DNA of 64,000 bases from Megaleporinus macrocephalus. Its lineage: Eukaryota; Chordata; Actinopteri; Characiformes; Anostomidae. Location of the stretch: the NCBI GenBank assembly GCA_021613375.1, contig CM038726.1, forward strand, positions 7,310,349 to 7,374,348, given 5' to 3'. Position numbers and translations under genes: made by a program. The notes under the pieces were generated by a model, which was not told the origin of the DNA, did not search any database, and was given only the letters and a program-made list of their open reading frames with translations. Shown here piece by piece: positions 1-64,000 of the stretch (its first letter is position 1; every line of letters starts with the position of its first letter).

Positions 1-103
1 AGTAGTGCAAATGAGGATCTATTTTGGTCACAGTTTACATTTTCAGTGATCAACTATGCAACGAAGTTAATAATGTGGGCTAAATCTATTCTTTCTCCCT
101 CTT

Positions 104-1056
104 TTGTTTTCTATAGATATGAAGAATACATCCATACCAAAGCAACTTGATGTTAACCAGCCTCTGATCTCTCAGTTCATCAAATCAAGTACTGTGTCGC
201 TATACAACTGCAACCACCCCCAGCAACGAGCCATAACAAACTCATTACCATCAGACCTTATTATAAATTGCAACATGCCATTGTCCATCATTAAACATCA
301 GAGCTTTCATCACTTTTTGTCTGTAGTGGATGCTGAAAAATGGACTAGCAAAGGCAGATAATGTGTCACTGACTGTAGACATATGGTTAAAGCACACTGG
401 ATCCGCATCCAAGATGACAGCCTTCAGCTGAATTCCCAGTTGCTTGCATGCAACCACTTCAAAAGGGTCCCATACAGGCGAAAGAATTTGTGAAGAGTTT
501 GAACAAATATGTGAAGAGTACCGATTCTGAGCACAAAACCCAAACAAGGCTTCAGTGTTTCACACACATGCTTCAATTGGTTATAGGAGATGGTCTTAAA
601 GAGACTAAATTAGTCAGTGCAGCTCTCGCCAAAGCTTCCAGGTTGAGCTCCTTGCTCCACACAAGTGCCTCCTTCAAGGAAAAAAGTGAGAAGGTGTTTG
701 GCAGCATGGAATACCTGCCTCTGTTACAACACACTGGAATTCTACACTGAGGCAAAGAAATCAGTGCCCAACGGTGATTACCAGGAGAAGCCCCTGATCT
801 CACACAAGGGGATAAAAATGCGACCATAAGTGCTGTGGTACTCTGTATCCTTTCTCTTAATCACCACCTTGAAAATCAAAAAGAGAAAGTGCGTTACCTG
901 GGTGGCTTGATCTGTAGCCTGCAAGGGTCACTCCTAAGAAGATTCAGAGGGATCTTTGCCAATGTAAGGATGACAGAGGGATGCTGTGATGGTGCAACTT
1001 TACCCTTCTCAGACCCTCTATACCTTAAAGCTGCTCTACTGGATCCCTCATTTTAG
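104..1056 (+). pseudogene. hAT-family (ZBED-like) transposase remnant
   Basis: Three open stretches (104-361, 448-750, 835-1056) in shifting frames read as successive parts of a hAT transposase of the ZBED4-like kind. The middle stretch has the helix-rich segment containing LQLVIGDGLKET, then a TxWNSTLRQ-like segment near 735-755. The last stretch has the block LYLKAALLDPSF, typical of the region before the hAT dimerisation domain. Stops and frameshifts separate the pieces, so no intact enzyme is encoded. The BED finger is not visible and may lie left of the window. No terminal repeats were found. Family assignment rests on remembered motif similarity. Confidence 0.7.
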
Positions 1057-1298
1057 ACCATGTGGTTGACCCATGATGTTTTGGCTAAACTGAAATATCT
1101 TAATAATAACTCCGCAATCACATATGTTCAGATTTGTTCAATATAAATAATGTAAATGTTCGGTTAACTTGATGGTGCATTAGTAAATGGATACAGACAA
1201 CTACCTTACCAATATTTGCATACAGGTGATACAAATAATCTTAAATGTAGGCTATGAAAAGAGCAGCTAACAGTGAAGGCTGTAGGCTCTGATTGATA

Positions 1299-2627
1299 AT
1301 GGCATGCTCATTTGTAGAAAATCCAGTTGATGAGGGAGCACGTGTAGTGCACAGAGCATTCTCGCTATCAGCTCCAAGGTCATTCCAGGACAGGACAGAT
1401 CCACTTGGCTTTCCGGATGACTACTTATTTGAGCACTACAGATTCAGAAGACACAGTATTGTATATCTTTGTAAATTATTGGGGCCTTATATTGAAAAGA
1501 CAACTAGACGTAGGAAAGCTCTTACCAAACCCCAAACGATCTGTATCGCTTTGCGCTTCTTTTACACATTTACAGCGTCGGGGACACAGAACGTCTTAGT
1601 AAGGCAACGGTCTGCTGTGAAATTCAAAAGGTTTGCCTTGCGCTTAAGCACTTCCTTAATATATTTATCACATTCCCTGGTCACAGAGGCATCCTTCCCA
1701 TAAAAGAAGCCTTTTTCAGAACAGCTGGTATGTGTTCATGAGCAGTAGTGTTGGTTTGATCAGTAACTTGGAGTTAAATTTACATTATTTAACAGACGCT
1801 TTTATACAGAGCACTTACCGAAGTGCTTTGTATTCATCTTGATAAACTATTTTATGCTAAAATTACATTCAATTCTCCAGGATTCCCAAATGTCACTGGT
1901 GCTATAGACTGCACTCACATCTGGATAAAGGCTCCAGCTGGACCAACTGAGGCAGACTATGTGAACTGAAAATCATTTCACAGCATCAATGTACAGGTAC
2001 ATGCCTAGCAACAGATTAATTTTAAGTATGTAAAATCAGTCAGTCCATGGGTGTGAACAACTTTCCCTTTTGCCATTGTTCTAGATTATTTGCACTGCAG
2101 AATATCTCTTTTCCAACACTGAGGCGAAATGGCCTGGTGCACGATTCAAGGATATTTCGTGCCTCCTCACTGGCACAGAGGTTTGCCCAAAGTAAGAATA
2201 CTCCAACCAAACAAAAATAATGCAGATTCAGCCTCAGTGTTTAACTCTGCTCCTTATAATTGTAGGTGCTTCTCCTGGCTTACTGCTTGGGGATAGGGGT
2301 TACCCCTGCCAACCTTTTCTCCTTACACCATATGCAGACCCTACAACAGATCAATCTCAATCGTGCACAGTCCAAAACGAGGGCATGCATTGAAATGGCA
2401 TTTGGACAGTAAGGAGCAGCTTTAACGGCTTGCGTCATCTCAGAGTGACCCCTGAAAGAATCTGTCACCTTGTAGCAGCCTGTGCAGTTTTGCACAATGT
2501 AGCAGTACTGCAGAAAGAAGTGATGCCAAGAGTGAAGTTGGAGCAACGAGAACACAACATTTTAATTACAGACCACATGGATGGTAGAGCTGTGAGAGAG
2601 ATGTATGCGAACACTTATTTCGGTTAA
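1299..2627 (+). pseudogene. HARBI1-like (PIF/Harbinger) transposase-derived pseudogene
   Basis: The sequence starts at ATG 1299 with MACSFVENPVDEG and a FPDDYLFEHYRF block, typical of fish HARBI1-like nucleases. A one-base frameshift near 1577 moves the reading frame (continuing with a KATVCCEIQKVCLALKHF-like stretch). A donor-like site lies near 1729. The acceptor near 1880 leads into GFPNVTGAIDCTHIWIKAP, which carries the first catalytic Asp region of the DDE nuclease. An in-frame TGA near 1967 follows DYVN where Arg is expected. The block near 2285 (GDRGYPCQPFLLTPYADP-like) carries the second acidic motif. The end, LRVTPERICHLVAACAVLHN to the stop at 2627, matches the family C-terminus. 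The copy is decayed by a frameshift and a stop. It may derive from an intron-bearing HARBI1-type gene or an autonomous Harbinger element. Confidence 0.85.
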
Positions 2628-2989
2628 TGAAATATTTTGTTTGCATTTGTTCATTACCACAGGATATATTCTTAACACAGAACAAGAACACTCCTTTTTT
2701 TGAAAGAGAAGTTTATTGATTGTCTTGCTGAGCCTGTGGACAGAAGAAACTTTAATTTACTTCGCTTGCAAAAACAAGCATATTAAAGTGAAACCTTTTT
2801 GCAACTATTCACATCTTTCTCCATTTTCTTTATTTCGAACTCCAGCTTTCTTATTTAAAATTTTTTGTACTGCAGATCTGCTTTTTTACATTCAATGTCT
2901 TGGAGCAGGTTCCTCTTGTAGATCTCATGAATCTCTGATTCCTTTAAGACAGAAGTATGGTCAAGATTGAGAAGTTTTTATTCATGTTA

Positions 2990-3442
2990 AAGTGGATGCC
3001 TGAGGGCCTTCTCTTGGGTCTTCCATTTCCTTTAAAACACTGACCTGCAGTGGAGGATGTTACACGGGATTATTTCTGTGAACTCTTATCTGTATTTTAA
3101 ACCCTGACGTATCACATGACTGTCTGTTCTGTAAACAGAGAGAAACTGTCTTCCATTTTATACACTGCTCCATAAAAACAAAAACATTTTTAGGTCTTTT
3201 AATGTGGATTTTATCGTACAGGTTGTATCTTTGGTTTGTGGGGAAAGAGCAGCTTCTTGTTTTTATATGAATCTCATGTTAAGTTCACTGTGGAGGACAT
3301 TAATAAGTTCTTGTGGGTCAATAAGGGGCAGAAAGGTGTTCATGTTGAGGAGCATTTTCCACACAGTCTACAGTTAATTCATGATGTGAAGCATTTCAGG
3401 AGGGAAGGGCTTACTTTACTGCTCCAGAGATTTTCAGGCTGA
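2990..3442 (+). mobile_element. Tx1-like LINE fragment, C-terminal end
   Basis: Translations in mixed frames give a zinc-knuckle-like block (LQWRMLHG..., then CLFCKQRETVFHFIHCS), the conserved CCHC-type tail after the RT domain of Tx1/L1-like fish LINEs. It continues through an open stretch at 3236-3442. Stops and frame changes are present. It lies just upstream of an endonuclease-domain fragment of the same family, so two insertions probably abut here. Confidence 0.5.
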
Positions 3443-3568
3443 AGAAAATACTGACTAAAACTTAAAAACAGGACTGAAGATGACCTGTAGACTGCCTCCC
3501 CAGGATTGAACTGACCTTTGTTTTTAGTGGCTTTTATCTTATATTATTTGATAATGAGTGATATTTAA

Positions 3569-4620
3569 ATGAACATAAACGGAGCGATAGACGCTGAGAA
3601 GAGGGCAGAGTTTTATCAGCTGGTGAAACAGAAACATAAAGATGTGACTTTTCTGCAGGAAACTCACAGTGACAGTAGTAATGCTGCTGAGTGGGCTAAA
3701 GAGTGTGGGGGGCGTATTTTAAGTCACAACACATCTCTGGTGGTGTCACTCTTCCCACAGAATTTTACTCCTCAGTCTTTTACAGTGAATGAATTTTATG
3801 TGTAAGGATTTTAAAAGTGAGAGCTTGTTTTGAAGAAGCAGTTTTTATTTTTGTTTGTGTTTATGCTCTGACGGGAGGAGCTGATAGGATATTGTTTGTA
3901 GACATGTTGAGCTCTGACGTGGAGGCCTGTAGTTCCAGTGAGTTTTTAATACTGGGTGAGGAATTTAACTGCACAGCACATGACGTGGATAGAAACCATG
4001 TAGAACCACACGCTGCTTCTGTGTGAGATGCTGGAGGCCCATGAACTCTGATATCTGGAGGAACATTCATGGTGGGCGGCGATAGTACACAGACCCACTC
4101 CTGAGATAACGCTGGTTTCGTTGGTGAGACTGGATCATTTTTATGGTTTTAGTTATCAACTGCCTGTTTTTACACCGTGTTTTATTTCTCCAGTTGGTAT
4201 TTCTGACCACTGCATGCTCCAGTGCTCAGTTACAAAGTATAATGTGAAGCCACAAAGTGCATACTGGCATTTTAACACTGCGCTTTTAGATTATGCCAAT
4301 TTTGAGTCTTTTTTTTTTTTTTTTGGACATTCTGAAGTCTCAGAAAACTTGTTTTACTTCGCTGCAGCAGTGGTGGGACGTGGCCAAGACACAAATTAAG
4401 ATATTCTGTCAGCAGTACACTCTCAACGTCACTAGAGAACTAACCAGATCTCTTAAAGCTCAGGAGACAGAGATCGTGGACTGAGATCTTCTTCTTAGGA
4501 GAACAAGGTGGGTGATTATGCAGACTACGAGGTCACTCAGATTTTCTTCAGACTGATGAGATCGAGAGTTTTAGTAGATTTCAACTACTATCAGAGTATG
4601 AGTAACCGCACTGTACTCCC
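3569..4620 (+). mobile_element. Tx1-like LINE fragment, apurinic endonuclease domain
   Basis: The stretch opens with MNINGAIDAEKRAEFYQLVK and VTFLQETHSD, the first two motifs of an exonuclease-endonuclease-phosphatase domain. It continues with ILGEEFNCTAHDVDRN (the GDFN motif region) and ISDHCMLQC (the SDH motif). Frameshifts and stops separate the blocks. The segment 4325-4610 is nearly repeated at about 35.66-35.90 kb, upstream of the second Ig gene, so this LINE was probably in place before the local duplication. Confidence 0.7.
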
Positions 4621-4834
4621 TTAGACAGATTAATTAGTTTCTTGATAACACTGAAGGGCAACGTAAACCCAGCATTGAGATGTTCTTTCCTGATTTAAAA
4701 TTATTCTTTTTATCGTGTGCCACTGCTATGAGGAAAGTGTCATTTGATGGATAAACCAAAGCAGTACAGGTTAAAGAAATTATGAGCAGTGTTAGGAGCA
4801 GGTTATATCATCGTTATGCTAAATAGGTGTAGAC

Positions 4835-6300
4835 ATGAGTTGGTCACAGGATATTTTTTCTTTCTGTTTTGGGTTTAAGATCATGACATTTTTAAGGTTC
4901 AGCTCTTTTAACATAAATGGGTGCCGTGATGTGAAAAGGTCCACTCTTTTTAAATATGCAGCATTAAAGGAGGTTAGTTTGCTTTTCTTGCAAAAAACAC
5001 ACACTGACACTAGGAATCATGCACAGTGAGTAAATGAGTGGAAAGGTCAGGCTATTCTTCATGATGGAACCAGTTTAAGTGCCTGTGTAGCATTCGTCCC
5101 GTCATCTGAGTTTCAGGGACAGCAACCCAATGTGACAGAAGCTGTTGCTGGGGAGGATGCTGCGAGTGGATGTAGACCTTTATCGTTTACGTTATTCTTC
5201 CTTTAACATCTATTCTCCAAATATAGGATCTGAATGCTTTATCTTGGTTGGGAAATAACACGAAGCTTTGCAGCACTGTCCTCAGGAGCGGATCATTGTC
5301 TTAGCTGGAGATTTTAACTGTACTTTTGATCATCAGTTAGACAGGAATCATGAGAAACCTAATCCACTTTCAGCAGATAAACTTAGGTCTGTAGTTTTTC
5401 CATGATCTGGTTGATGTATGGTTTCATAGTTGCATCTCTCCTTTCCCCTTATCTGACCATTATATTTCTATTGCTATCTCCTTTACACCAAGCACTGAAC
5501 CTCTCATTTTGGCATATAGTGCATGAAGTGGTGATTCTCGTTTTATGAGGATCTGTATAGTGCAGATACCTTTTTACAGGAGTTTCCTGAAGTACTGGAA
5601 CAGCATAAAAATTACTTGGAACCAAATGTTGACATTTGATGAATTTACCGGCTATGTGTTAGAACAATCTTGAAGGCAAAAACTGCATGTCAGCAATTAT
5701 TCATAATGATCAGTCTTTTTGCATTCCAGAGCATTTTAGATCATTTGTTTCTAATTAGAGATTTACTTTCTTATGTTAAAGAACTTAAACTCAATGTGGG
5801 GCTTTTTTCATTGCACCAGGAGTGAATCATAGCTTTCTGATCAAGGCACTTAAGACTTTTGGTTTCGGACCCAATATTATTTCATGTATTAAGCTTTTAA
5901 GGTCCTTGTGTTCCTGAATCTGTTAAGTGTGGTGAGGAACTTTCTCCATTGGAAGCATGCACTCGAGTGTCATTCTGGACAGCTGCTAAAACATTTCTGT
6001 ATCAGGCTAGTGTAAAGGTCCTGAATTTTCAAGAGCTGAAGGGGCAGTTTGACTCCAAGTTGAGAACCTGTCTCTCGGTTCCTGAGGGGGTGCAACCCTC
6101 ACAGAGGCTCCTTTATAAAAGTCCTCTTCCCAAATATTCAGGAGACCTCTAGTGGAGGGATCCTACATTGTACTGTACCCAACTAATGGTTTTGTGTCTA
6201 GTTTTAACTCTGCTGTTGTCCCGTACTGCGCCCTTTGTAATAATCTTGATTCTGTATTTCACACCTTCTCTGACTGCTCATAACTGGTTCTCCTGGGCAG
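4835..6300 (+). mobile_element. Second Tx1-like LINE fragment, endonuclease to C-terminal part
   Basis: A second copy of the endonuclease start (FSSFNINGCRDVKR, LLFLQKTHTD) is followed by VLAGDFNCTFDHQLDRN near 5300. RT-like pieces follow (around 5820, SLLIKALKTFGFGPNI-like). The stretch at 5949-6152, with SFWTAAKTFLYQASVKVLNF and a LPKYSGDLxW block, resembles the thumb and tail of Tx1 elements. Many stops are present and the central RT is largely deleted. Confidence 0.6.
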
Positions 6301-6752
6301 AGTGCTCAGTGGGCTAGGGTTCCTTTTTACCTGCACACTGTTTGTTTTCGGGTGCAGGTACTCTAAAGTGTGGAGGGTCAAATGTACTTTGGCTAATTTT
6401 TTAATCGGATAGGCAAACCTGGCAGTATAGAAGTCTTTCAGGTTGAGGTCTGAAAGACAGCACATGGACAAAGTAAAGTTTTTCCAGGCTTTGGTCTTGC
6501 CTATGGGTTGAATTTCGGTTTTATCGATACTCACAATATTCACACTTTTGAGGATAAATGGTGTGTAAACGGAAGCTTTGCAGCTGTTCATGATGCAGGC
6601 GTGTTAAGTTTTCACTGGTGAAATATTAATGTGCGTATGTGCATGTGTGTTATTTTCTGTTTTTACTCTAATAATGTTTTGGTTGTAAAATACATTTCCT
6701 GGGATATTAACTTGCTTATGTTTCTTAAATAATGTTTAATAAAGGGGGTGTA

Positions 6753-6756
<4 letters not shown>

Positions 6757-6784
<28 letters not shown>
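6757..6784 (+). repeat. (CT)n tract forming a polypyrimidine tract
   Basis: A run of CT dinucleotides ends in TGTAG at 6788. It immediately precedes the exon with the ATG at 6828 and could serve as its acceptor. The paralogue has the same arrangement at about 36050-36092. Confidence 0.75.
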
Positions 6785-6787
<3 letters not shown>

Positions 6788-6827
6788 GGACTGTGTTAGT
6801 GTGAATCTTTAGGAGGACAGAGATAAG

Positions 6828-9800
6828 ATGGCGACTGCAAGTAACAGTAAGTTAAACTTCCAGAAGCTACAAAAAGGTTTTACTGTGAACATCATTAAAT
6901 AATTTATCAGAGATTTTATTTTTCTTGTGGAGACACACGACCTACAGCTATTAATGTGTGTGTGTTTCTACACAGATCAGTTTAAACTCTCTGGACCCAC
7001 TGGGGTAGATGAACAGCCTGTTTCTATGGTCACTCTCTACTGCCACCTGTCTCCTGAAATCAGTGCTGTTACCATGGAGATCAGGTGGTTTAAGTGGATG
7101 GACTGTGTTTGTCTGTATAAGAACAGGCAGGTGACAGAGGGGAGGGGCTACGAGGGTAGAGTGAGTCTGATCACTCAGGAGCTGCAGAGAGGAAATGTCT
7201 CCTTACAGATCAGACACTGCAAATGGTCAGATTTAGGATATTATCTGTGTCAGGTCACCAACGGAGACACAACAGAGGAGTGTACAGTAGGAGTGTTTGG
7301 TAAGTATCCAGAAGTTCACTGTCCATAAACTCAACATCATTAGAGTCTGATCTCAGAATGAAAGATGAAGAGACAGAAATGAGAAACACAGATGTTCAGA
7401 ATGGTGTTGTGTTCAGATAAAGGAGGTAAACATACAGAGGATAAATGATGTGAAGGTGGATGAAGGACAGATGGAGCGTTTCAGTAGAATAAACAGTAAC
7501 TCTGTTTCTCACTCGGACACAAAACCAAAACATCATGACTGCAGAGTGTAAAAGTTACAACTGCTGCTTCATTAAAATCTTCTAGAAGAACAAAATTCAG
7601 ATTTTACAGTAAAAACTTGACAACTGGAATATAAAGTGAGACTCATTAAACATCCAGTGATTCTACAGACTGTAGTCAGATAATTGATTTAACACATACA
7701 ATATATATATATTAATCTATAAATATGATATTTAATATGTGACGTCACTACATGCTGCTGACTGACTCTCACTAAAAATCATGTTCTTAACTAATTAAAG
7801 CTGCAGATCCTCAAACTACACAAACAGAAAGGAGCTGTGCCGAGTGAAGAGATAAAACTGAAACTGAGCACCTTTAAATTGGTATTAAATGTTATGATTA
7901 CATTCATGAAATCAATTGTTACTTCAATCTGATATCATAATTAAATATGTAAATCAATAACTTTTGCAGAACTAGTAATGATGAGTGAAATATTACTGTT
8001 ATACAAAGCTGTTTTTATTACTTAATAACATTCTTAATAAATACAAAAAAACACAAAATTAATGTCAGTTAACTGAAAATAAGAATAATACAACAACAGT
8101 CATTCTTTTTGTATTTCATTACAGCATAAGTAGTCCTATAATACACAAATTAATACATAAACAATAACAGATATGCTGTTTATATTGTGTGTTTAGTTAA
8201 AATATTATTAAACACAGTAAACAGTATGTAGAGAAACACTAAATGTACAGATTGATCTTTTCTGTTTGAGGGCTGATATATTCATGTCTTATTGTTGGGG
8301 GTCTATTATGTTTAGAATGTCTTACTGTGGTATAAACGAGTCTCCAGTGCAGTCAGTGCAGGATGTTAATGATAGAGGAAGGTGACTCGACTCAGACAAA
8401 CTCATTCAAATCTTACTTTTCTATCTTTTGTGTAAGACATTTAACTTATTCTCTCCATTATTATCTTATTATTTAAAACCAGTTGTAATTTTAATCTCAT
8501 GAGATTCTCTTATTTCTGAGAGATATTACAAGTTGAAGTGTTGGTTGTGTTGGAGTGTTAAGATTTTCTTCTGAAGATCATGACTCCTGACTGTTACATT
8601 GATTGATCTGTTAGTCTTTATATTCAGTTTATTCATTACTTTTACTTCAATTCCTTCTCATGTTCACTCATTATAAACAAAGTAGAATACATAATTCATT
8701 ATACATATTTAATATATTTTCATGAGTTGATGCAAGATTACTAGTTTACTAATAAACTTACAGAAATAAATGGTAACAATTTACAGTTAAGTATTGAGTT
8801 TCTGCTGTAGGTTTACACTTTAACTGAACATCTTCATGAAGCTGTACTGAAAGCATTGAGTGACAGTTCAGTAGTGAAGGATGAAAAACAACAGTACAGA
8901 TGAGAAAAGGAGATTTCTGATAAGGAGATAAAGAGATTCTGAACTTTTCTAATTGTAAATGATGTTGTGGATGTTTTTTTATCTAACATTGTCTCTTTGT
9001 TGTTTAAACAGGTGATCCAGTAAGTAAATTATATTTACTCATCCTGATACTCACATACACCACATTTTAAAATAAAAGTTTTATTTAATGAATGTGATGA
9101 ACAAAGTCTCTGATCACAGAATGAAGGTTATTGACACAACAGATAAAAGCAGTCTGGACATTCCATCATCAGTACATCCTTATCATTAGAGAGTTTCTTA
9201 TTACTGTAGTTTTCTCACCTCCATTACTGAAAATAGCCTAGAACACACACACTCTGCCTGTTTGTATGAGTCTCTATATGTAAGGGCCTGCCCAATGCTG
9301 GGCTCGAACCCAAGCTGAAGGGGTGAAGTACCAACACTTATCTGGGTGAGCTAATGTAGCCGGTCCTCACACTCCTGCTACCCTTCTATAATCTGCATTG
9401 TGTGTGGGTGTAATAAGACTCAGGACACCGGAATCAGCTTCAGTCTGTGTGTATTTTTCCTGCATAAAAAACAGTTAAAGCAAAGCAGAAAGATATTTTG
9501 GCATCAACAGCTTCTCACAAAATGCCTCTCTCAGTCGAGCTCCATGTAGACTAATACATAGTACATGTGCATATATAAAAAACGTGTATATAAAATTAGT
9601 CATTATATGTATATAATGCTAATCTGTCAAATATAATAAACAATGTCATTAGACACACATAAATAACAAGATACTGTGGAAAAACACAACCAGTGTAAAT
9701 ACATACTGCACACACATCTATTGATGTAAATTCCCTATTTATTTCTACACATGTAGCCACCATTAGTGCTTTCTATTCATGTATCTTATAATCTTGACAT

Positions 9801-10473
9801 CTTCCACATGAATTTACATTTATAGTAAAATGAACCCAAAATGGTGTCCGCCATTTTAAAAACACTTGGTACATCCACTGAAAGTAATTAAACAAAACCA
9901 GAATGACTATGGGAGCACTTACCTGCATAAAAACCATTTAGAGCAAAGCAGAAAGATATTTTGTCTTCAATAGCTTCTCACAAAAAAAACGATATGAAAG
10001 TTAGGTAGGAAAGCCAAGACGCTAATTCTCTCTCTCAGCCACCAGAGGGAGTTAACAGCTTACTGAACATCATGCAGCTGTGCTCAATAAAGACGTTTCA
10101 AAAGTCAGAAACATTACTTGCAACCCCGTAGTGTTCTTTATCAAAATTATATTAGAAACGCTCCTAAATTCACAGTTTAGACTACCAAAATGAGCGATTT
10201 ATGAAGAGCAGTACACAAACGCACCTCTCTGTGGAGCTCAGAGCAGACTGAGGAGAAAAGCGCGCCAAAGCAACGACACGAAGAAAACTATGGGTGCTGA
10301 GAATGACCAAAATGAGCATGTACTCTCATATGCTATATAGAACTACTAAGAACTCTCAAAATTAAATAAAAAAGGGGGATATTCTGTGAAATTAATAACA
10401 AAAAGGTATCACAAAAATAAATAAAGGAGATTATCACATCTGCTACACTAACACCCTGTAATGTGGGTTAGGG

Positions 10474-10509
<36 letters not shown>

Positions 10510-13500
10510 TTAGGGTTAGGGTTAGGGTTAGGGTTAGGGTCACCACACTTGCACCCTCAAAAGTTAGAAAAGTGGTGTAGCACAAAGGCTCTCAGACCTC
10601 AAATACCCAACGTTACCGGCCATGAGCTTAGCTCAAAACTTTGGCAAAGACCCAGCACTGAGTGACTGGATCACTGGGGTTCTATAGCCCTAGCACAGCT
10701 GTGTGGAATCAGGCCTGATTAGTGTGCCTGACTCCCCCTGGTGGAAGGACAATCAGCTCATAATGAACAGTCAGCAGCTCTGAAAGACTTGATTACTGTG
10801 CTCCTCTCATCTCCTACCTTTCAGTTAATTTAGGAATAATCAGCTTCTCTTATTCTGTCTGCAGATCTCTCATCATAGATTGTTCAGTAAAGAGTTACTC
10901 TAATCTTACAGTGTCTGAAGGGAGATTTAAAAGATGTTGTCTTTAGTTTTCTTTGTAACTCAGGGCTTAAATCATGAAATCTTCAGTAAACAGTAAATTA
11001 TTATACATTTGCATTAATTATTAATAATAGTATTAATTTATGAATGTAAAGTACAGACATTTTTGAGTACATAGACAGATATTTAACTAAACTCTTCTTT
11101 AAACAACCTGCAGAACACAATTACAAAAACATTGTTCATTATTGTACAAAAGAAATAGAAATTAAATACTAACAGCTGCCTATATTAGCACTGAGTAGAC
11201 ATTATATGTGCACTGAAAGGCTAATAAACTGAATTACCTCAACACATTTTTACAAAGAGACTACAAAAGAAATAAATACATATTATTATATCATTTAAAT
11301 AAATGTAGCACAGAAAGTACGGAAATTCGTCTTTGGTATATTATTTCTTTGCTCCTTGGCAATAAATCTTATACCGTTGGAAAGCCTGTTCAATCCCCTT
11401 TAAATGGTGCTACATTTGTAAGAAACATGCATTTGTGGGATTAGCAGTAGAGCTTAGTATGTGGGTTGCACCCATGAAAAATTTGCCAAATCCTCTTTGC
11501 CAGTTGAAGTTACATATAACACTGCAAAATGGGTGTCCCAAGGAGACGACACCCTAAGAAAATTGTTTCCTCGCCCTGTCAGTACAGATTTGCAGGACGA
11601 TATGGCCGACGGCTCTCTGCCCAGACAATCCAGAACAGACTGCAGATAGCCAATAAGATTTATTGCCAAGAAGCACATAATCTACCAAAGACAAATTTTC
11701 TTACTTTTTGTGCTATGTTTGTTGTATAAGTGCACAAGAACAATTACACATTTCTGATTCAGTGCAGTGTTTAACTTCATTATATCCAGTTAAAAAAAAA
11801 GTCTAATACTGGTTTAGTGTAGTTCTTAACTTCATTATATCCAGTACTAACAAGTGTCGAATACTGGCTTTAGTACAGTATAAAACTTCATTATATACAG
11901 TTCTAAAAGGTTTATAACGCTGGGTTTAACACAGTATTTAACTTCAATATATCCAGTTCTAAATTTTCTCATATGGGGTTTAGAGCAGTATTTGACTTCT
12001 CTAAAAGAGTCTAAAACTGGGTTTAGCCAAGTATTTAAATTAATCGTATCTAGTTCTAAAAGGTGACTAATACTGGTGCTATTTAGTGCAGTATTTAACA
12101 AAATTATATCCTGTTATAAAAGAGTCTAATACTGGGTTTAGAGCAGTATTTAACTTCATCTTACCCAGTTTTAAAAAGAGTCTAATACTGGGTTGAGTTT
12201 AGTATTTAAGTTTATTATATCCAATTCTAAAAAGAGTCAAATACTGGGTTTAGTTTAGTATTTAATTTAATTATATCCAGGTCGAAAAAGAGTCTACTAC
12301 TGAGTTTAGTACATTATTTAAATTCATTATAACTAGTTATAAAAAGGTTTTAATGCTGGGTTTTTTATGATATTTAACTTCATTGTATCCATTTCTAAAA
12401 GAGTCTAATTGTCTTATACTGGGTTTAGAGCATTATTTAACTTTATTAAATTGAGTTCTATAAAGAGTTTATTACTGGGTTTTGTACAGTATTTAACTTC
12501 ATTATATCCATTTTTAAAAGGGTCTAATACTGGGTTTGTACAGTATTTAACTTTATTATATTCAGTTCTAGAAAGAGTCTAATACAGTATTTAATACAGT
12601 ACTTTAATTATATTCAGTTCTAAGAAGTTTCTAATACTGGGTTTAGAGCATTATTTAACTTTATTAAATCCAGCTCTAAAAAGAGTCTCATACTGGGTTT
12701 AATACAGTATTTTACTTCAATATATCCAGTTCTAAAAGAGTCTAATACTAGGTGTAGTAAAATATTTAACTTCATTGTATCTAGTTATTAAAAGCAAGTA
12801 AAACTGGGTTTAGTACAGTACTTAACTTCATTATCTTCATCATCCAGTTCTAAAAACACTCTAACACTGGGTGTTACGTGCCCTGGCAAAAAATACACAA
12901 GTGGCACTCGCCCCTTACATAGTGTGTATATACAGATACTTAACTATCTGAAATGTATAGTGTTTCTACTTGCCTGTCCACGCTGAGTTGGTAAAAACTG
13001 GAAGAACAGCCTCAACTGAATCCTTCACCATAACGAGAGCTGTGTAGTAGCAGGTAGCCATCACAATAACGAGAGCCGTGTAGTAACAGGTATCATTCAC
13101 AATAACTAGAGCAGTGTAGTAGCAAGCATTAGCAAAACAAGGGCAGTGTAATAGCATCATTAGCAAAAATGAGAGCAATGTAGTAGCAGCATAAGCAAAA
13201 ACGAGAGTAATGTAGTTGCAGCCCCAGATCTGCATCTCCTTCCTGCTTGGGGCCTCTTGTACTGGAAGCCATGCCCTGACTCCAGAAACAGCACAGCCAA
13301 TTGGTCACACATCAGAATCGCCAACAAATCACCTGCAACAGGAAAGAACCAGGAGAGCAAGGGATGTGGAGAGAACCAAGAAAACAAACGCTGGGTTTAG
13401 TTTAGTATTGAACCTTATTATATCCAGTTTCTAACACTGTGTTTAGAGCAATATGTAACAATATGTAAATATCCAGTTTTAAAAAGCATCTAATACTGGG

Positions 13501-16500
13501 TTTAGTACAGTATTTAACTTCATTATATTTAGTTCTAAAAAGTAACTAAAACTGGGTTTAGTACAGTATTTAACATCATTATATCAAGTTCTAAAACAGT
13601 TTAATAATGGGTTTAGAGAATTATTTAAGTTTGTTATATACACTTCTAAAAGTGTCTAATACTGGGATTAGGTTAGTATTCAAATTTATTATATTCATTT
13701 CTAAAAAGCTTCTAATACAGGGTTTAGTACAGAATTTAACTTCAATCTATTCAGTTCCAAAAATTGACTAATACTGGGTTTAGAGCAGTATTTAACTTCA
13801 TTATATCAAGTTCTAAAAATGTACTACAATTGGGCTTAGTTTAGTAGTTAACCTGATTATATCCAGCTCTAAAAAGTTTCTAATACTGGGTTTAGTGCAG
13901 TATTTACCATCATTATATCCAATTCTAAAAGGGTCTAATACTGGGTTTAGTTTAGTATTTAACCTTATTATGTCTAGTTCTAAAATGTTTCTAAAACTAG
14001 GTTTAGAGCAGTATTTAACTTCATTATATCCAGTTCTAAAAAGAGTGTAATACTGGCTTTAGCACAGCTTTCAACTACACCAGTTCAAAAAATGCCCTAA
14101 CATTGGGTTTAGTTTTGTATTTAACTTCACTCTAGCCAGTTCTGAAAACACTCTAACATTGGCTTTAGTAGAGTATTTAATATCATTATATCAAGTTATA
14201 AAAGGGTTTAATACTGGGTTTAGTTTATCATTTAATTATTATTATGTCCAGTTCTAACAAGTTTCTAATACTGGATTTAGAGCAGTATTTAAGTTTATTA
14301 TATATTATATCCAGTTTTAAAAGAATCTAATACTGGGTTTTACCCAGTTTTAAAAACAGTCTAATAATTGGTTTAGAGTATATAACTTTAGGTTTAGGTA
14401 TATAGCTGCCTTATGTCTAGTTTTATATGAGTCTAATACTGGGTATAGTACAGTATTTAACCTCATCATATCTAGTTCTAAAAAGTGACTAATACTGGGT
14501 TAAGTACAGTATTTATATTAATTTTAAGAAGTTTTATAAAGAGTTTAATACTGGGTTTAGTACAACATTTAAATTCAATACATCGAGTTCTAAAAAAAAC
14601 CCTTTCTAGTTTAGTATTTACCCTTAATATTCAGTCCCCAAAAAATGTTATACTGGATTTAGAGCAGTATTTAACTTCATTACATCCAGTTGTAAGAATT
14701 TTCTAATACTGGGCTTAACACAGTATTTAACTTTAATATATCCAGTTCTAAGCTGAGTCTAGTGCTGTGTTTAGTACAGTATTTAACTTCATTGTTCCTA
14801 GTTCTAAATAGTGACTAATACTGGGGTACTTAATTATATCCAGTTCTAAAAACACTCTAACTCTGGTTTTAATGCAGTATTCAACATCATTATATCCAGT
14901 TCTAAAACAGTGTAATACTGGGTTTAGTACAGTATTTAATTTCAGTATTTCCTTTTCAAAAAAAGTGTATAAAACTTTGTTTAGAGCCATATTTAACTTA
15001 ATTATATGCAGTTTTAAAAATTTATTAATACTGGGTTTAGAGCGTTATTTAACTTTATTATATCCAGTTAAAAAAAAGTCTAATGCTGGATTTTGTTTGA
15101 TATTTAACCTTATTATTTCCAATTCTAAAATGTTTCTAACACTTGGTTTAGAGCAGTGTTCAAATTTATTATATCCAGTTCTAAAGATTTCTAATACTGG
15201 ATTAAGCACAATATTTAACTTCAACATATCCAGCTTTAAAAGAGTCTAATACTGGATTTAGTACAGTATTTAACTTCATTTGATCTAATTCTAAAAAGTG
15301 ACTAATAATGGGTTTAATACAGTATTTAACTGCAATATATCTAGTTCTAAAAGTGTCTAAAACTGGATTTAGTACAATATTTAGCTTCATTGTATCTAGA
15401 AAGTTTTTAATACTGGGTTTAAAGCAGTATTGAACTTCATTATATCCAGTTCTAAAAATACTTTAATATGGGGTTTAGTTTAGTATTTAATTTAATTACA
15501 TCCAGTTCTAAAATTGTCTAATACTGGGTTTAGTACAGTATTAAATTATTATTTTGACCTGTTCTAAAAACACTTTAACTCTGGGTTTAGTACAGTATTT
15601 AACATCATTATATTGAGTTCTTAAAAGTGACTAATACTGGGTTTAGTAAAGTATTTTTCTTCATTTTATGCTTTTTTATAAAGAGTTTAATACTGGGTTT
15701 AGTACAATATTTAACTTCAATATGTCCAGTTCCAAAAAAAAGAGTCTAATACTTCGTATAGTACAGTATTTAAGTACATTATATCCTTTTCTAAAAAGTG
15801 TCTAATACTAGGTTTAGTACAGTGTTTAAATTAAGGATTTATTTAATCTAATACTGAGTTTAGAGCAGTATTTAACTTCATTATATCCAGTTCTAAAAAC
15901 ACTCTAATAGAGGGTTTAATTTTTTGGGTTTAGAGCAGTATTTAACTTCATTATATCCAGTTCTAAAAAGACTCTTATACTAGGTTTAATTTAGTATTTA
16001 ACCTCAATATATATATAAAATCCAAAAAGTTTCTAATACTGGGCTTAAAGCAGTATTTCACTTCATTACATCTAGTTCTAAAAAGAGTCTAATACTGGGT
16101 TTAGAGCATTTTTTTATGTATGAATATCCAGTTTTAAAAAGAGACTAATACTGGGTTTAGTACAGTATTTAACATCATTATACCCAGTTCTAATATTGGG
16201 TTTGGTTTATTATTTAACCATAATAAATCCATTCCTAAAAGGTTTCTAATACTGGGTTTAGAGCAGTATGTTACTTTGTTATATCCATTTCTAAAAAGTT
16301 TCAGTATTTAAATTAATTATATTCAGCTATAATAAGAGTCTTATACTGGATTTAGTACGGTGTTTAACTTCATTTTATTTATTTTTCAGTTCTATTAAGA
16401 GTCTAATAATAGGTTTAGTTTAGTATTCATCTTCAGCATATCCAGTTCTAAAAATGTTCTAATACCGGGTTTAGAGCTATATTGAACTTCATTATATGCA

Positions 16501-19500
16501 GTTCTAAAAAGTGAATAATATTGGGTTTAGGGCAGTATTTATTTTCAATATATCCTCTTCCAAAAAGAGACTAATGCTGTGTTTAATTTAGTATTTAACT
16601 TTATTATATCCAGTTCCAAAAGGTTTGTAGTACTGGGTGTACTGCAGTTCTAAAAAGTTCTAAAAAGAGTCTGATACTTGGTTTAGTTCAGTACTTAACA
16701 TTATTATATCCAGTTCTAAAAGACTCTAATACTGTAGTAAAATTGGAGCAGTATTTAACTTCTTCATACCCAGTGTTTAGTACAGGGTTTAGAGCAATAT
16801 TAGTACATTATTTATATTCATTATATCCAGTTCTATAAAGAGTTTAATGCAGAGTTTAGTACAGTATGTGCCTTCATTATATCCATTTCTAAAAAGAGTC
16901 TAATATTGAGTTTTGTACAGAATTTATCCTCATTATATCCAGTTCTATACAGAGGTTAATTCTGGATTTAGTACATTATTTAATGTCATTATATCCAGTT
17001 CTAAAAGTACTGTGATTGTGGGTTTAGTACCATATTTAAATTCATTATATATTTAAATTAATTACATCTAGTTCTAAAAAGAGTCTAATACTGGGCTCAG
17101 TATTGTATTTAACTACATTATATCCAGTTCTAAAAACAGTCTATTACTGAGTATAGTACAGTATTCCACTGCTTGATATCCAGAGTCTAATCCTGGTTTT
17201 AGTACAGTATTTAGCTATATTATATCCAGTTCTGAAAAGAGTCTAATATTGAGTATAGTACATTATTTAAATTCATTATATCCTTTTCTAAAAAGAGTCT
17301 AATACTGGGTTTAGTACAGTATTAAACTTCATTATACCCAGTTCCAAAAAGAGACTAATACTGGTTTTAGGTTAATTAATTTTTTATATATGTTTGTCAG
17401 CAATTATTTTAATTTTGAACAGCACAAAACTCATATTACCGTAACAATAAAATATAATTTATCTTGCAACTCCAAATTCTACAGATAAGAGAGGAGAGAA
17501 TGAAGAGGAAGGAGTGTAAAACAGGCTGAAATAGAGAATAATAATATATTTTTCATACATTGATTCTATATGAATGAGGTTTTTTATATTAATTAATTAA
17601 TGTTGTAGTTTCTTCTCACAGAGCTGTTTAGCAGGGTTTTTATAAAAAACTATACACACACAAACTAGAACTGTGAGAGCAGATTTCCCTCCATTACTCA
17701 GTGAACTATTTGTATTTCTCCTGCTGTGTTTCTTCTTCTCTGAATCTTTAAATAAAAGTGGTACAAACAAGATCTCAAGCGTAATTCGGATGAACAGAGA
17801 TGATTCCACAGCATTTTTACTCACATCCCAGAAACACATGTCTGCCCTCATTTCTATATTCACTCAAATGTCTAAAACAATAAAATGATCTGTATTTTAC
17901 AAAAGTTGTTTTTTTAATAATATATGATTAAAATGTGAGGCTGTCTGAATGAATCTCTTTAGGAAATAACAGAATCTCAGGTGTAATAATGAACAGAAGG
18001 TTGTAATGTGAGGGAGAAGCTCTGAAAGCTCTAGAGAGAAGCAGATGGGCTGCAAGCAGAGAAGCTGGAAGATGGAAGATTAAAAACAGCTAAAACAGAA
18101 AATGAATCTCCTTAAATAAACTCTTTTAATGACCAATAGAGACACATTTATATACATAAACATACACATACAAGTCATCAATGAATTATGACACAGACCT
18201 GCAGGAAAATACAAACAGAGACAGACAGAGAGGACACAGACAAAATTTACAGCAGCAGATAACATTAAATGTCTGAAACAAAATATGAAATATGACATTC
18301 AGTCTGTATCAGATCTTCATAAAGAAAAGAAACTCAACAAAGAGTGCAGCATTTTATACATTTACTGTAAATCTTCAGCTTTTCTGATATTTACATCTAA
18401 TAATGCACAAATGATTCCATACATGAAATATTCACTTTATATTATTCTCTTCACAGTGGCGTTTAGAGATAGAAGAACTGAGACGTGAGTATAAGTCAGT
18501 ATGTAATGTGTGTATTTAGTTGTGTTGATTGTTGATGAAGAGTTTTTTTTGGTGTAAAGACTGAATGTATTTATCTGTACTGAGTGTTCAGAGTGTTCAG
18601 CTGAACATCATCAACAGAAAGAGTTACTAACACACACTTCAGCACTGTATGTATCACTAAAGTGTAGAACTCACAGCAGCCTGAGATATAGACACAAATA
18701 ACAATGTTACCTCACTCACACACATACACACATACATCTACACACTGATACTGACACAACATTAATAACAATGTTACCTCATTCACAAACGCAAACACAC
18801 ACACACATCTGATCTACACACTGATACTGACACTATTAACAAATTTACACACACAAAACTGATACTGAATTAGCATTAATAACACTATTACCTCATTCAC
18901 ACACAAATTAATGAAGAAATAATGTTTCCAATAATGAAATATTACTAATTGATCAGCTGGAATATGAAGTAAATACAGAACAAACAGGTTACAGACAGTC
19001 AGAGAAGTGCAGCAGAAAGACAGACTTATTGAGGAGATGATCATTTTATCTCTTTAACTTGAAGTTTCCGTTTTAGTGATTATTCATTTTTCATCTCAAA
19101 CTCTAGAATATAAACATATAAATATGTTTATATTGAAATAGGAATTATTAAATGATTATTATAAAGAGTTAAAAGGTCTAACTGTTAATACGGTAGTTTA
19201 AAGATTAAAAATCCATATTCTACATGTTCTGGTGTTTATTTTCCTCCTGAGCTTGACTGAGATTTTAGTGCTTTTATGTATGAAAATAGTCAGAATTACT
19301 GTTTATATTTCCTGCCTCTCTTCATCACTTACAATAAAACACACTGTTTGTGTTACTACATCTTTAAGACTGATATATTTAAATGACTTCTGATTGGTGT
19401 GTATTGTGTCTCCTTAACCACGCTGTCTGAAACACTCCTTATAACTTCAGTGTAAGTGGGCAGAGGTAAACTGCTGTAGGGTGAATAGACAGATATGTTC

Positions 19501-22500
19501 TAATGTGGTACTTTTTTGTTTCGATATATGGACTGTATGAAGTGGAGACTGAACTTTTTTATTTTAAAAACATATTTTATATTAACATTAATTTTCCATG
19601 ATACGGTCCTTTAAAACTTTTATACACCATTTCCCTGTATTACTATAGGTATATAAGATTTTATCTTATATTTATAATATATTTATAATATATATTATAT
19701 ATTTTCAATATTGTAAAAGATTTGTTTTTTCTCTTTCTCTTATCTGTTGATGTTTTCTCTCTAATAGATGTCTACGTTTCTCGGGTGAGCACATTATTCT
19801 AAATAGACCACATTTCCTTAATAATCTGCTTTAATATAATTTAAATGAATGTATTAATATAAAGATTATTCTTCATAAAGTTTACATTAATTGAGCTTCT
19901 TTGATGTTGACTTCTCTTTCATGGTGTTGAGTTGATGTTATTATAGTGTTAATGCTGATCAGTGTTCTGTAAGTGATCATGATCCTCAGACGCTGCAGAG
20001 CTGGAACTAGTTTTAATTCCTCTTTTCTGATTTGGGTGTTTCTGTGGATCTGTTACTCTCTACCCATGAGGTCCTGATTGATGAATGATTTATTCTGAAA
20101 ACTGAAAGTATAAGATGTAAAATAGCTCTTATTCAGTTCTTAATAAAATACTGTGTGTGATGATCACAGCACAGTCTCTGTAGTGTATGTGTGAACTCTG
20201 TCTCAATCAGACTGTGTTTAAAGACTCACAACTGTAAACAAATAATGAACATAATGCTGATTAAACATGACTTTAAAAGATGCTGATTTTCAAACACAAT
20301 ATCAGTTTAAATCAGTCAATCAATGGTTAATTGTTACCACTTATATCAGGAAGTAAGCACTATAAACAACCACAGGAGAGCACCTTTCTTTACAACAACG
20401 ATGGAAGATATTGCAGAGAGAGGAAGAGGGAGGGTGAGAATTAGAGGGAAGAAAGAGTGAGAGGTAGGGGTAGAGCTGGGAGAGGAGTTCATGGCCAAAG
20501 AGGACAAGAACTTTCAAATGAGTAAACATAGTTGATCATGTCATCAACCATGAGCTGACAATGCGAGAGGCTGGACAGAGAGTGCAGCCCAACCTGAACC
20601 GTTTACTGTCGCCTCTGTCATCTGGACGTTTAGACTGGAATACATGTATGTAACCAGAATTTCTGTAGAACACCCCATATAGTGTATCAGTTGGGTGACA
20701 TCTGTTTACTTTATAAATGGCTGATGTCATACACTAACTGAACAAGTTTCATGTATATTTACTCCACTGTGGGGGAAATATCTTTAGGCTGCATTGTCTG
20801 TTATATTTTAGTTTTTTCTTTTTACTGAGAGATGCAACCATGGTGGAAGAAGGGGCCAAAATGTTCACCAGGATACAGAAAAGCTGCTGTTGTAAACTAA
20901 TATATTTTTTCTGCACATTTTATCTTTAATTTTCTTTTTTAGTTTGCTGTTTTTTGAAAGCATATTTTTGTTCACTCCAATATAAACATATCTGCTGTGC
21001 ATATGTTGCACTGACTTGTTTGGTTAAAAATACAAAAATAACAGCAGCATGTGTGTGTATCTGCAAATATTTCTGTAAATGTGAACAATCTGGTCTATTT
21101 TAGCATTATGACAGAGCTTGCTAAAGATAAGAGTGCTTTTCATTATGCCCAACAGTGTGTAAATTGTTAGACAAAAATCTGGTTATATGAATGAAGTGTG
21201 TGCCTATTGGTACAAAAGTTTGATTTTAATAATGCTATATGTAGTTTTGGTTGCAGTGCTTCATTTTGCAGGATATATGAGGTATTTTGCAGTTTGGGTA
21301 TGTGGTTTTGTGAATTTCAATAAAACCAGCCTAGATTACAAAATTGTGTTTTAGCAATTGGAAAAAACTGTAATATCAGCCCTTAGTGATTCATACTTAC
21401 ACATTAACAGTGATTTAAACAGAGAAACACTTACTGATCATATAACATACAGAATGACATCATACATGAAATCTTCACAGTGTTTTTTTCAGATAAACAG
21501 CATGTGGACAGAAGAGGAGAGAATGAAAATGGAGGAATCTGCTCTGTTGACCGGTGAGGATGAACATGTTTATTTTTGTAAGCGTGTGTGTTTTAAGTTG
21601 ATGTTGGTATGATGTATAGTTAAAACTATTTTTAGTTTAATATGAAAATATTATCAAAGTCATACATTTGTATTAAAGAAAATATACTTAACAGTTATTC
21701 TTATTTATTTTGAGAAGAAATTCATTTTAACTTCTTTTTTTCTTTTTTACATATTAACACCTCACATTTTTGGTAGTAAGTAAAAGTTTGAGCCCTGATC
21801 AGATTGTTAACAAATCTTCTACAAAGGAAACACTCTTGCACATTTTAACATTGTTTATTAAACTAAATAAAAAAGACTTAATTGTAGGCAAGGTTTTTTG
21901 TAACACATTTTATTCACAAAGACAATTCAGTGTTCTTTAAAAAGATACAAGCTGAAGAAAAATCAAAAGAAAAAATAATGTGTTGAAAATAAAAAAACTA
22001 TTAAATCATTACATAATATTAATTGTTATATATCTAACACATCAGAAAGACATTTGCAAAAACAGTTACACAAAAAATAAACTAAATGTTTTAAAGGATA
22101 CAAACAATACTGAATTAGAAAGAAATACAAAAACAACAGAGGAGGAGAATGAACTGCTGAGACCCTATAGGACACACTGAGAAAGAAAGTGCAGGAGTGT
22201 TTCATTGAGGGGGCTCTTAAAACAAAAGTACTCTCCTATCATCAGTTTCTCCTGTTATTCCCAGCATCTGGAGATGAGACATCAGATCCCCATAGCTCAC
22301 TTGTAAAGGGGCAAAAGGAACTATACTCCAGGCATGAGCTTTCTGGTCAACTGTGGTAAGATTTTATTTTTTTTTTTACACAAATACAGAAGCAGGTATT
22401 AAATATATGTACATTTCTATGATATCAGTTCTGAGAAGGTAATATTTTGTGCGAAAATGTTTTATAAATTGATGTTTTGTTTAATTTTGGGTAAAAAGAC

Positions 22501-25500
22501 AAAAATGTTAGCATTTAGCATTTGTCGAATATCTACATCAAATAAATCACAGACAAAAACGCAATATGCAAAATCTAATAACACACAAAAAGTCTTTCAT
22601 ATATTTATGGTGCAAAGCAATTAAACATTCATTGTTTTGTTGGAAAAGTAATGTAACACTTCTGGAACCTCAAACAAGTGTTCTTTGCGTGCTTTAGGCA
22701 TGCAGCAACATTTATTTATTTACTTACTTTGGAGAGCATTGGCTCACTCTGTATTGTTCTCCTATGGACAATGTGCCTGTTCAAAGTTTCTTTACATTGT
22801 AGACTCATGACAATGTTAGTCAGTACCACTGATTCAAGTCTGGCTGTTATTCAATGGATCCTTTTACTGCTCTGGGCATCTCCATTAAATCATTTCTGAC
22901 AGTAGACTAATGAATACCCAAACTTATCATGTTTAGTACAATATATACAATATGCAACATACATTTTTAACACTGCTCATAGAGCTATAAAAAGAGGATT
23001 GGGAAACTAGGAGAGCAGGCTCTTCTAGCTAATGTTTTAAAAACTGAAGGGTATAAGAGTGAGAGCAGTTTTCATAAATGGCTAAATACACTGTATAGTA
23101 ACTATTAAGCAATGCATTAGTGGACAGTGGTGGTAAAGATTATGAGCCAGATATGCATATTTAGACCCAAAGTTGCTGGAAGGTTAGTGTGTAAACACAC
23201 TACCAGAAATGTGGTTTGCTCGACATGCTTTAATACCAGTGATGATGAACTGGTGAGCATCACATAGCTGGAGCCAACTAATCCAGAGTATGTGCTGAAC
23301 TAGTGTTTGATGCACTGGGAAAATGTTCTGGGAACACCAACAGCCCAGCCTCAGCTGATGTACATGCCACTGGCCATTAGTCTTGTGCCAGATGATTCAG
23401 TTGTCATAAACTGAATGTTGCTGAAACAGCTTATAGCATAGAAGGACTTGTTTTCTGAGGAAGCAAGTGAATTATTTACTATTGTCAACAACTTCTGTGT
23501 TTGAGCATTTAGCATTAAGCTGGTCCTTTTTTGAGCCTCTGTATGTTAATACATAACCATGTAGGACAATGTATACAAATCTTTTTTTAAATAAATCTAC
23601 TTTGATTTTCAAGGAAATTGGATTCTGCACCCCAGCAGCTGTCCATGGACGCTGAAAAGTTCACTCCTGAAATGATAGACAGCTATTTAAAGGATAAACA
23701 TTTTAAAGAATACAGGTACTACTTTTTGACATAATTTGAACAAAGCATCACCACTGTTCAGTTAGTATAACATGTTATAGGTTTTAGTTCTTCTGCTCCA
23801 CAGGTTTGTCTGTCCACATGCTGGTCGGTTTCAGTGCAGACTGACCAACCTTGTGTTTGAGATGGAGGATAAAGGGGAGGTGATGTACAGAATAGACTTC
23901 TGGGATATCCGACTGTTGGATGGTTTTGGTCAGATGCAGCCTGCAGGTCCTCTGTACAATATTGACTGCTTTGAAGGTTCGATCAGTCGTCTGCACCTCC
24001 CACACTGTGAGATACTTTCTGGTAAGTTCAATTTTTGTCTTTTTTACCTTATATTTATATGTATGCGTGCGTTTAGGTCATCATCTACAAATCATTAAAC
24101 CCAAATCTGAGTGTATGTTTGCAGGGCTTTAAATGGGCATTTCAGCAATTGTACAGAAACTTTAATAATAATGTTTTGCATTAAAATATGTTTTACAGCT
24201 TGTTCTTCCTTTACCTTGCAAATATTTTCTTATGTAGAATTTTTAGAATTTTTTGGAAAGTTACCCTTTGTCAGGCAGGGAGGACAGATGGATAGGCGGA
24301 GGCAAATGCAAGCATAAAAAGCAAAACACAAAGTACATGAACTAACATTAACTAAAAACAAGACAGGAACATCGAACAAGCAAGAACATCAAAAACACTG
24401 TGAGCATATCCACACAAAAAGAACCACAAGGGAGAGGGCAAAACAGGTTGTATAAGTACACAGACTAACGAGGGAACAATAGCTGACAGGACTGATACAA
24501 ACGAGGAACCGGTGAGACAGGCAGGGCTAGGGCGGAGGCACAGAGCACATAACAAACCATAAACAGATCCACATGGCTAACACAAGGGAATGACAGGTCG
24601 TAGACCGGGAAACAGGGAAGAGCGTGACACCCTTTCAGTGTTATATTTCTACAGTGAACAAGGAAGAAAGGAAGAAAGTTGCATGGTCCCAAAATTATTT
24701 TGATCCATAACTGACAACAAACAATAAGAAAATGACAATGTTGTATTCGTCCAGTATCTAAATGTAAACTTTTACAATTACTTGCTCATTTAGTTGTTTT
24801 ATTGTAAACTTTACTGTCAGTTCATCATCCATGAATTATCTTTTCTTTGATTTTGTATATCATACAGAGGGAAATCAGGATGGACTGGGTGTGGCACATT
24901 TCACTAAAGGAAATGTAGAGATAATTGAACCACTGAAAGTGACAAACACACATGTAACCATCACAGTCGAAGGCCTTTCCATGTTCGGCCTCCTCTCCAG
25001 GTTCTTCTCTGCAGGCCCCATCAATGCCCAGGTGTTACTCTTCTACAAAATCATATCTGGCAGACAAAACTTGGGAGAAGTGCATATCCATATGTTGCCT
25101 GGAAACGTGCCACTCACAGAGGTAATGCAACTACAGGCCTGTAATGTGTAAAAGTTTTAGAACCACATATTTAATAAGCTAGTTTTCCAGACAGGGAGCT
25201 TTTATTTACTCAGCAAAACACTTTATTTTTGAAATATTCAAACAGTATTAATATAGTAAGTAGTGCTTTTACATACGTCAGTGTGTGTATTTAACCCTTT
25301 CCAAGTTTTTCCTTGTGGAAACAACCCGGTGTTCATGTTACTTTGTATTGTGTTCAGGTATTTTTTGAGAATGTCATCGCAAATCTCAATTTCCTGTTGG
25401 TGTAGGTGAAGAATCAGTATATGGACTTCATAAACATTAAGACCAGTTCTACATGCCAGCTGACACCTCATAGAAAATATAGGCCGTCCTGTGAGCCTTT

Positions 25501-27402
25501 TGTACCCCAGCCAAAGGTAAAACTGCAGCCTGCACCTTGACGCCAACAGGGTTATATTTACATACAATCCTGTTGTACCAATGATTTTCCCACATTAATG
25601 ATATTTTTGCATGCTCATGCATTTAAGCTGCTGTTCTGTTTCCCTAGGTAGAGATGTTTGAACGTGACCATGGTCCAAACTTCCACCCTGCATTTGTGGT
25701 GCAAGCTAAGGCTAAGAGTATCACAGTAAGCCTTTTGGATGAAGATGGCAAAGAAGTGTGGGAACCCCATAATTTCTTTCTTACAGGTAGCCTTGTGCCT
25801 CCAATGTAGAAGCATTGCAGTTATACACCTGATGAATTAAATGGTAGTACTTTCAATAACTTTCGGTATGAACTACTTAATGTATTATAGAGATTCTGAC
25901 AGAATGTTATTAATGAATAAGACTCCCAAAGGAGTTGGATTACTGCTGCCAGGCATAGAAAGTCTTAGAACAAATTGGCAAAAAAAATCAGAATAACAAA
26001 GCTAGGGTAACAGGATATACAGCAAAAAAAAAAAACAAACACAGGATGATTACAAAACACGAAACATGAGATCCACGGTAAACAGGAAATGTTGGACCAA
26101 GACAAGAGGAAAATAGAGGGTATATAGCAATACAGGAAACACCAAACACCTGGGAACAGGAGGAGCTACAGATTCAGAACAGGTGAGGGGCAGAGACAAG
26201 AAGAAACACATGACCACAACATAAACACTTGTAGCACATAGCTACAACCAGGGATGAAAACAAGAGACAGACAGGCAAGAACAGGCAGTGTGTGACAACA
26301 CCGTATAAAAAAGATCCATTGAGTGATTGTGTAAATACAGTTCCTTACAATAGATCAAAATTTTAGTCATGCTTGGTCCATAAATATTATATTTAACATT
26401 TCTGTCTTGTGATATTAGGTACAGAGACAGCCATCCTCAACAAGAATACAGGTATGACATTTTTACTGGTTTCTCTACCTATAAATGTAAATAAACACAA
26501 ATAAACTTATTGAATATTGGATATTGGAGGTGCATTAATGTTTTCAATAACTTATTTTGACTAATAAACTGATTAATTATTTTAATGCTTTACATTACTA
26601 CATGTGTATTTTTTTCTATTATCTTACCTAAATAATACCAGTCACAGAAAATAAATAAAATATTTAAGTATATGTAATTGACTAACTACAGTAACAATGT
26701 CCATGATATTAGGCTACTAAAGTTCATTTCAATATCTAGAGCAAGTACAAAAAATGTCTGTACCTTTAACTGGAGTGTTGTAAAAAGGGCTGCATAAATG
26801 AGTAATGTTACATGCTGTAAATGAATAATGCAAAAAGAAAACCATCTAAAAATACAAATATCTTTTAGTAGAACTAAGTTGCTAAGAACTAAGAACTAAG
26901 AACAGAGTAGTTTGGACTTAATCCTGTTGTACTAGATAGAGATTCATACTCTAACCGAACACTAAGCACTTTTGTAAGTCGCTCTGGATAAGTCTGCTAA
27001 ATGCCGTAAATGTAAATGTAAATTACAGTTACAAGGCAACAGATTGACCAGCAGAGGCCACTATGGGGTTTACATAAGAAGAAGAACATTTTAACTCACA
27101 TAATAACATACAATGCAAAAACATAAAATGTCTTTTTTTCAGGGGTTGAGTTTGTGGATGAAAACAGGGCAGAACTCATCCAAAGAGTTTCATCAGTTAT
27201 GGAAATTGTTGACTGTCTACGAAGCAAAAACATGCTCACTGAAGAAATGTATAGCAACATTAAATCAGCAAAACCATCTCAGGAGCAAATGAGGATCTTG
27301 TACAAAGCTCTGGACACAGGAGGAGGAGCTGTGAAAGAAGAATTCTATAAAATGCTTAAAAGGAAACTGCCTTCCTTAGTGAATGAGCTTGAAGGCCACT
27401 AG
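6828..27402 (+). CDS. Ig V-set - FIIND - CARD protein (copy 1), 14 coding exons
   Basis: Hand-built model; all junctions are GT/AG and phase-compatible. Exons: 6828-6846, 6976-7299, 9012-9019, 18457-18484, 19768-19784, 21493-21577, 22265-22355, 23614-23715, 23804-24021, 24868-25121, 25406-25516, 25648-25786, 26419-26451, 27143-27402. Total 1,689 nt, 562 aa. Ig V-set at about residues 8-114, linker 115-200, ZU5 about 200-298, UPA 299-466, CARD about 478-562. The last three domains are the order found at the C-terminus of NLRP1 and in CARD8, inflammasome proteins in which an autoprocessed FIIND releases UPA-CARD. An in-frame stop lies upstream of the ATG. No signal peptide or membrane segment is visible, so a cytosolic Ig domain is inferred. 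No NACHT or LRR is present. Additional unrecognised exons in the large introns are possible; cDNA would settle the joins. Confidence 0.75.
6976..7299 (+). CDS. Exon 2 of copy 1: V-set immunoglobulin domain
   Basis: Flanked by CACAG and GTAAGT. It encodes model residues 7-115. Canonical V-set landmarks are Cys29 (TLYCHLSPE), Trp44 (EIRWFK) and D92-x-G-x-Y-x-C98. Extra cysteines lie at 50, 52, 88 and 109. The closest recalled family is fish butyrophilin-like/TRIM-associated V domains. It is closely similar to the exon at 36284-36604. Unlike butyrophilins, it is preceded only by a six-residue exon rather than a leader. Confidence 0.9.
9289..9365 (-). repeat. tRNA-derived SINE-like head with A and B boxes
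   Basis: Read on the - strand, TAGCTCACCCAG resembles a tRNA A box and GGTTCGAGCCC a B box, about 40 nt apart, as in an internal RNA polymerase III promoter. A proper cloverleaf was not established, so a tRNA-derived SINE head is more likely than a functional tRNA gene. Confidence 0.55.
9461..9985. repeat. Pair of ~63-bp direct repeats (9461-9523 and 9922-9985)
   Basis: Both copies share TGCATAAAAA, AGCAAAGCAGAAAGATATTT and AGCTTCTCACAAAA with few differences. They flank about 400 bp of AT-rich sequence and could be repeated parts of one element. Confidence 0.6.
10465..10540 (+). repeat. Interstitial telomeric (TTAGGG)n array
   Basis: About 12 units of GGGTTA in tandem with two single-base length variants. 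It lies inside the intronic insertion, far from any evident chromosome end. Confidence 0.95.
11307..11714. mobile_element. 408-bp MITE with long terminal inverted repeats
   Basis: The left end (AGCACAGAAAGTACGG...) and the reverse complement of the right end (AGCACAAAAAGTAAG...) match over about 65 bp, including GTCTTTGGTA and TTGGCAATAAATCTTAT. ATGT on both sides (11303-11306, 11715-11718) is a possible short target duplication. The short interior open stretch has no recognised domain. Confidence 0.75.
11760..17370 (+). repeat. Large ~56-bp minisatellite in intron 3 of copy 1
   Basis: About 90 or more diverged units of the pattern TCTAATACTGGGTTTAG, TACAGTATTTAAC, TTCATTATATCCAG, TTCTAAAAAGAG. 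It is interrupted by a non-repeat block at about 12875-13390. The same unit fills about 1.1 kb of the equivalent intron of copy 2. Spurious small reading frames on both strands come from the unit and are not genes. Confidence 0.95.
12875..13390. mobile_element. Non-satellite insertion inside the minisatellite
   Basis: The minisatellite is interrupted by unrelated sequence starting near TGTTACGTGCCCTGGC. This contains about six ~35-bp degenerate units (GAGAGCxGTGTAGTAGCA, 13030-13220) and then unique sequence before the satellite resumes at GCTGGGTTTAG. It is presumably a transposon fragment of unknown family. Confidence 0.5.
20320..21360 (+). mobile_element. ~1-kb insertion with Tc1/IS630-like transposase N-terminal remnant
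   Basis: Comparison with copy 2 (45.1 kb) shows about 1 kb extra here. Within it, a frame from about 20401 begins MEDIAERGRGRVRIRG. Later frames give a VNHELTMREAGQRVQPN-like stretch and, near 20840, GGRRG with a MFTRIQ-like block. This matches the HTH N-terminus of Tc1/IS630-type transposases common in fish. The rest is AT-rich and noncoding. Confidence 0.55.
22265..25786 (+). CDS. Exons 7-12 of copy 1: FIIND (ZU5 + UPA)
   Basis: Six exons encode residues about 191-466. ZU5 is recognised by KFTPEM, YRFVCPHAGRFQCRLTNLVF, a PAGPLYNIDC block and LHLPHCE. UPA begins at EGNQDGLGVAHF and continues through QVLLFYKI, STCQLTPHRKY and a KSITVSLLDEDGKEVWE block. Aligning to recalled human NLRP1 without gaps, His308 matches the catalytic His of the FIIND and Ser335 (codon 24978-24980) matches the nucleophile, but the residue before the cut is Leu334 rather than Phe. 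Both block boundaries are phase 1, so the whole set can be lost without a frameshift. The paralogue near 46 kb lacks it. Confidence 0.88.
24270..24635. repeat. Unclassified non-autonomous repeat in intron 9 of copy 1
   Basis: A purine-rich, CpG-containing block unlike the AT-rich intron around it runs from GGCAGGGAGGACAG to GAGCGTGACACC. Its style resembles 25950-26300. No coding capacity is seen. Confidence 0.35.
25930..26305. repeat. Unclassified non-autonomous repeat in intron 12 of copy 1
   Basis: An A-rich block from about CTGCCAGGCATAG to AGGCAGTGTGTGACAAC, resembling the block at 24270-24635 in composition and end sequence. It is absent from the second gene, where this whole region is missing. 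Confidence 0.35.
26880..27025 (+). repeat. L2/SINE-type 3' tail
   Basis: Contains TTGTAAGTCGCTCTGGATAA and TCTGCTAAATGCCGTAAATG, the widespread 3' tail of fish L2-type LINEs and the SINEs that borrow it, ending in a TAAATG repeat. Confidence 0.75.
27143..27402 (+). CDS. Exon 14 of copy 1: C-terminal CARD
   Basis: The acceptor TTTTTTTCAG precedes GVEFVDENRAELIQRV. The exon encodes about 85 residues ending in LVNELEGH and a TAG stop. The pattern F-V-D-x-x-R-x-x-L-I-x-R-V, L-T-E-E-x-Y and Q-M-R-x-L matches the CARD of NLRP1/CARD8. In those proteins this domain recruits caspase-1, directly or through ASC. An AATAAA lies 115 nt downstream. Confidence 0.92.
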
Positions 27403-27516
27403 AAGTGCTGTGTCTAGGTCTGGGGCTTAGGGGCAAGGAAAGTTTATATATTTCATATTTGTATAGTTATACAATATACAAAAACCAGACCATATATGAA
27501 TCACTTGCTATGCTTC

Positions 27517-27522
27517 AATAAA
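27517..27522 (+). terminator. Polyadenylation signal AATAAA, copy 1
   Basis: Canonical hexamer in an AT-rich stretch, 115 nt after the copy 1 stop codon. Confidence 0.65.
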
Positions 27523-28224
27523 CTATGGAAATACTTTACAATATGTCCCAAACAGAAGAGCTCAAATAGCAAGCTCATTAGTGAGTAACAGGTGTACTGA
27601 GTCAATACTTGGGTGAGGAGCTCCGAGAAGGTGAGCAGTGATCAACTGGCAGTGAACCCGTGACTGAACCGTGTGGCTCGAGGGGATCATGGGAGCTATA
27701 GTATCAAATAACATATTATTATAACATGTGGATTAGGATTAATAAAGGTTATTGTTGTAGCTGGTTTTACAGAAGGTAAAAGATGCTGGAATTTTTCTTG
27801 ACGGGGGTATGCACAGTCTATAAAAATGAATGATATGGCACATTCAGACTGGACTAAAATCACTGAGTAAAGCCGATTAATAATTATATTACCACACCTT
27901 CTCTTATGCCAGTCTTTCTGCTCTCCTGGAACTTGGAAGCACATTTACTGGACTTTAGATTTATCCTGAAAAGAAAAAATCTGTATAATATATAATATTA
28001 CTAATATTACATAATATTCTATATAACATATCGTCAACCAAATAGAAAAACTTTGGTCAAAGTAATAGCTAAGATTCTACCCTACAAGTGTAATACATCC
28101 ACCACATTTGTTCCATTAACTTCTCCTCGTTTATGAAAACAAAAGCTTCAAGTGAAGTGTATTGCTCCAAAATGAATGATGTACGTACAGACAGAAAAAC
28201 AAAATGATTTAGAGCTTATTTTTT

Positions 28225-28580
28225 GATGCTTTTATGTTTCCAGAAAGGCAGAGCTGTTTTCTGCCTCTGTATCACCATGAACATACTGATAATATAACTG
28301 GAATAGCTCTCCTCCATCTCTGCAATATAGTTAAACTAAAAAAGGCTGTGTCCCTACAGGACACAGAAAAGCTAGTTCACAACTTTATTACATCAAGGTC
28401 AGATTATTGTAATGTTCTGCTTTTGCTTGTTCCAGCAAAAGTCTAAACAAGCTTCAGTTATTTCAGAGTCCTAGCAAGAAAAAGAAAATGTATTATTATC
28501 CCAGATTTATCTACTCTACACTGGCTGCTGCTTCAGACTAGGTCTGCCATGTTTTGCACTTTTGTGTTTAAACTTTAAAA
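28225..28580 (+). mobile_element. L2-like LINE fragment (C-terminal part of RT ORF)
   Basis: Frames give LHLCNIVKLKKAVSLQDTEK, LVHNFITSRSDYCNVLL and then LSTLHWLLLQTR, the characteristic end of fish L2/CR1-like ORF2 after the RT domain. Frameshifted and truncated at both ends. Confidence 0.8.
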
Positions 28581-28857
28581 ATAAAAGATTAAACAACATA
28601 GCATTGTGTTCTGATACTTTAAAAAAATACATTTATTTACTCCCTGTATTAGTTCTGATTATTAGCTTCATTTCTCATGTATACTATTTACTGGGAAACT
28701 TTTTTGGAGGGTAAAAGAGGATGATGTAACATGTTATTAATGTGAATTAAGTGTATTTTCCCAATTTACAGCTCACCTGATTGCCTGTCAAATGTCGGCA
28801 TCGCAGATATCCAATTACATTGCTCTATCGCCCAGGTCTAGTGTCATTCACTGTATA

Positions 28858-29185
28858 GTGTTCTGTACAGTTTGTGGTTGTTGTTTAGTGTATTTGGTTT
28901 ATTCAGTCAGACTCACTGTATTGTGTTCTGTGCAGTTTGTGGTTGTTGTTTAGTGTATTTGGTTTATTCAGTCAGACTCACTGTATTGTGTTCTGTGCAG
29001 TTTGTGGTTGTTGTTTAGTGTATTTGGTTTATTCAGTCAGACTCACTGTATTCTGTTCTGTACAGTTTGTGGTTGTTGTTTAGTGTATTTGGTTTATTCA
29101 GTCAGACTCACTGTATTCTGTTCTGTACAGTTTTTGGTTGTTGTTAAATGTATTTGGTTTGTTCAGTCAGACTCAATGTCATTAA
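28858..29185 (+). repeat. 65-bp minisatellite, five units
   Basis: Units of 65 bp (TTCTGTGCAGTTTGTGGTTG, then TTGTTTAGTGTATTTGG) repeat five times, the later ones slightly diverged. The open reading frame across them is a repeat artefact. Confidence 0.95.
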
Positions 29186-29199
29186 CGTTACTACACTGA

Positions 29200-30900
29200 A
29201 TGTCGAGTTTAACGTGTTTTCCCGCCAATTTAGTCTCTTGGTAACAAACAGATGTCAGCAGATTTAACAGGAGCTGCTACAGAAGAGCTTTACTTTAGTC
29301 AGTAATTAACCTCCAGATGCGTGTTTAATAATTATAAATGTATACATAAATATAAAAACTACATTTGTTGTGTTTAATGAGGTGGGGAAAATTGTCTGTA
29401 ACTGAAGTTAAAAGGTTTTTGTTTGGAAGAGACGTACGCAGGTTAGCTGAGCTCGCTAAGCTAATTAGCGGTATAATCCTTATTTCTGTCAGAAACAGCA
29501 AATATCTGCAGCATTTCAGCTTCTTTGGCGTTTAGAAAATATCTGCTTCTTTACCTCTTCGAGTTAGACATCATTTATAAACCCTAACTAGCAGTTGTAT
29601 ATGAGTTTTCTGACGTTTTTGTTCGTAACAGCACAAACTCACAACATTAGCTTGTGAAGCTAGCTGCGCTAACTGATCTGCGAACGAATGTAAGCACAAA
29701 CTGCTTATTTCTGGATGTAACTGCTCTTCCTAAAGTGTTAATATGTGTTACTGCTGCTTCACCGTGTTAGACCACAACTTAAAGTCATTTTAAGGGTGAA
29801 AAGCTGTATATTTCAGTGCGTGCTATGAGCTAACGTTAGCATGTACTGTAAAGCTCCGTTAAAGGAAACATTTATCTGGTCTTTCCTACATGAACAGACT
29901 TTTGTCGTTTGTTCATAAGTTTTATTTATATTTATTCATGTGAGAGTCTGCAGTGCTAGAAGAAGAAGCTACACTAAGGTGTTTTTCAGGGCAGTTTAGT
30001 GAGGTGGGAGCTAAAGGGTCGTCATGGTGTATGTGGTTAGTTTGCTGCTCACAGAGAAGCGTCTGTCCAGAACTTCATCTTCTGAACGTACTGTTAACAT
30101 TTCAGCTGCTTACAGAGAGACTGCAGGTGAGAAAGATGGACTCTCAGTAGCTCCAGTTTATATGATGTACAACAGAACCAACGCAGCTTCTTCATACTGG
30201 GTCAGAACAGAGCTAATGTGAAGGACTGACACGAGGCTGAAGTTAGATGAATTTTCCGGTCCACCTTAAAACTTTGCAATAGCAGCATTTCGCCGACAGA
30301 TGGCAACATTTGACCGAGCCGCAAAATCAAGACGTGCAGTAATGAGAGTGATGGCACGTTGATCATGTTGACTGGATCCGGACGAATAGAAATCTGAATA
30401 TAACCAAAGAACTGAACTCCACACCGGCCTTTATGCACAACCAAAGGGTGAATGTACGTTGTAAGCATGACCTGAAGACCAAACCCCAGATTACTAATTT
30501 GTGGGAATCTTATTTACGATATAATTCACAATATAAATATATCATAATTCTGAATTATAACATTTACTACTGTCTTATAAAAAATCCAGTTAAACAGAAT
30601 TAAATTAAATATACAATATTTACTGCACATTTGGATTGATCTTTTTAAACAAGTAGTACAGTTTGGATGTCACTTGTTATTGGCTATTCAATGGGTTGTA
30701 TGTGTTGCTCTTTTTATACTCATGGGCCGATTTTAGATAATCCACCAATGCAGTTTGGAGAACTTCATATGAACCTGGCATGGTGGCTTTCTTTGCAGGC
30801 ATGACTCTTAAAGGACATAAAGGATATGGTCAAGTCCTTGTACATTATTATGTGGTCTACATTTTTAGGCTGTTTTAAAACTTCTTTCTGAATGTGACGG
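29200..30900. other. Intergenic stretch, no gene recognised
   Basis: Contains only short open frames with no family signature (for example 29953-30221). No splice-compatible exons or RNA structure were identified. Some GC-richer stretches occur near 29400-29700. Confidence 0.5.
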
Positions 30901-31380
30901 CGCTCAAAGGAGGAGAGGGACCACAGAAGGAGAGTTCAAATGCAAACTTTGTTTATTCAGTTGTCAGAACAAGGAAAAAAACATAAAAAGAAGGACCAAA
31001 ACACACAAAAAAAAACCAAACGGCAATTAGCCCCAGGCTTCCAGGTGCTCTTCGTGACTCCCAGAGTGACTCCCACGGTAAGAGTGTTGGTCGGGATTTC
31101 CAGGCGGCAGGCTCAGAACAGAGCTGCTGCCCGAGAAAGAGGTAATAAAGCCAGCCTGAAGTATAATCAGTTGGTCATTGTGCCCAAAGGAGGTCACTCT
31201 CTGAGGTTTGATGTGCTTAAATATGGAGGACAAAAAAATGATGTAAGTATAAATAAATAAATGTAAAAATAAAGAATTAAATACATACATATATAAATGA
31301 ATAAATAAATGCACAAATAAATAAATAAATACATTTCCATATTTCTACATTTATTTATTTATTCCTACATTTATTCTGTA
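30900..31380. repeat. Unclassified repeat followed by ATAA-rich microsatellite
   Basis: A non-AT-rich block (30900-31230) with a 106-codon open frame of low complexity is followed at about 31245-31370 by AAAT/ATAA tetranucleotide repeats. The open frame has no recognisable domain and overlaps the simple repeat, so it is not called as a gene. Confidence 0.45.
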
Positions 31381-32206
31381 TTTCTGCATCTGTATGTTAA
31401 TGAGGTGGGCGGTCCTATCCTTACTCTAAAGCAGGATTGGTTAACGAGCTCCAGTCGTTCCGGTTCTGCTACTACTGCCTTGGCCTTCAGCGGCTGTGCT
31501 CTGGAGCACTGATAGCTGTACAGCTAGCAAAAAGCTATAAGTTGACGCTCATTCATTTAGATCTACGTTGGAAAAGAAACACGTCTTACAGCCTAATAAA
31601 CCTCACTGAACGCAGTCTAATACACACACATGTACCAGAAATAAACATATGTTAAAAGCTATATGTGGAGCAGTCCAACACGATGGAAATGAAGACATTC
31701 TTCAACAGTCTTTACAGACCACAATTTAAAGTCTCATAAAAAAACAGTGGCGGATCTAGGATTTTTCTGAGTAAGGGGCCACAATATTCATAGGGACCAA
31801 GTATTTGTCCAACATCCTTGCACACAATCCCCGATTTTGGTCAGGTGTATACTTTCACCAGTCACACCATGTTCAAACACTTGAATGTAATTAAAAAAGC
31901 TCACACAGTAAAATATCCTGACCAATTTTACATGCATTTTACTGGACATAGACAAAATACTCTCAAACACATAAAGCACGTGAGAAAATCCAGTATTCTA
32001 TTCATTTTTAAAACCAAATAGAGTCCTGTCCCAGTTTGTGGCTAAAACACAAATATATGTCACAAACTCCAAGCATGTATTCGGCTGAAACCACGTTGTC
32101 TATAAACCACATTATTATTCATTTAAAACTGAAGGAAAGACTTAAAAGCTTGAAATATAAAAGTGAGTTGTGATAGATGTGGTGATATACGAACCAATAA
32201 AAATTA

Positions 32207-32310
32207 AAGCCATTACATTAAAGTTATGGTAAATCTGATCAACATTACATTAAAGTTATGGTAAATCTGATCAACATTACATTAAAGTTATGGTAAATCT
32301 GATCAACATG
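32207..32310 (+). repeat. 32-bp tandem repeat, three units
   Basis: CATTAAAGTTATGGTAAATC plus CTGATCAACATTA is repeated three times almost exactly. Confidence 0.9.
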
Positions 32311-33014
32311 AGGTGTAGGAATTCAGTGAACTTGTGTGCCACTTCACAAGATAACAACATCAGACATTTCATACATTACAGCATTAACTGTACCTAAATG
32401 ATTTCTGACCTGATGAGGCACTGGAGGTGCCATGCTCCTGACCAGCATCTGGTCTAGTCAGAACGTCTGTAAGCTTTATTCACGCTGGACATTCCTAGTT
32501 CCTCATTAGCGCCACTAGTGTTTGGGAATGGAATTGCATCCACCTATGATCTGATTATCGCTGTCATGCAAAGGACAGATGAGGGACAGGACAGGGGCAC
32601 CTAGGGTGACCACCTCCAGACAGACAAAATGTGGGACAAGTAGCACGTTTAAGTGGGAAATGTGGGACAGACATAATAATAGTAGGCTTAAAATATAATC
32701 TTTATCTAATTTAACAAGAAACATTTATTTTTGCCTTTTAACCCCACTGACCAAAAGATAGCCCAAGGTTGCTACAGTTTAAGGCCTATAGATTAATTTT
32801 GAAACTTTTTTTATTGGGATTATCAAATTAGTTAACTGTCCAAAGGACCAACTAAAGGTATGTTCTCAGTTTTGATAAAATTCAACTTTGATCAAAAAAT
32901 ATATACAAAAAATATTGTGATACTGCTGCTCTGTGTGCTGATTTATTTATTATTTTAATTCGCGTTGAAACAGATTTAACAGTTTAAAATAAAGTGCTGT
33001 CAAAATTCTCTCTC

Positions 33015-33389
33015 TCTCTCCGCATGCGCGGCTGTAAGTAGTTGACGTCTCGCCTCGCGCATGCGCAGTGCAGTGGTGGTGTTTTTGAACTCGGCGGAAA
33101 AGGAGAAGTTTTATTCAGAAAGAAATCGTTCTAAACGGGCGATTCACATCGCTAATGCCCCTTAGTACCCCGAGCTGTCCACTTTAACTCAGCCTGCTGT
33201 GGAGGAACTGGATGGTGGAGAACAGGAGCCTCGTAACTCAGAGAAGCAGGAAAGTGAGGTACGTGGTGGAGTTACTGAGGCGAGTCCAGCAGAAACATCG
33301 AGTAAAGTCGAGCTGCAGGCAGGGGCGGTTTCTCTACAAGCGGAAACGCCTCCCAACCAATACGATTTAAACAGTCATACTGACAACAG
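33015..33389 (+). promoter_or_regulatory. Putative promoter and noncoding first exon of copy 2, with NRF-1 motif
   Basis: A CpG-containing island in an AT-rich region. CGCGCATGCGCA at 33056-33067 is a perfect NRF-1 consensus palindrome, and CCGCATGCGCGG at 33020-33031 is a near match. A strong donor, CAACAG then GTGAGT, lies at 33389/33390. The open frame from 33199 lacks an ATG, so it is better read as 5' UTR. Splicing to the acceptor at 36092 (after a CT tract) would join it to the copy 2 start exon. This joining is an inference. Confidence 0.5.
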
Positions 33390-33496
33390 GTGAGTTTTGT
33401 AGCGACGCGAGAGAATATATTAGGTTTAAACAGAAACGGATGTATTTTAGATTAGAGGAGTAACCGTTACTTTAGTGTTTTACAGTCTCACGCGCA

Positions 33497-34604
33497 AAGG
33501 TGTCACAAGTATTCATATTCATTACTCAGATAGAAGTATAGATTCTAGGGTTCTGTAGAAGTTAAAGTATCAACTGAAGCTTTTTACCGCAGTAAAAGTG
33601 TAAAAGTACTGCTTTCAAAACGACTTAAAGTATAGAAGTAAAAGTAATGTGAGGAGAAAGTGCCATTAGGGATGAAAGCTTAGGCCGCACCACAGGGGTC
33701 TTTAGTGCACTAGCCCACCTCCCCAAAAACCCCATTCCTATAAAAGCCATAATGACTATAATGTTACATTAAAATGTTAGTTTTAATACATTTGGGATGC
33801 GCTAGGCTTCCTGTTTCAGGTGCAAAATGAATGTAGTTTAGTACAATGTAAATATATTAAAGAAGCATATCTGTGTACTACTGAGCATTAACATGTGTTT
33901 CATGGAGCAGAAGATATGATGACTAGTTGTCTATAAGGATTGTAATGGTGCAGTCAAACTTTAAAGGCAAGTTATCAATAATCTTTACTAGAATGTAAAT
34001 GTGCATAAATAAAAACAAGCTAAAATGAAATAGGAGTAACGAGGCTAGTTTTAAAATGTAAGGAGTAGAAAGTACAGATAATGGGATGTAAATGTAAGGA
34101 GTAGAAAGTACAGATAATGTAGTGTAAATGTAAGGAGTAGAAAGTACAGATAATGGAGTGTAAATGTAAGGAGTAGAAAGTACAGATAATGGGATGTAAA
34201 TGTAAGGAGTAGAAAGTACAGATAATGGAGTGTAAATGTAAAGAGTAGAAAGTACTGATAATGGAGTGTAAATGTAAGGAGTAGAAAGTACTGATAATGG
34301 AGTGTAAATGTAAGGAGTAGAAAGTACTGATAATGGAGTGTAAATGTAAGGAGTAGAAAGTTCAGATAATGGAGTGTAAATGTAAGGAGTAGAAAGTACT
34401 GATAATGTAGTGTAAATGTAAGGAGTAGAAAGTTCAGATTATGGAGTGTAAATGTAAGGAGTAGAAAGGACTGATAATGGAGTGTAAATGTAAGGAGTAA
34501 AAGTAAAAAGTCAGCAGAAAAATAATTACTGCAGTACAGTATAAATAACTAACATTTCTACTTAAGTAAGGTAACAAAGTATTTGTACTTCGTTACTTGA
34601 CACC
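33497..34604 (+). mobile_element. Non-autonomous TIR element with internal 36-bp minisatellite (copy A)
   Basis: The left end AAGGTGTCACAAGTA and the reverse complement of the right end AGAGGTGTCAAGTAACG form imperfect inverted termini. The interior holds about 13 units of a 36-bp repeat (TGTAAATGTAAGGAGTAG, AAAGTACTGATAATGGAG) at 34040-34510. A second copy, inverted, lies at 61115-62715. No coding sequence is present. Confidence 0.75.
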
Positions 34605-34979
34605 TCTGCACAGTGGCAACACATAGGTACAAACAAACTGCTTTACTGTAGATTACATGTGGGTATGTAGTGCGTTTGTGAGCACTAGTGCTACCTGTTC
34701 CAGAAACTATATAACACATACATCAAAGTTACTTTGTTTTATAATTTAGTAAATCTACAATCAAAGGTAACGTGAAATCACCAAATTTAATATTAACCGA
34801 CTCTAGAAGGACTGGAACATGACAGTCATGCCGCTTCGAACTAACTTTGGAAATAAAATGTAACTAAAACATAAATCAACACTACAGGTTTTTTTGTAAA
34901 CGGTGATGATCTGTCGAGCGTCTGAAGTGACGTTTAGATATGGCCAAGTGAACATATACGGCACAATACTGTTTCAGTA

Positions 34980-35905
34980 AGTGCAAACTCGACTGTATAG
35001 GGCAAACTTCTACTGTGACGAACGTGTACTTTTAAACAGCAAGAAACTACAGGAAACCAGAACCAGTGAAAACAAGGAAAAGATAGATCATGCTGTAACC
35101 AATGAGCAAGAACGTTCTTGGAGACTTGACAGATCAGAGGAACTGGTGCCCCATTTCACTCAATGATTGTGGAAGGTGATGGAGCAGGTGATTCATCTTG
35201 ACCAGTCTTACTGTGTGCCTGGTAGATCTATGTTTGATAATATAGATCTAATTCAGGATGGTTTGGACGTCTCCAGGCAATTGGGCTTGAAGGCAGTAAA
35301 AGGCTTTTGATCCGGTTGAACATGAGTATTTGTAGAAAGTTCTGGAGAACTTTAAGTTCAACCCAGGTTTCATAGCCATGATCAAGGTTCTGTACAGTGA
35401 CACTGATAGTGTACTTAAAGTTAACAGAGGTTTATGTGCCCCTTTTAAAGTTTACAGGGGTGTCAGACCGGGCTGTGCTCTGAGGGACTAACTAAGGGAC
35501 AATATCTCTGGTTCACATGTGCCCAACTGTACATCCCCTGTACAGCCTATGCTGATGTGAGCTTTTTAACAGACATTTTAAAAGATTTTGGGTTTTTTAT
35601 CATCTGCAACACTGTTTGCTCACAGTGATGCTAGTAATGCTGGTTGTGCTGGTGGTGGGGGTTGTTTTGAAGTCTCAGAAAACATCTTTTACTTCACTTC
35701 AGCAGTGGTGGGATGTGGCCAAGACACAAATTAAGATATTCTGTCAGATAAAGCTCTGGAGACTGAGATAGTGGACGTCTTCTCAGGAGAATAAGAGGTG
35801 GCTCATGATGCAGACTACGAGGTCACTAGGATTTTCTCCAGACTGATAAGATCAAGAGTTTTAATAGATTTTAAATACTACCAGAGTATGAATAACCTGC
35901 TGACC
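34980..35905 (+). mobile_element. Tx1-like LINE fragment (RT and endonuclease-linker pieces)
   Basis: Around 35190-35500, frames read as an RT core: SYCVPGRS, FDNI, then LGLEAVK...FDRVEHEYL, FKFNPGFIAMIKVLYSD and FKVYRGVRPGCAL. At 35660-35900 the sequence nearly matches 4325-4610. Stops and frameshifts are frequent. Confidence 0.7.
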
Positions 35906-36135
35906 TGCAGATCCTGCTGCTCTGTGTGATAATTTATTTATTATTGAAATCGTTTTGCTGATATAATTGTGATTGTTTCGTTTTAACAGATTGAACGCTT
36001 TAAAATAAAGTGTTGTCAAAAGTCTAAAAAAACCTTCTCCCTCTGTTTCTCTCTCTGTCTCTCTGTCTCTCTCTCTCTCTCTCTCTGTGTAGGACTGTGT
36101 TAGTGAGAGTCTTTAGGAGGAGATAAAGAGATAAA

Positions 36136-39100
36136 ATGGCGACTGCAAGTAACAGTAAGTTCAACTTCCAGAAGCTACAAAAGGTTTTACTGTGAACATC
36201 ATTAAATAATTTTCTATCAGAGAATTTATTTTTATTGTGGAGATACACGACCTACAGCTATTAATGTGTGTGTTTCTACACAGATCAGTTTAAACTCTCT
36301 GGACCGCGTGGTGGAGATGATCAGTCTCTTTCTGTGGTCACTCTCTACTGTCACCTGTCTCCTGAAATCAGTGCTGTTACCATGGAGATCAGGTGGTTTA
36401 AGGAGACGGACTGTGTTTGTCTGTATAAGAACAGGCAGGTGACAGAGGGGAGGGGCTACGAGGGCAGAGTGAGTCTGATCACTCAGAAGCTGCGGAGAGG
36501 AAACGTCTCCTTACAGATCAAAGACTGCAGACTGTCAGATAGAGGAGATTATCTGTGTCAGGTCACCAACGGATACACAACAGAGGAGTGTTCAGTATTT
36601 GTGGGTAAGTATTCAGAAGTTGACTGTGCATAAACTTATCATAATCAGAGTCTGATCTCAGAATGAAAGATGAAGAGACAGAAATGAGAAACACAGATGT
36701 TCAGAATGGTGTTGTGTTCAGATAAAGGAGGTAAAACATACAGAGGATGAATGATCTGAAGGTGGATGAAGGACAGATGGAGCGTTTCAGTAGAATAAAC
36801 AGTAACTCTGTTTCTCACTCGGACACAAAACCCAAACATCATGACTGCAAAGTGTAAAAGTTACAACTGCTGCTTCATTAAAACCTTCTAGAAGAACAAA
36901 ATTCAGATTTTACAGTAAAAACTTGAACTGGAATAAAAAGTGAGACTCATTAAACATCCAGTGATTCTACAGACTGTAGTCAGATCATTGATTTAACACA
37001 CACAATATATATTAATCTATAAATATGATATTTAATATGTGACATCACTACATGCTGCTGACTGACTCTCACTAAAAATCATGTTCTTAACTAATTAAAG
37101 CTGCAGATCCACAAACTACACACACAGAAAGGAGCTGTTCAGAGTTGAGCTGTGCGGAGTGAAGAGATAAAACTGAAACTGAGCTTCTTTATTCACACTT
37201 CAGTCATATCTTTGACTCGCGCTTAGACTGGGTGTGCATGCGGGGGGTGGGGTTCACCAATAAAGTGTTGTGTCTCAGTTCTCCACCAATCTGAACTTAA
37301 ACACAGTTCTCTTGTGTAATGTTCACTCCCGTGAGGAGGTGTGTTAAGCCCAGCGTCTGATCATCTGCTGTAACCACAATATTTCAGCCTGAAATTCACA
37401 TTTTTAAGACTAAAATACAAATAAATAAAAATCTTTTCTAAATATAGATCATCGTATAAATGATACAAACAGTAAAATAAAACTAACAAGATTAATAATT
37501 AATATTATTTTAGATTACATTATTTACACCTTAACTCATAATACAGAAATAACTATATACTAGCGTAGCAATTAAATATAATGATTACATTCATAAATTA
37601 TTTTTAATTGTTAACTCATTAATCTGGTAGCAATAGTAAAATTTGTCTCTAAAATGTATTTAATAATCTCAAGTTTGCAGAACTAGTGACAATAATGAGT
37701 AAAATATTACTTTTATACAAAGCTGTTATTATTACCTGATAATAACTTGCAATATATGCAGAAAAACGAATCCTTCCTCCTCCAAACTTTCTCCTCAATA
37801 AGGACAGTTCTGTCTGATGAATAAATAAACAATAAACAATAACAGATGTGCTGTGACTCGTTCACTGCCTAATAATATTTCAACATATACTATTTAACTA
37901 AACACCCAATATAAACACAGTGAACAGTAAATAGAGAAACACTAAATGTACAGATTGATCTTTATAAACTCTAGAAGTCTGTGTTTTTTTAAGGGCTGAT
38001 ATATTAGATGTCTTGCTGTTGGGGATCTATTATATTCAGAATGTCTTACTGTGGTATAAACGAGTCTCCAGTGCAGTCAGTGCAGGATGTTAATGATAGA
38101 GGAAGGTGACTCGACTCAGACAAACTCATTAAAATCTTACTTTTCTATCTTTTGTGTAAGATATTTAACTTATTCTCTCCATTATTAGGATTTTATTATT
38201 TAAATCCAGTTGTAGTTTTAATCTCATGAGATTCTATTATTCCTGAGAGATATTACGAGTTGAAGTGTTGGTTGGGTTTGAGTATTAAGACTCTCTCCTG
38301 AAGATCATGACTCCTGACTGTTACACTGATTAATCAGTTTTTATATTCAATTTATTCATTACTTTTCCTTCTGCTCATGTTCTTTATTCATTCAAGAATT
38401 ATCACAAAACATTCCTCTTAAATTTACTGTTTATTAATAGTTTATTTATGTTTGTTTATGATCTTCTCTCTGTTGCTGCTATATTAGTTAATAATTGTTG
38501 TTATATTGATTAACCTGTTAGTTAATATGTCAGTTATTCTGCCTGTTTATTCTGTAAATGTACTTTGTGATGTAACTACTGCAGGAAAAGACAGTTTCTT
38601 CTCATGTTCATTCAGTATTAATAAAGTTTAATACATAATTAATTATTCATATTTAATATATTCATTATTCGTAATTACTTATTAGTAACTTTTACTGTAA
38701 ATGGTTACCAGGGTTTCTGCTGTAGGTTTACACTTTATAGCTAAACATATGGACTGGAGGTATTGAGTGACAGTTCAGTTGTGATGGATGAAAAACAACA
38801 GTACAGAAAAGGGGATTTCAGATATAGACAAATTTTCTAATTGTAAATGATTGTGGATGTTTTTATCTAACATTGTCTCTTTCTGTTGTTTAAACAGGTG
38901 CTTGGGTAAGTAAATTATATTTACTCATCTTACTGACAGCTGATACATACATCACATTTAAAACAGCAGTTTTATTTAACGTTCATGTGATGAACAAAGT
39001 TTTCTCACCTCTATTACTAAAAATAGCCCAGAACACACACACAGCAGCAGCTTTTGACACACACTGTCTGCCTGTTCATATGAGTCTCTATATCAGTGAC

Positions 39101-39663
39101 TCACAACAAGCAGCACATCATGAACAGTTATTACTGTTATTACAGTGATAACTGAGATCCTCTCATCTCCTACACATCCTTTCACTTTATTTAGGAGTAA
39201 TTAGCTTCTCTTATTCAGGCTGCAGATCTCTCATCATAGACTTATGATGACTAGATGATCAGGAAAGAGTTACACTAATCTGACAGTGTCTGAAGGGAGT
39301 TTTGAGAAATGTTGTTCTGTTTTTAATTTTCTATGTAACTTCAGGCTTTAATTATGAAATCTTCGGCAGTCAGATATATTGATGAAAGGAGAAATAGTAA
39401 ATTATTATGAAATTATATTAATTATTGATAACATCATTAATTTATGACTGTAAAGTACATACATTGTTGAATACATAAACAGACATTCAACTAAAGTCTT
39501 CTTTAAACAAACTGCAAATCACACAATTGCAACAGAACTGTTCACTATTGTACAAAGGAAATATAAAGTAAATACTAACAGCTTAAATGTGCACTGACAG
39601 TCTGTATTACCCTTAAAAGATTTTTCTAAAGAGACTACAAAAACAAATGAATACATGTAATTA

Positions 39664-39758
<95 letters not shown>

Positions 39759-42666
39759 GTAAGGGCACATTTCTGATTCATTTTATTGTTTGATTTTAGT
39801 GGCAATGCATACCTGGGTTTAGTTTAGTTACTAACTTCATTATATGCAGTTCTAAAACGAGACTAATACTGGGTATAGTTCAGTATTTAACTTCATTATA
39901 CACAGTTCTAAAACGAGACTAATACTGGGTTTAGAGCAGTATTTAACTTAATCATACCCAGTTCTAAAAAGTATCTAATACTGGGTTTACTACAATATTT
40001 AATTTCATTATATCAGTTCTAAAAAGAGACTAATAACGGAATTATCACAGCATTTATCTTCATTATATCCTGTTATGGAAAGAGTCTAATAATGGGTTTA
40101 GAGCAGTATTTGACATCATCATACCCAGTTCTAAAAAGTCTAAGAATTGGTTTAGTTGAGTATTTATCTTTGTTATATCCCGTTCTAAAATGAGTCTAAT
40201 GCTGGATTTAGTTTATTAATATCCCAGTTCTGTCCAGTTCTAAAAAGTTTCTAATACTAACTTCAAGAGACTAATACTGGGTTTAGTACATTATTCAACT
40301 TCATTATATCCATTTCTAAAAAGTAAGTAAAACTGGGTTTAGAGCAGTATTTAACTTCTTTATATACTGTTCTAAAAGAGTCTAAAACTGGGTTTAGAGC
40401 ATTATTTAACTTCATTATATCCAGTTATAAATAGAGTCTAATACTGGGTTTAGATTAGTATTTAAAGGTATTATATCCAGTTATAAAAAGACAGTAATAA
40501 TGGGTTTAGTATAGTCTTTAACTTCATTTTATCAGTTCTAAAAAGAATCTTATACTGGATTTAGAGCAGTATTTAACTTCATTTTATCCAGTTCTAATAA
40601 GAGCCTAATACTGGGTTTAGTTTAGTATTTAACTTCAATATATCCTGTTCTGAAAGAGTCTAATGCTGGGTTTAGAGCACTATTTAACTTCATTATATCC
40701 TGTTCTGAAAGAGTCTAATGCTGGGTTTAGAGCACTATTTAACTTCATTATATCCTGTTCTAAAATTTGTCTAATACTGGGTTTAGTTCAGTATTGAACT
40801 TCAGTATATCCATTTCTAAAATAAGTCTAACACTGGGTTTAGCACAGTATTTAACTTCTGTATATCCACTTCTAAAAAGTGTCTAATAGCGGGTTTAAAG
40901 CCGTGATCAACTTCATTATGTCACACATGCCCTGATTTCTACTTTAACTCAAATTTTTAAAACAATAAAATGATGTTTATTTTACAAAAGTTTATTTATT
41001 TATAATATGTGACTCATATATAAGGCAATCTGAGTGAATCTCTTAAGGAAATAACAGAATCCCAGGTGTAATAATGAACAGAAGCTTGTGAGGGAGAAGC
41101 TCTGAAAGCTCTGTAGAGAAGCTTGGAGATGAAATATAAAAAAAAGCTGAAACAGTAAATTAATAACTCAAATAAACTCTTTTAATGACCAACAAAGATA
41201 CATTTATATTCATATACATACACACACATATCATCAATCAATTATAACACAGCCCTGCAGGAAAATACAGACACAGACTAAATTACAGCAGCAAATAATA
41301 TTAAAATTACTGAAATAAAAATATTAAATATGACGTTCAGTCTGTATCAGATCCTCATAAATAAAAGAAACTCTACAAACAGTGCAGCGTTTTATACATT
41401 CTCAGTCTTTTGGTAAATCTCCAGCTTTCCTGATATTTACATCTAATTTACATCTATTTACATCATACATGAACTATTCACTTCATATTATTCTCTTCAC
41501 AGCGGAGTTTAGGGACAGGAGAACTGACAGGTGCGTATAAAACAGTGTGTAATGTGTGTATTTAGATGAGTGGTGAGTATAAATCAGTGTGTAATGTGTG
41601 TATTTAGATGAGATGTGAATATAAATCTGTGTGTAATGTGTGCATTTAGATGAGTGGTGAGTATAAATCAGTGTTTAATGTGTGTGTTTAGATGAGTTGT
41701 GAGTATAAATCAGTGTGTAATGTGTGTGTTTAGATGAGTGGTGAGTATAAGTCAGTGTGTAATGCGTGTGTATTTAGATGAGTGGTGAGTATAAATCAGT
41801 GTGTAATGTGTGTATTTAGATGAGTGGTGTGTATAAATCAGTGTGTAATGTGTGTTTAGATGAGTGGTGTGTATAAATAAGTGTGTAATGTGTGTTTAGA
41901 TGAGTGGTGTGTATAAATCAGTGTGTAATGTGTGTTTAGATGAGTTGTGAGTATAAATCAGTGTGTAATGTGTGTATTTAGATGAGTTGTGAATAGAAAT
42001 CAGTGTGTAATGTGTGTATTTAGAGGAGTGGTGAGTATAAATCAGTGTGTAATGCGTGTGTGTTTAGATGAGTGGTGAGTATAAATCAGTGTGTAATGTG
42101 TGTTTAGATGAGTGGTGTGTATAAATCAGTGTGTAATGTGTGTTTAGATGAGTGGTGTGTATAAATCAGTGTGTAATGTGTGTTTAGATGAGTTGTGAGT
42201 ATAAATCAGTGTGTAATGTGTGTATTTAGATGAGATGTGAGTATAAATCAGTGTGTATTGTGTGTATTTAGTTGTGTTGATTGTTGATGAAGAGTGTTTT
42301 GGTGTGAGGACTGAATGTATTTATCTGTACTGAGTGTTCAGAGTGTTCAGCTGAACATCATCAGAAGAGTTACTAACACACACTTCAGCACTGTATGTAT
42401 CACTATAGTATAGAATTCACAACAGCCTGAGATACTGACACTACACTAATAACACTGTTACCTCATTCACACACACACACATCTGACGTACACACTAATA
42501 CTGAATCAGCATTAATAACACTGTTACCTTATTCATACATACACACACATCTGACGTACACACTAATACTGAATCAACATTAATAACACTGTTACCTTAT
42601 TCACACACACACACACATCTGATCTACACACTAATACTGAATCAGCATTAATAACACTGTTACCTT

Positions 42667-42716
<50 letters not shown>

Positions 42717-45700
42717 CTTATCTACACACTAATACTGAATCAGCATTAATAACACTGTTACCTTATTCACACACACACACATCTGATCTACACACTAACA
42801 CTGAATCAGCATTAATAACACTGTTACCTTATTCATACATACACACACATCTGATGTACACACTAATACTGAATCAGCATTAATAACACTGTTACCTTAT
42901 TCACACATACACACACATCTGATCTACACACTAACACTGAATCAACATTAATAACACTGTTACCTTATTCATACATACACACACATCTGATGTACACACT
43001 AATACTGAATCAGCATTAATAACACTGTTACCTTATTCACACACACACACACATCTTATCTACACACTAATACTGAATCAGCATTAATAACACTGTTACC
43101 TTATTCACACACACACACATCTGATCTACACACTAACACTGAATCAGCATTAATAACACTGTTACCTTATTCATACATACACACACATCTGATGTACACA
43201 CTAATACTGAATCAGCATTAATAACACTGTTACCTTATTCACACATACACACACATCTGATCTACACACTAATACTGAATCAGCATTAATAACACTGTTA
43301 CCTTATTCATACATACACACACATCTGATGTACACACTAATACTGAATCAGCATTAATAACACTGTTACCTTATTCACACATACACACACATCTGATCTA
43401 CACACTAATACTGAATCAGCATTAATAACACTGTTACCTCATTCACACAAACACACACACACACACATCTTATCTACACACTAATACTGAATCAGCATTA
43501 ATAACACTGTTACCTCATTCACACAAACACACACACACACATCTTATCTACACACTAATACTGAATCAGCATTAATAACACTGTTACCTTATTCACACAC
43601 ACACACACATCTTATCTACACACTAATACTGAATCAGCATTAATAACACTGTTACCTTATTCACACATACACACACATCTGATCTACACACTAACACTGA
43701 ATCAACATCGATAACACTTACTTCATTCACACCCACACATCTGATCCGCACGCTGATACTGACACCACACTAATAACACTGCTATGTTATTCGCATGCAG
43801 ATGGATGAAGAAATAACATGTCTAATAATGAAATATTAGTAAATACAGAACAAACAGGTTACCAACAGTTAGAGAAGTTTTGAGGAGATGATCAGGTTCA
43901 CTTCTCAGAAGATAAAGAACATCTCACACTTTAAACCAGCTTCATTTTTATCTCTTTAACTTGCAGTTTCAGTTTTAGTGTTTATTCATTTTTTCTCTCA
44001 AACTCTAGAATATAAACATATAAACATGATCTGAAAGAGGAACTAATGATTATTATAAAGAGTTTAAAACTGTTAATACTGTAGCAGCTAGAGTTCTTTA
44101 AAGCTCCATATTCTACATGTTGTCCTCCTGAGCTTTACTTAAGATTTTAGAGCTTTTATGTATAAAAATTATAAATCAGTATAAAGTTTACATTTCCAGC
44201 CTCTCATCATAACTTACAGTGTATTGTGTCTCACTAAAAACGCAGTCAGGCTGAACCCTTCCTTATAACTTCAGTGTAAGTGGGTGGAGTTAAACTGCTG
44301 TAGGCTGAATAGACAGACATTTGAAACATATTTTAAACACACTGGACTCAAAACAGGCTGTACTTGATGCTTAGTTTTCATATATGGACTTTATGAAATG
44401 GAGAATGAACATCACACCTTGAAACCTTAACAATGTTTCCAAACTACATCAAAATTAATTTCATTTCAAAAACAATTTTATATTAACAGCAACTTTCCAT
44501 TATGCAGTCCCTTTAAAACCTCTAAACATCGTCCTGTATTACTATAGAAAACAGTGATATAATGTTTTAACTTATTATATATTGTCAATATTGTAAAAGT
44601 TTGTTTTCTCTCTAATCTGTTGTAGGTGTCAAAGTTCATCAGGTGAGCACATTATTCTAAATAGACCACATTTCCTTAATAATCTGCTTTAATCTGAGTT
44701 GATTCTTTATAAAGTTTGCATTAATTGAGCTTCTTTGATGTGGATTTCTCTTTCATGGTGTTGAGTTGATGTTGTTATAGTGTTAATGCTGATCAGTGTT
44801 CTGTAAGTGATCATGATCCTCAGACGCTGCAGAGCTGGAACAAGTTTTAATTCCTCTTTTCTGATTTGGGTGTTTCTGTGGATCTGTTACTCTCTTCCCA
44901 TGAGGTCCTGATTGATGAATGATTTATTCTGAAAACTGAAAGTATAAGATGTAAAATAGCTCTTATTCAGTTCTTAATAAAATACTGTGTGTGATGATCT
45001 GTAGTGTATGTGTGAACTCTGTGTCAGTCAGACTGTGTTTAAAGTCCCACAACTGTAAACAAATAATGAACATAATGCTGATTAAACACGACTTTAAAAG
45101 ATGCTGATTTTCAAACACAATATCAGTTTAAATCAGTTCAACTCATCAGAGTCTCTACTGTTATTAATATCAGCTCTCAGTGATTCATACTGACACACCA
45201 ACAGTGATTCTAACAGAGAAACACTTACTGATCGTATAACATAAAGAATGACATCGTACATGAAATCTTCACACTGTTTTATTCAGAGTGACAGAAAATG
45301 GACAAAAGAGGAGAGAATGAAAATGAAGGAATCTGCTCTGCTGATTGTTGAAGATGAACATTTTGGTAAGTGTGTGTGTTTTAAGACGATGTTGATATGA
45401 TGTATACTTTAGATTGTTTGTGAGTTCAATATTAAAATATTATCAATGTATAAAAAGAAAGAAAATATACTTAACAGTTGGTGATGTTATTCATTTTTGA
45501 GGAGAGATTTTTTTTTATTAAAATAGAAATTAGAATAAGTATTTAGTTTATTCTCTGTACATGTTAACTTATTTTTTTTACCAGGAGTTCTTAAACCGTT
45601 ATATGCAACTTCAAATTTTGTAGGCAAGGTTATTTTGCACAAACACTATTCAGTGCTCTTTACAAGCTGAAGGAACAATGTGTTTAAAAATGAAAAAAAA

Positions 45701-46889
45701 AAATTGTGAAAAAAACACAATCATTACATAATATTAATTGTTAGTTAATATGCAAATGGAATCCTGAGATCTAACACCTCAGAAAGACATTTGCAAAAAC
45801 AGTTATACAAAAAAAAGATAAAGATAGAGACAACAAAATAGAGTATAAATTACTGAATGTAAAAAATGTAACAAACTGAGTTTAATTGATATAAAAGGTT
45901 AAGTTTTATGGGGTGAATAAAACATCCATCAAATAAAACAAGAAAAACAATTTATGTATTTTAGCTATGCTTGGTGCAAAAAATGTATATTTAACATTTC
46001 TGTCTTGTCATATTAGGTACAAAGACAGCCATGCTCAACGTGGATACAGGTATGACATTTTTACTGGTTTCTCAGCCTATAATTATTTATAAAAACAATT
46101 GTTCACTTAAATAAACACATGCTTCTTGGGATATTAGAGGTGCACTAATATTTTTATTAACAATTAATTATTTTAATGCTTTACATTACTGCATATAGAT
46201 GTTTTTTTCCATTATCATACCTAAATAATGGCACTCACAGACTGTAATATAAATTTTAGAGATATAATTCACTAACTACAGTAACAATGCCCATGATATT
46301 AGGCTATTAAAGTTCATTTCAATATCTAGAGCAAGTACAGGAAATGTCTGTACTTTTAACTGGAGTGTTGTAAAAAGGGCTGCATACATGTGTAATGTTA
46401 CATGTTGTAAATGAGAAAATACAAAAATGAAAACATCTAAAAATACAAACGTTTTCTAGTAGAACTAAGTTACATTACAGTTACATTGCTGGTTGATCGC
46501 TGGTACAAGGTAACAGAGTGACCAGCAAAGGCCACTATGGGGTTTATATAACAAGAAGCACATTTTTAGTTCACATAATAAGATATAATGCAAAAACATA
46601 AAATGTGTTTAATATTTCAATGTCTTTTTTTGCAGGGGTTGAGTTTGTGGATAAAAACAGGGCAGAACTAATCCAAAGAGTTAAGGAAGTTATGGAAATT
46701 GTTGACTGTCTACAAAGCAAAAACATGCTCACTGAGGAAAGGTGCGCAAAAATTCAATCCAAAGAAACACCTCAGGAGCAAATGAGGGAGTTGTTTAAAG
46801 CTCTGGACTCAGCAAAACCTGTGAAAGAAGAATTCTATGAAATCCTTAAAATTAAGCTGCCCTTCTTAGTGAATGAGCTTGAAGACTAA
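36136..46889 (+). CDS. Ig V-set - CARD protein (copy 2), 8 coding exons, FIIND missing
   Basis: Tandem paralogue of the 6.8-27.4 kb gene. Exons: 36136-36154, 36284-36604, 38898-38905, 41503-41530, 44626-44642, 45287-45365, 46017-46049, 46636-46889. Total 759 nt, 252 aa, with every junction GT/AG and in phase. It encodes the six-residue start, an Ig V-set (residues 8-113), a linker with WTKEERMKMKESALL, a short exon and a CARD (about 170-252). The six FIIND exons are absent: introns align with copy 1 up to about 45830 and again from about 45960, and some 4.3 kb of the copy 1 sequence is missing. No signal peptide or membrane segment is seen. An 8-nt exon is unusual but is conserved in both copies. 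The FIIND is ancestral in such proteins, so deletion is the simpler explanation. No disabling change was seen. Confidence 0.75.
36284..36604 (+). CDS. Exon 2 of copy 2: V-set immunoglobulin domain
   Basis: Encodes residues 7-114 with Cys29, Trp44 and D-R-G-D-Y-L-C98, all landmarks of a V-set. It is highly similar to 6976-7299; differences cluster near the start (PRGGDDQSLS versus PTGVDEQPVS). The acceptor is TTTCTACACAG and the donor GTAAGT. Confidence 0.9.
39668..39755 (+). repeat. (AT)n-(TG)n microsatellite
   Basis: About 25 AT units, then ATTAG, then about 15 TG units, just upstream of the 56-bp minisatellite of copy 2. Confidence 0.98.
39790..40920 (+). repeat. ~56-bp minisatellite in intron 3 of copy 2
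   Basis: About 20 units of the same repeat as at 11760-17370 (TACTGGGTTTAG, AGTATTTAACTTCATTATATCC) in the equivalent intron. It therefore predates the gene duplication but is one fifth the length of the copy 1 array. Confidence 0.95.
41531..42275 (+). repeat. ~40-bp minisatellite built on the exon 4 splice-donor region
   Basis: About 18 units of GTGAGTATAAATCAGTGTG followed by TAATGTGTGTATTTAGATGA. The first unit starts at the exon 4 donor. Copy 1 has a single unit at the same place (18485-18530). The real copy 2 donor is GTGCGT while most repeat units carry GTGAGT. Confidence 0.95.
42425..43740 (+). repeat. ~70-bp CA-rich minisatellite in intron 4 of copy 2
   Basis: About 17 units of CACTAATACTGAATCAGC, ATTAATAACACTGTTACC, TTATTCACACACACACATCT, with variable (CA)n length in each unit. 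Copy 1 has only about three related units at 18680-18905. Confidence 0.95.
46636..46889 (+). CDS. Exon 8 of copy 2: C-terminal CARD
   Basis: GVEFVDKNRAELIQRVKEV opens the domain and LVNELED closes it before TAA. It is two codons shorter than the copy 1 CARD and diverges most in the middle (RCAKIQSKETPQEQM). An AATAAA follows at 46952, 62 nt after the stop. Confidence 0.92.
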
Positions 46890-46951
46890 TTCTGTTCATA
46901 GTGTTTTTTGCCTTTTAAAGCACTTCATTACATTTATACATGTACAGTGAG

Positions 46952-46957
46952 AATAAA
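46952..46957 (+). terminator. Polyadenylation signal AATAAA, copy 2
   Basis: Hexamer 62 nt after the copy 2 stop codon, followed by an A run. Confidence 0.6.
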
Positions 46958-47059
46958 AAAAAAAGTTGTTCTTTTTTCATCATAGCATACATTTTTTCCC
47001 TCTTCCATACAATTTTGAACATTCCAAATGTGAGCTATGGTTTATTTAAGGTTGAAAAC

Positions 47060-47150
47060 TATATCAACGTTGGTCCACTTTTCAAAATCAACACCAATCC
47101 AACGTTGATTCAACCATAACATTAACGTTGATTCAACGTTGAAATGCCAG
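47060..47150. repeat. AACGTTG-rich short repeat
   Basis: Several overlapping copies of CAACGTTGATTCAAC ending in GAAATGCCAGCTGGGA, a dispersed short repeat common in fish genomes. Confidence 0.6.
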
Positions 47151-47198
47151 CTGGGATGGATAGTGCAGATTACCTGATTAGATCACAATGCTATCTAG

Positions 47199-47994
47199 TA
47201 GAGATGGACCTACCAGCGCTGTTGAGGCCGATTCCGATCGCCAATCACCGTTCAGCACGATCGGTCGATAGCCGATCCCATATGAGGGCGGGGCTGTATG
47301 CCACGGTAGGGCTACATGTAGTTATTAGTGCAAGCAAGTCATGAAACAGTCTAAACTGGTTTATTACCATTTTTAACGAGCTCATATGAAACAGCATAAT
47401 ATTTTTTACAAAATTATCAGTAAATAAACGAAGAAAATCAAACAAATATCGCCAAATACTACAATCATTAAATTTAGACCCTTAATTTAAAACTAAATAA
47501 GCTAATTAAATAAATGCAGTCAAAACTGCATTCCTTTAGACTTTGTGTTATTTTAAACAAAAAACTGCAATCATTAAATGTAGATCTTGAACTGTTGCTG
47601 CTGTTCTGTTCGTACCGGTCAGATCTGGTCTGCGCGGTGTTCTGGGTTATTTGTTTTGTGCTAGCTGCGCTGTCTTTGTCTTGGTTCCCCAACGAGACAC
47701 GGTTAACTTTACAGATTTTAAAAACACTCTGGATGAGTCTGTGTCACATACGGCAACAAGCTGCCAGACGGACGCAACGCAAAGGAAAACTGCTTTAGTC
47801 AGTCTGTGGGAAATTAAAGGGTGTGTGTTTCCACCTAGTGGTTCAGATAGGAATTGCAAGGACCTGGCCGGAGGGGGTTTGTTTAACGCCATTGATCGGC
47901 TAAATTGGAGAAATATCAACCGATCACCGATCGCATATTTTGATTAAAAATCGGTCGATACCGATACATAGCCTATCGATTTTTTTCATCTCTA
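47199..47994. mobile_element. 796-bp non-autonomous hAT-type element with TSD
   Basis: The ends TAGAGATGG and CATCTCTA are inverted repeats. The flanking octamers CTATCTAG (47191-47198) and TTATCTAG (47995-48002) differ at one base, fitting an 8-bp hAT-type target duplication. Sub-terminal GATCGGTCGATA-like motifs recur at both ends. Short open frames inside have no recognised domain. Confidence 0.8.
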
Positions 47995-48009
47995 TTATCT
48001 AGATATTAG

Positions 48010-49505
48010 CCTAACTCATCAGCCCTTTGCAAAAATGCAGAACATATTTCTTAGCAGTGTTTTAGTGTAATCAGTGTTGAGAAGTAACTGATAAATCTAA
48101 TCAAAATCATATTATGCAGCACCCCCGTGATGGTCATGGAAGGACATCTGGAAGTGCACTTCAGGAGAAAATTTCTTTATCAGAAATGCAGCTATAGGGA
48201 GGGCCAAGTTTATTCTATTGTGAAGGCACCACATGACTTTTTTCTTCACCAGATTGACTTCCATTAAGACACCCTTTACAGCACTACAACAGCATCAACA
48301 TTCTTAGATTACCATAAAACTGTCTGTCAGTGACCCCAGATCTGCACCTTTTATCTAACAGCCAAACTAATAAGTAAAGGCTCGACTAAACAAGTAGGTT
48401 TTTAAGTTCTCTTTAAGTTTTTCAACTGCACCCTCTGATGTAACTATCATCTATGTAGACGTGATGGTTCATAATAAGAAGAAAGTTCCTTCAGGTACTG
48501 AGTAGCGAGGCTGTACTCTAAAGGACTCTAAAGGCCGGCACAAACTGGAAGCAAAGTGTAGAGTAGGCTAGTGTTGCATCACGTAATGGCGTGGTGCTAT
48601 AGAATGTATCTACAGAATCCACTGAAGTGCACTTCTTCATTAGGGGAGCACCTCATTGGGCACAGTATCATGTAACATTTTCAATAATAAAGAGTGGGGT
48701 AGAGCACTTTTTATTATTGGAAAGGCAATCACAGGACAAGTTTTCTCCACTGTAAGGGCACCACTGTATAAGGCACTGCATCACACGCCCTTCACTGCGC
48801 TACAGTTTCTTGCTCTAAAGAAAACATTAGTTTGTTCCAATGTGTGGACCAGACAATATGGCACTTCTTGGTTTTGGCACTCGGGTGTCACTTTAACAAC
48901 CATTGAGTCACTTTGCACCCTTAAATATTGTACTGTCATACATCACCTACATATATTTTTTGATGAACTACAAATAAATGCACTTTGTTTAGATCATTTT
49001 TTGCTTGGAACATTTTGTGGGACTTGGACAAGAGGCTTATTACTCTGTTAAGGCATTCAAGAGCATTGTTCTCATAAAGATGTTTGTTGTTTTTATATTT
49101 CAAGCTGAGCAAAACAACAGCATTTAGACTTTGGCCTAGTAATAAAATCTGGCACAGTCGTATCAGATGTTGGCGGCTGTTCTTCTCTTGCAGCAGGGCA
49201 GTCTTTGGATTGCTTTTCTTCTGTTTCTTTAACTTATTATTACTTAAAATGTCCGGCGTTATAATCTAAAAACAGAAACACATAATTCTCATCTAATATA
49301 GGATTTACGTGTTCTAGTAGGATGTGTAAATGGGGTTGTTTATCCTAGGATTCAATTCTGTGCAATCTAATAACTGGACTTTGTAACCAGGGTGGAGCTT
49401 AATTGACCTTCAGAATGTTATACAGTGTGGTAGTGGTCATTACTAAAAACAAGCCTAGCACACTGAAAGAACACTTTTCTTTCATTACATAAACTGGTAT
49501 ACAAA
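48010..49505. other. Intergenic stretch, no gene recognised
   Basis: The 131-codon open frame at 48656-49051 has no family signature. Two stretches (48170-48235 and 48700-48770) are loosely alike (TTAT...GGAA/AGAA, then GTGAAGGCACCAC or GTAAGGGCACCAC), suggesting an old repeat. Nothing else is supported. Confidence 0.4.
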
Positions 49506-49509
49506 GAAG

Positions 49510-52500
49510 ATGGCAACTGGAGTACACTCATCGTATGGTAAGTTTTAACCTGATGGGGTTACATAATACAAAATGTATGAACTGAAGCTATGATGAAAAT
49601 CAAAATGTATCGCTCTATTATTATATATTTGCTGGAACTGAGATGGTTTGGCTTATATGTGCTGCATGTTTTAACTTACGGGCTTGGATCTTTATGTAAG
49701 TGTGATTGTTCACATGTAAAAAAAAAATTGTAGCCACAAGAAATGCAGAGATATTTTAACGAACCATGTATTAAAATATTGTGTCTTAATCAGAAAAGAT
49801 CTGTGGTGAAATGGCTACAGTAAAAAAAAATAATAATTAATGAACAAACTGTTCATTTTTCTTTACTGATCTTGATGGTGGTGCTCATGGGTAGTGTAGT
49901 TCAGGAGTTGGTGTGATGTGTGCACTAACAGAGGAAGACAAAATGGTGTAAACACCTAACAAGGTACAGTTGCATGCACACATTCGAGCGACCCTGGCGA
50001 AATTGTATTCTAAAATGAGCAAAATATATATTTTTAAAAATTATAAGCGTATAAATGTTTATAGAAATATTTATCATTTTTGAAGTAAACATAAGTAAAC
50101 ACTTCTTCTCTAGCAAATCAGCAAACAAATGTAAAGCAGGGTTACTTTATATTTGATAAACTGGACAACTACTTAGTGTATTTAGTAATGTCCCGATAAA
50201 TTTGAACCTTGCCATCTTGAATATCTCTAGAATTTTTTTATTAATGCTTTCTTGTGCAACATTTCTAGTTCTGTCAGGTTCTTGGGTCATCTTGCATGCA
50301 CAGCATGATTTACCCAAAGATTGTGTAAGTATAAACAGAATTAACTGCAAGAAGTGGTATTTGAACTATCCTTAAAGATTTACCAACAATACCTTGACAT
50401 TTATAGAACTTGAATATATATTCAAGCAGGGAACGTTTCCACAACTTTGATTAAAAATTCTAATGACGTTTTAGAAAAATTATTTAATCTAATGTCCAAA
50501 GTTTATCATTGCAAATAATTTTTCTAATTAGTTAAAGGTTTAGTAAGACCTTTAGTTTAGACCTTAACTACAACATTCAGAGAATGGATAATTATGTTAC
50601 ATTAGTTATTAGAGAACGTTATCCTGCCTTCTAGTATTCTGGAAATAACTTTCTGATTAAAACATTAATAGAACATGTGAGTAGTTCTCAGAACGTGTTT
50701 AAAAGAAAAAAAAATGTAGATTTTAGTTTTTCTACTTTTTTAACTGTCTAAAGAAGAACAGCCCTGTAGATTTTGATGTTTTTAGAATGAATAATAAGTC
50801 AACAGCACTTTCTTTTAATGTGACTTCAAACACAGGTTGTTGTAATGAGGTTACAGATAAGATTTTCTTCTGACTTCCATTCAGATTGTGCTGTTCAAAT
50901 AGTGCTCTTGTACCAGCTAAAACCTTTGCTGTCCTGAGGAAGTTCTGCTGTGCTTTTCTGGTCCGTTTTCTGAGGCTTTCAGATCATGTGTTGATTTCCA
51001 CAGTTTCCTTTAACATCCTATTCTTAATGATATTTAAAATAGTGGAATTTCAGTCATTCCTTTATCCATCTAAAAAATGGCTCATCCTTCTGGGTGAGTT
51101 AGGTGTTGGAGGAGCCTCTTTGATCCCACTACTTTCTATATGGATTTTTTTTCCTTTTCTTTACTTTTTTTTGTTTATTCATTTATTTATTTTTTTTATT
51201 GAGCTTCAGTTGAATTTATCTAAAATTCACACCAGTTAGCTATTTTTTGCATGTGTGTTACCTGTCTTTAGTGTTTCTATATGGCGCTATAAAGACCTGA
51301 ATCAAATATCTGTTTCAGCTGATGACAAGCATGTTACTATTCAAATGTTTTTTGCATTCACTATACATTATACAGTGTTACTAAACTCTGCTAAAGTCTG
51401 AGGAGATTAATAAATTAATGTGATCAGTTATTAATCTCAGTGTTGCTGACCTCTGCTAAAGTCTGAGTAGACTGATAAAGCAATGTATTAGTTATTAATC
51501 TGTGTTACAGAGCTCAGCTAAAGTCCGAATAGACTAATAAATCCATTTGATGAGTAGTTGTCAGTATATCTCCGCATTAATAAATTCTTTTTCTCCTGGT
51601 CATTGGACTGTGGACATGCTAATGAACAGTTAGTGGGAGAGAAGGAAAAATGTAATCAAATTATATGTGATTTTTGTAATGACATTAACACACATTAAAA
51701 GAATACTTGCAGGAAAAATTGCAGGACAATTACTACCAACCAGTAAAAAAATTACTTTTATGTATTGCACTTCAATATATTACTGAATATATTTTGGACC
51801 ATTTTATTTTGCCCAACTCATATTTTTGTCTTGCAGGTGACACATTCTATCTCCCAGAGGTAAGGATTGTGTTGTTAGCATATAGAAATGCTGGGAAGAG
51901 GTCAGCAGGCAATACTATCCTGGGCAGAGAGGAGTTTGACTGTGAGAGGACTTTTGAGTGTGTGAAGAGACAAAGAGAAATAGCAGGGAGACACATCACT
52001 GTGGTTAGTGAGGGAAATATCTACAGAGGGAAGCACTGAGTTACTGAAACAGGAGATTGTGTTCAGTGTGACTCTGTGTCCTCCAGGACCTCACGCAGTA
52101 CTGCTCGTCATACCTACCGCCGTGTCGTTCTCACAGAATCACAAGAAGGTATTAGAAGGATATCTAAAACTGATCAGTGGCAGAGTCTGGAGTCACACTA
52201 TAGTACTGTTCACTGCTGGAGACTTTTTGGAAGACAGGACAATAGAGCATCACATCAAGAGTGAAGGGAAGGACCTCCAGCAGCTGGTGGAGAAATGTGA
52301 AAACAGGTATCATGTTTTCAACAATAAAAACAGGGGTGATGAAACTCAGGTCACAGAACTGCTGGAGAAGATAGAGGAGATGGTGGCAGAAAATGGTGGG
52401 CATCATTTTGAACTGGACAGTAAGATTCTACAGAAGATTGAAGAGAAGAAGAGAGAACAGAAAGAGAGAGCAAAAGAGAGGATGATGAGGGTGCAGCGAC

Positions 52501-55500
52501 AGAGGGAAGACATCAGATCAAAAATGGGTATGTTCATGTTGTAAATAAACAGTTCCTTTTTTAATCGGCTTAATTTTCAAACAAATTGAGTTTCAGTGAG
52601 TCTCAATGAGCATAAATTGTGTCTCTCTAACTTTACTGAAAAGATGGACTCACTCACTCATTAATCTATATCGCTTATGCTCCTCAGTAATATTGAAGGT
52701 GGTGCTGGAGCCTATCCCTGTCTATCCCAGCACCTCCTTCAATATTACTATTATTAGGTGGAAACACCCTGGACAGGTCACCATTCCAAAATTCCAAGAC
52801 ACCATTCCTGCAGAAAATATTTCTATCGATAAATTATTTTGTAAAACCCTTCCAACCCACCCTTCCAAAATCTCTATTATTTACAGAATCTGGCAGAATA
52901 TGCATGAAGGTTTCAGTCTCCGTAGACCAAATTAGAATGGTTGTAAACATGAACATTGGCTATACTTGGTGGATAACATAACTTGTAAAGACAGCTGGTT
53001 TTAAGTATCGGTAAACACAAATAGAACAGACTTAGAGTCAAAATATGGTCAATAATCATTACAAATGTTTATGTATGAGGCTGTAATGTCAAATGTTTTG
53101 TGGGGATATAAGGTTTATTGGCCTTTAAGAAATGTGAAGGTGCTGCTACCCTGCTACTGCTGATTAACAGTGGAAGATACAGAGTGAGAGGGAATGAAAA
53201 AGTCTTTAGGGAAAAAGAGGTGGTGGACAGCGATTGGTCAGAGTAATGATTCAAAAAGCGACATAGCATTGGAGTCTTCCTGGAAGAACTTGCACTAAAG
53301 CTTTTCTTTCTGATCTCTCACTTTGCTATACGAATGTAGACCATGCCATTGATTACACCGTAATCAAGCTTGCTGGACATGGTTGTCTCTGGTTTTATTG
53401 TCCCTCCTCTCCACCTTGATTTCAGGCATGGGATCTGCTGGAATTGCAAATTCTACTTAGCATCTGTCTCAATTCCTTGCAGAAGCTCTCTATTGGATCT
53501 TGTTCAATGTGCAGAAGCTATCATTTATTCTCAACCTTCTTGATGACTTTCTGGTTATCATTCCCCATCTTTACCTCCAGCATGTGGCCTCAATGCTCTA
53601 TTTAGCACCTTTCGCTACTGGTGGGCTCTTCAACCCTACTCGAGTTCCTTGGTATCATTTTGGAGTCAGTCTTCTTGCAAGCCTCCCTTCTTTGGGTTCT
53701 TTGGGAAAAACATTGACCGTATGACGCCTTCTCTGCTTTTATCAATTCTGCCAGCTGTACTAAACAGCAGCTCCTTACTCTTCTAGGCCACCTCAATCAC
53801 GTTATTTAAATCGACCCTATGGTTGGTCCTTCATTTCACATTTGCTTCCTCTTTGCCTCTTTACTTCAATTATTGCACCATTAGACAAGTCTTGCCTCAT
53901 GGAGTCCAAGTTCTGGCTCACCCTTCTCTACCACTGGAATGTCATCTCCTTTTTCTATGATTATGTCAACTCCAACTTAGACGCCCAGCTTTTTACTGAC
54001 ACCACTCTTCCATTGGTTCACCTCTCTCTAGCCCATGCCATTTATCCGCCTAGCCACCAGGCCTGATGGCTCTTCTGCCCTCTAGGAAGTTTACTCAATT
54101 GTCATTGGTTCTCTCTTTGGAGAGCAAAAGTGAACAGGAAAAGTGATAATAATTTACTCAAACAAGTCTGCTGGCCATCAACCCACACCTGTGCCTCCTA
54201 ACCCACATCTATAATAACATTTTTTTAAAGCTTAGGGTGCTCTCAGTGCTCTCAGCCATCCTCCCACAAACATTTTTGACCAACTGGTCAGGCTGAAAAT
54301 TCTTCCAAAATTACCACACCTTGCACAACATTGCCAGCCCTTCAGATGACCTCTCCATAACCGCCACCTTTCTCCTGTCAACCAGCTCTTAACGGCCTAC
54401 AAATAACCTGCTAATCTGAATTGCAAATCACAATAACAAATAACCCATAAGGTTTGGGCAGATGAGGACCAAATAGATCAGTTTTTATTTAGTGTCATTG
54501 ATTCAGTCAGTGATTTTATTCAGTCAGTGATTATTTAGTGTAATTAAAAGGAAAAATTATGTTACCCATGATCCATTCCCACTTGTTTTAGAATTAGTTG
54601 CAGTTCTTGAGTTGTTCATAAAGTGAAACATAAAATGTTGTGCACATAATGCTGTCTGTTTAATACATGTCACAAAATGTATTGTTTATTTATGGTATAA
54701 TTTATTTTTTCAATCTTCCAGGAGCCAGCCCACTTTTCTCAGATCTAAGGATTGTGCTGCTGGGGTACAGATATTCTGGGAAGAGTTCAGCAGGAAACAC
54801 CATCCTGAACAGAGAGGAGTTTGAGTTTAAGAGAACTGCTCAGTGTGTAAAGAGACAGAGAGAAGTAGCAGAGAGACACATCACTGTGGTTGAAGCTCCA
54901 GGATGGTGGAAGAATAAACTCGTAGAAAACTGCTGTGTTTTATTTAAACAGGAGATGGTGCTCAGTATGTCACTATGTCCTCCAGGACCTCACATATTTT
55001 TGCTAGTGATACGTGTTGACAGCTCATTTAAAGAAACCGAAAGAAAAGCAATTGAAGGATATCTGAAACTTCTAACTGATACAGTCTGGAGTCACACTAT
55101 AGTGCTGTTCACCTGTGGAGACTGTCTGGGAGACACACCCATAGAGCAGAACATTGAGAGTGAAGGGAAGGACCTCCAGTGGCTGGTGGAGAAATGTGGG
55201 AACAGGTATCATGTTCTCAACAACATGAACAGGAGTGATGACTCTCAGGTCACAGAGCTGCTGGAGAAGATAGAGGAGATGGTGGCAGCAAACAGTGGAC
55301 GCCATTTTGAAATGGACAGTAAGATTCTACAGGAGGTGGAAGAGAAGAGGAGAGCAGAAGGAGAGAGAGGAAAAGAGAGGATGATGAAGGTGCAAAAACA
55401 GAGAGAAGAGATAAAATCAAAGGGTAAGTTAATTTCTTTTTATTTTTTGCAATTAAACTAATAATGATGAGTAACAAGGATGCAACGCAACATAGATGTT

Positions 55501-58500
55501 CTTAGTCTGCTGTTAGATTGCTTCATTGGTTTTGTACTTCATCAGTGCTGACAAACTATGTATACAAATGCTGAGTAACTCAACTGTTCAGTTACATTAA
55601 GGTCATTCCTTGCCAGCTCGCTCATTTCATTTACTTTCATGAATGACTTCATCCAAAAATGTATGTAACATATGAAAACATCCTAAATGCTCATTTAACA
55701 CACAGAGACTGAACTATGCTGAAATGGTTACTAGTAATAGTAAAGAGTAATCTGGTGTCATATTAATAAATCCCCACAACAGGTCAATGTCTGGCAATAT
55801 TTACCTCTGATTAAACATATTTTCAATTTTTTTATTATTAATTTCTGTATCCAGTATTTAAATATAAATAACTTTAAAATGATTTCACAACCCAAAAATC
55901 TATTTTGTAGGCGTGTTTATGTTTTCAAACGGGACTAATCCTATTTCCTTTGATCCTGAGACAATTAGTGCAATAATGACAGCACAATATAAGCAACAAG
56001 TAATATGTTCTTATATTTCTCATTTGTTGGGGTATCTGTGATGCATAGAAGCTTTTGTTTTGCTGGCCACATTGAACAATTTTGACGTCCTCCAATAAAT
56101 TGAACCTGTTATATTTGTATATTTAAATAAGTATTTGACTATATTTGACTATATTTGTACCCAGTTAACAATTCGGCATGGCTCAGTCATTATACGAGCA
56201 GTTAAACATTTATGACAATTCAGAACCTAACCTGCCAAGCTTTCTATCTATTTGGAAAATCCATGATGTGACTGGACAGGCCCTGAATGAGCTGGCATGA
56301 AGTGGTTCATCAGTAAAAAAAAAATAATAATAATAATTTATTCGCATTTCAAATATGAAACCATAGCAAAAAATCAACAGAACTTAATCAAATCAACATA
56401 AACTTAATCTATACATTTTCCTATAAACAGGTGATACACTGACACCAGAACTGAGGATTGTGTTAATGGGGTATAAAGGCTGCGGGAAGAGTACAGTAGG
56501 AAACGCCATCTTCAGCAGCAAAGAGTTTGATCTAAACAAAGCTGCTCAGAATGTCAAGAGAGAGGGACTAGCATGTGGGAAGCAGATCACTGTGGTTGAA
56601 TCTGACTGGCAATGTGCCAGTGTAGAACAGAGTTCCAAATTATACAGAGGGGGCATCATGGAAAGCGTGTGTCTGTGCTCTCCAGGACCCCATGCTTTAC
56701 TCCTAGTTCTACGTATGGACTCTAACTTTAAAGATATATATAGGAAAGCTGTGGCTGAACACTTGGAGCTTTTCGGTGAGAACATCTGGAGTCACACCGT
56801 GGTGGTGTTCACCTTTGTAGACTGGCTAGGAGACATGACTATAGAGCAGCACATAGAGAGTGAAGGGGAGGAACTCCAGTGGCTGGTGGACAAATGTGGG
56901 AACAGGTACCACGCTTACACTAGTGTACACAGCAGTGAAGGAAATCAGCTGCTGGAGAAGATAGAGGAGATGGTGGCAGCAAATGGTGGGCGGCATTTTG
57001 AAATACCCGCCAAGATTTGTGAGGAAGTCGAAGAGAAGAGGAAGATGGAAGAAAGATCCTAACTCCGGAGGATGGAGGTGCAGAAAAAGAGGGAGTTAAT
57101 CAAACGTCGTAAGGGTGAGTTTATGCTATCTGCAGGCTAGCAGTATGTACTGATAGATGCCATGACATTGACATAACAGTGACACCCAATCAAATCATAG
57201 AAGAAAAGCGGGTTAGTTAGAAATGTCTTTAAAATTCCGTAAGTGATTTTCTGTGCTTGGTATTAACATTAGGATCTAAAATAGCAAATGCTTTTTTTAT
57301 CATTAAAATTATTATTAGATAACAAGATGCCTCTGAAAATACACCACCATACATACATTCTTGCTTGTTACAAGATTTTAGCTGTAACAGTTTAAGGTCT
57401 AATTTGTCATATACTTCCTTTCATGATATGTTCCAAATTGGTTAATTTGTCAGATATTGGCTTTGAGTCTTGTTCTTTGCATACAGAGATTTCTCCAGAT
57501 TCTCTAAATATGTTGACAGATAAATAAGTTATTTTCAGTTTTATTTTAAGAAACATTATTTTTTGACAAAGGCTTGTCATTAGCTATGGCTAAACCAAAA
57601 CACACATCTGTAAGCCCATGTGGTCCCTCATAAAAAACCCTAAAAAAACCAATTATCCTAAACAGTTAAGCCCAAACGAGAAAGACTAATAGACATTAGA
57701 TGCAACAAAAAGTGCAATGGCACTTTTATATTCAGTACTTTATATTAGACACAGCTTTTTGAAGGAATATATGAGAAACTAAGCTGCCAGTATGACGTAT
57801 TTCTTGATATAGTCAGTTGGTTAATATATGAAGTCAGAATGATCATAAGATCCACTGAAGAACTTCAGAATAGCATTGAGCATCCAGGACTATATTTGGT
57901 TTAATTGTTTATACTGTTGTGTTTGGGTTTTTACTATAAGTGTAGAGTGGGTATTGCTAAAAGCAAAAAAACACATTTGTATCTTTTTTTTCTCATTTTT
58001 TTTCGTATCTCGCCATCTACAGAACTACAAAAAGGCCAACAAGTGTTTGAGAAGAGTTCAGAAAGTGGCCCAAAGGAATTTGACATCAGGTAAACTTAAG
58101 TTAGATGTCAATGGAAGGTAAAATTTCTAAGATTTAGAAACCTGTTGCACGAGCCTGGTTGTTATAACCAGATTCCTTACAGCGAAGGTTCAGTGTGCAG
58201 TTCAGCCTCAGGTTCAACACTTCATCTTTCAGGTTCCAGGAAGAAAGACCATCACCAACATCAAGTAGAGTGTCCATGAGAAGTGATGGGTCCTTGGGGA
58301 TACCGTTGAACTTCAGAGGAAAGATCGTTCCTGAACTTCAGAGGTGCCTTGTAATATTTATTTTATATAAAAAGGGTTATTTTTTTTTCTCATTATCAAC
58401 TTTCTAAAGCAAAGGTTTCTGGATACAAAAAAACACATAAGACCACATTTATGTGGTTCATACAAGTTATATGAGGATCCCAGTCCACTTTTTATATGTT

Positions 58501-59329
58501 GGCCAAATGATGGAGACGAAATGTTACTTTTGTTAACAGACTGGGGAACATTAAGACCAAAGTTTTCTGTTTCAGTTTAAGACTTGATGGAAGACCTTCA
58601 CCTGTCCAAAGTTACCACTCTATGAAGAGTAATCAGACCCCAGCAGCACCTTACGCCGAACGCCTTGGGTACTGATATATTTGTTAAATACTAAGAACTT
58701 GCGTAGTAGTTATACAATAGTGATTATTGTCAAAGAAATCATCAGTGCTTTTTATTAATTACCTTTTTATAAAAAAGCATTTTCACATAATTGACATGGT
58801 TGGCATTCTGGGTCTCTTTAGATGTTTCGTATGTGAAGGGATGCTGAGAGATGCAGTCACCTTGCCTTGTGGACACACCAGCTGTAGGCAGTGCACCCAG
58901 CATGATTATGAAGGAACGTATACCTGCTTACGATGCCAGACAGAATCAAGAATACAACCAGAGTTTCACCGGTATCCCGCGACTGCCGACGTGTTCCATC
59001 CAATTATGCCAACTGCTGCTTCTCCTCCCCTAGTAGGCTACGCTGGACCTGATGACATCGCCTGTGATATGTGCTTTGGGAGGAAGCTGAAAGCGATGAA
59101 GTCTTGTCTGACTTGTACAGCATCTTTCTGTGAAGAACACGCCAGGCCGCATTACACAGTAGCATTCCTGCAGAGACACGTACTGGTGGAGGCCACTGAA
59201 GACCTGCAGCAGAAACTCTGCCAACTGCACCACAGAGCTCTGGAGGTCTTCTGTAAAACAGACCAGACCCACATCTGCACCATGTGTCTGGCATTTGAAC
59301 ACAGAGGACATGATATTGATATAAAATGA
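49510..59329 (+). CDS. Three AIG1 (GIMAP) GTPase exons joined to RING/B-box; partly broken
   Basis: Model exons: 49510-49537 (MATGVHSSY), AIG1-1 51837-52527, AIG1-2 54722-55423, AIG1-3 56431-57114, linkers 58023-58089, 58233-58343 and 58576-58668, and RING/B-box 58822-59329. The AIG1 exons all start and end in phase 1, and the linker and RING phases fit, supporting one transcription unit. GIMAPs are immune-associated septin-like GTPases; RING/B-box proteins are ubiquitin ligases. AIG1-1 is frameshifted (691 nt, not a multiple of 3) and AIG1-3 has an in-frame TAA at 57060. Splicing the first exon to AIG1-2 and then straight to the linkers would give an open 502-aa product. The alternatives are a dying gene, or separate single-domain GIMAP genes and a RING gene sharing the region. 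Confidence 0.6.
51837..52527 (+). pseudogene. AIG1 exon 1 (frameshifted, G3 region lost)
   Basis: It begins GDTFYLPEVRIVLLAYRNAG with a P-loop AYRNAGKRSAGN, in which the first Gly is Ala and the usual Ser/Thr after Lys is Arg. Compared with the exon at 54722, about 14 nt are missing just after HITVV, where the G3 motif (EAPGWW in the neighbour) should lie. The frame then runs into TGA at 52037-52039. The rest (STELLKQEIVFSVTLCPPGP onwards to KKREQKERAKER) continues in another frame. A GTP-binding defect is inferred from the P-loop and G3 changes. Confidence 0.82.
52643..52790. repeat. Fish SINE-like repeat with perfect-looking hairpin
   Basis: Contains GGTGCTGGAGCCTATCCC and ACCCTGGACAGGTCACC, parts of a dispersed fish repeat. 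Arms at 52689-52708 and 52727-52746 are 20-bp inverted repeats with one mismatch around an 18-nt loop. Confidence 0.65.
53420..54115 (+). mobile_element. DIRS-like retrotransposon RT/RNase H remnant
   Basis: A frame near 53485 gives LAEALYWILFNVQKL-like residues, then LLDDFLVI (RT active-site block). This is followed by WYHFGVSL (FLGIELDS region) and, near 53880, LDKSCLMESKFWLTLLYHWN and DAQLFTDT, the RNase H-side motifs of fish DIRS/Ngaro elements. Multiple frameshifts. It lies in the intron between the first two AIG1 exons. Confidence 0.75.
54722..55423 (+). CDS. AIG1 exon 2: intact GIMAP-type GTPase domain
   Basis: Intact 702-nt exon, phase 1 to 1, after acceptor CAATCTTCCAG and before donor GTAAGT. 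The G1 P-loop is GYRYSGKSSAGN, a candidate G2 Thr lies in KRTAQC, G3 is VVEAPGWW (Glu in place of the usual Asp), and the AIG1 conserved box is LCPPGPHIFLLVIRVDSSF. The G4 region is FTCGDCLGD and G5-like sequence follows at NRYHVLNN. The C-terminal end, EEKRRAEGERGKERMMKVQK, is charged and likely helical. The exon lacks an ATG of its own in phase (upstream Met codons lie before the acceptor), so it needs the 49510 exon or an alternative start. Confidence 0.88.
56431..57114 (+). CDS. AIG1 exon 3: GIMAP-type domain with late stop and altered G3
   Basis: P-loop GYKGCGKSTVGN is intact. The G3 position reads VVESDWQ instead of VVEAPGWW. The conserved box SPGPHALLLVLRMDSNF and the G4-region FTFVDWLGD are present. 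A TAA at 57060-57062 interrupts the charged tail (EERS then LRRMEVQKKRE). Without that stop the exon would continue in frame to the donor at 57114 and join the linker exon at 58023. It may be a truncated end of a GIMAP protein or a nonsense mutation. Confidence 0.82.
58822..59329 (+). CDS. RING - B-box1 - B-box2 exon (TRIM-like)
   Basis: After acceptor CTCTTTAG the exon encodes a C3HC4 RING: CFVC, CGHTSCRQC, CLRC. B-box1 follows with CDMC, SCLTC, CEEH and a later His. B-box2 (CQLHH, FCKTD, CTMC, EHRGHD) has a full ligand set. It stops at TGA 59327-59329 right after HDIDIK, so the usual TRIM coiled coil and B30.2 are absent. The preceding linker exons carry two RPSP...SM(R/K)S motifs like linker repeats of fish NLR and TRIM genes. 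An AATAAA is at 59515. Ubiquitin ligase activity is inferred from the RING. Confidence 0.85.
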
Positions 59330-59690
59330 GAATCTTTCTTGATTAAGGAAAATTTTTGTAATACTGTATTGTGGACACTGCAGGCAAATTGTTAACATTT
59401 TTTTTTTTTTTTATTTTACATATAGTACATCATATTATATTAGAATACATACATAAGAACACAAATTCTATTAAAAGTATAAAGGATTTTTAATGTCGTA
59501 TGAGCTGGTTAGAGAATAAAGCTTGTAATTTTGCTAACGTCACTTTACAATATAGCAATCGTTGGCGAACATGGCAGTTTGGGGCATATAAGAGTTGTCA
59601 TATAAGAAAAAATCTTATTATTTGAAAATTATCAGTTAGTTTGAAAGCCTTTTTTTTAAGGTAGTCAGTGCAGTTCTTTTAAAACAGGAC

Positions 59691-59839
59691 TGTGGTAATG
59701 TGTTTCGGGTTGTCGTGAAGTACCTTGTTTAAATAGCGGGGAAGCGAGAATAAAACATTCACAAACAACTGCGAGGGCGTTCTCGATTCCCAGCTATTTA
59801 AACAAAGTACTTCGCGACCACCTGAAACACATTACCACA
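59691..59839. repeat. Long imperfect inverted repeat (~60-bp arms)
   Basis: The left arm begins TGTGGTAATGTGTTTCGGGT. The right arm, read in reverse complement, begins TGTGGTAATGTGTTTCAGGT. Arms share GAAGTAC and TTGTTTAAATAGC, around a ~20-nt loop. A further half-copy lies at 60196-60225. It may be a small MITE or a transcribed hairpin. Confidence 0.8.
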
Positions 59840-60382
59840 AAAGGTGGCAGCCGTAGGATCCAGTGTACCTGGAGAAAAGAATTACATTCATTACGGCATT
59901 GTATGAAGTAATTAAAGAACTGTATTTACCTGTAACATCAGAGGACAATAGCATGTTATAAAATATCAAATTATGTATACATGTGGGTGTTTCTGCTGTA
60001 AGCTTTAGTGTAAGCTGTACCCTGTGTTGTGTATTTATCCTTTGCGGTTTAGTCCAGACCGGCTAACAGGGTATATAATGGGGGGGAAGAAGAAAGAGAG
60101 GGGATGTGAAAACAGTGCAGTGTTGGCCAAGTGATAAGACTCGAGCGACTAAAAAGCAAAATTATGTTGTTTGTGGTGTAAATAGTTTTTGAAGATACTT
60201 CATGGCCACCCGACACACATTACCACAAGGACTGAACCTGACTGTTTTGTTTTTGTTAGGATGCAAGCTTCTTTGTTTTGTATTAGGAGCTCCAGTCAGA
60301 GCCCATTACAGTGATCAACTCTGCTGTAACAAACACATGAATGGGTTTTTCTGCAACACTCTGGGATAGAAAAGGCTAAATT

Positions 60383-60862
60383 TTAGCGAATATTTCTCAA
60401 ATGATAAAAAGCTACTGTAGTGACTGTATTTACATGCTTAATAAATTTGAGCCCACAGTCTAAGATCACAGCCAGGCTTTGTACTTCAGGTTTCATTTTG
60501 ATCGCTAAATAACCAAGTCTGTCATAAAGCATATTTCTCTGAGTTTTAGTAGCAAGAATCAGTATTTCAGTTTTCTGTGATGTAATTGTAAAAAAAAAAA
60601 ATGTGACATCCACTGAGAAACATCTGACACACAGTCTGTCTACTGAATGTAACTTATCAGAAAGAATAAAAATGAATAATTGTGTGTCATCAGCATAACT
60701 ATGAAAGCTTATATCATGCTTCCTAATGTACAATGAGAAATGCAAGAGCCCTAGAATTGAACCTTGTAGTATCCCACAAGAAATATTACATTTTCTCAAA
60801 GAATAACTTTTTACTGAAACCACGAACTGTCTATTTGTTAAATATGATGTCACTGTTTTCAA
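60383..60862 (-). mobile_element. L2-like LINE reverse transcriptase fragment
   Basis: On the - strand a frame reads YLTNRQFVVSV, CNISCGILQGSILGLLHFSL and SFHSYADDTQLFI, carrying the G-PQG-like and YADD motifs of L2/CR1-type RT. It continues to KPEVQSLAVILDCGLKF and AFYHLRNI. Part of the palm is deleted (after FSLYIRKHDI). Probably dead. Confidence 0.85.
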
Positions 60863-61114
60863 TAATGTCAGTGTTTTCTTCAGTGTATTTGCAAATAAAT
60901 TATAGTGACTGAAGACAGTTTAGATAAAGTCTGTGTGCATCTGTTTATTCTCTAAACTGGGCTTTTCTGAACTAAACAGTGTTGTTGCTGTTAGTAGATG
61001 CTCTGATCTGATTGGCCGAGTACTTTAATCGGACTTTATTGTAATTGGTTTATGAGCTTACTTATGTGCAATTACTATGATTATTCAAATTAATGAAGTA
61101 AAAATAGAAACCAA

Positions 61115-62715
61115 GCAGAGGTGTCAAGTAATGGAGTACAAATACTTTGTTACCTTACCTTACAAAGTAGAAATGTTGTTTATTTATACTTTACTGGAGT
61201 AATTACTCTTCAGCTGATTTTTTACTTCTACTCCTTACATTTACACTCCATTATCTGTACCTTCTACTCCTTACATTTACACTCCATTACCAGTACTTTC
61301 TACTGCTTACATTTACGCTCCATTATCTATACTTTCTACTCCTTACATTTACACTCCATTATCAGTACTTTCTACTACTTACATTTACACTCTATTATCA
61401 GTACTTTCTACTCCTTACATTTACACTCCATTATCAGTACTTTCTACTCCTTACATTTACACTCCATTATCAGTACTTTCTACTCCTCACATTTACGCTC
61501 CATTATCAGTACTTTCTACTCCTTACATTTACGCTCCATTATCAGTACTTTCTACTCCTTACATTTACACTCCATTATCAGTACTTTCTACTCCTTACAT
61601 TTACGCTCCATTATCAGTACTTTCTACTCCTTACATTTACACTCCATTATCAGTACTTTCTACTGCTTACATTTACGCTCCATTATCTGTACTTTCTACT
61701 CCTTACATTTACGCTCCATTATCAGTACTTTCTACTCCTTACATTTACACTCCATTATCAGTACTTTCTACTCCTTACATATACGCTCCATTATCAGTAC
61801 TTTCTACTCCTTACATTTACGCTCCATTATCTGTACTTTCTACTCCTTACATTTACGCTCCATTATCAGTACTTTCTACTCCTTACATTTACGCTCCATT
61901 ATCTGTACTTTCTACTCCTTACATTTACACTACATTATCTGTACTTTCTACTCCTTACATTTATACTCCATTACCTGTACTTTCTACTCCTTCCATTTAC
62001 ACTCCATTATAAGTACTTTCTACTCCTTACATTTACACTACATTATCTGTACTTTCTACTCCTTACATTTATACTCCATTACCTGTACTTTCTACTCCTT
62101 CCATTTACACTCCATTATCAGTACTTTCTACTCCTTCCATTTTAAACATAGTCCCGTTACTCCTATTTCATTTACAGCTTGTTTTCATTCATGTACATTT
62201 ACATTCCAGTAAAGGTTATTGATAACATGTCTTTGAAGTTTGACTTCATTACAATACTTAAAGACAACTAGTCATCATATCTTCTGCTCCATGAAACACA
62301 TGTTAATGCTCAGTAGTACACAGATGTGCTTCTTTAGTGTATTTACATTGTACTAAACTACATTCATGTTTAATGGGCGTATATGCGGCTGAAACAGGAA
62401 GCCTAGCACATCCCAAATTCATCAACATTAACATTTTAATATAACATTATAGTCATTATGACTTTTAGAAGAATGGGGTTTTTGGGTGGTGGGCTAGTGC
62501 ACTATAGACCCCTGAGGTGCTGTGTAAGCTTTTGTCTTTGATGGCATTTTTTCCCCTTACATTACTTTTACTTTTATACTTTAAGTATTTTATACTTTAA
62601 GCAGTACTTTTACATTTATACTGGAGTAAAAAGCTTCAGTTGATACTTCAACTTCTACAGAAGTATCTTTAAACCCTAGTATCTATACTTTTACCTGAGT
62701 AATGAATGTAAATAT
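61115..62715 (-). mobile_element. Non-autonomous TIR element with 36-bp minisatellite (copy B, inverted)
   Basis: The left end AGAGGTGTCAAGTAATGGAG is the reverse complement of the right end at 34604. The interior has about 26 units of CTCCTTACATTTACACTCC, ATTATCAGTACTTTCTA (61210-62150). The flank at 62460-62710 matches 33500-33770 in reverse. The 363-codon open frame over it exists only because the 36-bp unit is a multiple of three. Confidence 0.85.
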
Positions 62716-62963
62716 TTATAAACTTTGAAATCAAAATCAACCAAACAGTACCAGTAAAAGTAAAAATACTTAATATAATGCATAACTTTTCACCTCCGCT
62801 AATACATGGTTCAGTATCACAAGCATTAGTAACTGTGTGAGCTCCATAAAGTGGGTTTGGCCTTTAACACAATGTGTAATGTGTTACTGGGGTGTGTGTA
62901 CATTAGAGTTGTTTGATCAAACCAGGAGAAACAGACAGGCGCTCTGCTTTCATTTGATGAAAT

Positions 62964-62969
62964 TTTATT
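62964..62969 (-). terminator. Insulin polyadenylation signal
   Basis: TTTATT on the + strand is AATAAA on the - strand, 94 nt after the insulin stop codon, followed by an AT-rich stretch. Confidence 0.8.
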
Positions 62970-63062
62970 TTTTAGGAAAAAGACAAGTAATCAAGTTGGA
63001 CCATTTTTCAATTGTAGCTCTGAGCTGACGGGTTAGCCTGTGCTGGCGGCGCAGCTGGTGAT

Positions 63063-63900
63063 TTAGTTGCAGTAGTTCTGCAGGTCGAAGATGCTGCAGG
63101 GTTTGTGGCAGCACTGCTCCACAATGCCTCTCTTCACCATCAGCTCGGTGTGCTCTTTGTATGGGTATTCGGCCAACTCGCCCTCCTGACCAGACTTGGG
63201 GGGAAGGAACCCTGAAGGAGGGAGTCAGAAATAATAATCCAGTAATGATGTAATGTAGAAGTTTAAAAGGCATGTGTTTATCTGACACTCTTCTCAAGAA
63301 TTTATAAAACGATACCACTTTTCATTCCCTAAAGAACCTTGTTTGACAAATAGATGTCGAAGTAAGAAGAAGATATTTAAGTTTTGGGGAACATTTTCAT
63401 AGTATTATAATTTTTATACCCGTTTTTAAGGGTTTACCATAGAACTTTTACATAACATGGAGATTCTTTCTATACTTATACTGCCATTAAAGTGTCTCAT
63501 TTTGCATACATTTGAAGATATAACTACATTATAAAGTTGACTACAAATATACTTTCAGTTTCCATTGTGTAAAAATTGGGCACATCAAGAAAAAGACTGA
63601 AAACTTTAGTTGCCCCTAAATAACAAATACACTTTCTTAGTTTTCCGTCTATAATCATTCTTACTACATGTCTATTTTGAGCACCAACTGCTTAATCCAT
63701 CCAGTTACACCACGTTTCTTACCGAGCAGTGGGTCCACCTCTCTCTTAGGGTTGTAGAAGAAGCCTGACGGGCCACAGACCAGGTAGAGGGCATCGACCA
63801 AATGAGATCCGCACAGGTGTTGAGGAGCGGCAGCATTGGCTCCTGCAGTGGAGAAAGCCAGCAGGAACAACAGAGCACCAGCCTGGAGCCACACTGCCAT
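63063..63900 (-). CDS. ins: Preproinsulin, two coding exons
   Basis: Exons 63723-63900 and 63063-63211 on the - strand, joined in phase 1, 327 nt, 108 aa, a normal teleost length. Signal peptide about residues 1-23 (hydrophobic core ALLFLLAF). B chain about 24-51 with [17 protein letters not shown]. Dibasic KR at 52-53, C-peptide 54-85, KR at 86-87. A chain 88-108 is [20 protein letters not shown] plus Asn. All six cysteines are present (30, 42, 93, 94, 98, 107). The intron splits the C-peptide, as in other vertebrate insulin genes. An acceptor-like CCCTCTTAG lies just before ACCATGG, fitting the usual 5' UTR intron. Secreted hormone of islet beta cells. Confidence 0.98.
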
Positions 63901-64000
63901 GGTCTAAGAGGGAGACAGATTAAACTGAATGATTGTGCATACAATGTGAAACTGAGAGCATGGTGCTAAGTTCAGGGAGACCTGGAGGGCTTGGGATTCC

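Follow-up and report, generated by a model that had tools for sequence, protein, structure and literature searches.

A candidate cytosolic FIIND-CARD protein with a leaderless immunoglobulin V-set head in the fish Megaleporinus macrocephalus

Introduction

Ig V domains are generally regarded as extracellular modules. Can one nevertheless form the front end of an intracellular FIIND-CARD protein? The question is raised by positions 6828–27402 (+ strand) of a 64,000-nucleotide stretch of Megaleporinus macrocephalus contig CM038726.1 (the window), in which a V-set exon is followed by exons for a FIIND-CARD module. In mammals, PMC11760013 names NLRP1 and CARD8 as the only FIIND proteins. A literature search on FIIND or CARD combined with Ig or V-set, AIG1/GIMAP or butyrophilin in fish, with subscription papers mostly outside its scope, did not find this architecture among the matches listed.

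Results

A stop-free chain from V-set to CARD

The model of this locus, copy 1, comprises 14 coding exons in a stop-free chain of 554 aa, ordered as a butyrophilin-like V-set, a short coil, FIIND (ZU5-UPA) and CARD. All four Pfam domains score above their curated cut-offs: V-set at aa 23–104 (E 4.6e-10), FIIND at aa 210–336 (PF13553, E 4.6e-45), UPA-FIIND at aa 341–451 (PF23679, E 1.9e-24) and a C-terminal CARD at aa 471–553 (PF00619, E 7.7e-13). The proposal of an earlier note, made from exon phases, that the Ig exon joins in frame to a full ZU5-UPA-CARD module is thus borne out. Neither NACHT nor LRR gave a Pfam match in the 554 aa.

Exon 1 (6828–6846) codes for MATASN without a leader and ends in phase 1, and exon 2 (6976–7299, phase 1-1) codes for the butyrophilin/MOG-like V-set. 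The weakest exon is exon 3, an 8-nt microexon (9012–9019) placed by frame and by splice sites kept in the tandem copy described below; without it the coil exons would not enter frame. Exons 4 (18457–18484, 28 nt) and 5 (19768–19784, 17 nt) code for linker/coil, and exon 6 (21493–21553, 61 nt) codes for the coil WTEEERMKMEESALLT. P0117, P0002 and other proteins carry this motif after their V-set, and exons 3–6 were assigned from such homologs (P0117, P0002) together with splice signals and frame. The linker to FIIND, exon 7 (22265–22355), enters in phase 1 and has a homologous exon at C25:7121266. The ZU5 domain starts in exon 8 (23614–23715; splice signals, frame and genome comparison) and continues in exon 9 (23804–24021; Pfam FIIND), and exon 10 (24868–25121) spans the ZU5/UPA junction; alignment to 6x6c_E locates two features in this exon, His300 (codon 24897) and Leu326-Ser327 (codons 24975–24980). 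Exons 11 (25406–25516) and 12 (25648–25786) code for UPA (Pfam UPA-FIIND), exon 13 (26419–26451) for a UPA-CARD linker kept in the tandem copy, and exon 14 (27143–27402; Pfam CARD) for the CARD and stop codon, with AATAAA at 27517.

Because the Ig exon exits in phase 1 and exon 7 enters in phase 1, a direct splice between them would also keep the frame, and any single exon join matches phase by chance one time in three. For the architecture as a whole a chance frame was discarded, because a second locus and other species show the same domain order. Skipping exon 3 and thereby reading exons 4–6 in the other frame was considered in view of three synonymous third-position changes in exon 4; an immediate stop in exon 6 of the tandem copy and the use of the chosen frame by relatives ruled out that frame. 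Transcription of copy 1 as a single unit is supported but unproven, the support coming from sequence.

A tandem copy without FIIND

Copy 2 (36136–46889, + strand) is a tandem copy in the window from which the FIIND exons are absent and which is still in frame as V-set-coil-CARD. Splice signals and frame place its exon 1 (MATASN, 36136–36154), 8-nt exon 3 (38898–38905), linker exons 4 (41503–41530) and 5 (44626–44642), coil exon 6 (45287–45365) and UPA-CARD linker exon, a homolog of exon 13 (46017–46049); Pfam identifies the V-set of exon 2 (36284–36604) and the CARD of the last exon (46636–46889), which includes the stop and is followed by AATAAA at 46952. As delimited by the ends of the blastn alignment, the site at 45815–45957 lacks a counterpart of the 4.3 kb that hold the FIIND exons in copy 1 (22078–26359), and tblastn found no FIIND match there. 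The coil-exon donor sits 18 nt further on in copy 2, with the frame to exon 13 and CARD intact.

The two copies differ by 104 exonic substitutions that include no stop, versus about 4.2 expected if neutral (P about 0.014). Their pairwise dN/dS is about 1 (Ig 1.10, CARD 0.89, coil 1.98), which makes relaxed constraint possible; exon 13 carries five nonsynonymous and no synonymous changes. Three AIG1 GTPase copies lie 3' of copy 2 on the + strand (51815–57122; about 51821–52544, 54664–55461 and 56427–57062; Pfam AIG1, tblastn). We treat them as neighbours of the two genes; Pfam found no AIG1 domain in the chain of copy 1 or copy 2.

The V-set starts without a leader

An in-frame stop lies six codons 5' of the copy 1 ATG, with no in-frame ATG in between, and a tiny exon 1 coding for MATASN or a close variant accompanies 24 of the 28 V exons of the contig, in agreement with the claim that translation begins at MATASN without a signal peptide. 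Among the matches listed, 133 of 242 V homologs begin ≤12 aa from strand A and 10 open with a hydrophobic stretch that a rough rule classes as leader-like (13 by a cruder pass); these start classes are approximate, P0213 and P0238 being leader-like in the cruder pass yet counted within the 133. Several of the leader-like starts resemble intron read-through or hold a later MATASN-type start.

No hydrophobic exon candidate was found in the copy 1 introns (7320–21480 searched), and the two in the copy 2 introns (36620–45270 searched) are not shared with copy 1; no C-set or B30.2 match was found by Pfam in copy 1. Similarity between the copies begins only ~72 bp 5' of the ATG, and in each copy the ATG is closely preceded by in-frame stops, which led us to reject a missing upstream leader exon. 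An Ig exon ending in its own terminal exon, or an upstream signal-peptide exon with a membrane segment, both named by the earlier note as refuting its reading, did not appear in the searched introns. Fusion of the same head to AIG1 GTPase domains argues for the cytosol. A cytosolic V-set head in copy 1 is therefore supported, if unproven, on sequence grounds.

Variation lies at the pole opposite the CDR-like loops

The copy 1 V-set resembles BTN2A1 in sequence, and its AF2 model (pLDDT 92) matches MOG (1pko) with a TM score of 0.93. Among the 26 of 28 contig V loci retained for counts of variation, four cysteine positions, the canonical pair plus two others, are occupied in 26/26, a pattern usual for oxidising compartments, and an N-x-S motif is kept as NVSL. 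Variation is concentrated at one pole of the domain, opposite the CDR-like loops: pN/pS reaches 1.41 for the A'B loop and 1.67 for the EF loop versus 0.40 for C'-C'', and the mean pairwise difference of the A'B/CC'/EF loops, which were grouped post hoc once the pN/pS values were known, is 0.397, with 0 of 106 circular shifts equally high. The CDR-like loops, at 0.113 versus 0.162 overall, are nearly constant. Hypervariable CDR loops in the manner of antigen receptors were thus not seen among the 26 V exons. The earlier suggestion of a bait or effector-sensing V-set gains partial support: the domain varies, but the variable part is the A'B/EF pole and not the CDR-like loops.

One head, several back ends

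Copy 1 has a MATASN-like exon 1, a phase 1-1 V-set exon and a WTEEERxKM coil exon, which places its head as a branch within an extensive leaderless family of otophysan fish that we name the V-set-coil family. Our census covered 347 distinct proteins, classified with our own profiles and one motif pattern and drawn from the best 120 of 265, the best 120 of 142 and the best 120 of 167 matches. V-FIIND-CARD order occurs in four of the 347 (P0002, P0003, P0006 and P0007), and the combination of Ig, FIIND and CARD, which was sought in other fish as the note had advised, is present in annotated proteins of three Serrasalmidae. The models of P0006 and P0007 start within the V domain. The full-length AlphaFold model of P0002 is poor (pLDDT 62.7), probably because of misaligned V-only rows.

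At a distance of 3 Mb from the window, the M. macrocephalus genome has another V-coil-FIIND-CARD locus (C25:10428554–10448091), where no matches to window exons 7 and 8 were found; it also has a second V-coil-CARD (C25:7241135–7255374) and a coil-FIIND-CARD paralog at C25:7120054 with no V match back to C25:7090000. Of 109 FIIND proteins, 9 have a coil motif ahead of FIIND, and the models of five of these 9 lack a V-set. An AIG1 GTPase is present in 55 of 242 V relatives among the matches listed, and the same coil exon was found at all four V-AIG1 loci fetched. Genomic V-AIG1 pairing was by position only and gave 17 pairs, the coil exon being checked at 4 of them; it took in 40 AIG1 places on contig 25, those above 7.2 Mb plus two below, and AIG1 counts are lower bounds because 150 of 323 candidates were scored. 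The view that FIIND-CARD N-termini are limited to NACHT-LRR or short segments proves too narrow, as precomputed Pfam domains among the matches listed include AIG1, PYD, NACHT, GBP, RING/TRIM and SAND heads.

In the FIIND-CARD tree, copy 1 clusters with AIG1-FIIND-CARD proteins (100/99), P0011 and P0067 being the nearest database sequences among the matches listed, and the FIIND-CARD halves of three serrasalmid species group with the second locus. Constraining copy 1 with the serrasalmid V-FIIND-CARD rows was rejected (p-AU 6e-44), also after the nearest FIIND-CARD relatives of those rows were added (p-AU 9e-6), with groups in both tests defined after the tree was seen. As a single clade, V-FIIND-CARD is ruled out for the FIIND-CARD half, which implies that the V-coil head has come to precede FIIND-CARD in two lineages on the contig. 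This could have happened through independent fusions, through later swapping of heads or through conversion of the 3' half. A single ancient fusion with subsequent head replacement or 3'-half conversion may also account for it, and the resolution of the V-set tree is too poor to decide the joining history.

Cleavage-site residues of the FIIND

Ser327 and His300 of copy 1 align gap-free to S1213 and H1186 of NLRP1 (chain 6x6c_E), with His300 placed 27 residues N-terminal of Ser327 as in the NLRP1 chain. We take this His to have a functional role in FIIND, and presumably NLRP1 Glu1195 has a catalytic one. PMC11760013 names S1213 as the cleavage site. Among the 113 FIIND rows ungapped at the column in question, 110 have the Ser and 103 the His, and Leu precedes the Ser in 104, as Leu326 does in copy 1, versus Phe in NLRP1. 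In the Glu1195 column copy 1 carries Ile309, and it has Glu at positions 307 and 310; we treat Glu1195 and the Phe before the Ser as non-defining for FIIND-CARD sensors. The aligned Ser and His would suit autocleavage at Leu326-Ser327, whereas the Leu and Ile309 tell against it.

Discussion

We consider it probable, at roughly 0.6 for the joint reading, that copy 1 represents a single gene whose product is a FIIND-CARD protein of the cytosol, equipped with a V-set-coil sensor head and working as follows. The V-coil head would be a reusable front half, found mostly ahead of AIG1 GTPases. In copy 1, the FIIND would cleave itself at Leu326-Ser327 and both halves would remain associated. A pathogen product or host partner may contact the V domain, in which paralogs diverge most at the A'B/EF pole. 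Removal or degradation of the N-terminal half could then free UPA-CARD to act through ASC on a caspase, by analogy with NLRP1 and CARD8. Copy 2, having no FIIND, could not be armed by cleavage and release, and might serve as a regulator, decoy or constitutive adaptor.

Several known systems share parts of this design. Copy 1 resembles NLRP1 and CARD8 in its ZU5-UPA-CARD order, in the aligned Ser of the cleavage site and in the His that lies 27 residues N-terminal to this Ser; where they have NACHT-LRR or an unstructured tail, copy 1 has its V-set-coil head. PMC4932187 describes zebrafish Gbp3 and Gbp4 as GBP-CARD proteins, with FIIND named in a figure legend, and Gbp4 as acting via Asc; they share with copy 1 a fish FIIND-CARD back end, the closest solved structure to the copy 1 CARD being a GBP-like protein (4irl), whereas their head is a GTPase and that of copy 1 is an Ig domain. 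Predicted otophysan AIG1(GIMAP)-FIIND-CARD proteins (for example P0011, P0019 and P0067) have the same back end behind an AIG1 GTPase head and no V-set. Conversely, otophysan V-set-coil-AIG1 proteins (for example P0117, P0285 and P0292) share the MATASN-type start, V-set and coil but end in an AIG1 GTPase without FIIND or CARD; P0117 and P0285 are auto-named trichohyalin-like. Butyrophilins and MOG match the V-set in fold and sequence but differ from copy 1 in having a signal peptide, C-set, membrane segment or B30.2.

Other explanations divide this evidence differently. The strongest of them, though we judge it on balance unlikely, makes the V-set a homotypic assembly domain that clusters through V-V or coil-coil contacts, with sensing left to a FIIND/DPP9 checkpoint or to partner GTPases. 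Butyrophilin ectodomains dimerise, the CDR-like loops are nearly constant in the 26 paralogs and the coil is common to V-AIG1 genes, all of which suits assembly; a pure assembly surface would, however, leave the strongly variable A'B/CC'/EF pole unexplained. More improbable is that exons 1–6 and exons 7–14 are two adjacent genes, a leaderless V-set-coil gene and a separate FIIND-CARD gene, joined by a prediction artefact. Short proteins made up of V or V-coil are indeed numerous among the annotated relatives (for example P0127 and P0129), 75 of the 347 proteins listed read as FIIND-CARD alone by our own profiles, and copy 1 has the nearest relatives of its FIIND-CARD half among AIG1-FIIND-CARD proteins and in the paralog at C25:7120054, for which no V match was found back to C25:7090000. 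Yet this account has to meet the repetition of the architecture at the locus 3 Mb away and in the three serrasalmid species whose FIIND-CARD groups there, the coil motif found ahead of FIIND even in proteins without a V-set, and the shifted coil donor of copy 2 that nonetheless keeps the frame to exon 13 and CARD.

A V-set outside the cell, reached through an unseen leader exon or a leaderless route to the surface, seems very improbable. It would suit the butyrophilin-like fold, the invariant cysteines, the kept N-x-S motif, the few leader-like starts and a hydrophobic stretch C-terminal to the V domain in a few relatives (for example P0170, P0202 and P0210), but it is opposed by the leaderless exon 1 at most V loci, the read-through appearance or later MATASN-type start of several leader-like models, the lack of a hydrophobic exon candidate common to the introns of both copies, and the FIIND-CARD or AIG1 that comes after the same head. 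If copy 1 is instead cytosolic, as we prefer, its invariant, normally disulfide-forming cysteines in a reducing compartment might, on a further and doubtful reading, act as a conditional fuse: the V fold would unfold on reduction or damage, the N-terminal half would be degraded and UPA-CARD would be released.

A wider proposal, which we advance as doubtful, is that otophysans have a megabase-scale locus of Ig V-based cytosolic receptors in which the V-coil head is exchanged between at least two effector ends, AIG1 and FIIND-CARD, and binds intracellular targets by its A'B/EF pole instead of the CDR pole. If true, otophysan V-coil receptors would be an Ig-based counterpart of the NLR repertoire. 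An expanded family with a leaderless butyrophilin-like V domain ahead of an inflammasome module would add a novel type of sensor head inside the cell, and FIIND-CARD would emerge as a plug-in back end that takes many heads. With its 28 paralogous V loci, the contig offers a natural set for mapping what is sensed.

A V-set domain joined to FIIND-CARD

The gene model at 6828-27402 (+), copy 1, has 14 coding exons, which GT-AG splice sites join into a single open frame of 554 aa. In this frame Pfam places a V-set domain (aa 23-104), FIIND (aa 210-336), UPA-FIIND (aa 341-451) and CARD (aa 471-553), all above curated cut-offs, and the earlier note's claim that a V-set Ig exon is in frame with a complete ZU5-UPA-CARD module stands. 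By sequence, the chains nearest to the V-set domain are butyrophilin BTN2A1/BTN3A and MOG; among the best matches of its AlphaFold model (pLDDT 92) is MOG 1pko (TM-score 0.93). The FIIND-CARD half matches chains of NLRP1 (7crw, 6x6c) and CARD8 (7jkq), and the CARD taken alone is closest to the GBP-like CARD 4irl. Copy 1 thus probably encodes a FIIND-CARD protein whose head is new.

Copy 2, at 36136-46889 (+), matches copy 1 in separate blocks that begin 72 bp ahead of exon 1 and reach as far as the CARD exon; identity is 91.6% across the first 1.1 kb, and there are several intron gaps. Copy 1 22078-26359, which holds FIIND exons 7-12, is without a counterpart in copy 2, where a search with exon 7 and the other FIIND exons likewise found no match; these exons total 915 nt, a multiple of three, and the remainder of copy 2 reads in frame as a V-set-coil-CARD protein of 252 aa, the coil corresponding to exon 6 of copy 1 (21493-21553). 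The matched exons differ by 104 substitutions, three 3-nt gaps and an 18-nt donor shift and contain zero stops, against ~4.2 expected between the copies under neutrality (P ~0.014). Because pairwise dN/dS is near 1 (Ig 1.10, CARD 0.89, coil 1.98), the two copies are either diversifying or under weak constraint. Long arrays of a ~56-bp repeat occupy the same intron of both copies (11755-17394 and 39813-40923, +) and are far longer in copy 1. A ~42-bp minisatellite (41530-42270) begins at the donor of exon 4 in copy 2 and thereby repeats the donor-like sequence itself many times; similar arrays lie on the same contig (C25) at 7110803-7112040 and near 7244914 and 7247117.

The window also carries three AIG1 copies at 51815-57122 (+). 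The middle one (54664-55461) is open. The other two may be decayed: the first gives matches in two frames (51821-52036, and again from 52011 on), and 2 stops interrupt the genome match of the third (C25:7366760-7367452). A TRIM-like open frame with a RING finger and B-box follows at 58724-59329 (+), and an insulin exon lies at 63664-63903 (-; Pfam Insulin, E 2.6e-10). Open frames in 1-5000 resemble transposon or LINE coding sequence; among three scanned, only 3569-3805 gave a match, a weak endonuclease hit below its cut-off.

A V-coil head shared by two back ends

Among the best 120 of 265 matches to copy 1, four proteins combine V-set, FIIND, UPA and CARD: P0002 from Metynnis, P0003 from Colossoma (automatically named NACHT, LRR and PYD protein 1b allele 2-like), and P0006 and P0007 from Acnodon, both of which begin inside the V domain. 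The architecture that the earlier note proposed to seek in other teleosts is thus present, among the matches listed, in three genera of Serrasalmidae (Characiformes). Two further searches enlarged the set to 347 distinct proteins among the matches listed, and our own profiles find a V domain of the copy 1 kind in 242 of them: 55 with AIG1, 70 with the coil motif only, 4 with FIIND-CARD and 113 with V alone. AIG1 and FIIND are combined in 16 of the 347. These combinations show that one V-coil head is common to two back ends, AIG1 and FIIND-CARD, and that AIG1 is also a head for FIIND-CARD. A catfish (Siluriformes) supplies one of the V-coil-AIG1 proteins, P0117. Since P0284, a V-set and AIG1 protein of Chanos chanos (Gonorynchiformes), comes from outside Otophysi, the V-AIG1 fusion may be older than Otophysi. 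V-FIIND-CARD and V-coil proteins are already in databases under misleading automatic names; the V-set-FIIND-CARD architecture was not found described among the papers listed by searches of a 5.39-million-paper library that covers few subscription papers, and the V-coil head family looks undescribed.

The 1.28-Gb genome contains 79 matches to the V exon. Those of at least 75% identity all lie on C25, at 28 loci (one split match merged) between 7.24 and 10.80 Mb; two on C4 reach ~60%, and the others are weaker. A FIIND exon gives 22 matches: they mark 18 places on C25 at 6.3-7.4 Mb (one split in two rows), a further match falls within the V cluster, at 10.44 Mb, and two lie elsewhere. AIG1 exons are present in both clusters (150 of 323 candidates scored), and the window itself is C25:7310349-7374348. 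When each V locus is paired, by position only, with the next same-strand module within 60 kb, that module is AIG1 at 17, FIIND at two (copy 1 and C25:10428560), CARD without FIIND at two (copy 2 and C25:7241141) and neither at seven. At each of the four V-AIG1 loci fetched, V and AIG1 are separated by the same coil exon. The putative gene at C25:10428405-10448091 shows a first exon of MATASN type and then V, coil, ZU5, UPA and CARD in this order, with five joined FIIND-CARD exon matches free of stops; no matches to exons 7 and 8 of the window were found there. Two neighbours lie just beyond the window: a FIIND-CARD gene at C25:7301309-7306406 and, in the opposite orientation, AIG1 and then FIIND-CARD at C25:7384465-7378014. 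A coil-FIIND-CARD paralog at C25:7110000-7139999 has FIIND exons 81-97% identical to those of copy 1. Upstream of it is tandemly repeated V-gene intron sequence, with no V match back to C25:7090000; a further coil exon lies at C25:7099703.

A leaderless start and a variable V domain

The earlier note had also read copy 1 as lacking a signal peptide. This is borne out by an in-frame stop 6 codons upstream of the ATG and by a leaderless MATASN-type exon 1 at 24 of the 28 V loci of C25; the ATG of this exon lies 105-166 bp ahead of the V exon, and its donor has the correct phase. A hydrophobic exon, which would have contradicted that reading, was sought in the introns that precede exon 6; there is no candidate in copy 1 and there are two in copy 2, leaving none common to both. 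Strand A is preceded by at most 12 residues in 133 of the 242 V proteins, many of these starts being of MATASN or MAAARN type; a further 67 start at greater length but show no leader-like run, and 10 have a leader-like hydrophobic run, several resembling intron read-through or holding a later MATASN-type start; the rest begin inside the V domain (21), lack a first Met (9) or do not have V first (2). These classes are rough: a cruder first pass gave 13 leader-like starts, including those of P0213 and P0238, which finally fall within the 133.

Among the 26 intact V exons of the 28, overall pN/pS is 0.92. It rises to 1.41 in the A'B and 1.67 in the EF loop, against 0.40 in C'-C'' and 0.07 in strand E; very few changes underlie the 2.00 of the DE stretch, seven residues long. 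Taken together, A'B, CC' and EF have a mean pairwise amino-acid difference of 0.397, against 0.162 overall and 0.113 in the CDR-like loops; none of 106 circular shifts reaches 0.397, the loops having been grouped after the pN/pS values were known. Cysteines 22, 43, 45 and 91 of the V exon are invariant in all 26.

Origin and proposed working

A tree of 96 FIIND-CARD rows places copy 1 beside AIG1-FIIND-CARD proteins from Astyanax and Prochilodus (100/99) and apart from the serrasalmid V-FIIND-CARD proteins; on this tree the V label needs at least three changes. A quick tree with genome rows added pairs copy 1 with the coil-FIIND-CARD paralog at 7.12 Mb (99) and joins the 10.44-Mb locus to the serrasalmid proteins plus a single FIIND-CARD protein of Prochilodus (95), the V label then needing at least two changes. 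A test on 38 rows rejects a group made of copy 1 and the four serrasalmid V-FIIND-CARD rows (p-AU 6e-44), and a group of copy 1 with the whole nine-row clade that contains those four is rejected too (p-AU 9e-6), both groups having been named after the tree. The trees and rejected groupings together indicate two V-FIIND-CARD lineages in a single genome, of which one is close to those of the serrasalmids. They may have arisen by two joinings, by a single joining after which heads were replaced, or by conversion of the 3' half; the V-set tree is too poorly resolved to help.

In NLRP1 and CARD8, FIIND cleaves itself and the halves stay together, the NLRP1 cleavage site being Ser1213 (PMC11760013). 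Ser327 of copy 1 aligns without a gap to this serine, and His300 to the NLRP1 His 27 residues before it; where FIIND rows have a residue there, 110 of 113 have Ser and 103 of 113 His. Unlike NLRP1, which has Phe before the serine, 104 of 113 rows have Leu, and the column of NLRP1 Glu1195 is Ile309 in copy 1. By analogy with NLRP1 and CARD8, copy 1 would be self-cleaved at FIIND, and removal of its V-coil-ZU5 half would release UPA-CARD. Two fish FIIND-CARD proteins, zebrafish NLRP1 (PMC9978379) and Gbp4 (PMC4932187), are described as acting through Asc. The contact part of copy 1 would be the V domain, and the V-coil-CARD form, without a release device, would serve as a regulator or adaptor.
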